From Bacteroidales bacterium (GTDB lineage Bacteria > Bacteroidota > Bacteroidia > Bacteroidales > UBA932), in NCBI GenBank assembly GCA_017557535.1, contig JAFYYM010000077.1, forward strand, positions 1-64,000: a stretch of 64,000 nucleotides of DNA. Reading direction: 5' to 3'. The translations under genes and the position numbers were made by a program. Shown here piece by piece: positions 1-64,000 of this stretch. The notes beneath the pieces were generated by a model that searched no databases, was not told the DNA's origin, and worked only from the letters and a program-made list of their open reading frames with translations. The stretch's first letter is position 1. Every line of letters begins with the position of its first letter.

Positions 1-698
1 CTGCGGGCCTCCTGCTCAGCCTCGAGGAGAGCTTTATGGGAAACGACGACATTGCGGAACTCCTGGTTGATCTTGACGATCTTGAAGTCCATGGTCTGGT
101 TGACATAAGCATCGTAGTCACGGATGGGCTTGATGTCGATCTGGGAGCCAGGGAGGAAAGCCTCGATGCCGAACACGTCGACGATCATACCACCCTTGGT
201 GCGGGTCTTGATGAAGCCCTTGACGATCTCGTCATTATTGCAAGCCTCATTGACGCGGTCCCAAGACTTGAGGGCGCGGGCCTTCTTGTGGGAAAGGATC
301 AGCTGACCCTTGCGGTCCTCGGCGGACTCCACATAGACCTCGACCTTGTCTCCGACCTTCAGGTCAGGATTGTAACGGAACTCAGGAGCCTGGATGACAC
401 CCTCGCTCTTGTAACCTATATTGACGATAACCTCCCTCTTGGAGATAGCTGTGACTGTGCCCTCGACCACCTCGTTCTCCACGATCTTGGAGAGAGTCTG
501 GTCATAAGCATCCTCAATCTCTTTCCTGTTATTCTCGCCGTAGATCTCGGAGCCACCCTCAAAGGCGTCCCAATCGAAATCCTCAGGCGCGACAGATGCG
601 TTGAGGGTAGGTTTCTTTGTTTCTTTAACTTCTGCCTTAGGAGCCTCGGGCTGTGCCTCGACGTTCTCAACGGCGGGATTCATTGTTTCTTCTGCCAT
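1..698 (-). CDS. rpsA: 30S ribosomal protein S1, N-terminal part (cut by window edge)
   Basis: I translated the minus strand from the ATG at 698 to the window edge; there is no stop, so the 3' end lies outside. The first 40 or so residues are acidic and Ala/Pro/Glu-rich. Then come two consecutive S1 (OB-fold) repeats, one around residues 65-135 (EGTVTAISKREVIVNIGYKS, later GDKVEVYV) and one around 160-200 (GFIKTRTKGGMIVDVFG). S1 binds mRNA on the small ribosomal subunit; Bacteroidota depend little on Shine-Dalgarno pairing, so S1 is likely central to initiation. The first ATG of the open frame is chosen, and a good promoter lies about 90 bases upstream. The family assignment is secure. Confidence 0.93.
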   Translation of the reverse strand, partial: MAEETMNPAVENVEAQPEAPKAEVKETKKPTLNASVAPEDFDWDAFEGGSEIYGENNRKEIEDAYDQTLSKIVENEVVEGTVTAISKREVIVNIGYKSEGVIQAPEFRYNPDLKVGDKVEVYVESAEDRKGQLILSHKKARALKSWDRVNEACNNDEIVKGFIKTRTKGGMIVDVFGIEAFLPGSQIDIKPIRDYDAYVNQTMDFKIVKINQEFRNVVVSHKALLEAEQEAR

Positions 699-785
699 AA
701 TGGATAATAAAGATAACTAGTTGTTTAACAATATTTTTTCGCCCCACGAAACATGGCCGGCAGGCCAGCCTCGTCGAAAAGCGTG

Positions 786-815
786 CAAAAATAGAGAAAA
801 ATATCTGATTTACAA
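786..815 (-). promoter_or_regulatory. Promoter of rpsA
   Basis: On the minus strand TTG (813-815) is followed by 19 bases and TATTTTTG (786-793), an exact fit to the Bacteroidota consensus TTTG/TAnnTTTG. The predicted leader of about 80 bases contains a GC-rich hairpin (GGCTGG/CCGGCC, about 745-765). Confidence 0.6.
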
Positions 816-833
816 TGAAAAGGAAGGAAAAAA

Positions 834-1781
834 TCAGAGCATTTTCTTCCTTCTGAAAATATACAGGACAACCCCGACCAGGATGAGCATGAAGACGAAC
901 AGACTGAGCCATGCCCACCCCTTATCCTGGAACGGCAGGGGCACGTTCATTCCATAGAAACTCGCCACCAGGGTCGGAGGCATAAGAAGCACCGACACAA
1001 GCGTGAATATCTTCATTATGTTATTCTGATCCAGGTTGATAAGACCCAGAACGGTTTCCTGGAGGTATTCCAGCCTCTCGAAACTGAAATTGGCGTGGTT
1101 GATAAGGGAGGTGATGTCCTGGAGAATGACAGAGAATCGGGACTGAAGCTCCGCAGGGTACTTGTCACTCTTGATCATGTTCTGGATCAGCCTCTGCTTA
1201 TCGATGATATTCTCCCTGACGATCATCGTGTTCTCCTGGAGCTGGTTGATGTCCAGGAGGAAGTCCTCGTTGATGTCCTCCTGCTGGTTAATCCTCTTGC
1301 TGTACTGGGCGATCTCCTTGCTCATGAGCTCAATCATATCAGCGTCGAGGTCGACTCGCTGGTCCATGATGCTCACGAACACCGTGAAACCGCTGGGATA
1401 CAATTGGGGTTTCGCCACAATCCTGCGCTGCAGCTCGGTGAATGAGCGTAGCGGAACGTCGCGGAGTGTAGTGAGACAGTTGTCGACGAAGGTGAAAGAG
1501 ACGGCTTCCATGGAATAATCCTCAGGACCAGGCATCAGGAAGTTCGTGTTGGCGAATATAGCGTTCTCCGTCTCTGAATACCTTGAAGAGCTCTCGATCT
1601 CCTCAGCCTGGGCGCGGCTCTGGATCTCCTCACCGAGGAAATCGTCCACGGTGTGCTTCTCCTCACTCGATGGAGAGAGAAGGTCAATCCAGAGGACATC
1701 TTCCCTGCGAAGCTTGGAAAGATCCCTCTCGGACTGGGCCACAACCAGTCTGCCGTCTTTTCTGTAGAAGATCGCTATCAT
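834..1781 (-). CDS. corA: CorA-type magnesium/divalent cation transporter
   Basis: 315 residues. A long soluble N-terminal alpha/beta and helical domain is followed by two C-terminal membrane helices. The signature YGMN motif (Gly277-Met278-Asn279) sits after the first helix, and the protein ends in a basic tail RRKKML. This is the standard CorA arrangement, which forms a pentameric Mg2+/Co2+ channel in the inner membrane. The open frame runs upstream to 1859, but a canonical promoter lies at 1806-1834 inside that extension and the extension is not CorA-like, so I chose the ATG at 1781 (MIAIFYRKDGRL). Which metal it carries cannot be told from sequence. Confidence 0.9.
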   Translation of the reverse strand: MIAIFYRKDGRLVVAQSERDLSKLRREDVLWIDLLSPSSEEKHTVDDFLGEEIQSRAQAEEIESSSRYSETENAIFANTNFLMPGPEDYSMEAVSFTFVDNCLTTLRDVPLRSFTELQRRIVAKPQLYPSGFTVFVSIMDQRVDLDADMIELMSKEIAQYSKRINQQEDINEDFLLDINQLQENTMIVRENIIDKQRLIQNMIKSDKYPAELQSRFSVILQDITSLINHANFSFERLEYLQETVLGLINLDQNNIMKIFTLVSVLLMPPTLVASFYGMNVPLPFQDKGWAWLSLFVFMLILVGVVLYIFRRKKML

Positions 1782-1805
1782 ACCGCCACAAAATACCGGA
1801 GTCTG

Positions 1806-1834
1806 CAAAAATATAAATATTTTCGCAAAAACAA
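1806..1834 (-). promoter_or_regulatory. Promoter of corA
   Basis: Minus strand: TTG (1832-1834), 18 bases, TATTTTTG (1806-1813). Transcription would begin near 1800, about 20 bases before the chosen corA start, which argues against the longer reading frame. Confidence 0.6.
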
Positions 1835-1845
1835 GAGATTCGGAG

Positions 1846-2406
1846 CTACAAGACGTCAAAAACGATGTTGAGACCTATGAGAATCAACACGATGCCGCCA
1901 GTCAGGAGAGCAGGTTTTCCATAGCGGCTGCCAGCGCTCATGCCACCCTTCACCCCGAGAATGACGGATAAGAATGTGACCACAAAAACAGCGGTGGCTT
2001 TAATCATCGCGTCACCGGCGCTTTCCCCGTCCATAGACATGGACATTCCCGCCGCCAGAGCGTCTATACTTGTCGCCACCGCTCCGATGATAATCTTCTT
2101 GATTCCGTTCAAGTCCCTGGCCTCCTCCGTCCCTTTCACAGCCGAGATCACCATCGATCCTCCGACATACAACAGGAGAAGGAATCCAATTATGGGAGCG
2201 AGCCTGCCAACGAAGCCTGACAACAAGTCCCCGAAAAGCCATCCAGACAAAAGGAAACTTGTCTGCACCACAGCGAATACGGTCGCCAATACGGCGACTC
2301 GCTTCCAGGAGAGCTCCTTGATAGTCACGCTGGAACATGCCGACACAGCAAAGCAGTCGGCGCATAGCGACAAGGCGAACAGGAGGGCGGCCAGTATAGC
2401 GACCAT
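1846..2406 (-). CDS. mntP: Manganese efflux pump, MntP family
   Basis: 186 residues and about six hydrophobic segments. The MntP/YebN duplication is visible: an acidic motif in helix 1 (SLCADCFAVS, Asp17) and its counterpart in helix 4 (ATSIDALAAGMSM, Asp115). The family exports Mn2+ across the inner membrane. The gene starts three bases after the recR stop, so the two are probably co-transcribed. No yybP-ykoY (Mn2+) riboswitch is possible in this spacing. Family call is firm; substrate is from the family. Confidence 0.88.
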   Translation of the reverse strand: MVAILAALLFALSLCADCFAVSACSSVTIKELSWKRVAVLATVFAVVQTSFLLSGWLFGDLLSGFVGRLAPIIGFLLLLYVGGSMVISAVKGTEEARDLNGIKKIIIGAVATSIDALAAGMSMSMDGESAGDAMIKATAVFVVTFLSVILGVKGGMSAGSRYGKPALLTGGIVLILIGLNIVFDVL

Positions 2407-2409
2407 TGC

Positions 2410-3051
2410 TTACGGATTGAAGGGCTGACGCCCTGTTATGGAACGGCCCAGGGTCAGTTCGTCGGCATATTCAAGGTCATCCCCGAAGCCAAGTCCCCTG
2501 GCCAGGGAAGAGACCCTCACACCATATCCTGAGATCTGTCTGTAGATATAGAAAGAAGTCGTCTCCCCTTCCACGTCACCACTCAGGGCCAGAATGACTT
2601 CCACTTCGGAAGGAATTGACGCTGGGGAAGATACCATTTCCTTGATCCTATCAACTAAGGCGGAGATTGTAAGGTCGGAAGGACCGATACCAGCTATCGG
2701 GGATATGATGCCCCCAAGAACATGATAAACCCCGTGGAACTGACCTGTGTTCTCAATGCTCATGACATCCCTCACATTCTCGACCACACAGATTGTCCGA
2801 TGGTCCCGGCTCCTGTCAGAACATATCGGGCAAGTGTCCCCATCCGAGATCATCCTGCACACCTGGCAATACTTCGCTTCGTCCCGAAGTTTGACTATTG
2901 AATCGGCGAAATGATGGACATTCTCCCGCGGCTGCCGCAAAAGATGAAGGGCAAGCCTCAAAGCGCTCCTCTTACCCACTCCAGGCAATGATCCGATGGC
3001 CTGTACGGCGTCCTCAAGAAGCTTGGAAGGATATTTCTCAGGTAATGTCAT
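2410..3051 (-). CDS. recR: Recombination mediator protein RecR
   Basis: 213 residues, full length. Order: helix-hairpin-helix (IGSLPGVGKRSALRLALHLL, residues 19-38), a four-cysteine zinc site (Cys62, Cys65, Cys74, Cys77), a Toprim domain starting at TICVVENVRDVMSIE, and a C-terminal Walker-B-like segment. RecR with RecO/RecF loads RecA at gapped DNA. It is the first gene of a two-gene unit with mntP, an association that looks incidental. A promoter lies 27 bases upstream of the ATG. Confidence 0.95.
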   Translation of the reverse strand: MTLPEKYPSKLLEDAVQAIGSLPGVGKRSALRLALHLLRQPRENVHHFADSIVKLRDEAKYCQVCRMISDGDTCPICSDRSRDHRTICVVENVRDVMSIENTGQFHGVYHVLGGIISPIAGIGPSDLTISALVDRIKEMVSSPASIPSEVEVILALSGDVEGETTSFYIYRQISGYGVRVSSLARGLGFGDDLEYADELTLGRSITGRQPFNP

Positions 3052-3077
3052 GCGTCACTCGGTCGGGATTCAGTGGA

Positions 3078-3085
3078 CAAAGATA
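3078..3085 (-). promoter_or_regulatory. -7 element of the recR promoter
   Basis: TATCTTTG on the minus strand is a perfect TAnnTTTG, placing a start site about 20 bases before the recR ATG. The -33 region (around 3104) is weak. Confidence 0.45.
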
Positions 3086-3091
3086 AGAATA

Positions 3092-6091
3092 TTAAACGGG
3101 CTTGACGCTGAAACGGAAGGAATATTTCCCTGCCGGGATCCTATATTCAGGCAACGGGAGAGCGCCCCATGTGTTAGTGCCTCCCACTCCCATCTGAACG
3201 AGGTCAAGGTGGACAAATGTTTTATCTTCGGGCCTCAAATCCGATGAATGATAATGCTTTTGCCAAGTTAAAGGAACCGGTCTGTGCTGAACGCCAGGCT
3301 CATGGACGCTCAAATCCAATGTCCGCCTCGAGAGCTGCAAAGCAGAGCCCGAGAAAGGCTCAGCCGCGACAACTTCCAACCCCACTCCCTTCTTGTCAGT
3401 CAAACACAAAGAGCGGATCCCTTCATGGTTTCCAGACTCCTGGGGACGGACATATCCCCAATGATATTGCTCAGAGACTTTCTGCCTGTAACGTCCGAGA
3501 CGAGCCGCGGCTTTACGGTCGATGTAGTTCTCAAATGGTCCAAGTCCATAGAAATCCAGATCCCCGAACTCGCCTCCCATCGCGAAAGCGACTCCGACAC
3601 GGAACAGATCCGGGCAGCCGGACGGAGCGTCAACACTCTCCTCAACCTCAACAGAGCCATCTTTTTTGATGACATACGACATTGAAACTCTGACAGAATC
3701 AGAGATTGTGTACATGGCCTTGACATTGCCTGGGCCAGAGAACAGGAGCTGTCCTCCATCAATCCGATATTCTCCATTGTAATACAGATCCTTAAGAGAG
3801 AACTCCGGATACATCCACATCCCCATCTTATGCTGCAGGTCGGCGGAGAAGTCATTCTCATTCACCGCCCTGCCGAAACAAGGCTCCAGAGGCTCCGCAA
3901 TCAACCTGGTCTCCCCCACGGTCCAGTTTCCCAAGAAGCCATCCTTTAGAGAGAATGCGATCTCCCATTGATCGGGAGCTGATGTCTCCCGCTCCTTGGG
4001 ATTCCCACCAAGAAGAACCTGGCCCCAAGAAACCTCATCACCGGAGGCGAGGAGTCCATCATCTTCTTTGAGAGTAAAAGAAATATCCAGAACCTTCTCA
4101 CCATCAATCTTTTCCAGATCCTGTTTCCCGAAACCGAGCGTGTATTCACAAGTCTCGCCCGGGTGGATCTTCAGTTTCTGTATGGTGCCCTTCAGGTTTG
4201 TCTCCTCACCGTCAGAAAGAATACGCCAGTTGAGGCGATATTTTTCCAATCCCTTGAAAAAGAACTCATTATGAACACGCATCTTCCCCTCAGAGGCCTC
4301 CTCCGGAGTCGCTTCCATCAATATGTTCCTATGGACGAACGCCACCTCCCAGGCATGGGGATGAGGTTTTCTGTCGCTCGTCAGAAGACCGTTGTCGTTG
4401 AGGGAGCCTGTCCAGGCATCGTAGTCATTATAGTCTCCACCTACTGACCAGCCTCCATTATGGCTCAACGCCTGGTCCGCGAAATCCCAAATGAATCCCC
4501 CTTGGAACCCCTCGCAAGACCGTATGATATCCCAATATTCCCTGAAATTACCAAGGGAATTACCCATGGCATGGGCATATTCCTGCAGCAGCAATGGCTT
4601 TGACCGATCCTCCGCAGCGATACGCTCAATCGCCGATGGATAATTATAATGAATCAAATCAATGTCTGTGCTCTCAGGGTTGAAGTTGGCCCAACCAAGG
4701 TTCTGATAAACCACAGGCCGGGACGGATCCGCCTCTTTACACCACTTGTGATTATTCACCATGTTCGACCCGAAGCCAGCCTCATTTCCAAGGCTCCACA
4801 TAATCACGCATGGATGATTGAAGTCACGCTCAACCATCCTTGAAACACGCTGGCGATGAGCTGTTTCCCATTCCGGATTGTTTGCCAGGGTCTTAGCCGG
4901 ATCGTATCCGATGCCATGAGACTCCACGTTCGCCTCGTCCATCACATAGATGCCATAACGGTCACATAGTGTGTACCAATATGGATCATCAGGATAGTGG
5001 GAAGTCCTCACCGCATTGATATTGAGTCGTTTCATCCACTTAATATCCTCAAGCATCCTTTCTTTGGAGACAACGTATCCAGTGTAGGGATCCATCTCGT
5101 GACGGTTGACACCTTTCAGAAGGACAGGCTTCCCGTTGACAAACAACTCTTTCCCCCTGACCTCTACATCCCTGAACCCAACATCCGTACAGACAGTCTC
5201 CGTCACTTTCCTGTCCGAGTCGAGAACCTCTATCTCAAGCCTGTAAAGGTTCGGAATCTCAGCGCTCCAAAGCCTGGGTTTCCTGATTATTCTCTCCAAA
5301 ACGGCAGCGTTGTCATTGACAGACACTTTCCATCTGCGAGTGCGGCCGGAAGGAGATTTCAGCCGTAATTTTAGCTTATCAACTCCTGACGTTGTCTTCA
5401 GGGACAAGCATAACCGCCCGGATGCGGATGCCTCCACCCGAAGGTCTTCCAGCCGCTTTTTAGGGCTGCGAATTAGTTCGACGCTTCTGGATATGCCGGC
5501 CATCCTCCACATGTCCTGATCCTCCAGATATGTACCGTCGCACCAACGGAAGACCTCCAACGCTATTATATTCTCCCCTTCCCGGAGGAACCCCGTCACG
5601 TCAAAATCAGCGGCCAGACGACTGTCCTCGCTGTATCCGACATATTGCCCGTTCAGCCAGACTCTCACATTGGACGTCACCGCCCCGATCCGGAGAGTGA
5701 CATCTTCGTTGGAATCAATCTTATCCCAAATAAAACGCCTGCGGTACTGCCCCACATGGTTATCTTTGACTGGAGGATAAGGAGGATTGTTCTCATAATG
5801 CCAGCGCCAGGGATAATTGTTGCAGACATATACGGGATCGCCGAAACCATTAAGCTCCCAAATACCTGGTACAGGCATAACTCCCCATCCGCTCTCATCC
5901 AAGTTCTCCTGGAAAAACAAGGTGTCACGACCTTCCGGGGAAGGATATCCCCTGAAACTCCACTCGTCGTCAAGCGATACGGAAGGATAATCCGTTTCCA
6001 CGCTCGCCCTCATCGGCAGCCTGTTTTCCTCATTGAGAGCGGGATCCTGCCAAGCCAAGAAAGTAGATAGGATAATTAATGCCAAACTCAT
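3092..6091 (-). CDS. Beta-galactosidase, GH2 LacZ-like, with signal sequence
   Basis: 999 residues, close to the size of E. coli LacZ. Order: hydrophobic N-terminus (MSLALIILSTFLAWQ, a likely signal peptide), GH2 sugar-binding jelly roll (to about 215), immunoglobulin-like domain, TIM barrel (about 310-600), and a C-terminal beta-sandwich (Bgal_small_N). Catalytic motifs are intact: acid/base Glu437 in WSLGNEAG and nucleophile Glu504 in QEYAHAMGN. It probably works in the periplasm. It is the last gene of a five-gene operon, 17 bases after the DUF6259 gene. GH2 enzymes also include glucuronidases and mannosidases, but the NEAGFG and EYAHAMGN motifs are LacZ-type. Confidence 0.9.
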   Translation of the reverse strand: MSLALIILSTFLAWQDPALNEENRLPMRASVETDYPSVSLDDEWSFRGYPSPEGRDTLFFQENLDESGWGVMPVPGIWELNGFGDPVYVCNNYPWRWHYENNPPYPPVKDNHVGQYRRRFIWDKIDSNEDVTLRIGAVTSNVRVWLNGQYVGYSEDSRLAADFDVTGFLREGENIIALEVFRWCDGTYLEDQDMWRMAGISRSVELIRSPKKRLEDLRVEASASGRLCLSLKTTSGVDKLKLRLKSPSGRTRRWKVSVNDNAAVLERIIRKPRLWSAEIPNLYRLEIEVLDSDRKVTETVCTDVGFRDVEVRGKELFVNGKPVLLKGVNRHEMDPYTGYVVSKERMLEDIKWMKRLNINAVRTSHYPDDPYWYTLCDRYGIYVMDEANVESHGIGYDPAKTLANNPEWETAHRQRVSRMVERDFNHPCVIMWSLGNEAGFGSNMVNNHKWCKEADPSRPVVYQNLGWANFNPESTDIDLIHYNYPSAIERIAAEDRSKPLLLQEYAHAMGNSLGNFREYWDIIRSCEGFQGGFIWDFADQALSHNGGWSVGGDYNDYDAWTGSLNDNGLLTSDRKPHPHAWEVAFVHRNILMEATPEEASEGKMRVHNEFFFKGLEKYRLNWRILSDGEETNLKGTIQKLKIHPGETCEYTLGFGKQDLEKIDGEKVLDISFTLKEDDGLLASGDEVSWGQVLLGGNPKERETSAPDQWEIAFSLKDGFLGNWTVGETRLIAEPLEPCFGRAVNENDFSADLQHKMGMWMYPEFSLKDLYYNGEYRIDGGQLLFSGPGNVKAMYTISDSVRVSMSYVIKKDGSVEVEESVDAPSGCPDLFRVGVAFAMGGEFGDLDFYGLGPFENYIDRKAAARLGRYRQKVSEQYHWGYVRPQESGNHEGIRSLCLTDKKGVGLEVVAAEPFSGSALQLSRRTLDLSVHEPGVQHRPVPLTWQKHYHSSDLRPEDKTFVHLDLVQMGVGGTNTWGALPLPEYRIPAGKYSFRFSVKPV

Positions 6092-6108
6092 GATACAGAG
6101 TTATTTAC

Positions 6109-8325
6109 TCACTTTACAAACTCCAAGACGGCATTGCTTCTGGGAGGAACTGAATAATGTAGCGATACCCCATCAGAATACTCTCCATAAGGCACTTTCC
6201 CTCCGGAGGTTATAAGGTTCACTTTGCCTGCCGCCGGAATACCATACCTGCCGGCGTCCAACTTAATCGACACTTCCTGAGGCTCATCGGCGATATTCGT
6301 GATGGCCACACCTAGATTCCCGTCTTTGGAAAGCCACGCAGATGAATACAGGGTGCTGACCTCCATCTCTTGCTTTGTCACGGTGTCGCCCATGCGGCCG
6401 GCATAGATACTTACTTTGGAGACCGGGATCTTTATCCTCTCCGATGGAATACCTTGGATAGCTTTCATTTGCCCATAAAGCAGATACTCCAGGGCGTTAT
6501 ACCTGGTCATGATGAGATCGGTCAGAAAATCCATCTCCCGCTTTCTCTCATCGAACAGGAACGAATGGTAATTGGCGAGTGTCGGCATCATGCCCCATGT
6601 GAAAGCCCTGGCCTGCTCCATACGGAACTGCATGTTGAATTCTTCCGGAAGCAATGTCTCGGCATTCGCCGGACGAAATTCCTTCGGCCACAATTCATCA
6701 TAAGGGGGATACACTAGCGAGGAGTAGCTGCCGTAACTCATGGCATAGTCGTGATACACGGCCTGGAAAAGCGGTACAGGCTCAGATCCGCTGACTCCCC
6801 GGTAACGTTCCCAAGATGGTTCCAGAGTCATGAATAAATCGAGCAAAGTCATCCAATCCTCTGATGACCCCTCCCCAGTGAGCATAGCGTCCGCACCATC
6901 TCCGAACCTGCCGCGAATCTGCTCAGTAAGCTTTCTGAAACCGTTCCACCAATAATCGCCTCCACCCAAAGGATGGCCGTGATCAGGATTATAACAAGCC
7001 ATGCTCATACAGGCCTGATCCATATACACTCCACCCACATGGTACTTGTTCACGACCGTGTCGCAAAGAGAAGTGTACTTATCCCTCCAGAACTGTGTCG
7101 CCATGCACATCGGGGTAAGTCCCTTGCCGGAGAATATGTTGAACACATGACGATAACTTCCCCCATCTTCCCTTTGAGCCGCATACGGAGCCGGATTCTC
7201 GTTTCTCCAACTTTCCGTTGAGTCTCCCCATTGGAATGAGTTCATATAGACGACGGAGTGTATACCCTTCCCACGGGCATAATCGACAGCCTCGACGAAT
7301 GATTCCCTTCCCTCCTTTGGAGGAATATACTCCGGGAAACCCTCATCGTAAGGGCTGCCATGCCACCAATGCCAGTAAACATTGACCGGGAGTCCCAGTC
7401 TGGCCTGTATATCCTCCGCCTCCTTCAGGACATTCTCCGACCGGCCTCGGTTCCATATCCAAAAAGCGGTTTCCGGAAGCCATTCATGAATAACACCTCT
7501 ACGTAAACGGCTGTCCCTGCAGAACTTCTGGTCAAGAGCCCACCCCCTGTAAATCTCAGCGGCGGAAAGCCAGTCCCCGTCGAATGCCCCGACCACGACA
7601 TCATAATCCAAGGAATATGAACGTGTCTTTCCTTTGTCAGGAATGAGGCTGACAGCTTTGAGCTCAACGTTGGTTTGAGTCGTACAGACAGAGAGGCTCT
7701 TCGCGGTTGCAGAGGTATCTTGAGAGGAAAGATATAAACCACCGTTCCTGGATTCCCTGTCATAAAGAGCCATCATCTGTACGGAACCTCCGGGGAAAGC
7801 ATAAGAATACTCTCCAGCCGGGTCATGAACAAGATAACCAAGCCATGATGGCATCAGGAGGTCGGCGTTGTCAATGGTTTTCAAACCACAGACTACCGGA
7901 CAGGCGACACTCCCGCCCATTGTTCCGTCAAGTCCATCAAGAGAGATTCTCCAATGCGACATCGGCCTCCCCTTCTCGAGAGAGACTTGAAGGCGAACCT
8001 CCAGAGGATTGTCACCTGGATAAGCATAGGTGACATCAAGTCCATTCCTCCCATGCCTCTTGAAAGAGACCCGGCATTCTCCCATACCAGAAAGGGCCTC
8101 AGGATCAGCGGCTTCCAATCGCCAAGGCAAGCCTTCCACTGAAGCCTTATCGATAAGCTCAGTGCCATTCTCCTTGTTCACGAACGACAACAGTTTCCCG
8201 GTCTGCCTATCGAAACCGAGTGACACGCTTGAGTTGCTGACACTGACCAGATCCGAATGAGCGCACCCGGAAAAAAGAGCCAGCGCCACTACGGTCAGAG
8301 GGAGGAACTTATGGTTTATTGTCAT
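6109..8325 (-). CDS. DUF6259-type glycoside-hydrolase-like lipoprotein
   Basis: 738 residues. The N-terminus has a lipobox (ALFSGC, Cys21), so it is a lipoprotein. An N-terminal beta-rich domain (to about 250) is followed by a TIM-barrel-like region containing WHWWHGSPYDEGF, YMNSFQWGD, GGVYMDQACM and LTGEGSSEDW, which supply candidate catalytic Asp/Glu residues. A small C-terminal beta domain follows. The set resembles DUF6259 proteins, a putative glycosidase family with no activity I can state. The ATG overlaps the murQ stop (ATGA), so translation is coupled to murQ. Substrate unknown; context suggests amino-sugar- or galactose-containing glycans. Confidence 0.65.
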   Translation of the reverse strand: MTINHKFLPLTVVALALFSGCAHSDLVSVSNSSVSLGFDRQTGKLLSFVNKENGTELIDKASVEGLPWRLEAADPEALSGMGECRVSFKRHGRNGLDVTYAYPGDNPLEVRLQVSLEKGRPMSHWRISLDGLDGTMGGSVACPVVCGLKTIDNADLLMPSWLGYLVHDPAGEYSYAFPGGSVQMMALYDRESRNGGLYLSSQDTSATAKSLSVCTTQTNVELKAVSLIPDKGKTRSYSLDYDVVVGAFDGDWLSAAEIYRGWALDQKFCRDSRLRRGVIHEWLPETAFWIWNRGRSENVLKEAEDIQARLGLPVNVYWHWWHGSPYDEGFPEYIPPKEGRESFVEAVDYARGKGIHSVVYMNSFQWGDSTESWRNENPAPYAAQREDGGSYRHVFNIFSGKGLTPMCMATQFWRDKYTSLCDTVVNKYHVGGVYMDQACMSMACYNPDHGHPLGGGDYWWNGFRKLTEQIRGRFGDGADAMLTGEGSSEDWMTLLDLFMTLEPSWERYRGVSGSEPVPLFQAVYHDYAMSYGSYSSLVYPPYDELWPKEFRPANAETLLPEEFNMQFRMEQARAFTWGMMPTLANYHSFLFDERKREMDFLTDLIMTRYNALEYLLYGQMKAIQGIPSERIKIPVSKVSIYAGRMGDTVTKQEMEVSTLYSSAWLSKDGNLGVAITNIADEPQEVSIKLDAGRYGIPAAGKVNLITSGGKVPYGEYSDGVSLHYSVPPRSNAVLEFVK

Positions 8326-9152
8326 GCTTTGTACGCTTGAGACTGATAAGCGGCGACAGCCGCCCTCACGGAACCATGGCTCAAGAGAAGGGATTTGGCG
8401 AGATTATAATCAACAATCCCGGTCTCATCCATTATCATCCTTGTACCACGGTCGACCAGTTTGCGGTTGGTAAGTTGCATGTCCACCATCTTGTTACCCC
8501 GCACATGCCCTAAACGGATCATAGTGGAGGTGGATATCATGTTCAATACCAGCTTCTGCGCGGTACCTGCCTTCATCCTGGTACTGCCTGTGACGAATTC
8601 AGGGCCGACTACCACGACTATCGGTATCTCTGCGGCAGCCGCGACAGGGGAACCCTCATTGCAGGTGACACATCCTGTCAAAAGACCATGACTTCTGGCA
8701 ATTTCCAGGGCCCCGATCACGTATGGAGTCGTCCCGGAAGCCGCGATACCAACCACCACATCGTGTTCGTTCGGGGAAAACGGCTGCATGTCTTCCCAAC
8801 CTCCCGTCAAGGAGTCCTCCGCATCTTCAACACTGGAACTGAAAGCCTTGTCACCTCCGGCAATGAGACCTATGAATAGGTTGTCAACCCCATAAGTGGG
8901 AAATATCTCTGAGGCATCCACTTTACCCAACCGTCCACTGGTTCCCGCTCCGAGGTAAAACACCCTTCCACCAGCGGAAACCCTCTCCACTATCCCTTCC
9001 ACCAATTTCCCGATCATGGGTATCGCCTTATGGACAGCGGCAGGGACTGTCTTGTCCTCATTATTAATCGCCTCCAACAACTCCTCTGTTGACATCTTCT
9101 CCAGATGGTCGTAGTGAGACGCCTGCTCAGTTGTTTTGTCTTTCACGTTCAT
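8322..9152 (-). CDS. murQ: N-acetylmuramic acid 6-phosphate etherase
   Basis: 276 residues from the ATG at 9152. It is a SIS-domain protein with the MurQ motifs GAGTSGRLG (phosphosugar site), DASEIFPTYG (Glu82, matching the catalytic Glu of characterised MurQ), GIAASGTTPYV and MKAGTAQKLVLNM. It cleaves the lactyl ether of MurNAc-6-P to GlcNAc-6-P and D-lactate in the cytoplasm. The frame opens upstream to 9224, but the ATG at 9152 overlaps the stop of the kinase gene by four bases (ATGA) and gives the usual length. GckR regulators share the fold but carry extra domains absent here. Confidence 0.92.
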   Translation of the reverse strand: MNVKDKTTEQASHYDHLEKMSTEELLEAINNEDKTVPAAVHKAIPMIGKLVEGIVERVSAGGRVFYLGAGTSGRLGKVDASEIFPTYGVDNLFIGLIAGGDKAFSSSVEDAEDSLTGGWEDMQPFSPNEHDVVVGIAASGTTPYVIGALEIARSHGLLTGCVTCNEGSPVAAAAEIPIVVVVGPEFVTGSTRMKAGTAQKLVLNMISTSTMIRLGHVRGNKMVDMQLTNRKLVDRGTRMIMDETGIVDYNLAKSLLLSHGSVRAAVAAYQSQAYKA

Positions 9153-10021
9153 AGTATTCCCATATGATAATTCACAAGCCTTTCCATTGGCGCCGAAATG
9201 ATGGTTGAAATCTTTACCCCGCATTCAGAGGCCACCTTCTCAAGGATGGCCCTGTTGGCGTAGCCGAAGCCACCAACCACACCGACTGGATAACTAGCGA
9301 TGTCGTATTGTCTCAAATAAGTTTCAATGAAATCACGGAAGTTCTTGTCCACCAGCTCCTTCACATAATCGCTGCTGTCATATCTCCCAAGTATCCACGG
9401 AGCGAAAGAACCGAGATACTTCGATGGAGCATCACCACGATAGACGTTCTTGACTACAGTATGATAATCCACCTCAAAGTCCCTGGCGAATTCTCCAGAG
9501 ACGGGTTCAGGGACAAGTCCCTTGATGAAATCCGAGACAAAGAGTTTCCCGAGCCTGGCGCCGCCACCCTCATCACCTAGGATAAAACCTCCTGAAGGCA
9601 CGTTCTTGACTATTCTTTCCCCGTCGAAATAGCATGAATTAGATCCTGTGCCAAGAATCGCCACGATTCCCGGATTATGCCCGCATAAAGCCCTCGCGGC
9701 AGACAGCATGTCCGTGGCATATTCTATTTCAGCAGATGGGAACAACCTGGTGAACACCTTGTCCAATTCCTTGGCGAGATCCGGGACCTTCTCCCCTTCC
9801 TGCTCAATCAGGCCAGCGGCATAAAAGAAAACTTCTTCCACGTCGTTGCTTATTCCCTTTTCCTTTAGCTCATCAACCGCCTTTATCACAATGGATTCAA
9901 TGGCATCAGAACGCATGGAGGCCAGATTGATACCGGCGGTTTTGATGTCTACCGGTTCCCTGTCCTGAGGCACCGCAACCCAACAAGTCTTGGTGGCTCC
10001 ACTTTCAATAATCAGCTTCAT
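9149..10021 (-). CDS. BadF/BadG-family sugar kinase, probable GlcNAc/MurNAc kinase
   Basis: 290 residues of the ASKHA (actin-like ATPase) fold. Phosphate-1 loop near the start (ESGATKTCW), phosphate-2/adenosine elements ILGTGSNSCYF and FILGDEGGGARLGK, and GVVGGFGYANR near the C-terminus. PF01869 includes human NAGK and MurK, which phosphorylate GlcNAc and MurNAc at O-6. Sitting directly before and overlapping murQ, it most likely makes MurNAc-6-P for MurQ. It overlaps murQ by four bases and begins five bases after the preceding gene. The exact substrate is inference. Confidence 0.8.
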   Translation of the reverse strand: MKLIIESGATKTCWVAVPQDREPVDIKTAGINLASMRSDAIESIVIKAVDELKEKGISNDVEEVFFYAAGLIEQEGEKVPDLAKELDKVFTRLFPSAEIEYATDMLSAARALCGHNPGIVAILGTGSNSCYFDGERIVKNVPSGGFILGDEGGGARLGKLFVSDFIKGLVPEPVSGEFARDFEVDYHTVVKNVYRGDAPSKYLGSFAPWILGRYDSSDYVKELVDKNFRDFIETYLRQYDIASYPVGVVGGFGYANRAILEKVASECGVKISTIISAPMERLVNYHMGIL

Positions 10022-10026
10022 TTATC

Positions 10027-11112
10027 TCATTTTAAAGGTATCCGGACATTATATGTATCTGACATGTCTATTTTGCTGACTGCGACCAGCAATGCGGTTG
10101 GCTTACCCTTTTCGAAGTACAACTGCGGACGCTCCAGATTAGCCATCCTCTCCAACTCCCCATCTTCCCACAGCAGATCAAGACCTGAGACAAAACCATG
10201 TTCGGCCAATGACCAATCCATTCCGTTCTCTGATTCGAACAAAACAAGAGCCCGGGTGTCATGCTTGATGAAATATCCGCCCTGGTCCTTCACAATCGCA
10301 TAATACTTCCCGTCCTGGCTCCAGATAAAAGGATCCTCGGCAGGGAAATTGGCCTCGCCAGAAGTGAAGATAGGTTTCAAATCCTTTGTGAAAGGCCCTG
10401 TAGGCGAGTCTGACCAAGCCGTAAGATGCACGACAGGGCCACCGAATGGCATAGGCTTCTGCTTACCCACTGCTTTGTATACCATCAGGAAACGTCCGTC
10501 AGGGCCCTGAGTTATCGCCGGATTGCTGGCCATAAGGGCGTCCGGGGCGTCAGGATCCTCGCTCGCGTCGATTATCGGTTTATCAAATCGCTTCCATGGG
10601 CCATTAGGACTGTCCGCCACCGCGACCCCGATCCTCTGGTTGTTCCTGTGGATCCAGTTCAGCTGGCCATTCAGTGTCGGCGTGTCATCGCCATCACCGG
10701 TATTGCCCATATAATACAGATAATACTTTGAACCGAATTTGTGGACCGTAGGATTATGCGTGCATAGTCCATCCCAATACTCAGCACCCCTTACCGGAAG
10801 AGCCACATCCTTGAAAACAAATGGCCCGAAGGGGGTTTTAGAGGTGGCATGGGCGACTTCGGAACGGGTGACCCAGGCCTGGAAGCCATATTTCTTCTCC
10901 CATCGTGAATAGAACAGATGGTAGGTGCCCTTCTCCTTGACCATCGTGCCGCACCAGACATAATAGTTGTCCTCTTTCATCACCGCGGTCCTTGGTGTGG
11001 GCTGGATCATCGCCCCAATGTCCGGGTCTGAAGAATGTGAGGAACACGCCGTGAAGAGGAATTGTGGTAGAAACGCCAGAGCTATCCCCACGAGATGGAA
11101 TATCTGTTTCAT
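10027..11112 (-). CDS. Five-bladed-propeller glycoside hydrolase lipoprotein (GH43/GH117-like)
   Basis: 361 residues. The N-terminus is a lipoprotein signal (FLFTACSS, Cys23). The rest has the repeated beta-blade pattern of clan GH-F/GH43-like enzymes: YHLFYSRWEK, THNPTVHKFGSKYYLYYMGN, NPAITQGPDGRFLMVYKAVG, EDPFIWSQDGKYYAIVKD. Such proteins remove terminal residues from glycans at the envelope. It is the first gene of the operon running down to the GH2 enzyme. The palindrome CTCTTAAGAG (about 11129-11138) lies just upstream and could be an operator or chance. Specific activity cannot be assigned. Confidence 0.72.
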   Translation of the reverse strand: MKQIFHLVGIALAFLPQFLFTACSSHSSDPDIGAMIQPTPRTAVMKEDNYYVWCGTMVKEKGTYHLFYSRWEKKYGFQAWVTRSEVAHATSKTPFGPFVFKDVALPVRGAEYWDGLCTHNPTVHKFGSKYYLYYMGNTGDGDDTPTLNGQLNWIHRNNQRIGVAVADSPNGPWKRFDKPIIDASEDPDAPDALMASNPAITQGPDGRFLMVYKAVGKQKPMPFGGPVVHLTAWSDSPTGPFTKDLKPIFTSGEANFPAEDPFIWSQDGKYYAIVKDQGGYFIKHDTRALVLFESENGMDWSLAEHGFVSGLDLLWEDGELERMANLERPQLYFEKGKPTALLVAVSKIDMSDTYNVRIPLK

Positions 11113-11240
11113 AAAAACTGTATTAATCTCTCTTAAGAGGTAAATTTAACAATTCCATCTGAATAAACAATCAACAGATTATACGATGGAGCCGATTATT
11201 CCGGCGCATGTCCATTCAGCAATATGAGTATCGGAAAGCA

Positions 11241-11265
11241 CACCGAAACGCATGGTCTTTCGGTG
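11241..11265 (-). terminator. Hairpin downstream of the 62-residue gene
   Basis: CACCGAAA (11241-11248) pairs with TTTCGGTG (11258-11265), an 8-bp stem. It lies 26 bases past the stop of the minus-strand small gene and has only a short T run. The remaining bases of the 178-base gap show no other clear structure apart from the CTCTTAAGAG palindrome. Confidence 0.35.
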
Positions 11266-11290
11266 GCCGCATGATGCTAATATAGTAAAC

Positions 11291-11479
11291 TTACTTTGAC
11301 TTTATGGAAGCCTTGACGCATACGGTGTCCTTCACCGTCTTCTTCTCTTCGAGTTTCTCGACCTTTAATTCGCCCTCTTTAAGCTCAGGGGAAGGAGCGG
11401 CAATAACTTCGTCCTTTTTGGGGGGCTTGGGAGTTATGATCACCTTAGAGGGATTCTGGGGCTTGGCATTCTTTTCCAT
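11291..11479 (-). CDS. Small Lys/Pro/Glu-rich protein of unknown function
   Basis: 62 residues with no hydrophobic segment. The composition is strikingly low in complexity: Lys, Pro and Glu dominate (PKPPKKDEVIAAPSPELKEG), with a single Cys near the end (DTVCVKASIKSK). It is probably disordered. It starts 11 bases after the stop of the 217-residue membrane-anchored gene, so the two are likely an operon and may act together. I do not recognise the family. Reality is supported mainly by the tight spacing and the good ATG. Confidence 0.5.
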   Translation of the reverse strand: MEKNAKPQNPSKVIITPKPPKKDEVIAAPSPELKEGELKVEKLEEKKTVKDTVCVKASIKSK

Positions 11480-11490
11480 ATCAGGTATAA

Positions 11491-12144
11491 TTATTTAAGA
11501 TAATGATCAATGGCTTCAATCGCATCTTCTAAATCGGTGATATCAGTGATGTTATCAATACCAGGCTGATTGGTCAGCCACTCAATGGCGTAACGGCCGA
11601 AATCGGTCTTCATAAAATCCTTTATGTCGATGCTCCCTCCAGAAACATACTCCCCGGCTGTCTCCCTGTCTATGGAATTCTCGTACCTGGAGTCACGGAT
11701 GGAGATATGACGGTTCACGTTTGACACGATGGAACCGCAGCAGTCATATGCCCTGATAATCTTCATTGACAAGTCATTGTTGCCCAACTTTTGAAACACT
11801 GACGACATCTTCAGAAGTTCAAGGGCATCCATGCTCAACGACATGGATACATCAGCGAATAATATCCCGCTATGATAACTGATAGAGTCTTCCGGGCATT
11901 TATCGAGAGAATCCTTATTGGTTATGAAATACTCAGCCGAATGTTTTTCCATATTGAGGTATTCCTTGATTATTGAAACGTCCTCAATGTTCCGGGCTAG
12001 CTCAGAACGGACAAGTTCAAGTGATGACCTGGCATTTTTCCGGTCCCTAGACCTGTCTATCATCCCTTGAATCGTGAAAGTGATGAAAATACCGAGAATA
12101 ACGGCCAAGATGTTGCTTAGGAATGAAGTGACGGATTCTTTCAT
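11491..12144 (-). CDS. Membrane-anchored protein of unknown function
   Basis: 217 residues. One N-terminal transmembrane helix (residues 8-27, FLSNILAVILGIFITFTIQG) is followed by a charged helical region (about 30-75) and a soluble alpha-helical domain with conserved-looking features such as SLSMDALELLKMSSVFQKLG. The pattern is like several Bacteroidota DUFs in which a short membrane anchor carries a helical cytoplasmic or periplasmic domain, but I cannot name one. Followed after 11 bases by the 62-residue Lys/Pro-rich gene. No catalytic motif seen. Confidence 0.65.
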   Translation of the reverse strand: MKESVTSFLSNILAVILGIFITFTIQGMIDRSRDRKNARSSLELVRSELARNIEDVSIIKEYLNMEKHSAEYFITNKDSLDKCPEDSISYHSGILFADVSMSLSMDALELLKMSSVFQKLGNNDLSMKIIRAYDCCGSIVSNVNRHISIRDSRYENSIDRETAGEYVSGGSIDIKDFMKTDFGRYAIEWLTNQPGIDNITDITDLEDAIEAIDHYLK

Positions 12145-12221
12145 GACTGCTATCTCTTTTAGCCTGTTACAAATATTATGAATTCTAAAAAGAAATGCAA
12201 AACTCTTTAAAAGTTAAAAGA

Positions 12222-14834
12222 TTAATAATGACGGAGAACCACCTTGCCGGCCAGTCCGGAAGGTACGCTTTCCCAGCCTTCGTAGGTCGTGTGGTGGTAG
12301 TTGATATCTACCACATTGATGTCATGGAACTTCCTCCAAGGCACACCTCTTCGGTCCATGTCGGCGATGCGGTTGGCCGGCAGGTTCGTCACCTCAATCC
12401 GGATTTCATTCTCTCCTTGGTGGAATAGGTTTCCGCAGTCTAGGATGAAAGGCACTGCCCAGGCACATCCTACGAAGGTTCCGTTAACATACACCCTGGC
12501 GCTCTCTCGAACATCCCCAAGGTCGATTGACCACGAATGAACGGCATCTTCCTCCGTCATATTCAAACTGGTGGTATAAACCCCAGTGCCCATGGTGATA
12601 GCGGTGCGCTCATCCAGACCTTCCCAAGTCCGCAGTGTCTGGAAAGAATAGTTACGGCCAACTGCCGGAGCCTCCTCAATGAAACACAGCTCCCACCCGT
12701 TGGATGTCAGGTCAATGCTCTTCTCATCAAGCTGATGACCTGCAACCGGAGGCATCGCGGAGGGTTTCTTATCGAAAGTTCGGAGAATGACGGACTCTCC
12801 CGAGCGGAGGCTCAGGCTCACTTTTCCTCCCTCCAAGGAGGCTCTACCGCTCTTTCCAGTCATCGGATCATAAAGAATCGCCGCCGCGGCGTCCACACCC
12901 AAAGATATCTCCGCTGCAATGCCATCGGGTGTCAAGTTGGCGATGAAATAGTGATATCCCCCAGCATTCTTGCGACGTATGCAGTTCAGCCCATAGACGC
13001 TCTTCATCTCCTCCGGACGAGCAACCAAAACGAGCGCCTCCTTATCCAGACCATCAATAACCGTCGCACCCTCATCCTTCATTTGATTTATCACCTGGCG
13101 AGTCGCCACGGGCAGAGTGGCACCTTCAGGAATGATAATCCCTTTATAACGTGTCCCTCCAGATGTGACTATGTAGCCATCCTCACTGTGCATAAGAGAT
13201 ACTTGGCGGTCGCTGACATAGTCGCAGTCGTATCCGAGCCTGTCCAGGGAATGCACGACGGAGATAAATTCAGGGGCGTTAATACCCATATTACTGATTT
13301 CAAACATCATCAGCAGACCTTCTTGACGGCGCCGCCACATGTCATGAACAGGCAGGTAGATCAGGAAGTCGTTGTCCGGTTCACCCCATTGCAGGAATCG
13401 CTGGCAACGCTCCAAATAATCTGTGAAGAACGGAGCGTCACGCCATAGGGTGTTGGTCGGCGAGAAGTCAACTGAGGCATAGAACTTCCAGCCCGGCCAT
13501 GGATCGTCAACGGGGGAATAGCAAGTTCCATGGAAGAATACCCGATTGATTCCGGCGCAGAAAATCAAGTCGAGATCCGGCTTGAACTGTGACAAGGAAG
13601 TGCGGAAATGCTCAGTCAACCAGGTAAAAGTCTCGCAACTGGTCAGTGGTTTACCTCCTGTGTGTGCCGCCGAAGAAGCATATTTGAGCATCGACAGGTC
13701 GGAGAAGTTCCGTCTGGTCTTGCCGGGGTCTGTACGCAGGCCCCGGATACCGAATTCCGACAGGCCAAATCCCTCTATCTCAGGAATATCCACGACTCCG
13801 TAAAGATCGAGAAGGTTGCCTGGGGAGCCGTGGGCCTGGTTCCTGACACGCACGCCCTTCCCGTGTGCCCAGTTCACCCATTGGCTGGTGAAATACTCGT
13901 AAATCAGATCGCTCAGGGTCTCCCGGTAGTCAGCAAGAACTTTGGCCGCCTTGTCTCCCGTACCGGTAAGCAGTTCCGGCAACCGTTCCTCAAGGGCATA
14001 TCCTCTCCTGGCGAGGAATTCCTCGTAAAGGCGGGAAGTCCAGTCGGCCTCGTACACCTCATAGCTATCGTTGAAGAATGTATTGGGATAGGGAACACCG
14101 CTGCTCTCGAAGGCTTCCTCAAAGCGTTGAATATAATGAGCCACGGCGACAGAGTCAAAATGATCTATCACCAGGCCTTCCCCTCCAGGTGCCGCTCGTT
14201 TCACATCCGATAAGGTTCGCGTGCAGTATTGGCTCACTACGAGCCAACGTCCCTTGCGGGGTCTCCAGTTAAGCCTCCCGTCCTTAACCAAGTCCGTGAG
14301 GTTCAGGTATTTCCCATGCTGCCCCTCTTTGGCGCCGAGTGGATATGCCAGTACCCTCTGAAGGGTAGAATACTTCTCGTCTTGCCCGGAGATACGGACG
14401 TCAAGATTGACACGGCCCCGCCGAGAAACGACATTGATTGTGTCCGCCTTCCAAGTCACCTTGCAGGAGGCTTCTTCCAGAGGGGTCGTAGGCCCACCGA
14501 AAGGCCACCCCGTACCGAAATTCATGTCGATCTGGATACCAGATTTCTTGCCTTCCTCCTCTACGAACCTCAGCGTTTCCATCCACTGTGGCGAGAGAAA
14601 CTCGATGTTGTTTGCCTCGTTTCCCTGAACTCCATAGATAGGTGTGATTTCCAAGGCCCCGATGCCCCTAGAGGCATATTCACGCATATTATCACGCAGG
14701 TTCTCACAATCAACAGCCGACCCTAACCACCACCAGCGGCTACCGGCCTTGGCTTCCCGGCCCGCCTCAGGCCAGGATTGGGCCATGCCCGACAACGGCA
14801 GTAAAAACGCCAGAATGATAAGAAGTTTCCTCAT
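12222..14834 (-). CDS. GH106-like glycosyl hydrolase (alpha-L-rhamnosidase-type), secreted
   Basis: 870 residues. Signal peptide MRKLLIILAFLLPLSGMAQS. The first part carries the GH106 pattern: WWWLGSAVD, GIGALEITPIYGVQ, LSPQWMETLRF and MNFGTGWPFGGP, then AHGKGVRVRNQAHGSPGN and ITSGG-type elements. The C-terminal 200 residues form beta-sandwich domains, including a galactose-binding-like fold (VYVNGTFVGCAWAVPFILD). GH106 enzymes release L-rhamnose from plant pectins and similar glycans. At 870 residues it is shorter than typical GH106 enzymes (about 1,000-1,100). It follows a GH3 gene on the same strand after a probable terminator. Confidence 0.78.
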   Translation of the reverse strand: MRKLLIILAFLLPLSGMAQSWPEAGREAKAGSRWWWLGSAVDCENLRDNMREYASRGIGALEITPIYGVQGNEANNIEFLSPQWMETLRFVEEEGKKSGIQIDMNFGTGWPFGGPTTPLEEASCKVTWKADTINVVSRRGRVNLDVRISGQDEKYSTLQRVLAYPLGAKEGQHGKYLNLTDLVKDGRLNWRPRKGRWLVVSQYCTRTLSDVKRAAPGGEGLVIDHFDSVAVAHYIQRFEEAFESSGVPYPNTFFNDSYEVYEADWTSRLYEEFLARRGYALEERLPELLTGTGDKAAKVLADYRETLSDLIYEYFTSQWVNWAHGKGVRVRNQAHGSPGNLLDLYGVVDIPEIEGFGLSEFGIRGLRTDPGKTRRNFSDLSMLKYASSAAHTGGKPLTSCETFTWLTEHFRTSLSQFKPDLDLIFCAGINRVFFHGTCYSPVDDPWPGWKFYASVDFSPTNTLWRDAPFFTDYLERCQRFLQWGEPDNDFLIYLPVHDMWRRRQEGLLMMFEISNMGINAPEFISVVHSLDRLGYDCDYVSDRQVSLMHSEDGYIVTSGGTRYKGIIIPEGATLPVATRQVINQMKDEGATVIDGLDKEALVLVARPEEMKSVYGLNCIRRKNAGGYHYFIANLTPDGIAAEISLGVDAAAAILYDPMTGKSGRASLEGGKVSLSLRSGESVILRTFDKKPSAMPPVAGHQLDEKSIDLTSNGWELCFIEEAPAVGRNYSFQTLRTWEGLDERTAITMGTGVYTTSLNMTEEDAVHSWSIDLGDVRESARVYVNGTFVGCAWAVPFILDCGNLFHQGENEIRIEVTNLPANRIADMDRRGVPWRKFHDINVVDINYHHTTYEGWESVPSGLAGKVVLRHY

Positions 14835-14884
14835 GTCGCGATATCACTGTTTATAGATAATAGACAATGAAAAAAATGGAAACT

Positions 14885-14913
14885 CTTTAAAAGTGGTGAT
14901 TACCATCACCGCT
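14885..14913 (-). terminator. Probable terminator after the GH3 gene
   Basis: On the minus strand AGCGGTGAT (14905-14913) pairs with ATCACCACT (14892-14900) with one mismatch and is followed by TTTT. It lies 12 bases past the GH3 stop. Confidence 0.5.
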
Positions 14914-14924
14914 CAACAGTCGAG

Positions 14925-17081
14925 TCAGATCTTGACCTTAATGGTCCTGAGGCCGGTGTCTTCAGAGGTTCCACCTACATGAAGGACAAATTCACCGGAA
15001 CGAGGGACTACCCTGCCGGCCTCGGCATCCCACCAGTTGAAAGTCTCGTCATCGACAGGGATGAAAACCTTCTGGGCCTTACGGGCCTTCAGAGATACTC
15101 TCTTGACCCCACGGAGAGCCTTGACAGGGCCCTGGGCGTCGTCAGGACGACTTACATAGAGCTGGACGATCTCGTCTCCGTCCATTTGACCTATGTTCTT
15201 AACCTTGACCACGACAGCCTTGGAGCCCGCTTTCTTCTTTAGTCTCGGGCGACCATATTTGAATGTGGTGTAGCTTAAACCGTGCCCGAAAGCATACTGG
15301 GGAACTCCTCTGAAATAGCGGTAGGTCCTTCCCTCCATGTCATAATCATTGAAATCCTTGACTTGGGAATCATCGGCATAGAATGTCAGTGGCAGCCTTC
15401 CGGAAGGATTGAACTCGCCATAAAGCAGGTCCGCCACAGCGGTTCCGCCTTCCTGGCCGGGGTACCAAGCCTGAACCACAGCTGAGCATACCTCGTCCTC
15501 ATCTTTGAGAGCGATGGCGCTGCCGGAGAAGTTCACGAATATCACCTTCTTGCCAGCGGCAGCGATCGCGGCGACAAGCTCCTTCTGAATCGCAGGTAAC
15601 TCGATTGAGGTGCGATCACCTCCAAAGAAGCCAGGGATATCCACATCATCCATCTGCTCTCCCTCGAGACGCGGAGTGATGCCACCAGCGAATATAACCA
15701 CCTCAAAATCTTTCAATTCATCAACCACGGCGGCCACATCGACAACCGCGGTATCTAGCTCGGCGGCATGTGCGCATCCTTTGACATATTTCAATTCGGG
15801 CACCCTCGCTTTAAGTGCGTCGTATAGGGTCACGGTGCGCATTGGAACACCCTCGTAGTTACCCCACATCATTACCGAGTCTGCGGCGTTGGGACCGACA
15901 AGAGCGATCTTCGCATCAGGAGCCAGCGGAAGTATGCCGTCATTTTTCAGCAAGACAAGGCTCTTGCGGGCAATGTCAAGCGACTGTGCCTTATGCTCCT
16001 CGGAGCAAAGGACCGACTCGGGAATATTGTCCCAAGGAGACTCGAAATCCATCTCGCCGAGGGCGAAACGGACGGCGAGAAGCCTCTTTACATGTTCGTC
16101 AATGTCTGTTTCCTTCAACAGTCCCTGAGAGACGGCGGCGGGAAGAAGATTGGTCATGTTGCCGCACTCGACATCCATTCCGGCGAGAGTGGCGGCCGCG
16201 ATGGCCTCCTCACGGGTCTTCGCCCAGTTGTGATACTCCTCTCCGACGAAATCGGAGACAGCCCAGCAGTCACTCACTATCAAGCCTTTGTAGCCCCACT
16301 CATCCCTGAGGATGTCCTGGAGCAGCCTCTTGGAAGCTCCGCAAGGATAGCCCTCGAAGCGGTTGTAGGCAAACATGACCTCTTGGACTCCAGCCTTCAT
16401 GACAAGGTCCTTGAAAGCGGCGAGATAGGTCTCCCAAAGATCCCTCTCGGAGACATTCGCATCGAATGTGTGCCTCAAAGACTCAGGACCGGAGTGCACG
16501 GCGAAATGCTTCGCGCAGGCCTGGGCCTTGAGATGGCCGTCGGAGAAATCCCCCTGGAGTCCCCTCACGACAGCAGATCCCAGAAGGCCGGTCAGATACG
16601 GATCCTCACCATAGGTCTCCATTCCCCTGCCCCAGCGTGGATCTCTGAATATGTTGATATTCGGTGTCCAGAAAGTCAGACCGGCATATTGGACGCTCTC
16701 ACGAGTCTCGACAGTACGGGCAAGGCGGTATTTAACACGGGCCTCATCACTGACTGAGGTGAACACTTCCTCAATGAGTTGGGGATCGAAGGAGGCAGCC
16801 ATGCCGATAGGCATCGGATACATGGTGGCGAAGCCATTACGGGCGACTCCGTGGAGCGCCTCATTCCACCAGTTGTAAGCGGGGATGCCTAGACGAGGAA
16901 TCGCCGGAGAGTTATAATCCATCAAAGAAGCCTTTTCCGCAAGGGTGAGTCTTCCCAGAAGATCCTCAGCCCTCTGCTCAGGACTCAGGCTCTTGTTTAT
17001 ATAAGGGGCATCTTGGGCAACTGCGGTCAATGCGGAGAACAGCACTGCCGCAGAAGCGAAAAAGTTTAGAATAAATCTCAT
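14925..17081 (-). CDS. Glycoside hydrolase family 3 (beta-xylosidase/beta-glucosidase), secreted
   Basis: 718 residues. Signal peptide MRFILNFFASAAVLFSALTAVAQ. GH3 N-terminal TIM barrel with YNWWNEALHGVARNG, RDPRWGRGMETYGEDPYL, AKHFAVHSGPE and the nucleophile Asp271 in GLIVSDCWAV. GH3 C-terminal alpha/beta sandwich (about 375-590) and a fibronectin-III-like tail (EIVQLYVSRPD). The NWWNEALHGVAR segment is typical of Bacteroidota enzymes that release xylose or arabinose, but glucosidases share the architecture. It starts 29 bases after pnuC on the same strand, which is probably incidental, and the next gene is a GH106-like enzyme. Confidence 0.88.
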   Translation of the reverse strand: MRFILNFFASAAVLFSALTAVAQDAPYINKSLSPEQRAEDLLGRLTLAEKASLMDYNSPAIPRLGIPAYNWWNEALHGVARNGFATMYPMPIGMAASFDPQLIEEVFTSVSDEARVKYRLARTVETRESVQYAGLTFWTPNINIFRDPRWGRGMETYGEDPYLTGLLGSAVVRGLQGDFSDGHLKAQACAKHFAVHSGPESLRHTFDANVSERDLWETYLAAFKDLVMKAGVQEVMFAYNRFEGYPCGASKRLLQDILRDEWGYKGLIVSDCWAVSDFVGEEYHNWAKTREEAIAAATLAGMDVECGNMTNLLPAAVSQGLLKETDIDEHVKRLLAVRFALGEMDFESPWDNIPESVLCSEEHKAQSLDIARKSLVLLKNDGILPLAPDAKIALVGPNAADSVMMWGNYEGVPMRTVTLYDALKARVPELKYVKGCAHAAELDTAVVDVAAVVDELKDFEVVIFAGGITPRLEGEQMDDVDIPGFFGGDRTSIELPAIQKELVAAIAAAGKKVIFVNFSGSAIALKDEDEVCSAVVQAWYPGQEGGTAVADLLYGEFNPSGRLPLTFYADDSQVKDFNDYDMEGRTYRYFRGVPQYAFGHGLSYTTFKYGRPRLKKKAGSKAVVVKVKNIGQMDGDEIVQLYVSRPDDAQGPVKALRGVKRVSLKARKAQKVFIPVDDETFNWWDAEAGRVVPRSGEFVLHVGGTSEDTGLRTIKVKI

Positions 17082-17110
17082 AATATATTAATATTTAATC
17101 ATTTCCATAG

Positions 17111-17683
17111 TTAGGAGACATATTCACCCTTCTTCCGCCAATGAAAGAAGCCATAGGTGGATGCAATCACATAGGCGACATACAGGGCTGTCATCCAATA
17201 CTTACCGGCCATGAAGCACATCACGACAAGAAGAGTGTCACCAATGATCCAAAGGATCCAGTGGTAGGGAATCGAGTCGGCGAGCCAAAGCATGCCTATC
17301 ACGCACAGCGCCGTGGACATGGCGTCGAGCCAGGGATTACTGTCGTTCAACACGGTCAGAAGCCAGACCAACAGGCCTGTCCCTACAATGAATATCCCCG
17401 CACTAAGAAGAGCCATTTTTGGAGAAATGCGGTTCAGGTGGACATCTGCCTCAACAGCCTGACTGTCCTTTTTCCACTTATAAAGGCCCCAAAAAGCCAT
17501 CCCGACATAGTAGATGTTAAGGCCCATGTTGGCCCAATTGCTCTCAAGGAAGAACTGTATTGCACAGGCAGTACTGGTGAAGAAGCCGAAATACCACATG
17601 GTGTTCTTCTGCAGGACCTCAAACACCATGTAGGGAATCCCCATCACAAGAGCCACAATCTCAATAATCTGTACAATGTCCAT
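17111..17683 (-). CDS. PnuC-family vitamin precursor permease
   Basis: 190 residues, about seven membrane helices, PnuC family (PF04973). Aromatic-rich features are visible: NTMWYFGFFTSTACAIQFFL, NIYYVGMAFWGLYKWKK and YHWILWIIGDTLLV. The family moves unphosphorylated vitamins by facilitated diffusion: nicotinamide riboside (PnuC), thiamine (PnuT, common in Bacteroidota) or riboflavin (PnuX). The ATG at 17683 is chosen; the frame opens three codons earlier at a TTG. Upstream on the same strand are a TonB receptor and a BtuG-like lipoprotein, which points to an outer- plus inner-membrane pathway. Which vitamin is not determined. Confidence 0.85.
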   Translation of the reverse strand: MDIVQIIEIVALVMGIPYMVFEVLQKNTMWYFGFFTSTACAIQFFLESNWANMGLNIYYVGMAFWGLYKWKKDSQAVEADVHLNRISPKMALLSAGIFIVGTGLLVWLLTVLNDSNPWLDAMSTALCVIGMLWLADSIPYHWILWIIGDTLLVVMCFMAGKYWMTALYVAYVIASTYGFFHWRKKGEYVS

Positions 17684-17730
17684 ATCATACAAATGTATAA
17701 AAAAGATTGCAATTCAATACTTTTTTTCTA

Positions 17731-17853
17731 GGCGGCAGGTGTCTCCCTTCAGGAGCCACTGCCACCCTCGGCAAGTTAAGAGGTGGGACCGGAACGAAGC
17801 GAACGGTGGGATCGAGCGGAGCGAGACGGCTCGGGAGGGAAACACCTACCGCC
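17731..17853. repeat. Large imperfect palindrome, REP-like, between TonB receptor and pnuC genes
   Basis: An 18-19-base arm at 17731-17749 (GGCGGCAGGTGTCTCCCTT) is the inverted complement of 17836-17853 with two transitions that keep G-U pairing in RNA. Inside, GGAGCC/GGCTC pair again, and two short palindromes (GGAACGAAGCGAACGG; GAGCGGAGCGAG) lie in the loop. The right arm includes the last codons and stop of the TonB gene. A related core, GGAGCGAAGCGACC, occurs near 61264. Confidence 0.6.
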
Positions 17854-19840
17854 AAGACACCAATACCGCAAAGTGGCAATTAAATCCGGGCATGGGATAA
17901 TTGTCGACAATCTCATATTGTTCATTAAGGAGATTGTTCAGACAGAGTTTGAGTGTAAGGTCGTTGCCGTGAATCGAAAGATTCTTGGAAATGGCCGCGT
18001 CAAGTGTCGTCCATGGAGAAAGCCTGTAAGCGGGGAGATTCGCCGATGTTGTGTACCTCTCGCCGGTGGCGAATAGCGTGATGTCAGTCCTCCAGCCAGA
18101 CAAATCACCGAAAACATTGACAGACCCGCTATGAACCGGAATGTACGGGATCTGCCCTCCCCATGTCAACGCTTCACGGTCGGAGCGGTCCCTGGCCTGC
18201 TGGAAAGTGTAGCGGACGATAGCGCCGCACTCTCCCCTACCAATCTTAATTGAATAGTCTGCGGACAGGTCAACACCCAGGATCTCCACGACTCCGAGGT
18301 TATACATCGACCAACGGAACTGGTTCGAGGTAGGCACCGCTATAATCTTGTTTTTCAGGCGGTTCCGATAAGCGTCCACTTTCACGTCCAAATCGCTTGA
18401 CCCGGAATGGACCAATCCCCATTCCGCCCCGAGCCCGAATTGGAGAGCGTCCTCAGGATCGAGAGTTTTGGTCCCCACTATCGTGTAATACAGATCATTG
18501 AAAGTCGGCATCCTGTACGAACGCTTCGCGAGACCGTTAAAAGATAAACGCTCAGCCGCATCCCAACGTACTACAAACGAGGGCATCAGGGCATCCCTAT
18601 AAGCTCCTGAACGGCTCATGGCTGTGAGGAAAGTGTCCCAAACACCCAGGTACAGCAATGTGACGGAAGCCTCCACAGACCCGACTCCCGCCCTTGCCGA
18701 CAGAGAGCTCCATGAAGAAAAGCGGCCAGGAAAGGCGAAACCTCTCAGGTCAGCGTCCAGATAATCATATTGCACATCCTGGGCTATGTTCAGGGAAAAG
18801 ACATCACTTATCCGGGCCATTGCCGAGCCTGAGAGATAAGCTGAATGGGTGCGGTAGTTGTAACGGGCCGGGGATCCTTCCGGGAGTAACTCCGGGAAGT
18901 CGGTGTATTCCAAGTGGTTGAAAGACAGTTTCGCTCTTCCGGCCACCGACCATATATCCCCGAGGGAACGATAATATCGTCCTTGAAGGAAGGCATCCCT
19001 ATCGGTCTGGCGGTCAAGGCTCAAAGGATAATCTCCCCCCTTTTTGTAGACAGGTCCGGGAAGGCCTCGCCCGGAGCCGTAGAAATATGCCCGAATATTC
19101 CATGAAGCATCCCCGGAGCGAGGACTGAAGAGCAAGGCTTCGGCTCGTATGCTGGTGAGGTCGCAGTTCGTCCTGGTCATTGTCGTGTCATAGCCTGCGA
19201 CAGTGCCATCGGGGTACTGCCTGAAATCATGGACATGGAATCTATATTCCCCTTTTGAGGACACTGCGTCAGTGGATATCCTGGCTGACACTCCGGACTT
19301 GAATAAATGCTCCCAACTCAGCCCAGGAGTGAGAGTCATGAATGATCCTGCCCCGAGACTTAACTTGAGATTATCCCTCCGACCCCTTGAGAACACCGGT
19401 CCGGCGCTCTCAAGATACAGCGCGCTAGCTGAAGAATACTCCTTCGCGCTCTGCAAAGGAGATGTCTTCTGACCTGAGAATAGACTGATTGAGGTTAGGC
19501 CCTCAAGGTTGAGCCGTCCAAGATCCACTTGCATATTCTGGGCGTGACTGATCTGGACGCCATCCACAAAAACAGCCGTATGCTCGCTCCCCAAACTCCT
19601 GACATTGACTGTCTTAAGTCCCCCAACACCACCATAGTCACGCACCTGAACCCCGGTGAAACGCCTAATGGCCTCAGATACTCCTGTGACTGTCCCGAGG
19701 CGCTCGGATGTGATTCGCTGAGGGGTAAGAAGACTGCCTGAGACAGAGCTGACCACCGAGGCCCGCAACGTATCCGCCATCTCTTGGGCGGCAGCCACTG
19801 TCCCCAGCAGCAAAAACGCCATCGAGGCCAGCCGTCTCAT
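17846..19840 (-). CDS. TonB-dependent outer membrane receptor, BtuB-like
   Basis: 664 residues. Signal peptide ending about AAAQE, then a plug domain (about 35-160: VSEAIRRFTGVQVRDYGG, VNVRSLGSEHTAVFVDGVQI) and a 22-strand-type barrel ending in an aromatic-rich strand (CHFAVLVSWR). It lacks the carboxypeptidase-like and STN domains of SusC proteins and is of the smaller vitamin/siderophore class. It starts three bases after the BtuG-like lipoprotein gene, and pnuC lies downstream past a palindrome. Likely a vitamin or nucleoside-type ligand; specificity unknown. A short plug-barrel receptor with a propeller lipoprotein resembles the BtuB-BtuG pair. Confidence 0.85.
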   Translation of the reverse strand: MRRLASMAFLLLGTVAAAQEMADTLRASVVSSVSGSLLTPQRITSERLGTVTGVSEAIRRFTGVQVRDYGGVGGLKTVNVRSLGSEHTAVFVDGVQISHAQNMQVDLGRLNLEGLTSISLFSGQKTSPLQSAKEYSSASALYLESAGPVFSRGRRDNLKLSLGAGSFMTLTPGLSWEHLFKSGVSARISTDAVSSKGEYRFHVHDFRQYPDGTVAGYDTTMTRTNCDLTSIRAEALLFSPRSGDASWNIRAYFYGSGRGLPGPVYKKGGDYPLSLDRQTDRDAFLQGRYYRSLGDIWSVAGRAKLSFNHLEYTDFPELLPEGSPARYNYRTHSAYLSGSAMARISDVFSLNIAQDVQYDYLDADLRGFAFPGRFSSWSSLSARAGVGSVEASVTLLYLGVWDTFLTAMSRSGAYRDALMPSFVVRWDAAERLSFNGLAKRSYRMPTFNDLYYTIVGTKTLDPEDALQFGLGAEWGLVHSGSSDLDVKVDAYRNRLKNKIIAVPTSNQFRWSMYNLGVVEILGVDLSADYSIKIGRGECGAIVRYTFQQARDRSDREALTWGGQIPYIPVHSGSVNVFGDLSGWRTDITLFATGERYTTSANLPAYRLSPWTTLDAAISKNLSIHGNDLTLKLCLNNLLNEQYEIVDNYPMPGFNCHFAVLVSWR

Positions 19841-19843
19841 TTC

Positions 19844-21016
19844 CTAATAGAGGGCCATGTGCGCGGGAAGCATTCCCGCCACCGCAGACCACTTTTCCTT
19901 GAGATCCTTGGTGAAGCACCAGACTTTCCCGGGACCTGTATAGTCAGCGTCAGCTATGTAGATGTCGCCAGTCTCGTAAGCGACGCAGATCCCGTAGGGA
20001 TTCCCGACTTTCGCCGCATCGGTCTTTGACAATGATGTCGCGGTGACCGACATGTCTCGGATCCCTATCTTGTACAAAGTGTTGTCGTAGCCTCCGGTCA
20101 TCTCCGCGGCGTTACCGATCGCATAGATATATTCCCCGGCTTTTGTCATGCAACTGACATGGACATCCTTCACGGCCTGGACGACCCGGGGCATCGAATA
20201 GTAAGACGCCCTATACAAGCCCATCGGCTCCGACATGCTCTGAATCCAGTTTCCTTCGGAGTCCTGGCTCCAAGAGCTCTCCCCATAACTTGACACCCAG
20301 ATGTGTCCCTGTCCGTCAGCAGCCATGTAGTGGAGGTTCGAGGCCACTTCCAAGGTCCCGACGACCTTGAATGTGGAAAGGTCTATCACGCTTACCGTCT
20401 TCTCATGGACATAATTATATCCGCCACTGTTTGCGACATACAAAGAATTGTCGGATACGACCACACCTTCCGGTTGGCTGCCGACCTCGACCTCTCCGTC
20501 CACCTTGTAGGTCTTCAAATCGATCCGGTACACTTTCCCCTTGACCTCGTCACCTCCGTAAATCGCTCCCGCATAAGAGCTTACATAAGCATGGGAATTG
20601 TCGAAAGCGATATAACGGGGATCAGGCACGGCCACTGAGGCGAGAAGGGTCTCGTCTTTCGCGTCGAGCACATGGACATACCCTGACCCGTTCATAACGA
20701 GCCAGAGTTTACCGTTATTGAGAGCAAGATCATTTCCTGTGTCTCCCAAACCTTGGACAACAGCAGGATTCATAGATCCGAACGCATCGGACACATAATT
20801 CCCATCAGAGAACCTGAGGAAATCAAGGGTGGAGTTATTCTTCTGGAAATTCCCCTCGTTCAATACGAAAAGCTTCGAGAAGGCACCCTTCTTTTCACCT
20901 ACTGCGACATTGACACCCGCAAGGTCCGCATCCCTGGAGGTGGTTTCATCTTTTTGGCAGCCGGCCACCATGGCCAGTACCACCGCGCTGAAAACCAGCA
21001 GTGCTTGTTTTTTCAT
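19844..21016 (-). CDS. Beta-propeller lipoprotein, DUF5074/YncE-like (BtuG-like)
   Basis: 390 residues. Lipobox MVAGC with Cys20. After a short linker the protein begins with FVLNEGNFQKNNSTLDFL and then shows repeated propeller blades: LWLVMNGSGYVHVLDAKDE, YVSSYAGAIYGG, QPEGVVVSDNSLYVANSGG, TVSVIDLSTFKVVGTLEV, NPYGICVAYETGDIYIADAD. The LNEGN start and blade pattern are typical of DUF5074 lipoproteins. BtuG of Bacteroides, which captures cobalamin at the cell surface for BtuB, is such a propeller. Its gene is first in a unit with the TonB receptor, so it probably caps or feeds that receptor. The ligand is not known. Confidence 0.78.
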   Translation of the reverse strand: MKKQALLVFSAVVLAMVAGCQKDETTSRDADLAGVNVAVGEKKGAFSKLFVLNEGNFQKNNSTLDFLRFSDGNYVSDAFGSMNPAVVQGLGDTGNDLALNNGKLWLVMNGSGYVHVLDAKDETLLASVAVPDPRYIAFDNSHAYVSSYAGAIYGGDEVKGKVYRIDLKTYKVDGEVEVGSQPEGVVVSDNSLYVANSGGYNYVHEKTVSVIDLSTFKVVGTLEVASNLHYMAADGQGHIWVSSYGESSWSQDSEGNWIQSMSEPMGLYRASYYSMPRVVQAVKDVHVSCMTKAGEYIYAIGNAAEMTGGYDNTLYKIGIRDMSVTATSLSKTDAAKVGNPYGICVAYETGDIYIADADYTGPGKVWCFTKDLKEKWSAVAGMLPAHMALY

Positions 21017-21053
21017 TTCTGAAAAGTATTTAAAAGAACTTGATGATTGATCG

Positions 21054-21083
21054 CGAATATACTAAAAAAATGGAGGATGGCAA
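21054..21083 (-). promoter_or_regulatory. Promoter of the BtuG-like/TonB receptor unit
   Basis: Minus strand: TTG (21081-21083), 19 bases, TATATTCG (21054-21061). The same TATATTCGCG form of the -7 box occurs before the TMEM43 and lnt genes. The TTG lies in the loop of the preceding terminator hairpin, so terminator and promoter overlap. Confidence 0.55.
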
Positions 21084-21096
21084 CCGCCACCCTCCA
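21064..21096 (-). terminator. Intrinsic terminator of the TMEM43 gene
   Basis: On the minus strand TGGAGGGTGGC (21086-21096) pairs with GCCATCCTCCA (21071-21081) with one mismatch, followed by seven T (21064-21070). It lies 23 bases past the TMEM43 stop. Confidence 0.8.
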
Positions 21097-21118
21097 ATGA
21101 GAAATCTAGAATAATAAA

Positions 21119-22372
21119 CTATTCCGCGGGAACGTCGGGAGCAGCGGGGGCCTCAGGCGTCTGCGGTCCCTCTTCCTTACCCTTCTTGGCGAAGAACACG
21201 AGAGCGGCGACAGCCGCGGCAAGAAGCAGGATTCCCAGAACCGGCCTGTAATAGAGCCAGGCAAGCGCGATCACAATCAGTGTGATAGCGAAAGCGACCA
21301 CCCCGATAACCACGTTCATGGCGAGGTTGACGATGTTGGCGAGGAACGGGATGACCTTGAGGATGGTCACGAGGATATCGAATATCCCCTTCAAGCCACC
21401 CATGATGAGGAAGAATCCGAGAAGACGGAGCAACCATTTCCACATATTGTTGGAGGCGCGCTCCGATGAGAACATCTCATCCATAGCCTTCACGCCCATT
21501 GATAGGGTCTCGAGAGACTTGCCGTTCTTGTCCGTATGTTTGGTGAATGTGTCGCCGGCAACCTTGGCCAGAATGGAGACCTCCCCGGGAAGCACCTTGG
21601 TGAAAGTGATCCTGACATCTCCGACCTGAGGGTTCATGGCGTTCTCACCGATGTAGACGACATTATTGGAGACGTGGACATATTTGTAGTCCTTCAAAGC
21701 CGCCTGAGCGAGAAGGACAGCCGTATCCTTTTTGACGGTAGCGGCCACCTTGTTCAGGCTCTTGATCACATCCTCACTCAAATTCAGCTCAACAGGCTTT
21801 TCACCACTGATGGAGTGGATGAGCTCAGAAGGAAGACGGTAAGCTCCGAAACTCACGTTCTCCGCCTGCCATTTCTGATCCTCCACATCGCTCAGAACAA
21901 AGTTGGCGCCCCTGTATTTCTCATCCTTGAACTCTGATGAGTTGATCCTTGTGCTGCTCCAGCCATTCTTATAGTCATATGTGGTGACAGTCTCCTGGCC
22001 TCCGCCGACCTTGTCTTTCGTCTTGGAGGTGGAAGTCTCCTGGACCTGGTAGTATTCGACCTGACGGTTAAGCTTTATAGCGGTCTCCTGGATGCCGAAA
22101 AGATTGTCAATCAACACTTCGGAGGTATTCGCCATACCCGAGGCGTGGACTAACTGGCCATCGAACTGAGGATCCACAGAATTGATGTCGGGCATCTCCA
22201 CGGCAACTTTCTCGGCTCTGTTGAGCATCTTCGCGGTCTTGACCGCGCGTCCCTCATTCCACCAAAGAAGCACGATACCGATTATTAGGAGAAGGAAGCC
22301 GGAACCAATCCCTTTGAATGAGTTTCCAAGCCTCTGCCCGTAGGATGTTTTGGTTGTTACTTGTACTGCCAT
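21119..22372 (-). CDS. TMEM43 family membrane protein
   Basis: 417 residues. N-terminal membrane helix (about 25-42, GFLLLIIGIVLLWWNEGRA), a large extracytoplasmic region (about 45-310), then three to four C-terminal helices (LLRLLGFFLIMGGLKGIFDI onward). The LLWWNEGRAVKTA start and late helical bundle match the TMEM43 family (PF07787), conserved from bacteria to the human LUMA protein. Its bacterial role is unknown. It is a single-gene unit with its own promoter and terminator. The acidic Pro/Ala tail (PQTPEAPAAPDVPAE) is likely disordered. Confidence 0.82.
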   Translation of the reverse strand: MAVQVTTKTSYGQRLGNSFKGIGSGFLLLIIGIVLLWWNEGRAVKTAKMLNRAEKVAVEMPDINSVDPQFDGQLVHASGMANTSEVLIDNLFGIQETAIKLNRQVEYYQVQETSTSKTKDKVGGGQETVTTYDYKNGWSSTRINSSEFKDEKYRGANFVLSDVEDQKWQAENVSFGAYRLPSELIHSISGEKPVELNLSEDVIKSLNKVAATVKKDTAVLLAQAALKDYKYVHVSNNVVYIGENAMNPQVGDVRITFTKVLPGEVSILAKVAGDTFTKHTDKNGKSLETLSMGVKAMDEMFSSERASNNMWKWLLRLLGFFLIMGGLKGIFDILVTILKVIPFLANIVNLAMNVVIGVVAFAITLIVIALAWLYYRPVLGILLLAAAVAALVFFAKKGKEEGPQTPEAPAAPDVPAE

Positions 22373-22411
22373 GATTAATTTAGTTATTGGATAAATGAAT
22401 AGTTTCTTACG

Positions 22412-22442
22412 CGAATATAAAAAAATCGGAATAATTCTCTAA
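22412..22442 (-). promoter_or_regulatory. Promoter of the TMEM43 gene
   Basis: Minus strand: TTAG (22439-22442), 19 bases, TATATTCG (22412-22419), giving a leader of about 35 bases. Confidence 0.5.
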
Positions 22443-22481
22443 TTTTACGGCGCTTTTTGAAACGGTTTACTTTTCAATTTC

Positions 22482-23438
22482 ATGAGAAAAACGATCAATT
22501 GCTTTTTGATTGCCGCCTCTATAATAGTCATGAACGGCTGCCTGGCAGGCAAATACATGTGTAATTTCGCCCTCCTGCCCGAGGAACACGGGAATGACAT
22601 AGAAGGTGACAGGGCGAAAACCGAGTCTCGCTATCCCGGAATCCTGTCATGGTATGACAATCTTCATGATCAAGGAGTGTTTAAAGACACCTCCCTTGTC
22701 GGAGAGAACGGCTATAAGCTCCATGGGGTATTCGCCTCCGCGGCTGATCCCAAGGAAGCCAATGGCACGGCCATCGTCGTACATGGTTACACCGACAACC
22801 ACATCTGTTTCCTGAATCTTGTGAGAATGTACAGGGACGACCTGAACTACAACGTCATGGTCCCCGATCTCCACTACCACGGCTACTCTGAGGGCCGGGC
22901 GGTGCAGATGGGATGGTTTGACCGCCTTGATGTCAAACGGTTCGCCGAAATGGCCCACAATATATGGGGTGACGATTTCATGGTCGTACACGGAGTCTCC
23001 ATGGGAGGCGCCACTACCATGATGCTGAGTGGAGATGACGATCTCCCGGAATATATCAGGGCCTTCGTCGATGACTGCGGATACTCCTCGGTCTGGGACC
23101 AATTCGCCCACAACCTCAAGGACATGTTCCATTTACCCCCATTCCCTGTTCTGACTAGCGCCAACATCGTGTGCAGGAAACGTTATGGCTGGGATTTCAA
23201 AGAGGCGTCGTCGGTGAACCAGCTGGCTAAGTGCGAGCTTCCGGTGCTATTCATCCATGGAGACAAGGATGACTTCGTGCCGACGGATCATGTCTACAAG
23301 AATTACGAGGCTAAGACAAAAGGCTACAAAGAGATCTGGATAGCTCCCGGATCGGAGCATGCCATGTCATATAAAGACCATCCCCAGGAATACACCGATC
23401 ATGTCAGGGCCTTCCTCGAGAAGGCGCGGGAGTTATAA
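22482..23438 (+). CDS. Alpha/beta hydrolase lipoprotein
   Basis: 318 residues. Lipoprotein signal with lipobox VMNGC (Cys20). Alpha/beta hydrolase core: oxyanion region IVVHGYTDNH, nucleophile elbow HGVSMGGAT (Ser), acid in IHGDKDDFVPTD (Asp) and His in APGSEHAMSYKDH. These complete the Ser-Asp-His triad. The GYSEGRAVQMGW segment is common in the YqkD/BEM46-like group of esterases. It is alone on the plus strand between a divergent TMEM43 gene and a convergent GH-like gene. Substrate unknown; an ester or small-peptide hydrolase at the envelope is likely. Confidence 0.82.
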   Translation: MRKTINCFLIAASIIVMNGCLAGKYMCNFALLPEEHGNDIEGDRAKTESRYPGILSWYDNLHDQGVFKDTSLVGENGYKLHGVFASAADPKEANGTAIVVHGYTDNHICFLNLVRMYRDDLNYNVMVPDLHYHGYSEGRAVQMGWFDRLDVKRFAEMAHNIWGDDFMVVHGVSMGGATTMMLSGDDDLPEYIRAFVDDCGYSSVWDQFAHNLKDMFHLPPFPVLTSANIVCRKRYGWDFKEASSVNQLAKCELPVLFIHGDKDDFVPTDHVYKNYEAKTKGYKEIWIAPGSEHAMSYKDHPQEYTDHVRAFLEKAREL

Positions 23439-23526
23439 GAGATGAGAAGATCCTAGCCATTGTTCCCGCATGGAGCGAGCTCCAACGCTGTCATGACAGC
23501 CATCAGGCGGAATATCCTGTTGATTC

Positions 23527-25560
23527 TCATCGCAGCACGGCTATCCATCCGAAGTCCCAGCCGGGAAGTCCAGGAATTGTCAGAATATAATCATCTCCGT
23601 CCCGCTGAGGCTTCAGGACTATATCCCGCCGGTCATGTCTTTTCCAGACAAACCGGGGAGCCTTGCAGCCGTGAGGGTCACACGCGCGGAGACGCATAGT
23701 GTATGAGTCCTGATCAGATATGGAGCAGTTCAGGATGGCTACCGAGCGGAGCTGTCCCTCATCATCCACCCTCGGGACTACGGCGCTTTGCGCTGAACTC
23801 TCCAGCAGAGCGGGAATCCTTTCTCCGGACGCCCAGTCGAAAGCCCGGAGCATGGCAAGCCTCTCCGCCCCAGTGATGTCGTCCGAGTATGATGGAACCA
23901 CAGCCACCCTCGCCCCGTCCTTTTCGAGGAAACAGATTCTCCGAAGGGCGGAAGAGTAACGAGCGGAGGGGTTTATGGAAGGATCGTCAAGATCGCCCGG
24001 CACTTTCCCGGAAGGAGGATCAACCGTTTCGAATCCTTCGGCCAATCCCCTGTCAATCAGCTGTTTCCAAGAGGCGTTGTCGAAGACGAGGTGGCCTTCC
24101 GAAAGAAGGCTGGACAGTTCCATGTCACCCACTCCCCGGACAAGTTCCTCATCCACCATTCGTACGAGCGAGTTCCTGGCCTCCGGGGCGAAAGGAAGTC
24201 CCAATGCGGCCAAAGGGAAGGCCTTGGATCCCGCCGAAGTCACCGCCCAGGCCCAGGGATCCTCTCCAGAGGCGACATCCCGGTACACAAGGTTCGGACT
24301 CACGTAAGGGTCTATCCCCGCGAGCGCGAGGCCTTTGTTGAAATCGGCGTATTCCTTGGCGAAAGGTTTCCACTCGGATAGAGCCTTGAAATAGCCGTCC
24401 CTGTACCATGAGAGAGGCTCGTTGGACCCGCAGATTATGGCATAGCTCATCTGGGAGGCTCCCATGGAGAGGTAATACATTGTCTCCAAGCATATTCCCT
24501 TCGGGGACTTTCCCGTCGCTTTGTGTTGATATCCCTCTATCTCCGGGGCGATCTCCGTGACCATAGAGTCAAGGCGGCGGACCTGACGGGCTATGCCGAA
24601 GCCTTTCTCGATCATGCCTCGGGGAGAATGGTCGTTATAGAAGCCGTGTCCTGGACGGGACACGGGGGCATGGCCACTCTCCTCAGCCATGGCCCTGAAC
24701 ATCGGGTTCCAGTCCCACCCTTCGAGCAGCTTGTGGTGGAAGTTGGTGTGCTGAAGCCCCATACGGGTCTCGGGAGACGTCTTGTGGACTCCGCGGGAGA
24801 CAGCGCGGACCATGGCCGCCAGGCCTTCCTGCCCGAAAGCGATCCACTCGGCTCGCAATGAGCCGTCTCCCTCATTGTCCAACAGTGCCTTTACGAGCGT
24901 AGGACGGGTATATTCGTGGCCATATTCCTTGTTGAAGAGGCTAACGCAAAGGTCACAGAAGCAGCCCTCCTCGGACGGCGGGTGCTGCGTGACTCGAAGG
25001 TCGTCATCGAGATACAAGCTGCGGGGGTGCGCCGAGGCGACATAAGGCTGGACAGCCTCCTCGATGTGGGCGAGAAACTCCGGCTGCCTGGGGCAGTTGA
25101 CTGTCCGCGCCACTTTACCATCCGGGCCCACCATGCTCCCCCAACGGATGGTGGAATCCTTTGGAAAACCGTCCAGCAAGCCAGCTGGAGAGGGATCTCC
25201 GTGGCCATACACGACCCCTTGCATCGATGCGATGATACCCGCCGAGCGGAACTTCCCGGCGGCCACCCCGATCGCCTCGGCGTGGGGGGCATGCCATCCA
25301 AGAGAGTGGCTCAAAGGGTCATTGAAGCAGAGCCAGACCTCGTCGCAGAAGTCATACTTGCCAAGCTCCGCTATCAACCTGTCCGTCAGGAGCGTGTCGT
25401 CATGATGCCGGGGCCAGAGCCTTACCATCATGCGGAAACCATCATCGTCTCCATACACCTCCCTCATAGTGCCCGCTGTCCCTACATCCCGGCCGCAACC
25501 GGCAAGCAGCGGGAACAGCAAGGCGAAAAGAAAAATCTTCACTTTACACATTTTACACAT
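23527..25560 (-). CDS. GH-like TIM-barrel lipoprotein of unknown specificity
   Basis: About 677 residues from the ATG at 25560. The start (MCKMCKVKIFLFALLFPLLAGC) is a lipoprotein signal with lipobox LLAGC. The body looks like a glycosidase TIM barrel: VWLCFNDPLSHSLGW, SLYLDDDLRVTQHPP, a cysteine motif CFCDLC, RMGLQHTNFHH, TEIAPEIEGYQH and a C-terminal beta-sandwich. Acidic clusters (LDDDL, EIAPEIEG) could be catalytic. I do not recognise a numbered GH family. The frame extends to a TTG at 25617, which I rejected because it would precede the signal peptide. No neighbour on the same strand is close, except fba beyond a hairpin. Confidence 0.65.
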   Translation of the reverse strand: MCKMCKVKIFLFALLFPLLAGCGRDVGTAGTMREVYGDDDGFRMMVRLWPRHHDDTLLTDRLIAELGKYDFCDEVWLCFNDPLSHSLGWHAPHAEAIGVAAGKFRSAGIIASMQGVVYGHGDPSPAGLLDGFPKDSTIRWGSMVGPDGKVARTVNCPRQPEFLAHIEEAVQPYVASAHPRSLYLDDDLRVTQHPPSEEGCFCDLCVSLFNKEYGHEYTRPTLVKALLDNEGDGSLRAEWIAFGQEGLAAMVRAVSRGVHKTSPETRMGLQHTNFHHKLLEGWDWNPMFRAMAEESGHAPVSRPGHGFYNDHSPRGMIEKGFGIARQVRRLDSMVTEIAPEIEGYQHKATGKSPKGICLETMYYLSMGASQMSYAIICGSNEPLSWYRDGYFKALSEWKPFAKEYADFNKGLALAGIDPYVSPNLVYRDVASGEDPWAWAVTSAGSKAFPLAALGLPFAPEARNSLVRMVDEELVRGVGDMELSSLLSEGHLVFDNASWKQLIDRGLAEGFETVDPPSGKVPGDLDDPSINPSARYSSALRRICFLEKDGARVAVVPSYSDDITGAERLAMLRAFDWASGERIPALLESSAQSAVVPRVDDEGQLRSVAILNCSISDQDSYTMRLRACDPHGCKAPRFVWKRHDRRDIVLKPQRDGDDYILTIPGLPGWDFGWIAVLR

Positions 25561-25660
25561 TGAGAAGAGGCCGCCCTCGAAACCTTCAGTCTTGGAGGTC
25601 ATCGCGCGGCTTTGCAAGCCTCAAGATAATAATAATATCTCAAATTCAGTCTCCCATATG

Positions 25661-25701
25661 CGAAAGAGCATGGCCTTCATGAGGGAAGCCATGCTCTTTC
25701 G
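25661..25701 (-). terminator. Strong hairpin downstream of fba
   Basis: CGAAAGAGCATGGC (25661-25674) is the exact inverted complement of GCCATGCTCTTTCG (25688-25701), a 14-bp stem 19 bases past the fba stop. There is no T run on either side, so it may be a transcript-end stabiliser as much as a terminator. Confidence 0.6.
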
Positions 25702-25719
25702 GACTATAATGAGCGAGTC

Positions 25720-26721
25720 TTACTCGGCTTTTCCGTCGGAACCGAGGACGTTGATGATCTTGTGCATATAGAGCTTCTTCATCTCGTCGCGGGCAGGACC
25801 CAAGTACTTCCTGGGATCGAACTCGCCGGGCTTCTCGTCGAAGACCTGACGCACAGCGGCGGTCATGGCGAGACGGCTGTCGGAGTCGATATTAATCTTG
25901 CAGACAGCGCTCTTGGAAGCCTCGCGGAGCTGCTCCTCGGGTATACCGACAGCGTCAGGAAGCTTGCCACCATGGGCGTTGATGATGTCAACATACTCCT
26001 GAGGCACTGAAGAAGAGCCGTGGAGGACGATCGGGAAGCCGGGAAGCTTCTTCTCAATCTCGTGAAGGACATCGAAAGCGAGCGGCGGAGGAACGAGACG
26101 GCCAGTCTCAGGATCCCTCTTGCACTGCTCGGGCTTGAACTTGTAGGCACCATGGGAGGTTCCGATGGAGATAGCCAGGGAGTCGCAACCGCTGCGGGTA
26201 GCGAAGTCGATGACCTCCTCGGGACGGGTGTAGTGGGACTCCTCAGCGGAGACCTCATCCTCGACACCGGCGAGGACACCCAGCTCAGCCTCGACAGTAA
26301 CGTCGTACTTATGGGCGTAGTCAACGACCTGCTTGGTAAGGGCGATGTTCTCCTCGAAAGGAAGGGAGGAAGCATCGATCATGACAGAAGAGAAGCCCAT
26401 GTCAACGCAGCTCTTGCAGAGCTCGAAAGAGTTGCCATGATCAAGGTGGAGGCAAATCTGGGGATGCTCCCAACCGAGTTCCTTAGCATACTCGACAGCA
26501 CCCTCGGCCATGTAGCGGAGGAGGGTCTGGTTGGCGTATTTACGCGCTCCGCTGGAAACCTGGAGGATGACCGGAGATTTGGTCTCAGCGGCGGCCTGGA
26601 TGATGGCCTGGAGCTGCTCCATGTTGTTGAAATTGAAAGCGGGAATGGCGTAACCACCGGCGACAGCCTTTGCGAACATCTCTCTGGTGTTCACAAGGCC
26701 AAGATCTTTGTAAGAAACCAT
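25720..26721 (-). CDS. fba: Class II fructose-1,6-bisphosphate aldolase
   Basis: 333 residues, full length. Zinc-dependent aldolase motifs: AIPAFNFNNMEQLQAI, ICLHLDHGNSFE (metal and proton-transfer Asp/His), ISIGTSHGAYKF and PIVLHGSSSVP. It splits fructose-1,6-bisphosphate to DHAP and glyceraldehyde-3-phosphate in glycolysis and gluconeogenesis. It stands alone between a hairpin and a promoter that uses the stop codon of the preceding gene. High expression is suggested by its strong promoter and biased, repetitive codon choice. Confidence 0.95.
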   Translation of the reverse strand: MVSYKDLGLVNTREMFAKAVAGGYAIPAFNFNNMEQLQAIIQAAAETKSPVILQVSSGARKYANQTLLRYMAEGAVEYAKELGWEHPQICLHLDHGNSFELCKSCVDMGFSSVMIDASSLPFEENIALTKQVVDYAHKYDVTVEAELGVLAGVEDEVSAEESHYTRPEEVIDFATRSGCDSLAISIGTSHGAYKFKPEQCKRDPETGRLVPPPLAFDVLHEIEKKLPGFPIVLHGSSSVPQEYVDIINAHGGKLPDAVGIPEEQLREASKSAVCKINIDSDSRLAMTAAVRQVFDEKPGEFDPRKYLGPARDEMKKLYMHKIINVLGSDGKAE

Positions 26722-26783
26722 AATTGTATAAATATAACTAATAAGAATTTGTCAAATCCGTCAGCGTGGCTTCAAAAGCCGTG

Positions 26784-26814
26784 CAAATTTAGTCTTTTTC
26801 ACCCAAAAATAAAA
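26784..26814 (-). promoter_or_regulatory. Promoter of fba
   Basis: Minus strand: TAAATTTG (26784-26791), a perfect TAnnTTTG, with a TTTT -33 element 19 bases upstream inside the end of the double-thioredoxin gene. The TAA of the -7 box is that gene's stop codon. The leader is about 60 bases and has a small GGCTT/AAGCC hairpin. Confidence 0.5.
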
Positions 26815-28255
26815 GATGTTCGACCAAGCTTATATAACGTCGTTTTATCACTCCCCGTCTGCCCGTCTCGATGATGTACGGAAGACTCGAAAGATCAAAG
26901 AAATCCAGCATCTTTCGGGCTAAACCAGGAGACTCTCCCTCAAGCGAGGTCATATCGATTCCAAGGAACGAGAGGTTCAGAGAGTCAGCGGCCTCTTTCT
27001 CAGCGGCGCAGACAGGACAGCCCTCGGTACTGAAGAAAAAGTATCCACCTTTGCGCCTCATCTTATTCCAACCTTTTATGGAAGTCTTGGGAATTCTCGC
27101 CCCGACGGGTGCCTTACTCAATAGCCCATCCATCATAGATGCCATTCCGACCACCTTCAAACTGTCGTCAGAAGTATTCCAAATGTCCGCTCTTGAAAGA
27201 ATATAATCCTTTATAAATGAAGAGGTTCCTTCCTTAAACCCCTCTCCCCTCTTGGAGACGAGATAATAAAGCAAATCTCCCTCAAGCCGCTTGAAAGAGA
27301 TGGTATCCCCTCTCGATAAAGAGTGCCCCTCCAGCAAGGAGGCGACCTCCGCCACATCAGCCGGCGATACCGTCATTCCATAGACAGAAAAGAGTTTGTC
27401 AAAGAGTTCCTCGGACTCCTTTCCCCCATATACATAATCCTTTGGGGCAAGGCATATATCCAAGAGCCGCTCCAAAGCGTCTGTATCCAACCCGCGCCCG
27501 ACAATGGTGCCCTCAGGATCGATGAGGAACATTTTCGGCGTGGACGTCACACCATACATCATCTGGTACCCGGAGGAATCCTCAGGATCCCAGAGGTGAA
27601 AGACCCTCACGGCACTGGATTTCACAGTGAAAGTGGATTCCCTCCAAAGTTTCCATCTGTCCTCATCGCGGCCTACATAAACAGCCGTCACATCCACAGG
27701 ATAGTTTTTATCGTCCAGAAGAGAGCGTAGCATCGGAGACTCCAACTTGCACTTGGCGCAATCCGTGTCGTAGAAATAAAGGACTTGATAGCGGGTATCC
27801 TTCGCTTCGCCCTGGATAACAGGGATAGTTACGGATTCGCCATAAGGATTGTATAGCATCGCCTGAGGTGCCCGCATACCAATCAAGGACTGGCGGTTGA
27901 ACTCGGCGAATAGCTTGGCGTCAAGCAGGTCCTTGTCGGATCCCATAGAGATCTCACCACTCGAGAACCATTTATCAATCAAATGGATAGCCACAGCCTC
28001 ATCTCCCATGAGAGAGGACTTGCGGTAGTGGTCATAGACTCTCAGAGCGATCCTTTGTCGAAGATCATTGTCCGATGCCGCCTCTATCAGCGCATCGCAT
28101 TCGTGATTCTTCACCTGCACCGGCTCTGCCTCAAGCACAGAGAAATAACGCTCCAAACGGGCATCCAACTCCTTAAGCTTGGTCGAGTCGATCTGCGCCA
28201 CCAGATCAAAGGCGCAGAGTACAAGAGCTGAAAATATGGCGGCGACTTTCCTCAT
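26789..28255 (-). CDS. Secreted protein with two thioredoxin-like domains (DUF5106-like)
   Basis: 488 residues. Signal peptide MRKVAAIFSALVLCAFDLVAQ, a helical region (about 25-140), then a TlpA/thioredoxin-like domain with CAKC (FYDTDCAKCKLESP) and a cis-Pro loop (GVTSTPKMFLIDPEG). A helical spacer follows, then a second redox motif CPVC (FFFSTEGCPVCAAEKEA) near residue 415. Two separate CxxC sites in one periplasmic protein are uncommon; it may relay electrons or carry two reducing activities. It is translationally coupled to coaD (TGATG overlap). Exact role unknown. Confidence 0.72.
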   Translation of the reverse strand: MRKVAAIFSALVLCAFDLVAQIDSTKLKELDARLERYFSVLEAEPVQVKNHECDALIEAASDNDLRQRIALRVYDHYRKSSLMGDEAVAIHLIDKWFSSGEISMGSDKDLLDAKLFAEFNRQSLIGMRAPQAMLYNPYGESVTIPVIQGEAKDTRYQVLYFYDTDCAKCKLESPMLRSLLDDKNYPVDVTAVYVGRDEDRWKLWRESTFTVKSSAVRVFHLWDPEDSSGYQMMYGVTSTPKMFLIDPEGTIVGRGLDTDALERLLDICLAPKDYVYGGKESEELFDKLFSVYGMTVSPADVAEVASLLEGHSLSRGDTISFKRLEGDLLYYLVSKRGEGFKEGTSSFIKDYILSRADIWNTSDDSLKVVGMASMMDGLLSKAPVGARIPKTSIKGWNKMRRKGGYFFFSTEGCPVCAAEKEAADSLNLSFLGIDMTSLEGESPGLARKMLDFFDLSSLPYIIETGRRGVIKRRYISLVEHLLFLGEKD

Positions 28256-28722
28256 CAGACCTCAGGGAGGACTACCCACTCGGGAATGAATTGGGAGAGA
28301 TCACCGTGATGGCTCAGAAGATCCCTGACCGCTGAGGAGGAAATATGGGAATACTCCTGGGCGGTAGGAATGATGATCGTGTCGATGTCCGGTGACAAAT
28401 GGCGGTTAGCGTCAGAGACCGCCTGTTCATTGTCGAAATCGGTCATATTCCTGACCCCTCTGACTATATGCCTGATGCCCAACTCTTTGCAGAGATCGAC
28501 AGTGAGGCCATCATAGCTCATGATCCTGACCCCGCTCAGCCCCTTCGTGGCCTGCGCGATTATGTCCTCACGCTGCTCCATAGTGAAAAAGCCTTTCTTG
28601 GCCTGGTTGATACCAACGGCCACGACGACCTCGTCGAAGATAGTGAGCGCCCTTGTCAGGATGTTCAGGTGACCCGATGTGAAAGGGTCGAAAGAACCTG
28701 GGAATAAAGCAGTTTTACCCAT
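28255..28722 (-). CDS. coaD: Phosphopantetheine adenylyltransferase
   Basis: 155 residues, the usual size. Nucleotidyltransferase motif PGSFDPFTSGHLNIL (T/HxGH) at the start, then the CoaD features GINQAKKGFFTMEQR, IVRGVRNMTDFDNE and SSSAVRDLLSHHGD. It adenylates 4'-phosphopantetheine in coenzyme A synthesis. I chose the ATG at 28722, which overlaps the ung stop as TAATG; a start four codons upstream would also be in frame. Next gene starts at its own stop (TGATG). The ung-coaD-thioredoxin order suggests one transcript. Confidence 0.94.
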   Translation of the reverse strand: MGKTALFPGSFDPFTSGHLNILTRALTIFDEVVVAVGINQAKKGFFTMEQREDIIAQATKGLSGVRIMSYDGLTVDLCKELGIRHIVRGVRNMTDFDNEQAVSDANRHLSPDIDTIIIPTAQEYSHISSSAVRDLLSHHGDLSQFIPEWVVLPEV

Positions 28723-29390
28723 TATAGTTGCCAATTGATTGGTGTCTTGCCCTCAGAGATGAGAATCTCGTTGGTTCTCGAGAAATGACGGCAGCCGAAG
28801 AAAGCGCCGCGAGCTAATGGAGAAGGGTGCGGAGCCTCAAGGACGTGGTGTCTGGAAGTGTCGATGAGTTCCTTCTTTGTCCTGGCGAAATTGCCCCAAA
28901 GGAGGAAAACCACCCCCTCAAGGTTATCAGAGATATAGCGAATCACGGCGTCAGTGAACTGTTGCCACCCGATAGCGCTATGTGAGGCCGCCTCTCCGGA
29001 GCGGACCGTCAGAATCGCGTTCAGGAGAAGAACCCCTTGCCTGGCCCAACCTTCCAGATTAGGTCTTCCGCTCATCCTGATCCCAAGATCGTCCTCAATC
29101 TCCTTGAATATGTTCTTGAGTGACGGAGGTGCGGGGATGTTGTCAGGAACAGAGAAACAAAGCCCCATAGCCTGGCCGTAACCATGATACGGATCCTGGC
29201 CTAAAATGACGACCTTCACGTCCGGCACAGGTGTCAGTTCAAAAGCCTTGAATATCTCAGGGCCTGGAGGGAATATGACCTTACCCTCAGCCTTCTCCTG
29301 ATGGAGCTGACGGGCGAGGGCGGCGAAATATGGCTTTTCAAACTCTTCCGCCAGCGCCTCTTTCCAACTTTTCTCTATCTTGACGTCCAT
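28722..29390 (-). CDS. ung: Uracil-DNA glycosylase, family 1
   Basis: 222 residues. Motifs: ILGQDPYHGYGQA (catalytic Asp water-activating loop), GVLLLNAILTVRSG, LLWGNFARTK and the minor-groove loop HPSPLARG with its His. It excises uracil from DNA as the first step of base excision repair. It lies 18 bases after lon on the same strand and overlaps coaD, so it could be part of a lon-ung-coaD transcript. Confidence 0.95.
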   Translation of the reverse strand: MDVKIEKSWKEALAEEFEKPYFAALARQLHQEKAEGKVIFPPGPEIFKAFELTPVPDVKVVILGQDPYHGYGQAMGLCFSVPDNIPAPPSLKNIFKEIEDDLGIRMSGRPNLEGWARQGVLLLNAILTVRSGEAASHSAIGWQQFTDAVIRYISDNLEGVVFLLWGNFARTKKELIDTSRHHVLEAPHPSPLARGAFFGCRHFSRTNEILISEGKTPINWQL

Positions 29391-29408
29391 ATCCCGAAAG
29401 ATAGCAAA

Positions 29409-31814
29409 TTAATCGAATATCTCAGCGATCACGTCATCGATTGTCTTAACATAATGGAAAGACAATCCTTCAACATAGACCGGCTTGATGTCCTCGACAT
29501 CTTTGCGGTTATCCGCGGATATGACAATCTCATGGACTCCGGCGCGCTTGGCGGCCAGAATCTTCTCTTTTATTCCGCCGACAGGTAGCACCCTGCCCCT
29601 CAAGGTCATCTCACCTGTCATAGCGATCCCGGACTTGACCTTTGTTCCACGCAGAGCCGAGACCATTGAGCTGACCATCGTGATTCCAGCTGAAGGTCCG
29701 TCTTTGGGCACAGCGCCTTCCGGAACATGGACATGGATGTCCTTCGCCCCGAATTCTTCCGAGGTCATTTTGGCGAGCCCAGGATGAGCTTTTATGTATT
29801 GATATGCGATCGTGGCGGATTCTTTCATCACATCCCCAAGGTTTCCAGTCATAGTCATGACACCCTTCCCGGCACTAACGGAGCTCTCCACAAAAAGGAT
29901 TTCCCCTCCCATCTGGGTCCAAGCCAGGCCTGTGACAACTCCAGGTGCCTCGTTGCCCTTCTGCAAGTCATGATTATTCGTCGGAAGGCCGAGATATTCT
30001 TTGAGATGCTCTTTCTTGATGACGGATGGCCACTCCTGCTCCAAAGCTATCTTTTTGGCAGTCACCCTGGCTATCTTGGCTATTTGCTTCTCGAGGCCTC
30101 GGACTCCGGACTCATGGGTGTACTCGTCGATGATAGTCGCGAGGGCGGATTTGTCTATCCTCAATGATTTCTTGGCGATGCCATGCTCCTGAAGCTGCTT
30201 GGGCACAAGGTATTTCTTGGCTATCTCCATCTTCTCCTCGGCGAGATATCCCGTGACATTGATAAGTTCCATCCTGTCGAGCAGCGCCGACTGGACCGTC
30301 GAGACAGTGTTGGCAGTGGTGATGAAGAGCACGTCGGAGAGGTCGTAGTCGATGTCCAGATAATTATCATGGAAGGCCACATTCTGCTCAGGATCAAGTA
30401 CTTCCAGAAGAGCGGAAGAAGGATCGCCCTTATAATCCGCACCCACCTTGTCAATCTCGTCAAGGACTATCACCGGATTGGATGTCCCGGCTTTCTGTAT
30501 CCCGCTCAGAATCCTGCCAGGGAGTGCTCCCACATATGTTTTGCGATGTCCCCTGAGCTCAGCCTCATCATGCATGCCTCCGAGGGCTATCCTGACATAT
30601 TTCCTTCCAAGCGCCCTCGCGACGGATTTCCCGAGGCTTGTCTTGCCCACTCCAGGAGGGCCGTACAGGCACAATATAGGAGATTTCATATTCCCTTTGA
30701 GCTTCAGAACGGCGAGATACTCGATAATCCTGTCTTTCACGGACTCAAGCCCATAGTGATCATTATCCAGGACCTTCTGGGCATGCTTCAAGTCAAGATT
30801 GTCCTTTGACATCTCGCCCCATGGGAGATCGAGCATGAACTCGATATAATTATACTGGATGCTGTAGTCAGGTGATGAAGGATTGTATTTCTCCAGCTTC
30901 GCCAATTCCTTCTCGAACTGGGCGGCGACAGCCTCCGGCCATTTCTTTTCCCGAGCCCTGGCCCTGAGCTTCTCAAATTCCTCCTCCTCGTCCATTCCAA
31001 GTTCTTCCTGGATGGTACGGAGCTGGTTGTTGAGGTAATACTCCCTCTGCTGCTGGTCAATATCGCTCTTGACCTTCTGGTTGATCTCCTGCTTGATTTT
31101 CAGGAGCTGAGTCTGTGTCTCAAGGGCAGCGAGCAGTTTCATCGCCCTGACTTTGACATCGTCGTATCTGAGGAGCTCAACTTTCTCGGAGAAGTTCTCA
31201 ACCTCCACAGTGGTGGCTATAAAGTTGACCAGGAACTGGAAATTGTCAATGGACTTCATGGCCCCGACAGCCTCCCTGGGAGCGAAAGAGGAGGACTTTA
31301 TGATGGCGGCGGCCTTCTCTTTAAGCGACTCGGCGATCATCCTGGTGTTGTTGTCATTCTCAGGGACGATATCATCCACATAAGTGACATTGGCGGTGAT
31401 GTATGGTTCATAGGAGAGTATCCTCCCCTTGCGTATCCTCTTGACACCGTGGAGAATCGCTGTCACAGTACCGTCGGGCATCTCCAGTATCTTCATGATC
31501 TTGGCCACAGTGCCATATTCAAACAGATCCTTGTCCCTCGGATCTTCCACGGAGATATCGTTCTGCGGGATGGCGCCAATGAAGGAGGAACCACGTTCAG
31601 CGTCCTTGACCAAGGCGATGGACTTGTCACGGCCGATCGTGACAGGATAAACCATCCCAGGGAAAAGCACAGCGTTCCTCAAGGCCAGTATCGGGAGAGA
31701 ATCGGGAAGATCCGACTCATTCACATTTATTTGTTCCTCTCCCTGCATGACAGGGATGATGTTGACCTCCGCTCCGGAAGGGATCATCATATCGTTTCCT
31801 AAATCAATATTCAT
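29409..31814 (-). CDS. lon: ATP-dependent protease La (Lon)
   Basis: 801 residues. N-terminal substrate-binding domain, AAA+ module with Walker A GPPGVGKTSLGKS and Walker B VIVLDEIDK, and the proteolytic domain with Ser708 (DGPSAGITM) and Lys751 (GGIKEK), the Ser/Lys dyad. It degrades misfolded and regulatory proteins. The ATG lies just past a 28-base near-palindrome. The extra N-terminal residues (MNIDLGNDMMIPSGAEV) are typical of Bacteroidota Lon. Confidence 0.96.
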   Translation of the reverse strand: MNIDLGNDMMIPSGAEVNIIPVMQGEEQINVNESDLPDSLPILALRNAVLFPGMVYPVTIGRDKSIALVKDAERGSSFIGAIPQNDISVEDPRDKDLFEYGTVAKIMKILEMPDGTVTAILHGVKRIRKGRILSYEPYITANVTYVDDIVPENDNNTRMIAESLKEKAAAIIKSSSFAPREAVGAMKSIDNFQFLVNFIATTVEVENFSEKVELLRYDDVKVRAMKLLAALETQTQLLKIKQEINQKVKSDIDQQQREYYLNNQLRTIQEELGMDEEEEFEKLRARAREKKWPEAVAAQFEKELAKLEKYNPSSPDYSIQYNYIEFMLDLPWGEMSKDNLDLKHAQKVLDNDHYGLESVKDRIIEYLAVLKLKGNMKSPILCLYGPPGVGKTSLGKSVARALGRKYVRIALGGMHDEAELRGHRKTYVGALPGRILSGIQKAGTSNPVIVLDEIDKVGADYKGDPSSALLEVLDPEQNVAFHDNYLDIDYDLSDVLFITTANTVSTVQSALLDRMELINVTGYLAEEKMEIAKKYLVPKQLQEHGIAKKSLRIDKSALATIIDEYTHESGVRGLEKQIAKIARVTAKKIALEQEWPSVIKKEHLKEYLGLPTNNHDLQKGNEAPGVVTGLAWTQMGGEILFVESSVSAGKGVMTMTGNLGDVMKESATIAYQYIKAHPGLAKMTSEEFGAKDIHVHVPEGAVPKDGPSAGITMVSSMVSALRGTKVKSGIAMTGEMTLRGRVLPVGGIKEKILAAKRAGVHEIVISADNRKDVEDIKPVYVEGLSFHYVKTIDDVIAEIFD

Positions 31815-31835
31815 AACTCAAAATAGCAGGCGTGG

Positions 31836-31863
31836 CTTCCCCTGCCAATATGGCAGGTGGAAG
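31836..31863. promoter_or_regulatory. Near-palindrome 22 bases before lon
   Basis: CTTCC-C-CTGCCA at 31836-31847 pairs with TGGCAG-GT-GGAAG (31851-31863) around a three-base loop. It could be an operator for a regulator of lon or a leader hairpin. It does not match CIRCE. The rest of 31815-32014 holds the HU promoter and no gene. Confidence 0.35.
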
Positions 31864-31926
31864 ACCGTTCCCGGCGCAGGGAGGGTATTGGTCAATAATC
31901 TTGCCAAAAAAATCTTATCCCATTAT

Positions 31927-31957
31927 TTTGATTATTAAAAAAATAAGTCTAATTTTG
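31927..31957 (+). promoter_or_regulatory. Promoter of the HU-family gene
   Basis: TTTG (31927-31930), exactly 19 bases, TAATTTTG (31950-31957). This is a textbook Bacteroidota housekeeping promoter and predicts a leader of about 50 bases. Confidence 0.75.
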
Positions 31958-32014
31958 CATCCCCCTAAGGCGATTAGGGCACTTTAATTGACATCCTAAT
32001 AAACACTTTTAATT

Positions 32015-32296
32015 ATGACAAAAGCTGAAATCGTTAACGAGGTTGCCAAGTCAACCGGTATTGAGAAGATCGCGGTCCAGTCCGTCGTTGAGGCCTTCAT
32101 GGAGTCCGTCAAAGGTTCAATCATCAGAAAGGAGCCCGTCTACCTTCGTGGCTTCGGTAGCTTCATCGTGAAGCACAGAGCTCAGAAGGCTGCCCGCAAC
32201 ATCACCAAGAAGACCACCATGACCATTCCCGCGCATGACATCCCCGCTTTCAAACCGGCCAAGGTGTTCATCAACGCCGTGAAGGAGGAGAAATAA
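32015..32296 (+). CDS. HU/IHF-family DNA-binding protein
   Basis: 93 residues. Two N-terminal helices (MTKAEIVNEVAKSTGI), then a beta-ribbon arm with the HU/IHF signature YLRGFGSFIVKHRAQKAARN and a proline-tipped DNA-contact loop (TMTIPAHDIPAFKPAK). It binds and bends DNA as a dimer. The first gene after a strong promoter, followed 19 bases later by a tiny ribosomal-type gene and then rng. HU versus IHF subtype cannot be decided. Confidence 0.94.
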   Translation: MTKAEIVNEVAKSTGIEKIAVQSVVEAFMESVKGSIIRKEPVYLRGFGSFIVKHRAQKAARNITKKTTMTIPAHDIPAFKPAKVFINAVKEEK

Positions 32297-32315
32297 TTAA
32301 CAACCCCCATACATT

Positions 32316-32405
32316 ATGCCTAGCGGAAAAAAGAGAAAGAGACATAAGATGTCTACGCACAAGCGTAAAAAACGCTTGCGCAAGAACAGGCACAAGAAGA
32401 AGTAA
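32316..32405 (+). CDS. 29-residue basic ribosomal-type protein (AURKAIP1/COX24-like, bS22-type)
   Basis: A reading frame of 30 codons from ATG 32316 to TAA 32403-32405. More than half of the residues are Lys, Arg or His (for example HKRKKRLRKNRHKKK). It matches the short AURKAIP1/COX24-domain proteins annotated in Bacteroidota, related to mitochondrial mS38 and mycobacterial bS22. It is expected to sit on the small ribosomal subunit near the decoding centre. It lies between HU and rng, ahead of a terminator. Confidence 0.75.
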   Translation: MPSGKKRKRHKMSTHKRKKRLRKNRHKKK

Positions 32406-32442
32406 GTCCTCTGTGTCTGCCATTTTAGCAGTATGCTAGAAG

Positions 32443-32480
32443 AAAGAGGCTGAACGGGAGATCCTTTCAGCCTCTTTTCT
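32443..32480 (+). terminator. Intrinsic terminator after the HU/bS22-type unit
   Basis: AAAGAGGCTGAA (32443-32454) pairs perfectly with TTCAGCCTCTTT (32466-32477) and is followed by TCTT. The 12-bp stem ends 25 bases before the rng ATG. Confidence 0.8.
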
Positions 32481-32504
32481 TGAGAAAACACCATTGTTAT
32501 TTCC

Positions 32505-34079
32505 ATGGAGTCTGAAAGATCAAAGGATTTGATCGTCGATGTCACATCGACTGATGTTCATATCGCGCTGATGGAGAACCATCGGCTGATTGAACTGGGA
32601 AAGGAGTCCAGCAAAGGGCACGGTTTTTCCGTCGGAGATGTTTATCTCGGGAAAGTGAAGAAGATTCTTCCCGCGCTCAATGCCGCCTTTGTCGACATCG
32701 GAGACAAGAAGGAAGCGTTTATCCACTATCTGGACCTGGGTCTCTTCTTCACATCTTTCGATGAGTTTGTGAGGAAGAGTAATCCCAACACAGACCTCGC
32801 GCAATTGTACTCGAAGATCAATGTCGGCCCCATTCTTGAGAAAGAGGGACGGATTGAGAACGTGCTCAAGCCCGGGCAGATGGTGATAGTGCAGATCGTC
32901 AAGGAACCGATCTCGACCAAAGGGTCACGACTGACTGCGGAAATCTCATTGGCAGGACGAAACATTGTACTGATGCCCTTCGCGGAGAAGGTCAGTGTTT
33001 CCCAGAAGATCTCCTCAAAAGAGGAGAAAAGAAGACTCGAGACACTTGTCAGAAGTATCCTCCCTAAGAATTACGGAGCGATAATCCGCACAGCCGCCGA
33101 AGGCAAGAACGCCGCGGTGCTTGTCGCGGAGCTCAAATCCCTTATCCAGAAATGGGAGGCATCCTGGCAGAAAGTGGCGAAGAACAAAGGCATCCAGTTG
33201 CTTTTCACCGAGTACAGCAAAACCACCACAATCCTCAGGGATCTCCTTAACGAATCGTTCAACAACATCTATGTGAACGATGAGAATGTATTCGAGGAGA
33301 CTAAGAAGTATATTTCCATGATCTCTCCGGATCAGGAAAAGATCGTTAAACTGTACGACGGCAAAGAGAAGATCTTTGACCATTTCGAGGTGACAAGGCA
33401 GATAAAAAGCTCATTTGGCAAGGTGGTGCCTATGAAGCAAGGAGCCTATCTTGTGATCGAGAGCACCGAGGCTCTGAACGTGATTGATGTCAACAGTGGC
33501 ATCCGGGCCAAAACCTCCGACCAGGAGGAGAATACGTTCGAGGTCAACAAGATCGCCGCGGAAGAAATCGCCCGACAACTTAGGTTGAGGGATATGGGCG
33601 GAATCGTGATCGTGGATTTCATCGACATGGAATCCGGAGAGCACCGGAACGAGCTCCACAGATACATGCAGGAGCTTATGGAATCTGACCGCGCCAAACA
33701 CAATGTCCTTCCCCTCACGAAATTCGGCCTGATGCAGATCACACGTCAAAGGATCCGCCCGGCCACGGAAATCAACACCGCGGAAGTGTGTCCCGTCTGC
33801 CACGGCACCGGGAAGATATCCTCCAGTGTTGTCATTGATGAGCAGATTGAACGCGACATCGCCTATTACGTTGAGCATGGGAAGAGTTTCTTCAAGTTGA
33901 AGGTGAGCCCTATTCTTGGAGCCTACCTCAAACGAGGCCAGACCATGCTGTCGGACAAGTCTTTCATCGGGAAATGGAAGAAGAAGTACAAATGCCGGAT
34001 AAAACTCGAGGAAGTCACAGACTTCTCGGTCCTGCAAAATGAGTTGTATGACGAGAATAATGACAGGCTGGAAAACTAG
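32505..34079 (+). CDS. rng: Ribonuclease E/G family endoribonuclease
   Basis: 524 residues. An N-terminal S1 domain (VGDVYLGKVKKILPALNAAF) precedes the RNase H-like and DNase I-like core: NVIDVNSGI and GGIVIVDFIDM carry the two catalytic Asp for Mg2+, and CPVCHGTGK is the zinc-link Cys pair. It lacks the long scaffold tail of RNase E and is of RNase G type. It processes rRNA and starts mRNA decay. Its stop codon lies within the downstream terminator stem. Confidence 0.94.
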   Translation: MESERSKDLIVDVTSTDVHIALMENHRLIELGKESSKGHGFSVGDVYLGKVKKILPALNAAFVDIGDKKEAFIHYLDLGLFFTSFDEFVRKSNPNTDLAQLYSKINVGPILEKEGRIENVLKPGQMVIVQIVKEPISTKGSRLTAEISLAGRNIVLMPFAEKVSVSQKISSKEEKRRLETLVRSILPKNYGAIIRTAAEGKNAAVLVAELKSLIQKWEASWQKVAKNKGIQLLFTEYSKTTTILRDLLNESFNNIYVNDENVFEETKKYISMISPDQEKIVKLYDGKEKIFDHFEVTRQIKSSFGKVVPMKQGAYLVIESTEALNVIDVNSGIRAKTSDQEENTFEVNKIAAEEIARQLRLRDMGGIVIVDFIDMESGEHRNELHRYMQELMESDRAKHNVLPLTKFGLMQITRQRIRPATEINTAEVCPVCHGTGKISSSVVIDEQIERDIAYYVEHGKSFFKLKVSPILGAYLKRGQTMLSDKSFIGKWKKKYKCRIKLEEVTDFSVLQNELYDENNDRLEN

Positions 34080-34094
34080 CCTGTCATTTTTTTT
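34059..34094 (+). terminator. Intrinsic terminator of rng
   Basis: AATGACAGGCT (34059-34069) pairs with AGCCTGTCATT (34078-34088), 11 bp, then a run of eight T. The rng stop (34077-34079) falls in the hairpin. It also ends beside the lnt stop on the other strand and could act on both. Confidence 0.85.
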
Positions 34095-35673
34095 ATTTCC
34101 CCCCGGTGAAGCGCCTGACTATGGTGGCGCAAAACATCAATAGAAACATCATCAGGCAGATTCTTCCGGCGAAATCCCCGTGCCTGACAAAGAACGTCTC
34201 CTTATCTGAGAGTCCCACCTTCCCCTGGAGCGTGGTCGGCACCCACCAGGAAGTCTGTTTGAGGATCCTCCCCGCCGGATCGATAATGGCGGATATTCCA
34301 GTATTGCCGCAGCGGGCTATCCAACGCCGGGTCTCGATTGCCCTCAACGAAGCGTATGACAGATGTTGCCTGTAACCAGGGGTGTCTCCCCACCATGCGT
34401 CATTAGTGATGATAGTCAAAAGCTTGGCACCATCCCGTACATAATCAGCGCAGAACTCGCCATAAACGGATTCGTAGCAGATAGCGCAGCCTATCTTCGT
34501 CCCTTTATAGTCCAGGCACTTCGCCTTACCGTCACCGATGCAACGCCCCATAACACCTCCCAGTTTGTCATCAATGGGACGGAAAAAGGCCGGATACGGA
34601 GTCATCTCCACACCCACGACCAGTTTATTCTTGTGATATGTCTGAATATCACCATCCGCTGACATCAGCAGGGCCGTGTTGTGGGACTCCACCCAATTGC
34701 CGTTGTTAAGCTGACGGGCTGTCTGGGAAGGCCTTGAGTTACCTGCGATATATTCCCATGTGGAGGCGCCGAAAAGGAGTTCAGAAGAAGGTCTGTCTGA
34801 CATGAACTTCCTGAAAGACTGAACGGTAGGACTTGCCTGAATGCCATTCATCACTATATCACTGGTGAAAGTCTCCGGGGCGATGAACAAGAAAGAAGAG
34901 TCTTTGGGGGCTTTATCCATCAATCCCAATAGAGTCCTGGTCTGTTCTTCCTGAGTGAGACCTCCATGCTTGCCGTACACATCGATATTAGGCTGTGCGA
35001 TATAGACGTCAAGACTTCCTTCGGACTGTTCAGGAAGAATGAAGAGAGAGATGGCGGGAGGAGCCAGGAAAAGCATCACCGCTCCAACGATGGATGCGGC
35101 TTTCGCCTTGTAATTGAACTGTTTCCAACTTCCGTCGCGGAATGCCATCAATAATCCGAACACGGTTAGGTTACAAGCCCAGATCCAGACTGAGCCACCA
35201 ACAGTACCGGTGTATTCGTACCACTGGATCCATCCCGTGGTCCTGGCGAAAGAGTTACCGAGAACCAGCCAAGGCCAGCTGATCTGGGCCCAGGTCAGAT
35301 ACCAACGCTCCCATGCGATCCAAGTGAAAAGCAGGAACAGATACGGAAGTATTCCTTTCAAAACCTTCTTGCTCCATCTGAACAGCCCGAAAACCAAGGA
35401 CATCTGGAACGCGTTCGCCACACATGCGAAAATCCCTCCCCCGACAGTGGCGTTGCAAACCCAGAAAGTGGTGATGGCATTCCATAGCAGGAAACACAGA
35501 TAATGCCACCAGCAGAAGCCTCTCATCCCAGACTCTTCAGCGGCTTTCTCAGCGAAAAGCAAGGGAACAAAAGCGACAAGCGACAGGTATCCGGTCCCCG
35601 GCACGAGGAAAGGAATGCTGAGGAGAGCCGATGTAAGAAGAATCAGTGGCAGTATGAAAGCCTTTCTGGACAT
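34093..35673 (-). CDS. lnt: Apolipoprotein N-acyltransferase
   Basis: 526 residues. Several N-terminal membrane helices, then a nitrilase-fold periplasmic domain with the expected catalytic set: Glu in FLFIAPETF, Lys in YHKNKLVVGVE and Cys in GCAICYES. It adds the third acyl chain to lipoproteins, fitting the many lipoproteins in the window. The frame opens to 35757, but that would overlap DUF5686; the ATG at 35673 follows a consensus promoter by six bases and begins a normal membrane helix (MSRKAFILPLILL). Confidence 0.93.
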   Translation of the reverse strand: MSRKAFILPLILLTSALLSIPFLVPGTGYLSLVAFVPLLFAEKAAEESGMRGFCWWHYLCFLLWNAITTFWVCNATVGGGIFACVANAFQMSLVFGLFRWSKKVLKGILPYLFLLFTWIAWERWYLTWAQISWPWLVLGNSFARTTGWIQWYEYTGTVGGSVWIWACNLTVFGLLMAFRDGSWKQFNYKAKAASIVGAVMLFLAPPAISLFILPEQSEGSLDVYIAQPNIDVYGKHGGLTQEEQTRTLLGLMDKAPKDSSFLFIAPETFTSDIVMNGIQASPTVQSFRKFMSDRPSSELLFGASTWEYIAGNSRPSQTARQLNNGNWVESHNTALLMSADGDIQTYHKNKLVVGVEMTPYPAFFRPIDDKLGGVMGRCIGDGKAKCLDYKGTKIGCAICYESVYGEFCADYVRDGAKLLTIITNDAWWGDTPGYRQHLSYASLRAIETRRWIARCGNTGISAIIDPAGRILKQTSWWVPTTLQGKVGLSDKETFFVRHGDFAGRICLMMFLLMFCATIVRRFTGGK

Positions 35674-35679
35674 GTTCCG

Positions 35680-35710
35680 CGAATATAAGACATCAGAGAT
35701 TGAATTCAAA
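35680..35710 (-). promoter_or_regulatory. Promoter of lnt, almost at the start codon
   Basis: Minus strand: TTTG (35707-35710), exactly 19 bases, TATATTCG (35680-35687), six bases, ATG. The start site would fall within a few bases of the ATG, so the message is leaderless or nearly so. The -33 box lies inside the 3' end of the DUF5686 gene. Confidence 0.65.
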
Positions 35711-38221
35711 GCCGAGGTTGACCACAAACCGGTTCGGATGAGGCACCATCTCCCCATTGATCATTCTCTCACGGTGGGTCAATCTCCAGACGGCATCAAC
35801 CCTGAACACCTTGAATATGTTGGAAAGTCCCACTCCCGCCTCCACGTATGGAGTCTCAAGTTTCCTCATACCTTCCGGGAAGACTAGCTCGGCGTTAAAT
35901 AGCGGATCACCCTGAATGCCATTGTTCTCATCCCTCAATGTACCATAGGCAGCCCTCACCAGGACTACTTCCCTGAGTTTGAGTTTCTTGATCAGAGGTA
36001 TCTTCCCCAAGAAGAAACCCCTAAAATCATGCTCCCAGAACATAGTAGCCCAGGTGTCCGAGGCGAACTCGTAGTAGTCCATGCAAGAGAAGGCCTTGCT
36101 CTTGATCTTGTAAGTCTCGTTGCCCTCATATATCTTGAGCAACAGATAAGGCACTTTACCGACCACTGTTCCCGCATTGAGCACTATGTTGGAAGATCCG
36201 ACCGGAGGCGTCAACAAGGTGTATTGAATCTTCATTTCCGGGCGGAAGAAGGTATATTCATTGCGTCCCAGGTCTTTCATGGCCGCGGCGAAGTTGAATG
36301 TCACCACCGGATATGATGAGAACACGAAGTGCCTGTCGAACACTCCCCTGGTGATAATCTCGTCCTTGGAGAAACGCAATTGCAGAAGGGCCTGGTCGAT
36401 ACCCACAGACTCAATAGAGGAGCCGTCAGGGCGCATCATTGGAACCACCCGGCTGGGGAAAATCTCCCTTCTCTCCATTCCCATGGTCATATTGAAGCCA
36501 TGTGACCATTCATGCTGGTAGGTGACGGCGATATCATTGATCATGCTCATCTTCCTCCCGCCCTTCTTCGTGAGGATGGAGTTGACCACATCTCCATTAC
36601 CGAAACCGAACGAGCCTGCCCCGAGAGGAAGCATATCACGCTTATAGGTGAGGTTAAGCTTCCTGTAAGGCATATTGCCGAACATTATCTCCGTAGAGAA
36701 TCCGCCTTTCCACATCCTATCCTCAAGTCCGTACGCGCCGTAGCCCATAAAGCGGAACCTCCTGCTGAGTTCCTTGGTGGTCTGGAATCCCATCTGGAAT
36801 CTCGGTCCCTCCAGATCATTGAAACTGTATATCGAATCGTATGGACCCAGGCCGAAATATTTGAACTTGAAGAATCCCGTGGAGAACATGTCCACAACCT
36901 TCTCGGCTCCCTTGTAAAGGGGTACGTTCTTCACGGAGTCCACCATTTCGTAGATACCGCGCTCTTTTTCGTCCAAAGGATAGGGCCTTACAGACGCCCA
37001 GTAATCCTCATCATGCCTCAGGACATCATTGTGCATCAGAACCGGCGCTTTGGAATCCAATATTCCCAAGAGCTGGCTTTCCTCAAAAGATGGCTCAGAA
37101 TAGTCGATACGCCGACTTGCCATGAAGGCTATCTCATTCGATGACCCAGGGAGAGAGACGGCCATATCGATGAAGAACTTGTCCTGCTTATAGAACCATG
37201 AGGCATCCGGAAGGCGCTGATTATCAACATTCAGCACAAGATTCCTAACCCAATTGACTCCTGCTCCACCCTTGAGCCTCGCATTGACGGACCTGATGGC
37301 GGACTCCTCCGCATCAATCGATATCTCGCCGTCAAAAGCCGGCGAAGACACCCACCGGGAAGGGGTGAAACGCAAACGGTAGGTCAATCGTCCGTCGACA
37401 TACAGGCTGTCAACTAGACTATAGTCGTAGAACAAGGACCCGTTGTCAGCCAATGGAGAGGGAATCTCGACTTGGAACACATTGATGTAGTTCTCGTAAA
37501 AATTAGCCTTGATGTACAATCCGCCTGTGAACTGAGCGACAGTCTTCTCCTCCTCGACACCTGAGATGCGGCTCGACTCAATCACTTCCTTCTTGATCTC
37601 AGGGCTCCTCGAGTGGTAATAATGTGACTTCGACTCAGAAAGCATCACCGGAAGATAGGGCAATCCGGACACGACGGACGTGTCCACATAATCGTAAACG
37701 AAACGGAAACCTCTCGGAAGGAGTCGACTTACGATAGGATTCTGGGGATTGACCATATCCAGCTCGTTCCTGCTGTATATTCCACAATCATAATGGTCAC
37801 GGGATTCAGGATTGTTTCGTCCCTTGGCTTCCTTGGCACTGGTGAGTATCTTCTTGACAAGTTGGGCATCTGACTCCACGATAGCTGGATCGAGCTCATC
37901 CACAACTGGTTCCAACGCCAGATAAACAGTATTGAAACGACCGGGAGTGATTATGGCCTCAACCGAGGAATAACCAACACGGCTGGCTGAGAGTGATGAC
38001 ACAGTGTCTATCTTGGTCTCGATAGCGAACCATCCCTCCACATCAGCAGTGGCGCTGATTGACGTACCCTTGAAAAAGACTGTGGCGAAAGGAATCCCCT
38101 CCCCTGTGGACATATCAAACACCTTTCCTCTGACTTTCGTGGTTTGCGCCACCATGTTGGCAGGGGCGAAGAACGAGGTTAGAAAGAAGGCCGCTAAAAG
38201 GAATATCCTCAAGGTTCTCAT
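35693..38221 (-). CDS. DUF5686 outer membrane protein with carboxypeptidase-like N-domain
   Basis: 842 residues. Signal peptide (MRTLRIFLLAAFFLTSFFAP), a carboxypeptidase-regulatory-like Ig domain (about 30-110: VRGKVFDMSTGEGIPFATVF), a middle region, and a C-terminal half of beta strands rich in aromatic ends (FRFMGYGAYGLED, FVVNLGFEFNL) typical of an outer membrane barrel. DUF5686 proteins are common in Bacteroidota; their role is not established. The ATG overlaps the stop of the DUF4783 gene (ATGA). Confidence 0.82.
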   Translation of the reverse strand: MRTLRIFLLAAFFLTSFFAPANMVAQTTKVRGKVFDMSTGEGIPFATVFFKGTSISATADVEGWFAIETKIDTVSSLSASRVGYSSVEAIITPGRFNTVYLALEPVVDELDPAIVESDAQLVKKILTSAKEAKGRNNPESRDHYDCGIYSRNELDMVNPQNPIVSRLLPRGFRFVYDYVDTSVVSGLPYLPVMLSESKSHYYHSRSPEIKKEVIESSRISGVEEEKTVAQFTGGLYIKANFYENYINVFQVEIPSPLADNGSLFYDYSLVDSLYVDGRLTYRLRFTPSRWVSSPAFDGEISIDAEESAIRSVNARLKGGAGVNWVRNLVLNVDNQRLPDASWFYKQDKFFIDMAVSLPGSSNEIAFMASRRIDYSEPSFEESQLLGILDSKAPVLMHNDVLRHDEDYWASVRPYPLDEKERGIYEMVDSVKNVPLYKGAEKVVDMFSTGFFKFKYFGLGPYDSIYSFNDLEGPRFQMGFQTTKELSRRFRFMGYGAYGLEDRMWKGGFSTEIMFGNMPYRKLNLTYKRDMLPLGAGSFGFGNGDVVNSILTKKGGRKMSMINDIAVTYQHEWSHGFNMTMGMERREIFPSRVVPMMRPDGSSIESVGIDQALLQLRFSKDEIITRGVFDRHFVFSSYPVVTFNFAAAMKDLGRNEYTFFRPEMKIQYTLLTPPVGSSNIVLNAGTVVGKVPYLLLKIYEGNETYKIKSKAFSCMDYYEFASDTWATMFWEHDFRGFFLGKIPLIKKLKLREVVLVRAAYGTLRDENNGIQGDPLFNAELVFPEGMRKLETPYVEAGVGLSNIFKVFRVDAVWRLTHRERMINGEMVPHPNRFVVNLGFEFNL

Positions 38222-38622
38222 CTGATCCTGTCGATCTTCAGCTGCTGGATCTTATAGCGATCCTTGCTTTTACTGACGAAAATTGTCACCTCGAAAAGCT
38301 CCCCTCCGGCATTGAGATAGCCGAGAGCATACTTGGAGTTGGACCTGGAGGCTGTATGATTGATCTCGAAAGAACGCGGAGTGTGAGACGCGAAAAAAGA
38401 CTTCAGGATCTGCTTTGCCTGATTACGGCTGGAATCATTCGTAGAAGACATTATGGATATCTCAAGATTGTCGGCGAACCAAGCCGACAGACTCTCGGCA
38501 TCTCCACTGCCCAGATACTTGGATATGGGCACGAAAACATCATAGCTGTCCTTGGCCGCATTCGCGGACAGGCACAGCAACAATGCCGCGGTAGCGAGGA
38601 ATAACTTCATACTAATCCTCAT
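38218..38622 (-). CDS. DUF4783 secreted protein
   Basis: 134 residues. Signal peptide (MKLFLATAALLLCLSANAAK, from an alternative ATG at 38610), then an NTF2-like cone fold pattern (VFVPISKYLGSGDAESLSAW, FASHTPRSFEINH, YALGYLNAGGELFEVTIFV). It matches DUF4783, a small periplasmic family. It is translationally coupled to the DUF5686 gene by a four-base overlap, so the two proteins may cooperate in the envelope. No catalytic residue evident. Confidence 0.78.
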   Translation of the reverse strand: MRISMKLFLATAALLLCLSANAAKDSYDVFVPISKYLGSGDAESLSAWFADNLEISIMSSTNDSSRNQAKQILKSFFASHTPRSFEINHTASRSNSKYALGYLNAGGELFEVTIFVSKSKDRYKIQQLKIDRIR

Positions 38623-38636
38623 GATGCCTGGATTTG

Positions 38637-38667
38637 TTGCAAATACCGAGCCACTTTCTTATTTTTG
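38637..38667 (+). promoter_or_regulatory. Promoter of rlmH, abutting the start codon
   Basis: TTG (38637-38639), 20 bases, TATTTTTG (38660-38667), six bases, ATG (38674). The geometry is the same as at lnt and predicts a leaderless or nearly leaderless message. Confidence 0.6.
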
Positions 38668-38673
38668 CAATTG

Positions 38674-39144
38674 ATGAGAATATGCTTGCTCACTGTCGGC
38701 AAAACCGATGCCGGATGGGTCAGGGAGGGTCTGGAGACATACTCTTCCAGGCTATCCCGTTATGTCCCTTTCAGCGTCAATGAGATTCCCGAGCTTAAGA
38801 ACGCCTCGTCACTCTCAAAAGCCCAGGTCAAGGAGAAGGAAGGCGAGCTGATCTTATCCCGCGTGACAGCGAAAGACACAATGATACTACTGGACGAGAA
38901 GGGAAAGGAGTATTCTTCCAGCGAGTTCGCCAAGGAAGTGGAGAAGTTGATCTCTGGTGGCAAAAATATTGTATTCGTTATCGGCGGCGCTTTCGGTTTC
39001 TCTGACGCCGTCTATGCCAGAAGTGACGGGAAAGTCTCCCTCTCAAGGATGACTTTCACCCACCAGATGGTACGGGCGATTTTTGTCGAGCAGCTTTACC
39101 GGGCATTCACTATCATCAAAGGAGAACCATACCACCACGAATGA
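38674..39144 (+). CDS. rlmH: 23S rRNA (pseudouridine-1915 N3) methyltransferase
   Basis: 156 residues, SPOUT (alpha/beta knot) methyltransferase. Motifs: MRICLLTVGKTDAGWVREG, FVIGGAFGFSDAVYARSDG (SAM knot), LSRMTFTHQMVRAIFVEQLYRA and IIKGEPYHHE at the C-terminus. It methylates helix 69 of 23S rRNA on assembled ribosomes. The ATG at 38674 gives the family's usual length. Its stop overlaps the next gene's start (ATGA). Confidence 0.95.
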   Translation: MRICLLTVGKTDAGWVREGLETYSSRLSRYVPFSVNEIPELKNASSLSKAQVKEKEGELILSRVTAKDTMILLDEKGKEYSSSEFAKEVEKLISGGKNIVFVIGGAFGFSDAVYARSDGKVSLSRMTFTHQMVRAIFVEQLYRAFTIIKGEPYHHE

Positions 39145-42100
39145 GGAGGGGCAATAATAATATTTTGAGATATTCACTATGGGGAGCCCTAGCTGCCGCA
39201 GCCATCCTCATAGTGGTCTTCCTCGCGCCTCACTCATCCCCTTCAGATGTGGTGAAAGCTGCCCAGCGTACAGGAAAAGCGCTTGAGAAGCGCATGGAAA
39301 CGCTTGACAGCCACATCAATACCGCCTTAGAGGAGAACAACGTATGGATTGGTAGTCTCGGAGTGCCTGATGACATGGTAGTCTACCGCTACATAGAGGA
39401 CTCCCTTCAGTCATGGTGCAACCAATTCCCGGTCAAGAACGATGACATCACAGGGAAAGTGGTCATCCAGAGGTTGTCCAGGCCGAGGGAAAACATCTCA
39501 TCCCCACTAGCGGAGATCGGCGAGGATCCCATGTTCGTGAACTACGGCACGAAATGGTATCTCGTCAAGTCCAGGTCAAGCGGTCCCGTAAAGGTGATAG
39601 CGGGACTGGAGATAATGGACACAATGGAGGAAGAGGAGACCACCAGCGGCATCAATCCAAGAATCTCCACTGGCAGAGGCTTCACGATAGTCCCTCTCTC
39701 GGAGAACGGAGGATCCCTTGTCACTTTGGGGGAGATTCCTGTGTTCAAAATCGTCCCGGAATCAATCACCGGCCAAGGGACATTCGCCAGGGCGGCCCTC
39801 TTCTCAAAACTGTTCTCGCCAACCATATACGCGGACGGCAAGTTTTTCAATTCACTGGGAGCGATAATCATATTCTCCCTGGTGGTTTTCCTCGGGGTCC
39901 TCACCTTCTTCCTTTTCCGGAAACGAGTCTTGCGGAGAATCCTGGGCAAAAAACACTGGAAGGTTCTCCTGAGCGCCCATACCATACTCCTGTTCACGCT
40001 GCTGGTGGGGATAGTCATATTCATTCATTTCATTTTCAAGAGCGTTATACTGAACTCAAGCATTTCCCTTGAGCTCTACCGGCTCAATGACTTGAGTATA
40101 TACAGCCTCCTGGTATATGTGACTTTGATTCTCCTCCTGATGACCATTCCCCTTCTGGGGGTAATGATCTCACCTCCCCTAAGGAAACTGACTGGAATAA
40201 AGATGGATCTGCTTTCCGGGACGGCGAGGATCATCACAGCGGTTTTGTTCGCCGCTTACCTGGTCACGATGGTCGGGTTCCTCGGTTTCAAAAAAGAGAA
40301 AGACAGGGTCAATGTGCTCGCCAACCGGCTTTCCATGGAGCGGAATATCAGTCTGGAACTCCAACTGAGGCTGGTTGAGGAGAAAATCGCCTCAGACCAG
40401 CTCATCGCCTCGTTGGCCTCCCTCGCAAACAGCAACAACATAATCCTGAACAGGATTGTGGAGAGCTATATGGTAGGGTTGTCTCAGGACAATGACATCG
40501 TGGTCGAGTTATTCCCGGAGAACGAGAAGAACCCCGCGGCCATCAGTTATTTCACCAGCATGGTCACGGGTGGCACCGTGATCGCTGACGGAACTAGGTT
40601 CCGCTACCATAGGGATGCGGGCGGAAATAGCTTTTACACAGGCAATTTCGCATACTACAATCCTGGAAGCGGGGTAACGATGATGCTTCTCACCGTCTCC
40701 CCGAAGTCCAACAGGGAAGACAGGGGTTACGCCAGGATCCTGGGATATTCCGCCCCGGGTGACGTGCTTATGCCCGCAAGATACTCCTATGCGAAATATT
40801 CCTCCAACAAGCTCGTGTCTTACAAGGGGAACTACGCCTACCCCACCCTCCTGGATGAGGAACGGAAAGAGGAAATGCTCAAGGCGGACGGGGAATTTGT
40901 GAGGGCGAACGGATACACCCATTTCGTCAACAATGTCTCTGATGAGGACCTGATACTGATATCGAGGCCTAAGACAGAGGATTTCTACTATTTCGTGGCT
41001 TTCCTCTTCCTGACTCTCATCCTGTACTTCTGTCTCACCTTCCTGGCATTATTCCGTGACAAGAGGGAAGACCCGGAAAAGAACTACTATAAATCCAGGA
41101 TCAACGCCTCGATGATGGTGGCTCTCGTCATGACCCTCATCGCCCTTGCGGCGGTCAGCGTGCTTTTCGTGTACCGTAGAAACAACGCCAACCTCAAGTT
41201 CTCCATGGCGGAGAAGACGACTTCCATCCAGACTCTCCTGGAGGCCAGGTGCAGGTTCGCGAGGGATTACACCGACTTCAACTCTCAAGAGGCGACCGCG
41301 GCGCTGGAGGATGTGAGCAACACGATGAAGTGCGACATCACGCTCTACACCACTGGCGGAAAGGAGTTCAAATCCACCACTCCAGAAGTGTTCGACAGGA
41401 TGCTCTTAGGCACGAGGATGAACCAGGACGCTTTCGAGAACATCATTTACAAGAACAGGAGGTACTACATCGGGAAGGAGAATGTCGGCAGGGAGGAGAC
41501 CTATTTCCTTTACGCCCCTGTCTTCAATGGCCAGGGGAAAATGATCGCTATCATGAGTGCCCCGTTCACCGATGAGAGTTTCGACTTCAAGTCAGAGGCC
41601 GTTCTCCACTCCATCACCATCGTGACGGTGTTCATGATCCTCCTGCTCCTGGCCCGGCTCCTCATGGGCCGCGCCGTGGACAAGATGTTCAAGCCTATCA
41701 CCGAGGTGGGAAAGAAGATGAATGAGGTAGACATCAACAATCTCGAATATATTGTCTACGAGAGGGACGATGAGGTCTCGACGCTTGTCCGGGCATATAA
41801 CCTCATGGTCCACGACCTCTACAACTCGACCAAACAGCTCACCCAGGCTGAGAGAGACAAGGCATGGGCAACCATGGCCCGCCAGGTAGCACACGAGATA
41901 AAGAATCCACTGACACCAATCAAACTGCAGATCCAGAGGCTCATTAGAATGAAGAGCAACGGCAATCCCGCATGGGCTGACCGTTTCGATGAGATTTCCA
42001 AGGAAGTCCTCTCGCAGATTGACCTGCTTGCAGACACAGCCAATGAGTTCTCCACATTCGCGAAACTATACACGGAGGAACCCGTCGAGATCGATCTTGA

Positions 42101-42557
42101 CAAGATGCTCAAAGAGCAGATAGACCTCTTTGACAGCAGGGAGGATATCAACTTCTCTTACATGGGTCTGGAAGGCGCCAAGGCGGTCGGGCCTAAGCCT
42201 CAGCTCACCCGGGTGTTCGTCAACCTCATCAGCAACTCAGTCCAAGCGATTGAGAATGCCCGTGGAGAAGCGCTTGATAAAGGAGAGGAACCTCCAAAGG
42301 GACAGATACTCGTGTCTCTCAGACTCTCTAATAAGGAAGGCTTCTACGACATCGTGTTCGAGGACAACGGTCCAGGAGTCAGCGACGAGAATCGCTCCAG
42401 GCTGTTCACACCTAACTTCACGACAAAAAGTAACGGCACAGGACTGGGATTGTCCATATGCCGTAACATTGTCGAGAAGTGCAACGGAGAGATCTTCTAC
42501 TCGAAATCATTCACCCTTAAGGGAGCCTGTTTCACCGTAAGGTATCCCCGGAGCTGA
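39141..42557 (+). CDS. Large membrane sensor histidine kinase, NtrY-like
   Basis: 1,138 residues. An N-terminal helix (about 12-30) and extracytoplasmic domain, a group of four helices (about 235-390), a further extracytoplasmic region, more helices (about 615-680 and 820-840), then HAMP (IVYERDDEVSTLVRAYN), HisKA with His918 (ARQVAHEIKNPLTPIKLQIQ) and a HATPase with DNGPGVSDENR and GTGLGLSICRNI. It is an intact kinase, larger than most NtrY. No response regulator lies beside it, so it is an orphan here. Coupled to rlmH by ATGA. Ligand unknown. Confidence 0.88.
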   Translation: MRRGNNNILRYSLWGALAAAAILIVVFLAPHSSPSDVVKAAQRTGKALEKRMETLDSHINTALEENNVWIGSLGVPDDMVVYRYIEDSLQSWCNQFPVKNDDITGKVVIQRLSRPRENISSPLAEIGEDPMFVNYGTKWYLVKSRSSGPVKVIAGLEIMDTMEEEETTSGINPRISTGRGFTIVPLSENGGSLVTLGEIPVFKIVPESITGQGTFARAALFSKLFSPTIYADGKFFNSLGAIIIFSLVVFLGVLTFFLFRKRVLRRILGKKHWKVLLSAHTILLFTLLVGIVIFIHFIFKSVILNSSISLELYRLNDLSIYSLLVYVTLILLLMTIPLLGVMISPPLRKLTGIKMDLLSGTARIITAVLFAAYLVTMVGFLGFKKEKDRVNVLANRLSMERNISLELQLRLVEEKIASDQLIASLASLANSNNIILNRIVESYMVGLSQDNDIVVELFPENEKNPAAISYFTSMVTGGTVIADGTRFRYHRDAGGNSFYTGNFAYYNPGSGVTMMLLTVSPKSNREDRGYARILGYSAPGDVLMPARYSYAKYSSNKLVSYKGNYAYPTLLDEERKEEMLKADGEFVRANGYTHFVNNVSDEDLILISRPKTEDFYYFVAFLFLTLILYFCLTFLALFRDKREDPEKNYYKSRINASMMVALVMTLIALAAVSVLFVYRRNNANLKFSMAEKTTSIQTLLEARCRFARDYTDFNSQEATAALEDVSNTMKCDITLYTTGGKEFKSTTPEVFDRMLLGTRMNQDAFENIIYKNRRYYIGKENVGREETYFLYAPVFNGQGKMIAIMSAPFTDESFDFKSEAVLHSITIVTVFMILLLLARLLMGRAVDKMFKPITEVGKKMNEVDINNLEYIVYERDDEVSTLVRAYNLMVHDLYNSTKQLTQAERDKAWATMARQVAHEIKNPLTPIKLQIQRLIRMKSNGNPAWADRFDEISKEVLSQIDLLADTANEFSTFAKLYTEEPVEIDLDKMLKEQIDLFDSREDINFSYMGLEGAKAVGPKPQLTRVFVNLISNSVQAIENARGEALDKGEEPPKGQILVSLRLSNKEGFYDIVFEDNGPGVSDENRSRLFTPNFTTKSNGTGLGLSICRNIVEKCNGEIFYSKSFTLKGACFTVRYPRS

Positions 42558-43079
42558 TCAAAGCTCTGTGGCGAATTCCTCCATACTCTTTCTGATTGAG
42601 TGTCGCTCCGAAGGGCATGCCCGGGCTGAAGGATGACCTATCGCGAATAAGGCATAAATAACGTATCCCTCAGTTTCAGGAAAAGCCTCCCTCACCTTGA
42701 TTGGATCAAATGAACCCACCCACGTGCAACCCAATCCGAGATCAGCGGCTGCTAACATGATGTGCGTTCCAGCGATCGTGGCGTCAGTCTCCGCCCAGTT
42801 CTTGCCATCACATGCCCGGGTACAAGACTCTTCCGCCTTAGCACCGACCATGACTACAACGGGAGCGTCGAACATGGTGTGTATGGGACGGATACGCGCG
42901 AGCGCATCAGGGCTTGTAAGAGCCCAAACACGGACCGGCTGCATGTTCCTGGCGCTGGGAGCGAGCCTGGCCGCCTCAAGTATCTTAGCCAGCTTACCGG
43001 GAGACACGGGATGCTTATTAAAATCCCTGCAAGAGAATCTTTCTCCTGCCAACTTTAAAAAAGAGTCGGCTTTACTCAT
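42558..43079 (-). CDS. Nitroreductase family FMN protein
   Basis: 173 residues. Nitroreductase fold: RFSCRDFNKHPVSPGKL (FMN phosphate loop), LEAARLAPSARNMQPVRVWA and ADLGLGCTWVGSF. These flavoenzymes reduce quinones, nitro compounds or enones with NAD(P)H as dimers. A Cys-rich part such as SCTRACDGKNWAETDA is slightly unusual but not diagnostic. It converges on the histidine kinase gene with no gap (their stops are adjacent) and is divergent from the EEP gene. Confidence 0.88.
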   Translation of the reverse strand: MSKADSFLKLAGERFSCRDFNKHPVSPGKLAKILEAARLAPSARNMQPVRVWALTSPDALARIRPIHTMFDAPVVVMVGAKAEESCTRACDGKNWAETDATIAGTHIMLAAADLGLGCTWVGSFDPIKVREAFPETEGYVIYALFAIGHPSARACPSERHSIRKSMEEFATEL

Positions 43080-43159
43080 AATCTTACTTTCTTTCTTGAC
43101 AATATAATCAGAATTATTGAAAAATAAAGCTATATTTATGCAAGATAACCAATCCGGAT

Positions 43160-44125
43160 ATGAGAAGCATCAGATCAATTATCATGGCTTTTTTGGCCAT
43201 CATCGCGCTATCCCTTTGCTCATGCGATAAGAAACCGGTTAATATGCGCCTGCTATACTGGAACATCCAAAACGGGATGTGGGATGGGCAGAACGACAAC
43301 TACGACAGGTTCGTGGAGTTTGTGAAAGCCCAGAATCCGGACATTTGTGTATGGTGCGAGGCGCAGTCTATCTGGATCACAGACTCTGACCAGGCCATGC
43401 CCAAAGAGGATCGTTACCTGGTGGATGGCTGGGGGGAGCTTGCTGCCCGTTATGGACATCAATATTGGGGCATCGGAGGGTACAGGGATAATTACCCTCA
43501 AGTCATAACCTCCAAATATCCAATTACTTATATTGACAAGATCACCGGAGAGGAGCCTGACAGGATAGTGGCACATGGCGCTGGCTGGGCCACGGTCGAG
43601 GTAAACGGAAAGACTGTCAACATCGTTACCCTCCACACTTGGCCACAGGCATATGCCCCGGGAGTCGAGGACAGGGAGGCATCCAAGGCCGATCACGGAG
43701 GAGACAAATATAGGGCGATGGAGATGGAATATATCTGCGAGCATACTATCGGTACGTTCCCGGATGCGAAAGACCAGCTCTGGATGATGATGGGCGATTT
43801 CAATTCCCGCTCAAGGGTGGATAACGACAAGTATAATTTCCCCGATGACGACCCCAGGCTTCTAGTGCACGATTATATCCGTGAGAACACTCCCTACATT
43901 GATGTGATCAAAGAGAAATACCCCGATGAGTTTAAGCCCAGCGTGGGCAGCAAGAGTTCCCGCATCGATTTCGTGTATTGCACAAAACCTCTTTTAGACA
44001 GGATCTCTTTCGCTGATATCATCTGGGATGAGTACACGACCCCGATCCGTGATCCCCAAAACCTGTCCAACTTCTGGCGGCCATCAGATCACCTCCCAAT
44101 CATGATAGATTTTAATATGAAATAA
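43160..44125 (+). CDS. Endonuclease/exonuclease/phosphatase-family lipoprotein
   Basis: 321 residues. N-terminal lipoprotein-type signal with lipobox-like LCSC (Cys22). EEP fold: LLYWNIQNGMWDG, NPDICVWCEA (metal Glu), MMGDFNSRS (Asp/Asn), and RIDFVYCTK and SDHLPIMIDF (Asp-His pair). The catalytic set is complete. The family cleaves phosphodiesters or phosphomonoesters; secreted members act on sugar phosphates, sphingolipids or nucleic acids. It lies 6 bases before a type I phosphodiesterase gene, probably one operon. Substrate unknown. Confidence 0.82.
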   Translation: MRSIRSIIMAFLAIIALSLCSCDKKPVNMRLLYWNIQNGMWDGQNDNYDRFVEFVKAQNPDICVWCEAQSIWITDSDQAMPKEDRYLVDGWGELAARYGHQYWGIGGYRDNYPQVITSKYPITYIDKITGEEPDRIVAHGAGWATVEVNGKTVNIVTLHTWPQAYAPGVEDREASKADHGGDKYRAMEMEYICEHTIGTFPDAKDQLWMMMGDFNSRSRVDNDKYNFPDDDPRLLVHDYIRENTPYIDVIKEKYPDEFKPSVGSKSSRIDFVYCTKPLLDRISFADIIWDEYTTPIRDPQNLSNFWRPSDHLPIMIDFNMK

Positions 44126-44131
44126 TTGATT

Positions 44132-45055
44132 ATGAAAAAGTTTCTTCTCTTATTGGCTACCATTTGCCTCATCTCGTCAATAGATGCGGACGGTGCGAAG
44201 AAAAAGGCCAAACGTGTTGTCATGATCGGAATCGACGGCTGGGCTTCCGAGGGTCTCAGGACAGTTCCCGCGGCAGACCTCCCGAACATCCACTACCTTA
44301 TGGAGAATGGCAGTTGGACCCTCGCCAAACGCTCAGTCATGCCTTCAGCCTCAGCGATCAACTGGACGTCAATGTTCAACGGCCTTCCGACCGAGATGCA
44401 CGGATTCGACAAATGGAACTCCACAAGCGGGACCATTCCATCGACTTCTGACAATGGGAACGGCATTCCTCCGACAATATTCACGATCCTGCGCCAGCAA
44501 AGGCCTTCAGCCGAGATCGGATGCGTATACGACTGGGACTGCATCGGCATCCTCGCTGACTCTTTAGCGTTGGACTACAACTATTTCATCAAAACCTACA
44601 GGGGCCAGGAGACCCTTATCCCCACCGAGGAATACACGAAACTGGCGGTGAACTACATCAAGGAGAAGAAGCCGGATTTCTTCACCTTCTACTATGGGGT
44701 GATTGACAACACCGGACACCAGTACGGTTGGTACAGCCCTGAGTACATGGAATGCCAGAAGGAGATCGACAAGGGTATCGGGATGATAATCCAAGCCCTG
44801 AAGGACGCGGGAGTATTCGATGACACGATCCTGATCATATCCTCAGACCATGGCGGTAAGGGAAAGGGACATGGCGGGTTCACGATGTCCGAGCTAGAGA
44901 CCCCGTTCATTGTTTTCGGAAAGAAAGTCAAGAAAGGCTTTGAGTTCCCCGAGCCGATGATGCAGTACGACACAGCCGCGACCATCGCTTACATTCTCGG
45001 CCTGGACATCCCGGACGATTGGAGAGGGAAGCCCATGAAGCAGATATTCAAGTAG
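44132..45055 (+). CDS. Alkaline phosphatase superfamily protein (type I phosphodiesterase/NPP-like), secreted
   Basis: 307 residues. Signal peptide (MKKFLLLLATICLISSIDAD). Metal and active-site motifs: VMIGIDGWASEG (Asp), VMPSASAINWTSMFNG (nucleophile Ser/Thr region), GVIDNTGHQYGW (Asp/His) and ISSDHGGKGKGHGGFT (Asp-His and His). This fits ectonucleotide pyrophosphatase/phosphodiesterase-like enzymes. The frame begins two codons earlier with TTG; I chose the ATG at 44132. It is six bases after the EEP gene, so the two likely remove phosphate from one substrate in steps. Confidence 0.82.
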   Translation: MKKFLLLLATICLISSIDADGAKKKAKRVVMIGIDGWASEGLRTVPAADLPNIHYLMENGSWTLAKRSVMPSASAINWTSMFNGLPTEMHGFDKWNSTSGTIPSTSDNGNGIPPTIFTILRQQRPSAEIGCVYDWDCIGILADSLALDYNYFIKTYRGQETLIPTEEYTKLAVNYIKEKKPDFFTFYYGVIDNTGHQYGWYSPEYMECQKEIDKGIGMIIQALKDAGVFDDTILIISSDHGGKGKGHGGFTMSELETPFIVFGKKVKKGFEFPEPMMQYDTAATIAYILGLDIPDDWRGKPMKQIFK

Positions 45056-45072
45056 GAAACTACCTACTTTTT
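45050..45072 (+). terminator. Terminator between convergent genes
   Basis: AAGTAGG (45050-45056) pairs with CCTACTT (45063-45069) and is followed by TTT. Both stop codons, of the phosphodiesterase gene (TAG, 45053-45055) and of the FAD gene (45064-45066), lie within it. Confidence 0.6.
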
Positions 45073-47022
45073 CACAAAAAGGATAGCGTCAGCACGTACA
45101 TCGGGCCCGTCACCGGAGAATCGTATAGAACCTGTCGAGCCCTTTTTAAACGTAAAGGCTCCCAGATGGGCCCACTCTCCTTGCGTCTGTCCCTCCACAG
45201 TCAGGCTTTCACGGTTGAAATCCTTGGTGAAGGACTTCCCATCAGTCTCGATAGTGAACACCATATTAGGGCAACCAGTCCTTTGCTGGAAAGAATATAC
45301 GTCATATTCACCGTCGAGGTACTCCGGAATATTGTAGGACAGTTTATTGTCGGCAGGATCTCCACTATAGCTCAGATAGGTTTTACCATAAGCCCCGCGG
45401 CCATTGACAACCTCCCAGCCCTCTTTTCCGGTGATATATTCCGAATCCTCGTCAATAAGGGTGTCAGGCTCTCTTCCATCAAGGTAAGGATCCGTGGCGT
45501 AGATCTCCTGGATCTTACTCACATCCACATCCTGGACAGCGCCCTTGCCGGCCATCGCGGCCGCGATACCGCTGGACTGTCCCATCCCCAAGAACACAGG
45601 TTCCATGCGGATGGATCCGTAAGCGATGTGCGAAGCGGACAGGCAGACAGGCACGAGCAGGTTCTCGCACTCCTCCCGTTTGGGAGTCAGGCTGCGGTAG
45701 GAGATCGGATAAGGGCGTCCTCCTCCCCTCTCCACGTCACCCTCGTTCTTGACCATCAGCTTACCGTCCTTCTCGACAACCACCCTCTGGCAGTTATGAG
45801 AGTCCATCTGGTAGGCGGCAAAGCCTATCCCGTCGGTGACCTCAGTCTGGTTCTGGCAATCAGCCTGCGTGGCGACATATTCGCCGACAAGTCTCCTGGC
45901 CTCCCGGACATACAGCTGATGGGTCCAATGATCGGTCCTTAGGTACTCATCCTTAGGGAGTCCCCAGCGCCTGATCTCGTCCTGAAGGTTCTTCGGGACC
46001 CTCGGATCGGTCATATAAAAATAGAACAAACCGAGAGTGTAATCCTTGTGGGCTTTCAAGATCTTTTCCCTCTCTTCCCAGGAAGCATCCGGATAGGAAT
46101 GGTTCATCCCTATCATGTCTGTGGAGAAAGGTCCCCTGTTGTTGATGTCCGTCTTATGATTGGGCATCATGCTCCAGATGAAATAGTTACCCAACTGGGG
46201 ATTCGGATCGGCCTCGAATACCCTCACGAGAAGTTCAAACATGGAAGGGTCGTAATTATCCGGCTTCTGGATTGGGATCTGGTTCTCGGGCACATCTGTG
46301 AGGCAGATACGGTAGTTGTAGGCCTGGACATAATCGTCTCCAGAGCCGGTCTCCTGGAGCTTCCAGTCACTTATACCCCAGAGAAGTCCGCTCTCCGGCT
46401 TCCCTTTCTCGATAAATGGATCCACGCCATCGGGAAACTGGTGATGGATGGACATCTGCACGCCGTCATATGTCTCCCCATAGACCTCGTTGCCCTCACG
46501 GCCTACGATATAGCTGACTCCTGCCATGGCCATCAAATCTCCCTCATAGGAACAATCGATGAACTGGTCGGCCTTTATGGTGGTCTTCTGTCCTTCCTTG
46601 TTCTTGCAAGTTATTGACACTATTCTGGTTCCATTTTTCTCTACAGAGTCCAGATACCAACCTTGCATCACTTTTATCCTGGGGGCTTCAAGATATTCCA
46701 TCAGGATATCTTCCGCGACATGAGGCTCGAAAAGCCATTGCTCGAGCTTACCGTAGTATGATCCTAGTTTGCGATAGAACTGCCTGGCCAAGCCGACCAC
46801 AGCATGTTTGTTGCCAATGTCAGTCCGGCCAAGACCGCCAGTCGTCATGCCACCTATAGTGACATCAGGGCAAATAACGGTAACATCACTTCCGAGCCTG
46901 GCGGCAGAGTATGCCGCGGTGGCGCAAGCTGATGAACCACCGTATATGCAAACATCATTACCCCTGGCACATGATGCCAGGGATAATGATACGCAAATAA
47001 GTAATATAAGACAATTTCTCAT
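45064..47022 (-). CDS. FAD-dependent oxidoreductase lipoprotein with C-terminal golvesin-like domain
   Basis: 652 residues. Lipobox SLASC (Cys18). A Rossmann FAD-binding start (DVCIYGGSSACATAAYSAAR, a GGSSA variant) and IGGMTTGGLGRTDIGN match PF12831. Later the family signature SYEGDLMAMAGVSYIVGREG and LLVPVCLSASHIAYGSIRMEP appear. The last 130 residues (TYLSYSGDPADNKLSYNIPE, then VFTIETDG) form a beta domain like golvesin/xanthan-lyase C-domains. It probably oxidises a sugar or amine at the envelope. It follows SusD by 16 bases and is a paralogue of the FAD gene at 53.8-55.5 kb. Confidence 0.8.
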   Translation of the reverse strand: MRNCLILLICVSLSLASCARGNDVCIYGGSSACATAAYSAARLGSDVTVICPDVTIGGMTTGGLGRTDIGNKHAVVGLARQFYRKLGSYYGKLEQWLFEPHVAEDILMEYLEAPRIKVMQGWYLDSVEKNGTRIVSITCKNKEGQKTTIKADQFIDCSYEGDLMAMAGVSYIVGREGNEVYGETYDGVQMSIHHQFPDGVDPFIEKGKPESGLLWGISDWKLQETGSGDDYVQAYNYRICLTDVPENQIPIQKPDNYDPSMFELLVRVFEADPNPQLGNYFIWSMMPNHKTDINNRGPFSTDMIGMNHSYPDASWEEREKILKAHKDYTLGLFYFYMTDPRVPKNLQDEIRRWGLPKDEYLRTDHWTHQLYVREARRLVGEYVATQADCQNQTEVTDGIGFAAYQMDSHNCQRVVVEKDGKLMVKNEGDVERGGGRPYPISYRSLTPKREECENLLVPVCLSASHIAYGSIRMEPVFLGMGQSSGIAAAMAGKGAVQDVDVSKIQEIYATDPYLDGREPDTLIDEDSEYITGKEGWEVVNGRGAYGKTYLSYSGDPADNKLSYNIPEYLDGEYDVYSFQQRTGCPNMVFTIETDGKSFTKDFNRESLTVEGQTQGEWAHLGAFTFKKGSTGSIRFSGDGPDVRADAILFVKK

Positions 47023-47038
47023 CGAATCTCACGACAGG

Positions 47039-48883
47039 TTAATAGCCGGGATTTTGGGTGATATTAGGATTGACAAGGATATCATCAGCCGGGATTGGCC
47101 AGAGATAGTTCTTGCTGGCATCGAAGAACCTTTCTTTGAAGACAGCGATGTAACCGGCTTTCTCCATCGGGCTCAGATCCGGAAGTCCATTCTCGTCGAT
47201 AGACGGGATCCCTCCGAACGGATATTCTCCCTTGTCCCAATTGTCCAGCAGCTTGAGGAAGTCTTCAGAAAGCTCGCAATTAGCTTCAGCCCCCCTCTTG
47301 CCATTCCATTGCGCACTTCCGGACCAAACCCTGGGAAGGTAGTAAGAAGGTGTGTTATAAACCTTCTCAGCGATGCGCCAACGGAGCATGTCGCGATAAC
47401 GGGTATTCTCAAATGCGAACTCCATCCTGCGCTCCATGCGTATGATCTTACGCAAGGATGCCTGGTCTGTGAGTTCAACGCGCGGATAATCGATACCAGT
47501 CCCCGCATAAGCCCTTTCCCGGACTTTATTGATAGACTTGTCAAGGTCAGCCTGGGTGCAAGTGCCCAACTCATTCTTGGCCTCGATGAAGTTCATCAGC
47601 ACCTCGGCGTAACGAAGGTAAGGATAGATGTTGTCGGCAGCGAGATTGTGGCTCGCGAAATCAGCCCATGAAGGTTTCGAATACTTTCTCAGGGGAAGGC
47701 CTGTGTAAACAGAATGCAACTGCGTAGCCTTGGTGTCAGAGGTGGTGACGAGTGCTTTCTTGCGAGCGTCAAAGACCTTCGTGACATAGGGGTTGGGGGT
47801 GAACTCCACGGCCCCGATAAACAGGTAATCAGGATACTTCTCGGCGAAGGTCCCATCTTCCCTGGCCTTCAGATACTCTTCGTAATCAGGAGAATAAGGA
47901 GTCTTGAAGGGCTGTATGGTGTACGCCATGCGGGGGTCTCTGTTACGGAAAGGATCCTTGGGCTCGTAGAGCGGGGACTCGTCAATCGGCAGACCGTCAA
48001 CGCAAAGATATGAGCTGTAAAGCTGGTATGAAGGACCGGTATTGGTGTGTGCTCCGAGAGTTCTAAGCGTGAAATTCCTGACATTTGAGAACGGACCGAC
48101 TCCGTAAGGGACACTGATATCTCCCTGGAAATAGAACATCAATTCAGGAGATGATGTCGCTGTGAAGAGATCCTTGTAGTTAGAATGCAATGAATAAACA
48201 TTCAGTGCCATGCACTTCTCGCAAGCATCCACTGCCGTAGCCCAGTCACCGACCTGCAGAGCGAAGCGGCTCTTGAAACCGAGTGCCGCACCCTTGGTCA
48301 GACGCTTACGTCCCGAATAAGAATTAGGAAGCAGTTCAGCCGCCTTGTCCAGGCACTCATACGCATACTGGATAACCTCTGCCTTAGGAGAGCGTGTAGC
48401 GTTGTAGGCATCATCCAGTCCCATCGAGGTTTTTGCCAGAATGCAGTCACCGAAATAAGTGACAAGCTGTCCGTAACTGAATCCGATCATGCAATAGGAT
48501 TCTCCCATGAACTGGTTATACTTCTCCTTTGAGAGGTTCTGGGCGGCACCGCTTTCCAGTCCGGCTATGACGCCGAAGGCCCTGCTGATGGCTTTGTAGC
48601 AATTGGACCAGCGAGTCCCCACAAAGCCTGTCTGAGAGTTGATGGTGCCCAGGGTGATCTCGTTTTCGCGGTCCCTGAAAAGACAGTCGTCACTCCAATA
48701 GAACTCGTCGATTTGGAAGAAATCGGGTCTGTACCAGTCATCGACGCTCATCTCGATCTCGGACTCACTGGCGTACCAGTTGCCGGTTGCCAACTCGGAC
48801 AATGGCTTGATGTTAAGATCAGCGCAGGAGGCAAGAATGGCAACCACGGCCGCATATACTGTATATTTGAATAAATGTTTCAT
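47039..48883 (-). CDS. SusD/RagB-family nutrient-binding lipoprotein
   Basis: 614 residues. Lipobox ILASC (Cys20), then the SusD TPR-like helical core (KEKYNQFMGESYCMIGFSYG, KGAALGFKSRFALQVGDWAT) and the typical C-terminal motif YLRYAEVLMNFIEAKNELGT and RMERRMEFAFENTRYRDMLRW. It covers the SusC channel from outside and binds the ligand. It starts 13 bases after SusC. Confidence 0.95.
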   Translation of the reverse strand: MKHLFKYTVYAAVVAILASCADLNIKPLSELATGNWYASESEIEMSVDDWYRPDFFQIDEFYWSDDCLFRDRENEITLGTINSQTGFVGTRWSNCYKAISRAFGVIAGLESGAAQNLSKEKYNQFMGESYCMIGFSYGQLVTYFGDCILAKTSMGLDDAYNATRSPKAEVIQYAYECLDKAAELLPNSYSGRKRLTKGAALGFKSRFALQVGDWATAVDACEKCMALNVYSLHSNYKDLFTATSSPELMFYFQGDISVPYGVGPFSNVRNFTLRTLGAHTNTGPSYQLYSSYLCVDGLPIDESPLYEPKDPFRNRDPRMAYTIQPFKTPYSPDYEEYLKAREDGTFAEKYPDYLFIGAVEFTPNPYVTKVFDARKKALVTTSDTKATQLHSVYTGLPLRKYSKPSWADFASHNLAADNIYPYLRYAEVLMNFIEAKNELGTCTQADLDKSINKVRERAYAGTGIDYPRVELTDQASLRKIIRMERRMEFAFENTRYRDMLRWRIAEKVYNTPSYYLPRVWSGSAQWNGKRGAEANCELSEDFLKLLDNWDKGEYPFGGIPSIDENGLPDLSPMEKAGYIAVFKERFFDASKNYLWPIPADDILVNPNITQNPGY

Positions 48884-48895
48884 GATCTCCTTATT

Positions 48896-51800
48896 TTAGA
48901 ATGTGACGTTAACACCAAACAGGAAGGAAGTCAGCAGCAAGTCTCCACTGCGGTTCCATTCAGGGTCATATCCTTTAGGATAATTTGAGAGAGCTGGTAG
49001 GTCATTGACCGACGTGTAAATCCTGAGGTTATCAATCTTGACACGCCTGGTGAAGGTGCCCGGGATAGTGTAGCCGAGTGTGATATCTTTAACACGAAGA
49101 TAGCCTCCGTTGAAGAGCCAGAAATCGCTGCCCGCATACACGTTTGTCGTGTTGGTGGACAACAGCGGATATTTCGCCTTAGCATTTTCCTCATCTGTGG
49201 CGAAGGGGCTCCAATGACTGTCCATCACATTCTTCGGACAGGCATAGGCCTGTAGGTTGAATGGAGTAACCGGCCATGTCCAGTATGATAGCTGGTGGCC
49301 GATTCCCTGGAAGGACAGATTGAAATCGAAGCCCTTCCATGAAGCCCAGAAGGCACCGCCATACTGAAGCTCGGGAAGCGAATTGCCTCGATAGACACGG
49401 TCGCCAGAGGCGCTTATTATCCCGTCTCCGTTCTGATCCACGAACTGGAGGCAACCAGGCTTGTCACTTGCGGTGAGCACCGGTATCTTCTTACCGTCGC
49501 TTCCGGTCATCGCGGCCTCATTCAGGATAATACCCTTGCTCTCGTACATGTACCACTCCTGGAAGAAAGAACCTTCCTCAGTGATTTTGTTGTTACTTAT
49601 GGACTGTCTGTCAGCCATGTAACCCATGCGTGAGCGGTAGTCGGAGAGGTTGAATGACGCTCCATAGTTGAAATCTCCCACATGGTCTCTCCACGAGATG
49701 GAGAATTCCCAACCTTTGGTATTCATGTCAGCCGCATTGTTCTGAGGAGCATTGAATCCGAAATATGAGGGGAATCCGATCTGGAGCAGCATATCGGTGG
49801 TTTTCTTGTAATATACATCGCCAGTGAAATGCAGTCTGCTCTTAAACATCGCGAGATCAACTCCGGCTCCGTATGTGGTGGTAGTTTCCCAGGTGATGTC
49901 ATTAAAAGCGTAGTCAACCTGCTTGACATTCTGGGCCATATCCGGAGTCGCGCCTCCGGTTGGAATATAGCTGGTACCGACTGACAAGGTCGCCATGTAT
50001 GGGAACTCACTACCGATTCTCTCGTTTCCAAGCTGTCCCATAGAAGCGCGCAATTTGAGGAAGTTAACCGCACCCTTGTTATTGAACCAAGGCTCTTCAG
50101 AGATAACCCAACCAGCACTGAAGGAAGGGAATACGCCCCAGCGATAACCCTTCGCGAAACGGGAAGACGCATCCGCTCGGACATTCGCCTGAAGCAGGTA
50201 ACGATTGGCGAATGAATACATCAAACGTCCGAACACCGAGTTGTAGGCATTGTGGCCCGCAGTACCGCTGTTATACTGGAAATCCTCCGGTCCGAGATTA
50301 AGATAAGGATAGTTGTCAAGGGTGTAATTTGTCCTTGAGGCTCCAAGATTCTCCCACTGCGTTGAGAATCCCTCATAACCCGCCATCGCACTGATATTAT
50401 GACTTCCAAGGTTGACTTTATAGTTGGCGTAAAGCTGAGTAGTCATGTTGGAGCTGTTGTTGCGGGTCTCAGAGACCGAGGTCGAGCTGAACTGTGTAGC
50501 GTCTTTGTAAACCCCGCCATCGTTGAGTTGGAACTTCTTACGATGGGTTTTGCCATAACGGAAGTTATAGGTGGGAGCCGCGGCGGCAGTCAGGACGAAA
50601 CCTTTGAACAGCGTGAAATCAATCTGCAGTTTTCCGCTGACCCTGTAGAAATCGCTCTGGGCTTTTCCTCCAAGATCCATCGCGGCGATGGAGTTGTCTC
50701 CACTCTTACCATAAGCGTATTCTCCCGTGGAATAATATATAGGGTAGATAGGAGCCCTATACATAAGCGACTGCAAAACAGAGCCTTCCTGGTAGAGAGC
50801 ATAGTCATAATCACCTTTGACCAGGTTGATGTCAGCGGTGGCGTGAATCCAATTGTTGATGTAATAATCATTGTTGGATCTGACAGTGTACCTTTGGAAT
50901 CTCTTGCCCATGCTCAGACCGTTTCCATCGTAATAATTCACGGAAGTGCTCGTACGCAGTTTTTCGCTGCCACCAATCAGGGAGAAGAAGTGACGTTTAT
51001 GGTTCGTGGATTTCTTCAGGCCCTCTCCCATCCAGTCTGTGTCAGGATATGTATCAGGATCTTTCATGTGATATTGCTCGAAATTGTCGATGAGATCCTG
51101 AGAGTACATCGTGGTCCCTGCGTCATTATAGGAAACCTCGTTCATACCAGACATCCATAGAGCGGCTCTGGCGAATTCAGGGACAGCTGTAGGCTTGTCA
51201 ATGCCATACTCGAAATTGTAGTTCATCCTGAACTCGTTTGTCTTCGCCCTCTTCGTGGTCACAAGGATAACACCAGCGGCCGCGCGGGAACCATATATAG
51301 AAGCAGACGCCGCATCCTTCAGGACCTGTATGTCCTTGACATCTGACGAAGACACATCCTCCAGACTACCGGGGACGCCATCGATGATGACAAGAGGGTC
51401 ATTGGTTGAGTTGGTGGTAATACCACGGACACGGATAGTCGCGCCTCCGCTCGGGTCACCAGTGGAACGGGTGACCTGGACACCAGCCATCATTCCCTGC
51501 AACTGGGTGGAAAGCTGTGGTGTGCTCTTGGAAGAGATGCGTTCGCCTTCCACAGAGGAAGTCGCACCTGTCAGGTCGGCTTTCTTAGCTGAACCGTAAC
51601 CAATCACGATGACATCGTCGAGGTATTCTGAAGAGACATCCAGAGTGATTGTCATAGGAGAGAAAGAATTGACTGTCACCTCCTTGGTTTCATATCCGAC
51701 GGATGATATCCTGAGAGATTGCCCCTTCGAGACATTTAGGGAGAAGTTACCATCAAGATCCGTGACAGTACCGACAGTGGGATTCTGGACGATTACCACA

Positions 51801-52213
51801 CCGGCACCCATCACGGGAGCTCCGGAAGTCTCAAGTACCCTTCCTCTGATCCTTCCCTCCGAGGGAGCCGCCTTTCCTTTCGAGAAAGTGATGTAACCAT
51901 TGGAATAAGTGTAGTCGAGTCCGAATTTGGAAGCGAACTCTTGCACGAATGTGGAAAGAGGTGCTTCCTTGCGGCTGAATGTGACATTAGCAGAGGTTTG
52001 TATGTTAGCCTCGCTATATACCACAAGACAATTAGTCTGTGATTCCACCTCAGAGAAAAAATTCTCCACGGTGACAGTTGTTGAGCTCAAAGTGACACGG
52101 GAGGATGGCACCTGTGTCTGGCTCCAGGCAACAGCAGGCAATAGGAAACATGCCATAGAGAAGAGGACGACTCTCCATGCCGCCTTGAAATGGTTTGCTT
52201 TTTGATGACCCAT
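48896..52213 (-). CDS. SusC/RagA TonB-linked outer membrane importer with STN domain
   Basis: 1,105 residues from ATG 52213. Signal peptide (AWRVVLFSMACFLLPAVAWS), an STN signalling domain (about 38-110: VENFFSEVESQTNCLVVYSE), carboxypeptidase-like domain (RIRGRVLETSGAPVMGAGV), plug with TonB/SusC signature (GSAKKADLTGATSSVEGE; PLVIIDGVPGSLEDV) and a barrel ending FLFGVNVTF. The STN domain couples import to FecR/ECF signalling. A longer frame to 52279 would overlap fecR, so it was rejected. The importer works with SusD; ligand unknown. Confidence 0.95.
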   Translation of the reverse strand: MGHQKANHFKAAWRVVLFSMACFLLPAVAWSQTQVPSSRVTLSSTTVTVENFFSEVESQTNCLVVYSEANIQTSANVTFSRKEAPLSTFVQEFASKFGLDYTYSNGYITFSKGKAAPSEGRIRGRVLETSGAPVMGAGVVIVQNPTVGTVTDLDGNFSLNVSKGQSLRISSVGYETKEVTVNSFSPMTITLDVSSEYLDDVIVIGYGSAKKADLTGATSSVEGERISSKSTPQLSTQLQGMMAGVQVTRSTGDPSGGATIRVRGITTNSTNDPLVIIDGVPGSLEDVSSSDVKDIQVLKDAASASIYGSRAAAGVILVTTKRAKTNEFRMNYNFEYGIDKPTAVPEFARAALWMSGMNEVSYNDAGTTMYSQDLIDNFEQYHMKDPDTYPDTDWMGEGLKKSTNHKRHFFSLIGGSEKLRTSTSVNYYDGNGLSMGKRFQRYTVRSNNDYYINNWIHATADINLVKGDYDYALYQEGSVLQSLMYRAPIYPIYYSTGEYAYGKSGDNSIAAMDLGGKAQSDFYRVSGKLQIDFTLFKGFVLTAAAAPTYNFRYGKTHRKKFQLNDGGVYKDATQFSSTSVSETRNNSSNMTTQLYANYKVNLGSHNISAMAGYEGFSTQWENLGASRTNYTLDNYPYLNLGPEDFQYNSGTAGHNAYNSVFGRLMYSFANRYLLQANVRADASSRFAKGYRWGVFPSFSAGWVISEEPWFNNKGAVNFLKLRASMGQLGNERIGSEFPYMATLSVGTSYIPTGGATPDMAQNVKQVDYAFNDITWETTTTYGAGVDLAMFKSRLHFTGDVYYKKTTDMLLQIGFPSYFGFNAPQNNAADMNTKGWEFSISWRDHVGDFNYGASFNLSDYRSRMGYMADRQSISNNKITEEGSFFQEWYMYESKGIILNEAAMTGSDGKKIPVLTASDKPGCLQFVDQNGDGIISASGDRVYRGNSLPELQYGGAFWASWKGFDFNLSFQGIGHQLSYWTWPVTPFNLQAYACPKNVMDSHWSPFATDEENAKAKYPLLSTNTTNVYAGSDFWLFNGGYLRVKDITLGYTIPGTFTRRVKIDNLRIYTSVNDLPALSNYPKGYDPEWNRSGDLLLTSFLFGVNVTF

Positions 52214-52247
52214 CTTATTTTTAAATGATTGGTTTGTATAAATATTG

Positions 52248-53159
52248 TTATTGGAGATAAATCGTATTGGAAGACTCATCCTCTCTGATGGTGAAAGGAT
52301 ATATCCGGCTCATAACCCTCAATATCTCCCTCACCCCATCCGTCTGACGGAACTTGCCGGTGTATGTTTTCTTGAGAAGAGACTCGTTCAAGACCACTAT
52401 TCTGACATCGTAATACAACCCAAGCTTTGAAAGGATGTATTCCATGCTGCTATTGTTGAATGCATAAACCCCGTTGACCCACATGACAGGATTCTGGATG
52501 AAAATCTTCTTCACATAACCTCCATCCGACTCAACCAGCTGTTCGTTTGGATTCAGGAATAGACCAGATTCCTCTTTGCCTTCCTGATAGAGAAAAACCG
52601 ACCCTTCAAGCAAAGACACAGCAAAGGAATCGTCTTTATAATCCGAGATACTGAATTTTGTGCCCAGGGCCTTGACTTCCAGTTTGTCTGTCGAAACTAT
52701 GAAAGGATGGTTCTTGTCAGAGGACACTTCGAAGAATGCCTCACCCTCAAGAGAAACCTTTCTCTGATCATCGAATAAAGAGGGATATGTAAGCTTGGAA
52801 TTCGCGTTGAGCCAAACCTGGGTGCCATCAGAAAGGACACATTGGGCCATGTGCCCAGGAGGGGCTGAAGTGGTCATGTTTGTGACCGGGACATCCTCAA
52901 GAGATGCAGGAATCATTGAATGCCTCAAACTATCTATCGACAAGAAAGCCGCTACCAGGAGCAAGGGCAAGACTACCAAAGAATTGCGAAAAAGACGAGA
53001 TATACGTCTCCTGAATATGAATCTTCGCCAACTGGAACTCGAGTCTTCTCCGTCCTGGCTTTTCAAAGCCAGGATTGAGCGGACCTGCAGGCTGGAAACC
53101 ATCTCTCTTTCTCTCTCGGTCAAACACTCTTCCGAATATTCAGTGATTCTCTCGTCCAC
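52248..53159 (-). CDS. FecR-type anti-sigma regulator
   Basis: 303 residues. Cytoplasmic N-terminus (about 1-58), one membrane helix (60-76), periplasmic FecR domain (CVLSDGTQVWLNANSKLTYP, VSLEGEAFFEVSSDKNHPF) and a C-terminal DUF4974 domain (YAFNNSSMEYILSKLGLYYD). It receives the signal from the SusC STN domain and controls the adjacent ECF sigma. There is no ATG at the expected start; GTG at 53159 is the best candidate, so poor initiation may keep its level low. A start at residue 20 is possible. Confidence 0.9.
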   Translation of the reverse strand: MDERITEYSEECLTEREREMVSSLQVRSILALKSQDGEDSSSSWRRFIFRRRISRLFRNSLVVLPLLLVAAFLSIDSLRHSMIPASLEDVPVTNMTTSAPPGHMAQCVLSDGTQVWLNANSKLTYPSLFDDQRKVSLEGEAFFEVSSDKNHPFIVSTDKLEVKALGTKFSISDYKDDSFAVSLLEGSVFLYQEGKEESGLFLNPNEQLVESDGGYVKKIFIQNPVMWVNGVYAFNNSSMEYILSKLGLYYDVRIVVLNESLLKKTYTGKFRQTDGVREILRVMSRIYPFTIREDESSNTIYLQ

Positions 53160-53200
53160 GTCTTTAAAACAAACAATAAAGGAAATCCGTCAAAAGCGTT

Positions 53201-53737
53201 TTAATATTTGTTGAAGAAATCCTTCAATTCTTCCCTGAGTTTAGCATAAGCTATCTTCATCTGAGACTCTACCGTGTTGATAGATATTCCGAGTTCCTCA
53301 GCGATGGCATCCTGTTTTTTGCCATCAATCTTGCTCATGACGAATATCTGGCGGCATCTGGGAGGGAGAGTGTCAAGAGCTTGGTTGAATCGTGGCTCAA
53401 AGTTATCTCTCACCGTGCTATTCACATCGAACTCTTCCAAAGCGGCAAGTGACAAACGATCCAGGAATACGGATTCATCGCCACTCAGCTTTATTGACTT
53501 TTTGCGTAGCCTATTCGTCAAGTAGTTGATGCACCGGTTTTTAACGGCAGAGAAAAGGTAATAGGTAAGATTCAAGTCCTTTGACAAGGACTTCCTTTTC
53601 TCGAATATGTTCACGAATACTTCCTGGACGATATTCTCCGCCTCTGACTCATCACGAATGTATTCCATGGCAAAACGAATCGCCCTGAAATACCATCGCT
53701 TGTAGAAAGCTTCAAAATCCACCAGATCACTCGCCAT
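53201..53737 (-). CDS. ECF-type RNA polymerase sigma factor
   Basis: 178 residues from ATG 53737. Sigma region 2 (AMEYIRDESEAENIVQEVFV) and region 4 with a helix-turn-helix (LPPRCRQIFVMSKIDGKKQD, then ELGISINTVESQM). It is the common Bacteroidota FecI-like type that activates the downstream susCD. A TTG start at 53755 is in frame but unlikely. The FAD gene ends 23 bases upstream, so the sigma gene may share that transcript. Confidence 0.93.
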   Translation of the reverse strand: MASDLVDFEAFYKRWYFRAIRFAMEYIRDESEAENIVQEVFVNIFEKRKSLSKDLNLTYYLFSAVKNRCINYLTNRLRKKSIKLSGDESVFLDRLSLAALEEFDVNSTVRDNFEPRFNQALDTLPPRCRQIFVMSKIDGKKQDAIAEELGISINTVESQMKIAYAKLREELKDFFNKY

Positions 53738-53760
53738 ATCCAGGTAGAGCAGCAAGCGTT

Positions 53761-55485
53761 TTATATCCCTATTTCGGAGGCACCGGCCAAAGCCTCTTTC
53801 TGAATCTTTATGAAATCCGGATCCTCGGGGGAATGACCCTTCATATAGACAAGGGTGGCTCCTTGTTTAAGAAGCTCGTCTTGCAATGTGGGGATGTCGA
53901 CATCCTGGACAGATGTCCCCTTCTCTATAGCGAGCGCAGCTGCGGTGCCGGCAGCTTGCCCGAGCGCCATCCAACAAGGCTCCATCCTTAGAGTAGAGAA
54001 GCCGGTATGGGATCCCGACACAGGTACAGGGAACAGAAGATTAGATATCTCCTTAGGTACTATCACACCATAAGGCACATTGTAAGGCACTGTACGGTAG
54101 GACAGGAATCCCTCAAGATGAATCCTGCCGGGCTCGCGTTTGTGGTGGGCATGGGAATCCAGCGCATAATGGCTGGCCGTTATGGCATCTCTATGCAAGG
54201 GGCCCCGGTCTGTAGGTGGCTCAGCGTCATTGGCCGTGAAAAAATACATACCCTCAAATCTTCTACCTTCCCTAACATAGACCTGACGGGGGAAATTATC
54301 ATTATCAGTGTACTCATCAGCGGCGAAACCCCAACCATTGACCTCCTCACGGAAGCTGGCGGGAACAGCCTCATCATTAGCGGCGAACCAAAACAGTCCT
54401 TCGGTGTATTCCCGGAGTCGTTCGGCGAAAGCGTCCCTCCATTCCCACGAAGCGGTAGGCCACTGCCAGTTCTCCTCGGGCAAGTCTGTTGAGATGAAAG
54501 CCATATGCTGGTTGTTGGCATCAGTCTTGTCATTGGGAAGCTTCACCATGTTCGTCACCTTAGCGACGCCCCAGCGGTCATCGGGAATCGTGGTCCTTCC
54601 GCCTGAAAGGATGGTCTTCTTATTCTCTTCCCTCTGTTTATCAGTTACTTCCATACTAGCGACTCCTGTGTGATAGCCATAAAGGATATCATCGACCAGC
54701 GATACATATTCCTCACGATTGTAGTTGTCCGGCTTCCGGAACGGAACCATATTATCCTTGTTCCTTGTGAGACAGAGACGATAATTGTAAGCCTGGATAG
54801 TAGTGTCTCCTTCATAGGTGGTACCTTCCCCAACAGGACCTCCCCAGTATTTATAAACTTTACCGGCAATAGGCTCATTGAACTCTTCCATGCCTTCACG
54901 ACCAACCTTGAACGGTACTCCGGCAGCGGCGGCCAAATCCCCTTCGTAAGTGGCATCCACAAACACTTTTCCTCGGTAAACTTCTGTTTTCCCGGTTTCC
55001 CTGTTGAGTATTTTAATAGACACTATCCTATGGCCGTCCATCTTAATATTGGCCGATTGGCAGTCAAACTGTCTCATGGTCAGCACGGTCACATTCGGAC
55101 ATTCCGAAAGCATCTCGAAGAAGATTTCAGCAGCCACGCTCGGCTCGAAATGATATCCAGATGAGCAATCTCCAACCTGCTGGGAATCAGCACCGTACTC
55201 ATTGACATAATGGTCCTTTACCCGATTGACGAACTCCAGGAACAATCCTGTCGTAGCCCCGCGGGTAGCGATGTCAGTAGCGCCAAGACCATTAGCGGGC
55301 AAACCTCCGACAACCTTGGTCCTCTCTAAAACAAGCACAGATTTCCCCATTCTTGAGGCGGAGATAGCGGACATGATTCCACCGGGGGTGCCACCAACAA
55401 CAACCAAATCGTAATCACTGGTACAAGAAATCAAAAGAGATGCGGTGACTACCAGCGAGATAGCTAAAGAAAACCGTGCTTTCAT
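53761..55485 (-). CDS. FAD-dependent oxidoreductase lipoprotein (PF12831-type)
   Basis: 574 residues from ATG 55485. Lipobox LLISC (Cys21). FAD-binding motif VVVGGTPGGIMSAISASRMG and GGLPANGLGATDIATRGAT, followed by DATYEGDLAAAAGVPFKVGREG and LFPVPVSGSHTGFSTLRMEPCW, shared with the 45-47 kb paralogue. It lacks that protein's C-terminal beta domain. It lies 23 bases upstream of the sigma gene, so the regulatory genes are flanked by FAD enzymes. A surface oxidase or dehydrogenase of the imported ligand is the natural guess. Confidence 0.82.
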   Translation of the reverse strand: MKARFSLAISLVVTASLLISCTSDYDLVVVGGTPGGIMSAISASRMGKSVLVLERTKVVGGLPANGLGATDIATRGATTGLFLEFVNRVKDHYVNEYGADSQQVGDCSSGYHFEPSVAAEIFFEMLSECPNVTVLTMRQFDCQSANIKMDGHRIVSIKILNRETGKTEVYRGKVFVDATYEGDLAAAAGVPFKVGREGMEEFNEPIAGKVYKYWGGPVGEGTTYEGDTTIQAYNYRLCLTRNKDNMVPFRKPDNYNREEYVSLVDDILYGYHTGVASMEVTDKQREENKKTILSGGRTTIPDDRWGVAKVTNMVKLPNDKTDANNQHMAFISTDLPEENWQWPTASWEWRDAFAERLREYTEGLFWFAANDEAVPASFREEVNGWGFAADEYTDNDNFPRQVYVREGRRFEGMYFFTANDAEPPTDRGPLHRDAITASHYALDSHAHHKREPGRIHLEGFLSYRTVPYNVPYGVIVPKEISNLLFPVPVSGSHTGFSTLRMEPCWMALGQAAGTAAALAIEKGTSVQDVDIPTLQDELLKQGATLVYMKGHSPEDPDFIKIQKEALAGASEIGI

Positions 55486-55584
55486 AAGTATTGGCAAAAC
55501 AGATTACTATTATTAAATAATACAAGCTAAATGTATAATCCGTTAAATAGAAGTCTGCTTTAGTGATATTGGAAATGACAATCC

Positions 55585-56637
55585 CTACGGGCAGGTGGTG
55601 ACCGGATTGGCGCAAAGCCTTTCGGACTCAATCCAACCAGAAAGCTTGCCCCATTTGACTTTCACCCAGGAAGCATCTTCAGTCATGTCAACAGGATGGA
55701 CAAGAGCCTCCTGTTCCGTTATCTTGCCGACCAGTTTGGCGGTCTTGGAAGGAGAAGCATACAGCGGCTCATCCTTTCCGTCATAATTACGAAGACTTAT
55801 TCCCAGCACTGAATGATGTATCCAAGCCTCACCGCCTTCCTCGACAAGTTCCACGTCATCATTCTCCACCGTTGTGACGCATTCCGCGAAGATTCTCCAC
55901 CATCCATCAGTGGGTTGGTAGACATCCAGCATATAGTCCTCGTCAGGACTCAACTTGCATAGCAATGAGCCATTCGGGGCTGTACGGATATTAGTCGGGC
56001 TACTGTCCACTATGAAACATGCGACGGATGGCACCACATGTATATCCAGCTCGAAATTCCCATCACCGTCATAACGCAAGTATGCCGGCTCAGGTAAATG
56101 AGAGACATATGCCGTTATATCCTTCCCGGTCTGGGGCAGATGGTAACTCATGAATGGCACCTCCAAATTATAAAAGCTATTGTCCAGATCAGGCTCCAGC
56201 ATCCCGGTGTCTGGGTTGTAGTTGTATAGCATCAGCAGCGGGATCTCCTCCTCATAAACATTCAACATGTTGACAGCCACTAGTTTCCGTCCGTCTTTCC
56301 GATTCCAGTAGCACATCTCCATCCTGACAGTCCCGTCGCTGATAAAATCGAGGCTGCAGTAGCCATTCTTGCGATCAAGCACGAATTCGTTCACATCCTC
56401 GTTCACCCTGCCCGGGTTATCCAACTGGGCTTTAAGCTCGTCCATCAGGCTATTCCCTCGAAGAGTCTTGGCGAAAGCGTATGCGAACTCAGCTATACCG
56501 ATCTTCCCTTTGACTTGGGGTACCTCCAATGAAGATTTGGACCATTCCTCCCTGATTTTGTGGATAGTAAGTTCCTGGGCACCTGCAGACAGAACGCAGA
56601 GCAACAGCGAGGCAATTGAGATGATAAGTTTTTTCAT
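55585..56637 (-). CDS. Secreted protein with SH3-like domain, unknown function
   Basis: 350 residues. Signal peptide (MKKLIISIASLLLCVLSAGAQ). An N-terminal region with ISDGTVRMEMCYWNRKDG, then an SH3-type beta barrel (SPTNIRTAPNGSLLCKLSPD, about residue 215 on) and possibly a second SH3-like unit (ASPSKTAKLVGKITEQEALV, DASWVKVKWGKLSGWIESER). Bacterial SH3 domains often bind cell wall peptides. It is probably the last gene of a unit with glycerate kinase and the GH63-like gene. Function not known. Confidence 0.65.
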   Translation of the reverse strand: MKKLIISIASLLLCVLSAGAQELTIHKIREEWSKSSLEVPQVKGKIGIAEFAYAFAKTLRGNSLMDELKAQLDNPGRVNEDVNEFVLDRKNGYCSLDFISDGTVRMEMCYWNRKDGRKLVAVNMLNVYEEEIPLLMLYNYNPDTGMLEPDLDNSFYNLEVPFMSYHLPQTGKDITAYVSHLPEPAYLRYDGDGNFELDIHVVPSVACFIVDSSPTNIRTAPNGSLLCKLSPDEDYMLDVYQPTDGWWRIFAECVTTVENDDVELVEEGGEAWIHHSVLGISLRNYDGKDEPLYASPSKTAKLVGKITEQEALVHPVDMTEDASWVKVKWGKLSGWIESERLCANPVTTCP

Positions 56638-56679
56638 AACTGTTAATAATATGAAATCTACGTGATTAATATAACAAAT

Positions 56680-57702
56680 CTACACGAGAAAGTGGATGGC
56701 CGCATGGGATATATTTTTCCTGGCCACCTCCGGCCTAACCGCCTCAGAGGCCGGGACACTGTCAGGCGTAACCTGGATAACCCCGGAGAATCCTGCCGCG
56801 ATCAAGCTTTCCTCATCCTGGATCCTCCCAGATAGGAGATAGACTGGAACTCCCCTGCTTCTTCTCAGCACTCCCACCGGGACTTTTCCGGAAAGGGTCT
56901 GCTTGTCAGAAGTTCCTTCCCCCGTGATAATAAAGTCAGCATCAATCACTTCCTCATCAAACCCCACAAGATTCAGCACTGCGTCTATTCCGGAAAGCAG
57001 CTCCGCTCCAAAGTAAGCGTGAAGAGCTCCCCCAAGTCCTCCGGCGGCCCCAGTCCGAGGCATCAGGGAAATATCAACCCCAGTCTCGGAACAAATCCGT
57101 CCCGCCTGAATTTCCATCCGCTTCTCCAGCTCTTCAACCATCTGTGGATCAGCGCCTTTCTGCGGAGCAAAGACTCTTGCGGCCCCTCTTATTCCGATGA
57201 ATGGATTATCCACATCGCAAAGGGCTTTTATCTTGACTCCTGACGCTATATTACTAAGACCTGGAACGCTCATCATCCCCTCTCCCCCATCGCAGGTAGC
57301 GGAGCCGCCAAGACCGATCAGCAACTCTTCACATCCGCTTTGGATAGCAGCGACAATCAACTCCCCGACTCCTTTACTGGTGGCGATAAGAGGATTTCTT
57401 TTTCCCCTCGGCACAAGATTCAATCCGCAAGCCGACGCCACGTCCAGGATCGCTGTCTTCCCCACTTTCCCGAACCGAGCTTCAACGGTCTCGCCCATCG
57501 GCCCGGAGACCTTTACTGGAACCAATTCACCACCAAGGGATTCCGTCACTATTTCAGCCATCCCTTCTCCCCCGTCGGAGAGAGGAACTTGCCTGACCTC
57601 AGCGTCAGGAATGACTGAATATATCCCCTCCGAGATAGCGGAAGCGACCTCTCTCGCACCTAAACACTCCTTGAAAGAATCCGGAGCTACGACAATCTTC
57701 AT
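56680..57702 (-). CDS. Glycerate kinase, class I
   Basis: 340 residues of PF02595. Motifs: MKIVVAPDSFKECLGA, VPLSDGGEGMAEI, ACGLNLVPRGKRNPLIATSK, GLGGSATCDGGEGMM, GADPQMVEELE and DFIITGEGTSDKQTLSGK. It phosphorylates D-glycerate for entry to glycolysis, as 2- or 3-phosphoglycerate. It is shorter than the usual 375-380 residues; about 30 are missing after GGSATCDGGEG, before the SNIASGVKIKALCDV segment. It begins four bases after the GH63-like gene. Confidence 0.85.
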   Translation of the reverse strand: MKIVVAPDSFKECLGAREVASAISEGIYSVIPDAEVRQVPLSDGGEGMAEIVTESLGGELVPVKVSGPMGETVEARFGKVGKTAILDVASACGLNLVPRGKRNPLIATSKGVGELIVAAIQSGCEELLIGLGGSATCDGGEGMMSVPGLSNIASGVKIKALCDVDNPFIGIRGAARVFAPQKGADPQMVEELEKRMEIQAGRICSETGVDISLMPRTGAAGGLGGALHAYFGAELLSGIDAVLNLVGFDEEVIDADFIITGEGTSDKQTLSGKVPVGVLRRSRGVPVYLLSGRIQDEESLIAAGFSGVIQVTPDSVPASEAVRPEVARKNISHAAIHFLV

Positions 57703-57706
57703 ATTC

Positions 57707-59617
57707 TCAAGAATCCAGCAAGGCCATGAAACCCAGAAGCGCTCCCCAATGGTAGAAGGTGTCGCAACTGCTGCGGTCTCCTCCCTCTCCGGTTATCGCG
57801 TTCCAATTCTCGTAGATATAACCTTTTTCATTCCAACCCATAAGCATCAACCTCACGGATTTGTCGATGAAAGCCTTGCGGACAGACTCGTCTGGATAAT
57901 TCCTAAGGCCAAGATAAACCAGGAAGTTGGTGGGGCCCCAGATGCGTCCACGCCAATAATCCTGCTGTTGGAAAGCCGGGTCATTCCTGGGGCTCATGGG
58001 GATAACCCACTCTCCCCAGAACTCATTCTCATTCAGAAGGTGTTCCTCAACGATTCGCCTTGCCTGCTCCTTGGTAACCGCCCCAGCTAACAAAACATAG
58101 AAATTCGTTGCGGAGGTACGGCGGTTGAATTCCCCGGTCTCTGTGTTGATGTTGTAGAACATCCCGTCTTCCTCACACCAGAAACGCTGGATGTTTTTGC
58201 GGAAGAACTCAGCTCTTTTCCGCAATTCCTTGGCATCCTGCTTGTGGCCCAGCTCCTTGGCGATGAGGGCGAGGTGCTCGCAGTCCATAACATACATCGA
58301 AGTCAGGCCCACATCCTGAAGGTTCAGCTGTCCGGTCTCGGGATTGATCTTTACCCCATCGTACATTGAGGAATTGTCAAGACCGCTTTCCAGAATAGCG
58401 TGGTTGGTGCTGCCGGTCCCGCGCTCGCCGAGGCGGATACGCTTGACATTACTTCCCCAGCAAAGGAGTCCATCAGTTTGACGGGCCTCGATCCACCACC
58501 TGTTCCAAGTCAGCAACCTGGGGTACAACAGTTCCAGAAGCCATTTTTCCTTGAACTGGCTGTAGATATTCCACACAGCCATTGACCCTACCGGCGGCTG
58601 GGAACAGTCGGCGGTCAAGCTGTTGTGGTCGCTGCGGGACTTGGGTACGAAACCGCACTGGTCCACGGACTTGGTCATCTCCACGACATTGCTGTAGGCC
58701 AGTTCCCGGCTCACCCGGGAAGCCATGAATGACGCGAAATACGTGTCCCAGTCGAAAAGGACATATCCGCCATAATCCTGAACCATACTCCAGCGGAGGT
58801 TCCAATTCCTGCTAACCGGTGTCACCACGATATCATCTCCCGGATCGTAAATTGTGTCCCAGCTAAGGATGCTGTGGATGGCCCTGTAAAGTTCCTTGTT
58901 CTGGCCATAAGAGGCGCAGACTTCCTCCTCGAACACCCGTTTCTTCTCATTGAGAATCATCTCCGCCTCATTCACATTGAGGGGATCACCAGTGTAGATG
59001 AGAATAGGGCTTCCAGACTTGCAGAAATAGCTTCCATCCTGAAAACAAAGGCCTTCACCTAAGATCCCGCCAGCCATGCTGACATGCTTGTCCCTGGTCT
59101 CGAAACGGAAGGATGATTTCTCATCAAGCGTCAGCCTGTCCCTACCGGTGATGCTGTTCGCGTTCGGCCAGGCATATTCAGGTTTGATCCTGATCATTCC
59201 TTTCTGGTCAGTGTTCTCATCGGTCGGGGTGACAAGCATAAGAAGCCTGTCTCCATCTGAAGTGGAGCGCAACTTGACGGAGACTCCGTGCCAGGTGGCA
59301 TCCACTTCTGAATATGAGTTATCAAACACATGGTCATAAGGATGGACATAAGCAGCATCCTGCCTCGGGTTTCCGGCCCTGAGGTCTTCAGCCACCTCTC
59401 CTTTGGCATCGACCAGTGCCAGTTTCACGGAGAATGCTTCCGGAAGGTATAGCTGGGTGAACATGCTTCGTGTGTCCCAGGTATTCCATCCTGTCCTCAG
59501 GCTGTCAAGCATCCTATAATAATTCCGGACCGGTTCCAGGTCGCCATTTCTTGTTTTAGCACCAGCGACCGGCATGATGGCGCAGATCAATAGTGTCAGG
59601 AACAAAGTCTTTTTCAT
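57707..59617 (-). CDS. GH63/mannosylglycerate-hydrolase-like (MGH1-type) secreted enzyme
   Basis: 636 residues from ATG 59617 (MKKTLFLTLLICAIMPVAGA, signal peptide). An N-terminal beta domain (about 30-240) is followed by an (alpha/alpha)6 barrel with GH63/MGH1 motifs: GYVLFDWDTYFASFMASR (an Asp/Glu site), GFVPKSRSDHNSLTADCSQP, YDGVKINPETGQLNLQDVGL, WCEEDGMFYNI and QQDYWRGRIWGPTNFLVYLG. MGH enzymes hydrolyse mannosylglycerate or glucosylglycerate. Its neighbour is glycerate kinase at four bases, which fits release of glycerate. Other alpha-glucosidases share the fold, so the substrate is inference. Confidence 0.75.
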   Translation of the reverse strand: MKKTLFLTLLICAIMPVAGAKTRNGDLEPVRNYYRMLDSLRTGWNTWDTRSMFTQLYLPEAFSVKLALVDAKGEVAEDLRAGNPRQDAAYVHPYDHVFDNSYSEVDATWHGVSVKLRSTSDGDRLLMLVTPTDENTDQKGMIRIKPEYAWPNANSITGRDRLTLDEKSSFRFETRDKHVSMAGGILGEGLCFQDGSYFCKSGSPILIYTGDPLNVNEAEMILNEKKRVFEEEVCASYGQNKELYRAIHSILSWDTIYDPGDDIVVTPVSRNWNLRWSMVQDYGGYVLFDWDTYFASFMASRVSRELAYSNVVEMTKSVDQCGFVPKSRSDHNSLTADCSQPPVGSMAVWNIYSQFKEKWLLELLYPRLLTWNRWWIEARQTDGLLCWGSNVKRIRLGERGTGSTNHAILESGLDNSSMYDGVKINPETGQLNLQDVGLTSMYVMDCEHLALIAKELGHKQDAKELRKRAEFFRKNIQRFWCEEDGMFYNINTETGEFNRRTSATNFYVLLAGAVTKEQARRIVEEHLLNENEFWGEWVIPMSPRNDPAFQQQDYWRGRIWGPTNFLVYLGLRNYPDESVRKAFIDKSVRLMLMGWNEKGYIYENWNAITGEGGDRSSCDTFYHWGALLGFMALLDS

Positions 59618-59684
59618 GATTATCAGCAGTGTTGTTTTTACCCTATGACAAAAATACTCTTTTTCATGGATAATCCAACATTGG

Positions 59685-59796
59685 CGGGCAAGGTCGATTT
59701 TTAGGCTTGGGACCTTGCCCGGGGAATCGGCACGTGACACGGCTAGAAGGCCCATCTTACAGGCACGGTCCCCGACACAAAACTCGACCTTGCCCG
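59685..59796. repeat. Inverted and direct copies of a GACCTTGCCCG element upstream of the mobile unit
   Basis: Three copies: CGGGCAAGGTCGA (59685-59697, inverted), GACCTTGCCCG (59711-59721) and TCGACCTTGCCCG (59784-59796). The first two can form a 10-bp hairpin. Between them and the third lies GGCACGGTCCCCGACAC (59762-59777), an imperfect palindrome-like motif matched in inverted form downstream of the transposase. No gene is seen in 59618-59878. Confidence 0.65.
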
Positions 59797-59878
59797 AAAA
59801 ATGGGGAAAAAGACACGCAATGTTGCTGTTCTTCCCGCTGAAATCTTTATCTTAGCTGAACAATAAACGACTTGAATT

Positions 59879-60232
59879 ATGAAAAAGATTCTTGAAGTAC
59901 TCCGTTACGGAAATGGCGACATCATTTTCAAGACAGATGTCGATCCCCTGAAGAACCCCGATGAGATTAACAACATCCTGATCCAGACCATGATGTCCAT
60001 GGCCACAAAGCTATGGGGAGGCAATGAGCAGGCGGTTTTGGCCATGATCAGAGTGCTTTCTATAGCCGACCTTGCACTGAGCGTCAACAGAAAAGAAATG
60101 ATTCGCTGGCTTGACAGGGAGTCCGGAAACCTGTACAAGGCATTTCAGGATGCGAATGCGGCTTTTCAAAAAGATGGAGGCAAAATCATGACATTCGGCC
60201 CTGGAGTCATGCCTCCAAAGACAAAAAGCTGA
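59879..60232 (+). CDS. 117-residue protein of unknown function, first gene of the transposase unit
   Basis: 117 residues, no signal or membrane segment, mostly helical by appearance (NNILIQTMMSMATKLWGGNE, VNRKEMIRWLDRES) with a Gly/Pro-rich tail (GPGVMPPKTKS). Not recognised. It ends two bases before the transposase start (TGA, two bases, ATG), so the two are translated together. A TATCTTAG element at about 59849-59856 may be the -7 box. It could be a DNA-binding or regulatory partner of the transposase. Confidence 0.6.
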   Translation: MKKILEVLRYGNGDIIFKTDVDPLKNPDEINNILIQTMMSMATKLWGGNEQAVLAMIRVLSIADLALSVNRKEMIRWLDRESGNLYKAFQDANAAFQKDGGKIMTFGPGVMPPKTKS

Positions 60233-60234
60233 AC

Positions 60235-61167
60235 ATGAGACGGACTGTTCCCAGACAGATGCCTGACGGCAGCGTCAGGTATGTCCAGCCATATCATGTG
60301 AGCATGGAAGGCCAGGAAAAGGTAGTTCTCTGCCGGGATGCCGAAGACTACGACGCCATGGTCAAGATCATCTGCGTATGTGCCAGAAGGAAAAACGTGA
60401 TAGTTATCATCTACACGGTAGTGTCTAATCACAGTCATGCCGCCATCCTGGCGGTTTGCCAAGAGGATGCCGATGCTTTCTGCGAAGAGATCAAAAGGAT
60501 GTATTCCATGTGGTTCAGCCGGAAATATGGGAGAACAGGTGTGATGAAGCAGGTCGATGTCAAAGCCCTATTATTAGACAGCGAATGGTATACCCGTAAC
60601 GCTCTCGCTTACGTGCCTAGGAATGCGCTGGACAATGGATGTAATGTCGATGAATATCCTTGGTCAGGTTATCGGGCGATGTTTTCTGGCAAGTCACCTA
60701 CCGGTTGCCCTGTCGCCTCAATGAGCAAGGAGGACTGTAGATTTGTCATGCACACTGGTGACAAGCTGAATGATGTCCCTTGGCTGGTGGATGATGAAGG
60801 CCGGCTAATTCCCAAGAGTGTCTGCGACTATTACTATCTGGAACAGGCCTTTGAGCACGACCAGGCTTTCTTTCTAAAGACAATAGGTGGTCAGAATTCA
60901 GCGGAAATGAAACACAAGCTTATTGATGCTCCTCGGAACAGGCTGACGGACAACGAGTTCCTCAAGATTGCCGAGGAAACGAGCCTTCGGTGGTTTTCGT
61001 CAAACATCGACCAGGATTCCATCGAGCGAAAGACCCGTCTGATCCCCTATCTTTTCAGGACAGTCAGGACTACCGTACCACAGCTCTCCAGAGTATTCGG
61101 GCTCTCCCGGGAAGCCGTTTCACGCATCCTCAGCCGCCCCAAACCCACCTTTCCTGGGAAGGTCTGA
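60235..61167 (+). CDS. Y1/RAYT-type (REP-associated tyrosine) transposase
   Basis: 310 residues. HUH motif in TVVSNHSHAAILA (His66, His68), probable catalytic Tyr90 in IKRMYSMWFSRKYGRTG, and an insertion-rich middle (YTRNALAYVPRNALDNG). The C-terminal tail has a helix-turn-helix (VPQLSRVFGLSREAVSRILS) as in many RAYTs. Such proteins process single-stranded palindromes (REP elements) and are usually single-copy. Flanking palindromic motifs support this. No TnpB is present, so it is not a full IS605 element. Confidence 0.8.
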   Translation: MRRTVPRQMPDGSVRYVQPYHVSMEGQEKVVLCRDAEDYDAMVKIICVCARRKNVIVIIYTVVSNHSHAAILAVCQEDADAFCEEIKRMYSMWFSRKYGRTGVMKQVDVKALLLDSEWYTRNALAYVPRNALDNGCNVDEYPWSGYRAMFSGKSPTGCPVASMSKEDCRFVMHTGDKLNDVPWLVDDEGRLIPKSVCDYYYLEQAFEHDQAFFLKTIGGQNSAEMKHKLIDAPRNRLTDNEFLKIAEETSLRWFSSNIDQDSIERKTRLIPYLFRTVRTTVPQLSRVFGLSREAVSRILSRPKPTFPGKV

Positions 61168-61207
61168 TTTTGTGCCTGGTACCACTTTAATTCGACTTTG
61201 CCCGAAA
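61168..61207 (+). repeat. Downstream end of the RAYT unit
   Basis: TTTTGTGCCTGGTACC contains the motif GTGCCTGGTACC (61172-61183), and TCGACTTTGCCCGAAA (61192-61207) repeats the upstream end. Their order mirrors the upstream flank. Confidence 0.55.
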
Positions 61208-61213
61208 CAAGGT

Positions 61214-61367
61214 AGGGCTACATGTAAAGCCAGGCGGAAAGCGGTAGTCAGAGCGGCAAGTCGGAGCGAAGCGACCAGAGGGAGTTTGAGGGATACTTCC
61301 CTCAATGAATAATAGGCCCTTCAGGGCTACAAGTAAAGCCAGGCAAAATGCCTGGCTTTACTTGTAG
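61214..61367. repeat. REP-like palindrome cluster between the RAYT gene and tRNA-Arg
   Basis: AGGGCTACATGTAAAGCCAGGC (61214-61235) recurs at 61323-61344 with one mismatch. Between them are TGAGGGA/TCCCTCA, AGGCCCT/AGGGCT hairpins and a GGAGCGAAGCGACC core similar to that at 17.79 kb. The final repeat is part of an 18-bp perfect hairpin that reaches into the tRNA. Confidence 0.6.
61327..61367 (-). terminator. 18-bp perfect hairpin at the 3' end of tRNA-Arg
   Basis: CTACAAGTAAAGCCAGGC (61327-61344) is the exact inverted complement of 61350-61367, with a five-base loop. On the minus strand it lies at once after the tRNA and includes its last three bases, so it may terminate or guide processing of the transcript. 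No T run follows. Confidence 0.5.
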
Positions 61368-61436
61368 TCCCTAGTGGAATCGAACCACTATTTAAGGTTT
61401 AGGAAACCTCCGTTCTATCCGTTGAACTAAGGGACC
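61365..61436 (-). tRNA. tRNA-Arg, anticodon CCT
   Basis: 72 bases that fold as a complete cloverleaf: acceptor GGTCCCT/AGGGACT, D arm GTTC/GAAC, anticodon stem GAGGT/ACCTT with loop TTCCTAA, T arm AGTGG/CCACT with TTCGATT, discriminator A. The anticodon CCT (34-36) reads AGG, so it is tRNA-Arg. CCA is not encoded. It lies 19 bases after rpmF on the same strand and probably comes from that transcript. Confidence 0.93.
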
Positions 61437-61455
61437 AACTTAACCTCTAGAAGAA

Positions 61456-61638
61456 CTACTCGACGTTCTTCTCAATGATCTGACGACCTCTGTAATAGCC
61501 GCACTCAGGGCAAACGTGATGATACATCACAGTGGCGCCGCAGTTAGGGCATGTTGACAGGGTCGGAACCTTCGCGAAGTCATGAGTCCTTCTCTTGTCC
61601 CTTCTCGCTTTGGAGACCTTGTGTTTCGGATGTGCCAT
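61456..61638 (-). CDS. rpmF: 50S ribosomal protein L32
   Basis: 60 residues. Basic N-terminus MAHPKHKVSKARRDKRRTHD and the zinc ribbon CPNCG...CPECG. It is the usual partner of the DUF177 (YceD) gene, which lies 22 bases upstream, and is followed by tRNA-Arg. Confidence 0.96.
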   Translation of the reverse strand: MAHPKHKVSKARRDKRRTHDFAKVPTLSTCPNCGATVMYHHVCPECGYYRGRQIIEKNVE

Positions 61639-61660
61639 AATTAATATTCTTTAAATTTTA

Positions 61661-62185
61661 TCATTTCTTTCCAAGAAGGTCCTTGAGCCCCGCGAACGGA
61701 GTTGAAGAATCCTTCTGAACCAGTTCCTCTTCATCTTCTGAACTCAGAAACCTCACTGTGTCGGGATCGCAGCCGCCTTCCTCATGAACCCTCTGCACAG
61801 GCAACGACAGGCAGATGTAGTCATAAACCGTCTGGCTTAGGTCCAGGTCGGCGTCCGTGACAGGCAGGACAACAATCTCCCTTTCCCCCTCGGCCTCGCC
61901 AGCGGAGCCCGGATCCCCGAACTTGACGCTGAGAGCGAAACCGGTCGAGACCGGTAGCTTCAAATCCCCAAGACACCTGTCGCAAGTCACGGTGACGTCT
62001 CCATCTATCTCACAGTCAACGCCTATGAATCGGCCAGACTTCTCGACATCGACCTCGACATCCAGACCCGCATCCAGGATCTCTGAATTCTCAAAACGCT
62101 CAAAGAACTCTTTCCCTACGCTCCAACGGAACTTAGTCCGTCCTTGCGTCAACCCGTTCAGAGGAACTATAAAATCATCTTTCAT
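61661..62185 (-). CDS. DUF177/YceD family protein
   Basis: 174 residues. The DUF177 Cys motif TCDRCLGDLKLPV and the late GGCDPDTVRFLSSED are present, with an acidic C-terminal part. YceD-family proteins sit ahead of rpmF in most bacteria and are linked to 23S rRNA accumulation. It shares a promoter with rpmF. Confidence 0.88.
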   Translation of the reverse strand: MKDDFIVPLNGLTQGRTKFRWSVGKEFFERFENSEILDAGLDVEVDVEKSGRFIGVDCEIDGDVTVTCDRCLGDLKLPVSTGFALSVKFGDPGSAGEAEGEREIVVLPVTDADLDLSQTVYDYICLSLPVQRVHEEGGCDPDTVRFLSSEDEEELVQKDSSTPFAGLKDLLGKK

Positions 62186-62211
62186 CGCTTCGCCAAACAG
62201 ATTAAGGGATG

Positions 62212-62242
62212 CAAAGGTATAAAAAATTTTCCTTAATAAAAA
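62212..62242 (-). promoter_or_regulatory. Promoter of the DUF177-rpmF-tRNA unit
   Basis: Minus strand: TTTT (62239-62242), 19 bases, TACCTTTG (62212-62219), a perfect TAnnTTTG. The predicted leader is about 20 bases. Confidence 0.65.
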
Positions 62243-62262
62243 TCTTTTCGGAAATAGTTTGA

Positions 62263-64000
62263 CTATTCTTCGTCACCACCATTCCCCGCTCTCTTGCGAT
62301 CCATGGGATCGAGCAGGATCTTACGGATCCTCATGTGGTGCGGAGTGACCTCCACAAGCTCGTCCTCCCGGATGTACTCCAACATCTCCTCAAGAGACAT
62401 CTTGATTGCGGGAGGCAGGAGAATCTTCTCATCCGAACCCGCCGCGCGGACGTTCGTCAGCTTCTTTGTCTTGCAGATGTTGATGTTGAGGTCTCGCTCA
62501 CGGGTGTGCTCACCCACGACCTCTCCGCAATATATCTCCTCACCAGGCTCGACGAAGAACTTGCCTCTGTCAAGAAGTTTATTCATTGAGTAAGCGATTG
62601 CGTCGCCTGTCTCGAGAGAGACCAGGGAACCATTGGTCCTGTTGTCAATCTCACCCTTGAAAGGTTGGTACTCCTTGTACCTGTGCGCCATGATAGCTTC
62701 GCCCTGAGTAGCGGTCAACAAATTGCTCCTCAAACCCATCAGGCCCCTGGTGGGAATATCGAACTGCAGCAGAGTCCTGTCCCCCCTGGGCTCCATGTGG
62801 ATCAGGGCGCCCTTACGTCTTGTCGCGAGCTCGATGGCGGTCCCCACGAAATTCTCAGGCACCTCAATAGACAAATCCTCGATAGGCTCGCAGCGCTGAC
62901 CGTTTATGGTCTTGTCCAGAACCTTAGGCTGCCCCACCTGAAGTTCAAAGCCCTCACGACGCATCTCCTCAATCAAAACTGAGAGATGAAGGACGCCACG
63001 ACCATAAACTATGAACGAGTCAGCGTTAAGGCCAGGCTTGACTTTCAGCGCCAGATTTTTCTCCAACTCCTTGTCCAAGCGCTCCTTTATATGCCTGGAA
63101 GTCACATACTTCCCGTCTTTGCCGAAGAACGGGGAGTTATTGATGGTGAAGAGCATGCTCATCGTGGGCTCGTCAATGGAGATCGGAGGCAGAGCCTCGG
63201 GTACGTTCAAATCGGCTATAGTGTCACCGATCTCGAAACCATCTATTCCAACGACTGCGCAGATGTCTCCGCAACGCACCTCGTCCACATTGGTCTTTCC
63301 GAGGCCGTCGAAAACCATCAATTGTTTCACTTTATGCTTCTCGACAATATCGTATCTCTTGCAAAGGCTAACCTGCTCGCCAGTATGAAGGGCTCCTCTT
63401 GTGACTTTACCGACAGCGATCCTACCCACATAGGGTGAATACTCAAGAGACGTGACTTGCATCTGGACAGAGCCTTCCACCATCTTGGGGGCGGGAACCA
63501 CCTCAAGGATGGCATCGAGAAGAGGAGTGATGTCCGAAGTCGGAGATTTCCAGTCCTCTGACATCCAACCTTGCTTCGCGCTCCCGAATATGGTCTTGAA
63601 ATCCAGCTGGTCGTCATCCGCGTCAAGGGCGCACATCAAATCGAATACCTCTTCCTGCACCTCGTCCGGACGACAATTGGGCTTATCAACTTTATTTATC
63701 ACCACTATGGGCTTCTTGCCAAGCTGAAGTGCCTTGTGAAGCACGAAACGAGTCTGGGGCATACATCCCTCGAAAGCGTCAACCAGGAGGAGCACTCCGT
63801 CCGCCATATTCAGCACCCTCTCGACCTCACCACCGAAATCACTATGGCCAGGAGTGTCTATAATATTGATTTTAACGCCTTTATATGTCACAGAGACATT
63901 CTTCGCGAGAATGGTTATGCCTCTTTCCCTCTCAATGTCGTTATTGTCGAGGATAAGCTGGCCAAGGTTCTCCGGCTGACGCACCAGATTTGCTTGGTAG
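62263..64000 (-). CDS. typA: Translational GTPase BipA/TypA (5' end outside window)
   Basis: At least 578 residues to the window edge; the N-terminal G1 loop is missing. I see switch I/G2 ([20 protein letters not shown]), G3 [15 protein letters not shown] and G4 VVINKVDKP, followed by beta-barrel domain II, domains III and V, and the BipA-specific C-terminal domain ending in a charged tail ([12 protein letters not shown]). It binds the 70S ribosome and helps 50S assembly under stress. The frame reads through to the edge with no stop, so the gene continues beyond position 64000. Confidence 0.95.

Follow-up and report, generated by a model that had tools for sequence, protein, structure and literature searches.

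What is the role of a SusC/SusD transporter pair that lies, with its own sigma and anti-sigma factors, between two related secreted flavoprotein genes, and is such an arrangement more than a chance neighbourhood? The window examined here, a stretch of 64,000 nucleotides from contig JAFYYM010000077.1 of a Bacteroidales bacterium, had been described in a sequence-only reading as carrying FAD1, an ECF sigma factor, FecR, an STN-SusC, SusD and FAD2 in this order. Pfam and NCBIfam domain calls confirmed the six genes, all on the minus strand and at the positions reported earlier. FAD1 was taken to be the start of the run, but the genes for an SH3-like protein, a glycerate kinase and a glycosidase lie directly upstream of it on the same strand. 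The features are as follows:

45050..45069, no strand: possible terminator where the FAD2 and PDE genes converge, consisting of a short inverted repeat and then a run of T, read by eye alone and absent from the list of computed sites
45064..47022, minus strand: FAD2, PF12831 lipoprotein with a golvesin/xanthan-lyase-type C-terminal domain (PF12831, PF25275)
47039..48883, minus strand: SusD-like lipoprotein (SusD_RagB; PF07980, PF14322)
48896..52213, minus strand: SusC TonB-dependent transporter (TIGR04056, 835 bits; open frame 48896-52279, likely start 52213)
52248..53159, minus strand: FecR-type anti-sigma factor (PF04773, FecR; PF16344, FecR_C)
53201..53755, minus strand: ECF sigma factor (TIGR02985, above cut-off)
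53761..55485, minus strand: FAD1, PF12831 lipoprotein (PF12831; open frame 53761-55497, ATG at 55485)
55585..56637, minus strand: secreted SH3-like protein (PF06347, 23.5 bits, slightly below the cut-off of 24.1)
56680..57702, minus strand: glycerate kinase (PF02595, E 1e-108; TIGR00045, above cut-off)
57707..59617, minus strand: secreted glycoside hydrolase of GH63/MGH1-like type, with which the directon begins (PF22422, E 5e-44)
59649..59656, minus strand: TATTTTTG, a candidate -7 element resembling the Bacteroidota consensus and preceding the glycosidase gene

The nine genes of the directon, which begins at 59617 and ends at 45064, are 4-99 bp apart, with 99 bp between FAD1 and the SH3-like gene, 42 bp between the latter and the glycerate kinase gene and 4 bp between the kinase and glycosidase genes. 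These short gaps and the candidate -7 element before the first gene count in favor of an operon. SusC and SusD are adjacent and the ECF sigma and FecR genes lie beside the receptor, with all families above their cut-offs. The receptor is a SusC as described, but the STN domain ascribed to it had no Pfam match even at E≤1; STN was matched by 16 of 26 SusC proteins scanned (E≤0.1), with the window SusC outside those 16. A glycosidase had been noted as missing, which holds for the interval between the two FAD genes but not for the whole directon, where a carbohydrate-active enzyme, the GH63/MGH1-like protein predicted from its domains, is present together with the glycerate kinase. The G+C content of the cassette (0.44-0.52, window 0.51) is low in the ECF and FecR genes only and gives no clear sign of a recent foreign origin.

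Both FAD proteins match PF12831 (E 1.4e-104 for FAD2 and 4.9e-95 for FAD1) with scores of 351 and 320 bits against a curated cut-off of 27, and the motifs quoted earlier were found in their translations, namely GDLMAMAG in FAD2, GDLAAAAG in FAD1 and SAS/SGS ahead of RMEP. In FAD2 PF25275 also exceeds its cut-off, and a profile built from 32 FAD2 rows matches the C-terminus of xanthan lyase 6f2p (E 1e-21). The expectation that FAD-binding residues are kept in both proteins was borne out for FAD1, where 91 of the 92 distinct rows have both the third Gly of the dinucleotide motif and the acidic residue (Glu) after strand 2, and the remaining row is a truncated piece. It failed for FAD2 of the window, in which these two canonical positions are occupied by Cys33 and Cys51. 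The loss is common to all 11 close FAD2 relatives (>60% identity, window included), in which the residues that FAD2 shares with FAD1 are still conserved; judged from these residues, FAD binding in this FAD2 group is probably different, weak or absent.

Sequence searches against solved structures matched only the C-terminal domain of FAD2 and, in both FAD proteins, the N-terminal dinucleotide part; none of the structures found covers the FAD part of PF12831 proteins from end to end. The AlphaFold model of FAD1 has a mean pLDDT of 91.1, and a fold search gave no solved structure close to the FAD1 or FAD2 model (TM ≤0.34 by query length among the best 50 rows each). In a quick tree FAD1 and FAD2 form separate supported clades; by eye, the branching within the two clades looks similar. 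The twin-arginine pattern matched 8 times in 64 rows, and on manual inspection 5 FAD1 rows, from Spirosoma, Larkinella and Arsenicibacter, were accepted as carrying the signal. It is also present in 7 of 7 FAD3 proteins, a type that occurs in Parabacteroides; none of 31 FAD2 rows matched the pattern. The signals in some FAD1 rows and in FAD3 argue for export of folded protein.

Regarding the upstream genes, the glycosidase also matches the Trehalase and GH63 C-terminal domains above cut-off, carries a Sec signal seen by eye, and has a motif YENWNAITG whose Glu aligns with that of QENYNPLTG in YgjK, presumably the catalytic residue. An MGH1-like domain beside a glycerate kinase recalls the mannosylglycerate and glucosylglycerate hydrolases (GH63) with glycerate kinase, but the window protein scores only 66.4 bits with the glucosylglycerate hydrolase model NF047898 and does not reach the equivalog cut-off of 550. 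Its relatives, found at 8 places across 7 further genomes among 149 of the family (contigs of 3.7-19 kb), lie in other neighbourhoods, with GH29, GH106 or GH30 genes close to some and no glycerate kinase nearby at any of the 8 places. Because of the missed cut-off and the location of these relatives, glucosylglycerate use was rejected as the sole reading and is left as a hint. No second glycerate kinase locus was found in the genome, and the enzyme may be a housekeeping one. The SH3-like gene adjoins FAD1 also in L034/L120 and L035.

A survey of 80 FAD1 loci, of which 79 were scorable, showed how far the association extends in Bacteroidota. FAD2 was found on the same strand within 4 kb of FAD1 in 29 of the 79; SusC and SusD accompany the pair in 23 of these, and SusC, SusD, FecR and ECF together in 17. 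The association of PF12831 genes with SusCD, ECF and FecR thus recurs as had been suggested (29/79 and 17/79), but the exact flanking order does not: none of the 79 scored loci shows the complete order FAD-ECF-FecR-SusC-SusD-FAD. L035 agrees with the window up to its contig end, and L079 reads FAD1-ECF-FecR-SusC-SusD. In the cultured relative Chryseolinea serpens (L048), whose FAD2 is canonical, a compact directon reads ECF-FecR-SusC-SusD-FAD2-FAD1-MFS. The exact window order is rare while its content is recurrent. No strict co-occurrence of FAD1 and FAD2 was found across 299 family genomes, and FAD2 is absent near the other 13 rows of the window FAD1 subclade within the available stretches, some of them incomplete. 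No paper listed in the literature searches pointed to a locus of this type.

The locus could be an ordinary polysaccharide utilization locus (PUL) in which glycosidases do the degrading, the flavoproteins are accessory, and FAD genes lie near SusCD simply through their abundance in glycan-degrading genomes. In line with this, the genome holds 22 PF12831 matches (17 above cut-off), a labelled glycosidase is present in at least 30 of the 79 FAD1 directons, and a glycosidase heads the window operon. However, 3 of the 17 SusC genes above the family cut-off in this genome lie within 10 kb of two PF12831 genes. When 12 PF12831 genes were placed at random 20000 times, with contig breaks ignored, this count was reached once. 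In addition, five directons (L051, L053, L063, L072, L098; frames ≥90 aa counted) contain ECF, FecR, SusC, SusD, FAD1 and FAD2 and nothing else except, in some, an MFS transporter. L097 has the same content, except that an ECF was not called. We regard an ordinary PUL as rather unlikely, and a mere chance neighbourhood is rejected in view of the FAD1-locus counts and the placement test. Compared with known SusCD PULs with ECF/FecR, the window shares the SusC-SusD pair, the dedicated regulators and a glycosidase in the same directon, but its cassette is bracketed by two PF12831 flavoproteins, the glycosidase is single, and in a few related loci no gene of the directon is labelled as a glycosidase.

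The order seen in the window joins two modules, GH-GK-SH3-FAD1 and ECF-FecR-SusC-SusD-FAD2. The nearest relative carries the first without the SusCD cassette, a convergent PDE gene following 28 bp past FAD1, so the two halves are able to exist apart. Another genome of the genus has the second without FAD1, and this module recurs in L146, L158, L159 and L183. An assembly artefact at the junction is unlikely because the independent rumen contig L035 shows SH3-FAD1-ECF-FecR-SusC. A plasmid search with SusD gave 70 records, every one below 60% identity.

On a Sphingobium plasmid the order is ECF-FecR-STN TonB receptor-PF12831, and the classical ligands of units made up of ECF, FecR and a TonB receptor are ferric chelates; in the FecI-FecR-FecA system of cell-surface signalling the three genes follow each other in order, with an ABC importer. 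The window repeats that order of three, but its SusC has a SusD partner and no detected STN domain, and a PF12831 partner replaces the ABC importer. A role in iron or siderophore acquisition, with a periplasmic flavoenzyme releasing iron from its chelate, seems highly improbable to us given the SusD, the sugar-processing neighbours and the open frames fusing PF12831 to GH28, GH29 or GH130 plus GDSL esterase domains. As weak evidence in the same direction, the term 'FAD-dependent' does not occur in the main text of one Bacteroidetes iron-stimulon paper (PMC10434189).

Building on the directly observed gene content, order, spacing, domain families, recurrence, two-module make-up and conserved residues, we propose with moderate confidence a ligand-induced SusCD nutrient locus in which periplasmic flavoproteins redox-modify a sugar-containing ligand as part of an uptake and breakdown operon. 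The nine genes would be read as a single transcript. SusC and SusD would import the ligand, and FecR and the ECF sigma factor would sense SusC occupancy and induce the operon. FAD1 and FAD2 may oxidise or reduce the ligand at a sugar or polyol position in the periplasm, where the GH63/MGH1-like enzyme may hydrolyse a glycosidic bond; at least one product would lead to glycerate, to be phosphorylated by the kinase in the cytoplasm. The link to sugars comes from the PF12831-GH fusions and the labelled glycosidases in the FAD1 directons, the link to glycerate from L060, where a glycerate kinase gene lies 527 bp before FAD2-FAD1. Separable halves, the lack of strict FAD1/FAD2 co-occurrence, the absence of FAD2 near the other rows of the FAD1 subclade in the available stretches, the different neighbourhoods of the glycosidase relatives, a possible housekeeping role of the kinase, residue loss in FAD2 and its lack of twin-arginine matches, the undetected STN and the poor structural matches count against this proposal, as does the fact that we recognised no gene for an electron acceptor in the locus. 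Oxidation at the envelope is plausible. For 'amine- or acid-bearing glycans' as the ligand there was no direct support; overall, the earlier interpretation is partly supported.

Alternatively, periplasmic oxidation of sugars by FAD1 and FAD2 could yield aldonates or lactones, which an anion-type MFS transporter would import. Three MFS neighbours score best with aromatic-acid, D-galactonate and phosphoglycerate transporter models, and other neighbours resemble galactonate or mannonate dehydratases and KduD, all below cut-offs. In Spirosoma (L111/L113) genes for an enolase-type dehydratase, an SDR, a lactonase and an RraA aldolase precede FAD1-FAD2, and the window directon has its glycerate kinase. 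However, no signal peptide was seen in the L111 lactonase, and with an SDR in that locus, sugar oxidation may take place in the cytoplasm; the acid genes in L036/L114 are convergent to FAD1; and among the 80 loci lactonase was found in 2, aldolase in 2, dehydratase (two query types) in 3 and glycerate kinase in 2. We consider this route unlikely.

A 2024 Nature paper reportedly describes NAD-dependent oxidation-elimination glycoside pathways with Gfo/Idh and DUF1080 proteins. FAD1 and FAD2, with FAD3 in Parabacteroides, might be a flavin-based counterpart, an idea we hold to be quite doubtful: one flavoprotein would oxidise a sugar hydroxyl, the glycosidic bond would be lost by elimination and the partner would reduce the product, and where a directon has no labelled glycosidase, cleavage of the SusCD-imported ligand would fall to the flavoenzymes. 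As in those pathways, oxidoreductases adjoin SusCD, and at the FAD1 locus L058 a Gfo/Idh gene takes the place held by FAD2 in sister loci. Unlike in the 3-keto pathway, Gfo/Idh and DUF1080 are absent among the nine window proteins.

In this rumen-type bacterium, a SusCD uptake system is encoded together with two related secreted proteins of the flavin family and a single sugar-cutting enzyme. PF12831 proteins are numerous in its genome and recurrent in carbohydrate loci. A signalling-plus-uptake module around PF12831 would offer an inducer, a transporter and a knock-out as handles on substrate and chemistry, and would broaden the scope of SusCD loci past the classical hydrolases and lyases.

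All six genes named in the sequence-only reading, a PF12831 flavoprotein (FAD1), ECF sigma, FecR, SusC, SusD and a second PF12831 flavoprotein (FAD2), were borne out in position and identity, and all lie on the minus strand. The features with coordinates are:

43160-45055, convergent to FAD2: Type I phosphodiesterase-like protein and, by eye, an endonuclease/exonuclease/phosphatase-like protein
45064-47022, minus strand: FAD2
53761-55485, minus strand: FAD1
60235-61167, upstream of the gene run: transposase-like protein (IS200/REP type) by eye
61364-61436, near the transposase-like gene: tRNA-Arg

The intergenic gaps are short, with 5 bp between FAD1 and ECF, 41 bp between ECF and FecR, 34 bp between FecR and SusC (given a SusC start at 52213), 12 bp between SusC and SusD and 16 bp between SusD and FAD2. 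Three more genes precede FAD1 on the same strand: first a secreted GH63/MGH1-like glycosidase, then, 4 bp on, a glycerate kinase and, after a further 42 bp, a secreted SH3-like protein, which ends 99 bp before FAD1. Together the nine genes probably form one operon. The absence of a glycosidase, noted earlier between the two FAD genes, does not hold for the same-strand run as a whole. With the Bacteroidota-type -7 consensus, we found one exact element 39 bp upstream of the glycosidase ATG and another 45 bp upstream of the SH3-like gene, and none within 250 bp upstream of the ECF gene. A strict search of the window for -33 plus -7 gave two matches, both on the plus strand, as chance would give.

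Comparison with relatives shows how this arrangement is composed. In the nearest relative (genome G212, contig of L034/L120) FAD1 is 88% identical to that of the window and follows glycosidase, kinase and SH3-like genes, but the ECF-to-FAD2 cassette is absent from this locus and a convergent phosphodiesterase gene lies 28 bp on. Both the phosphodiesterase-like and the endonuclease/exonuclease/phosphatase-like genes are retained beside FAD1 there. On a different contig of G212 (L150, 9355-18090), SusC-SusD precede three FAD2-like genes in tandem and a frame that joins PF12831 to GH29. G298 (L146), of the same genus, has the order GH92-ECF-FecR-SusC-SusD-FAD2; it falls outside the 17 genomes, out of 299 in the family, in which FAD1 matched at E≤1e-40. 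As one half stands by itself in G212 and the other in G298, the bracketing of the cassette by two FAD genes is the junction of two modules. An assembly error of one sample at this junction is unlikely, since a roe-deer rumen contig (L035) shows SH3-FAD1-ECF-FecR-SusC at 65-87% identity.

The 80 best loci were taken from the 232 relatives that a FAD1 scan of species genomes returned; L037, for which the ORF caller returned no FAD1 frame, was left out. Among the 79 loci scored, a choice that favours close FAD1 relatives and includes several loci ending at contig ends, FAD2 lies within 4 kb of FAD1 on the same strand in 29 (as direct neighbour in 23), so the majority have no FAD2 beside FAD1. Where at least 9 kb is available on each side, FAD2 is present in 21 of 43 loci. 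SusC was found within 9 kb of FAD1 in 35/79, and FAD2, SusC and SusD together in 23, of which 19 also have FecR and 17 both FecR and ECF. Where FAD1 and FAD2 lie together, typical orders are ECF-FecR-SusC-SusD-FAD2-FAD1-MFS in Chryseolinea and kin, ECF-FecR-SusC-SusD-FAD1-FAD2 in Spirosoma and Larkinella, and SusC-SusD-FAD2-FAD3-FAD1 in Parabacteroides, FAD3 being a third PF12831 group. Counting frames of at least 90 aa, five directons (L051, L053, L063, L072, L098) consist of ECF, FecR, SusC, SusD, FAD1 and FAD2 only, with or without MFS, and L097 has the same set without a called ECF. Outside Bacteroidota, a single record, Sphingobium yanoikuyae plasmid pKN1 (L184), carries ECF-FecR-STN TonB receptor-PF12831 without SusD, the last protein being 42% identical to FAD2; this is the same module minus SusD in another phylum.

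Counting the window's own genome in each case, FAD1 was found in 17 of 299 family genomes (E≤1e-40; about four by weak partial matches) and FAD2 in 20 (E≤1e-80), and in a phylum sample of 392 genomes (E≤1e-120) in 4 and 13, respectively. Both are therefore uncommon, and their co-occurrence is not strict. The own genome contains 22 PF12831 matches, 17 over the cut-off. Merging gave 12 genes, and two short matches (C118, C58:192624) were set aside although they pass the cut-off. Among the 17 SusC genes over their cut-off, three (C56, C53 and C127) lie within 10 kb of two PF12831 genes each, a number reached once in 20000 random placements of the 12 and 17 genes on a single line of genome length, with hand-rounded positions and contig breaks ignored. 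A further FAD1 paralogue (C58:213840-215395, L114; 67-80% identical) is split across two frames, a broken or misassembled gene, and adjoins GH29, MFS, SDR, enolase-type and UxuA-like genes.

In a quick tree of 136 rows FAD1 (86 rows) and FAD2 (31 rows, or 35 when four outer relatives are counted) fall into distinct supported clades; FAD3 sits on a distant long branch, whose placement the program warns may be wrong. The FAD3 proteins (L045, L047, L056, L059, L064, L075, L096) measure about 870-1010 aa, all seven with a twin-arginine signal; that of L047, the only one scanned, has about 400 N-terminal residues without Pfam match past the signal. AlphaFold models of FAD1 and FAD2 are confident (mean pLDDT 91.1 and 85.5), and Foldseek matched them to flavoenzymes such as MnmG, fumarate reductase, ketosteroid dehydrogenase and aromatic hydroxylases, with TM-scores by query length of ≤0.34 in the 50 best rows per search. 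The C-terminus of the FAD2 profile matches the xanthan lyase C-terminal domain (6f2p, E 1e-21). The two clades have 68 positions in common (≥97% of distinct rows), including YVRE[AG]RR, DSH, RMEP and the His before it, which are candidates for a shared pocket.

The expectation that both proteins keep FAD-binding residues holds for FAD1: 91 of the 92 distinct rows have both the dinucleotide motif's third glycine and the acidic residue that follows strand 2, the last row being a truncated piece. It fails for the window's FAD2. In all 11 FAD2 rows more than 60% identical to the window's, from genus and family, Cys takes the place of the acidic residue, and Cys, Ser or Ala that of the third glycine (45064-47022 and relatives in L115, L146-L151 and L156). 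Of the other 39 distinct FAD2 rows, 38 have Gly at the glycine position and 35 have Glu at the acidic one (39 and 36 of 40 with duplicates). Given this loss, the window FAD2 may bind flavin differently or weakly, or fail to bind it, with the candidate pocket residues kept.

Open frames join PF12831 to GH130 plus a GDSL esterase (L057) and to GH28 (L131), and a more distant PF12831 to GH29 (L150), sequencing errors being possible in each. Labelled glycosidases occur in at least 30 of the 79 FAD1 directons, by domain scan of representatives and similarity to them. These fused frames and frequent neighbours indicate sugar chemistry. A few loci contain MFS carriers nearest organic-anion models, galactonate- and mannonate-kind dehydratases and KduD-like SDR, all below cut-offs, and in two Spirosoma genomes an enolase-type dehydratase, SDR, lactonase and RraA aldolase precede FAD1-FAD2; such neighbours indicate sugar-acid metabolism in a few loci. 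In one of these Spirosoma loci, L111, no signal peptide was seen on the lactonase, so oxidation to the lactone could be cytoplasmic. In a Parabacteroides locus (L058, ECF-FecR-SusC-SusD-Gfo/Idh-FAD1) a Gfo/Idh oxidoreductase (8406-9782) occupies the site of the sister loci's FAD2. Among the 80 loci, two (L034, L060) have a glycerate kinase. Relatives of the window glycosidase occur in 7 other family genomes out of 149, with no glycerate kinase near them in the stretches covered.

The association of SusCD, signalling genes and paired flavoproteins was not found described among the open-licence papers listed by the searches. The locus is real and somewhat richer than first stated, combining SusCD and signalling genes with two paralogous flavoproteins, and it belongs to a recurring association. 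By analogy with Fec-type signalling, the ECF/FecR/SusC layout predicts that the locus would be induced by the imported ligand, although an STN domain was matched by Pfam in 16 of 26 SusC proteins scanned and not in that of the window.
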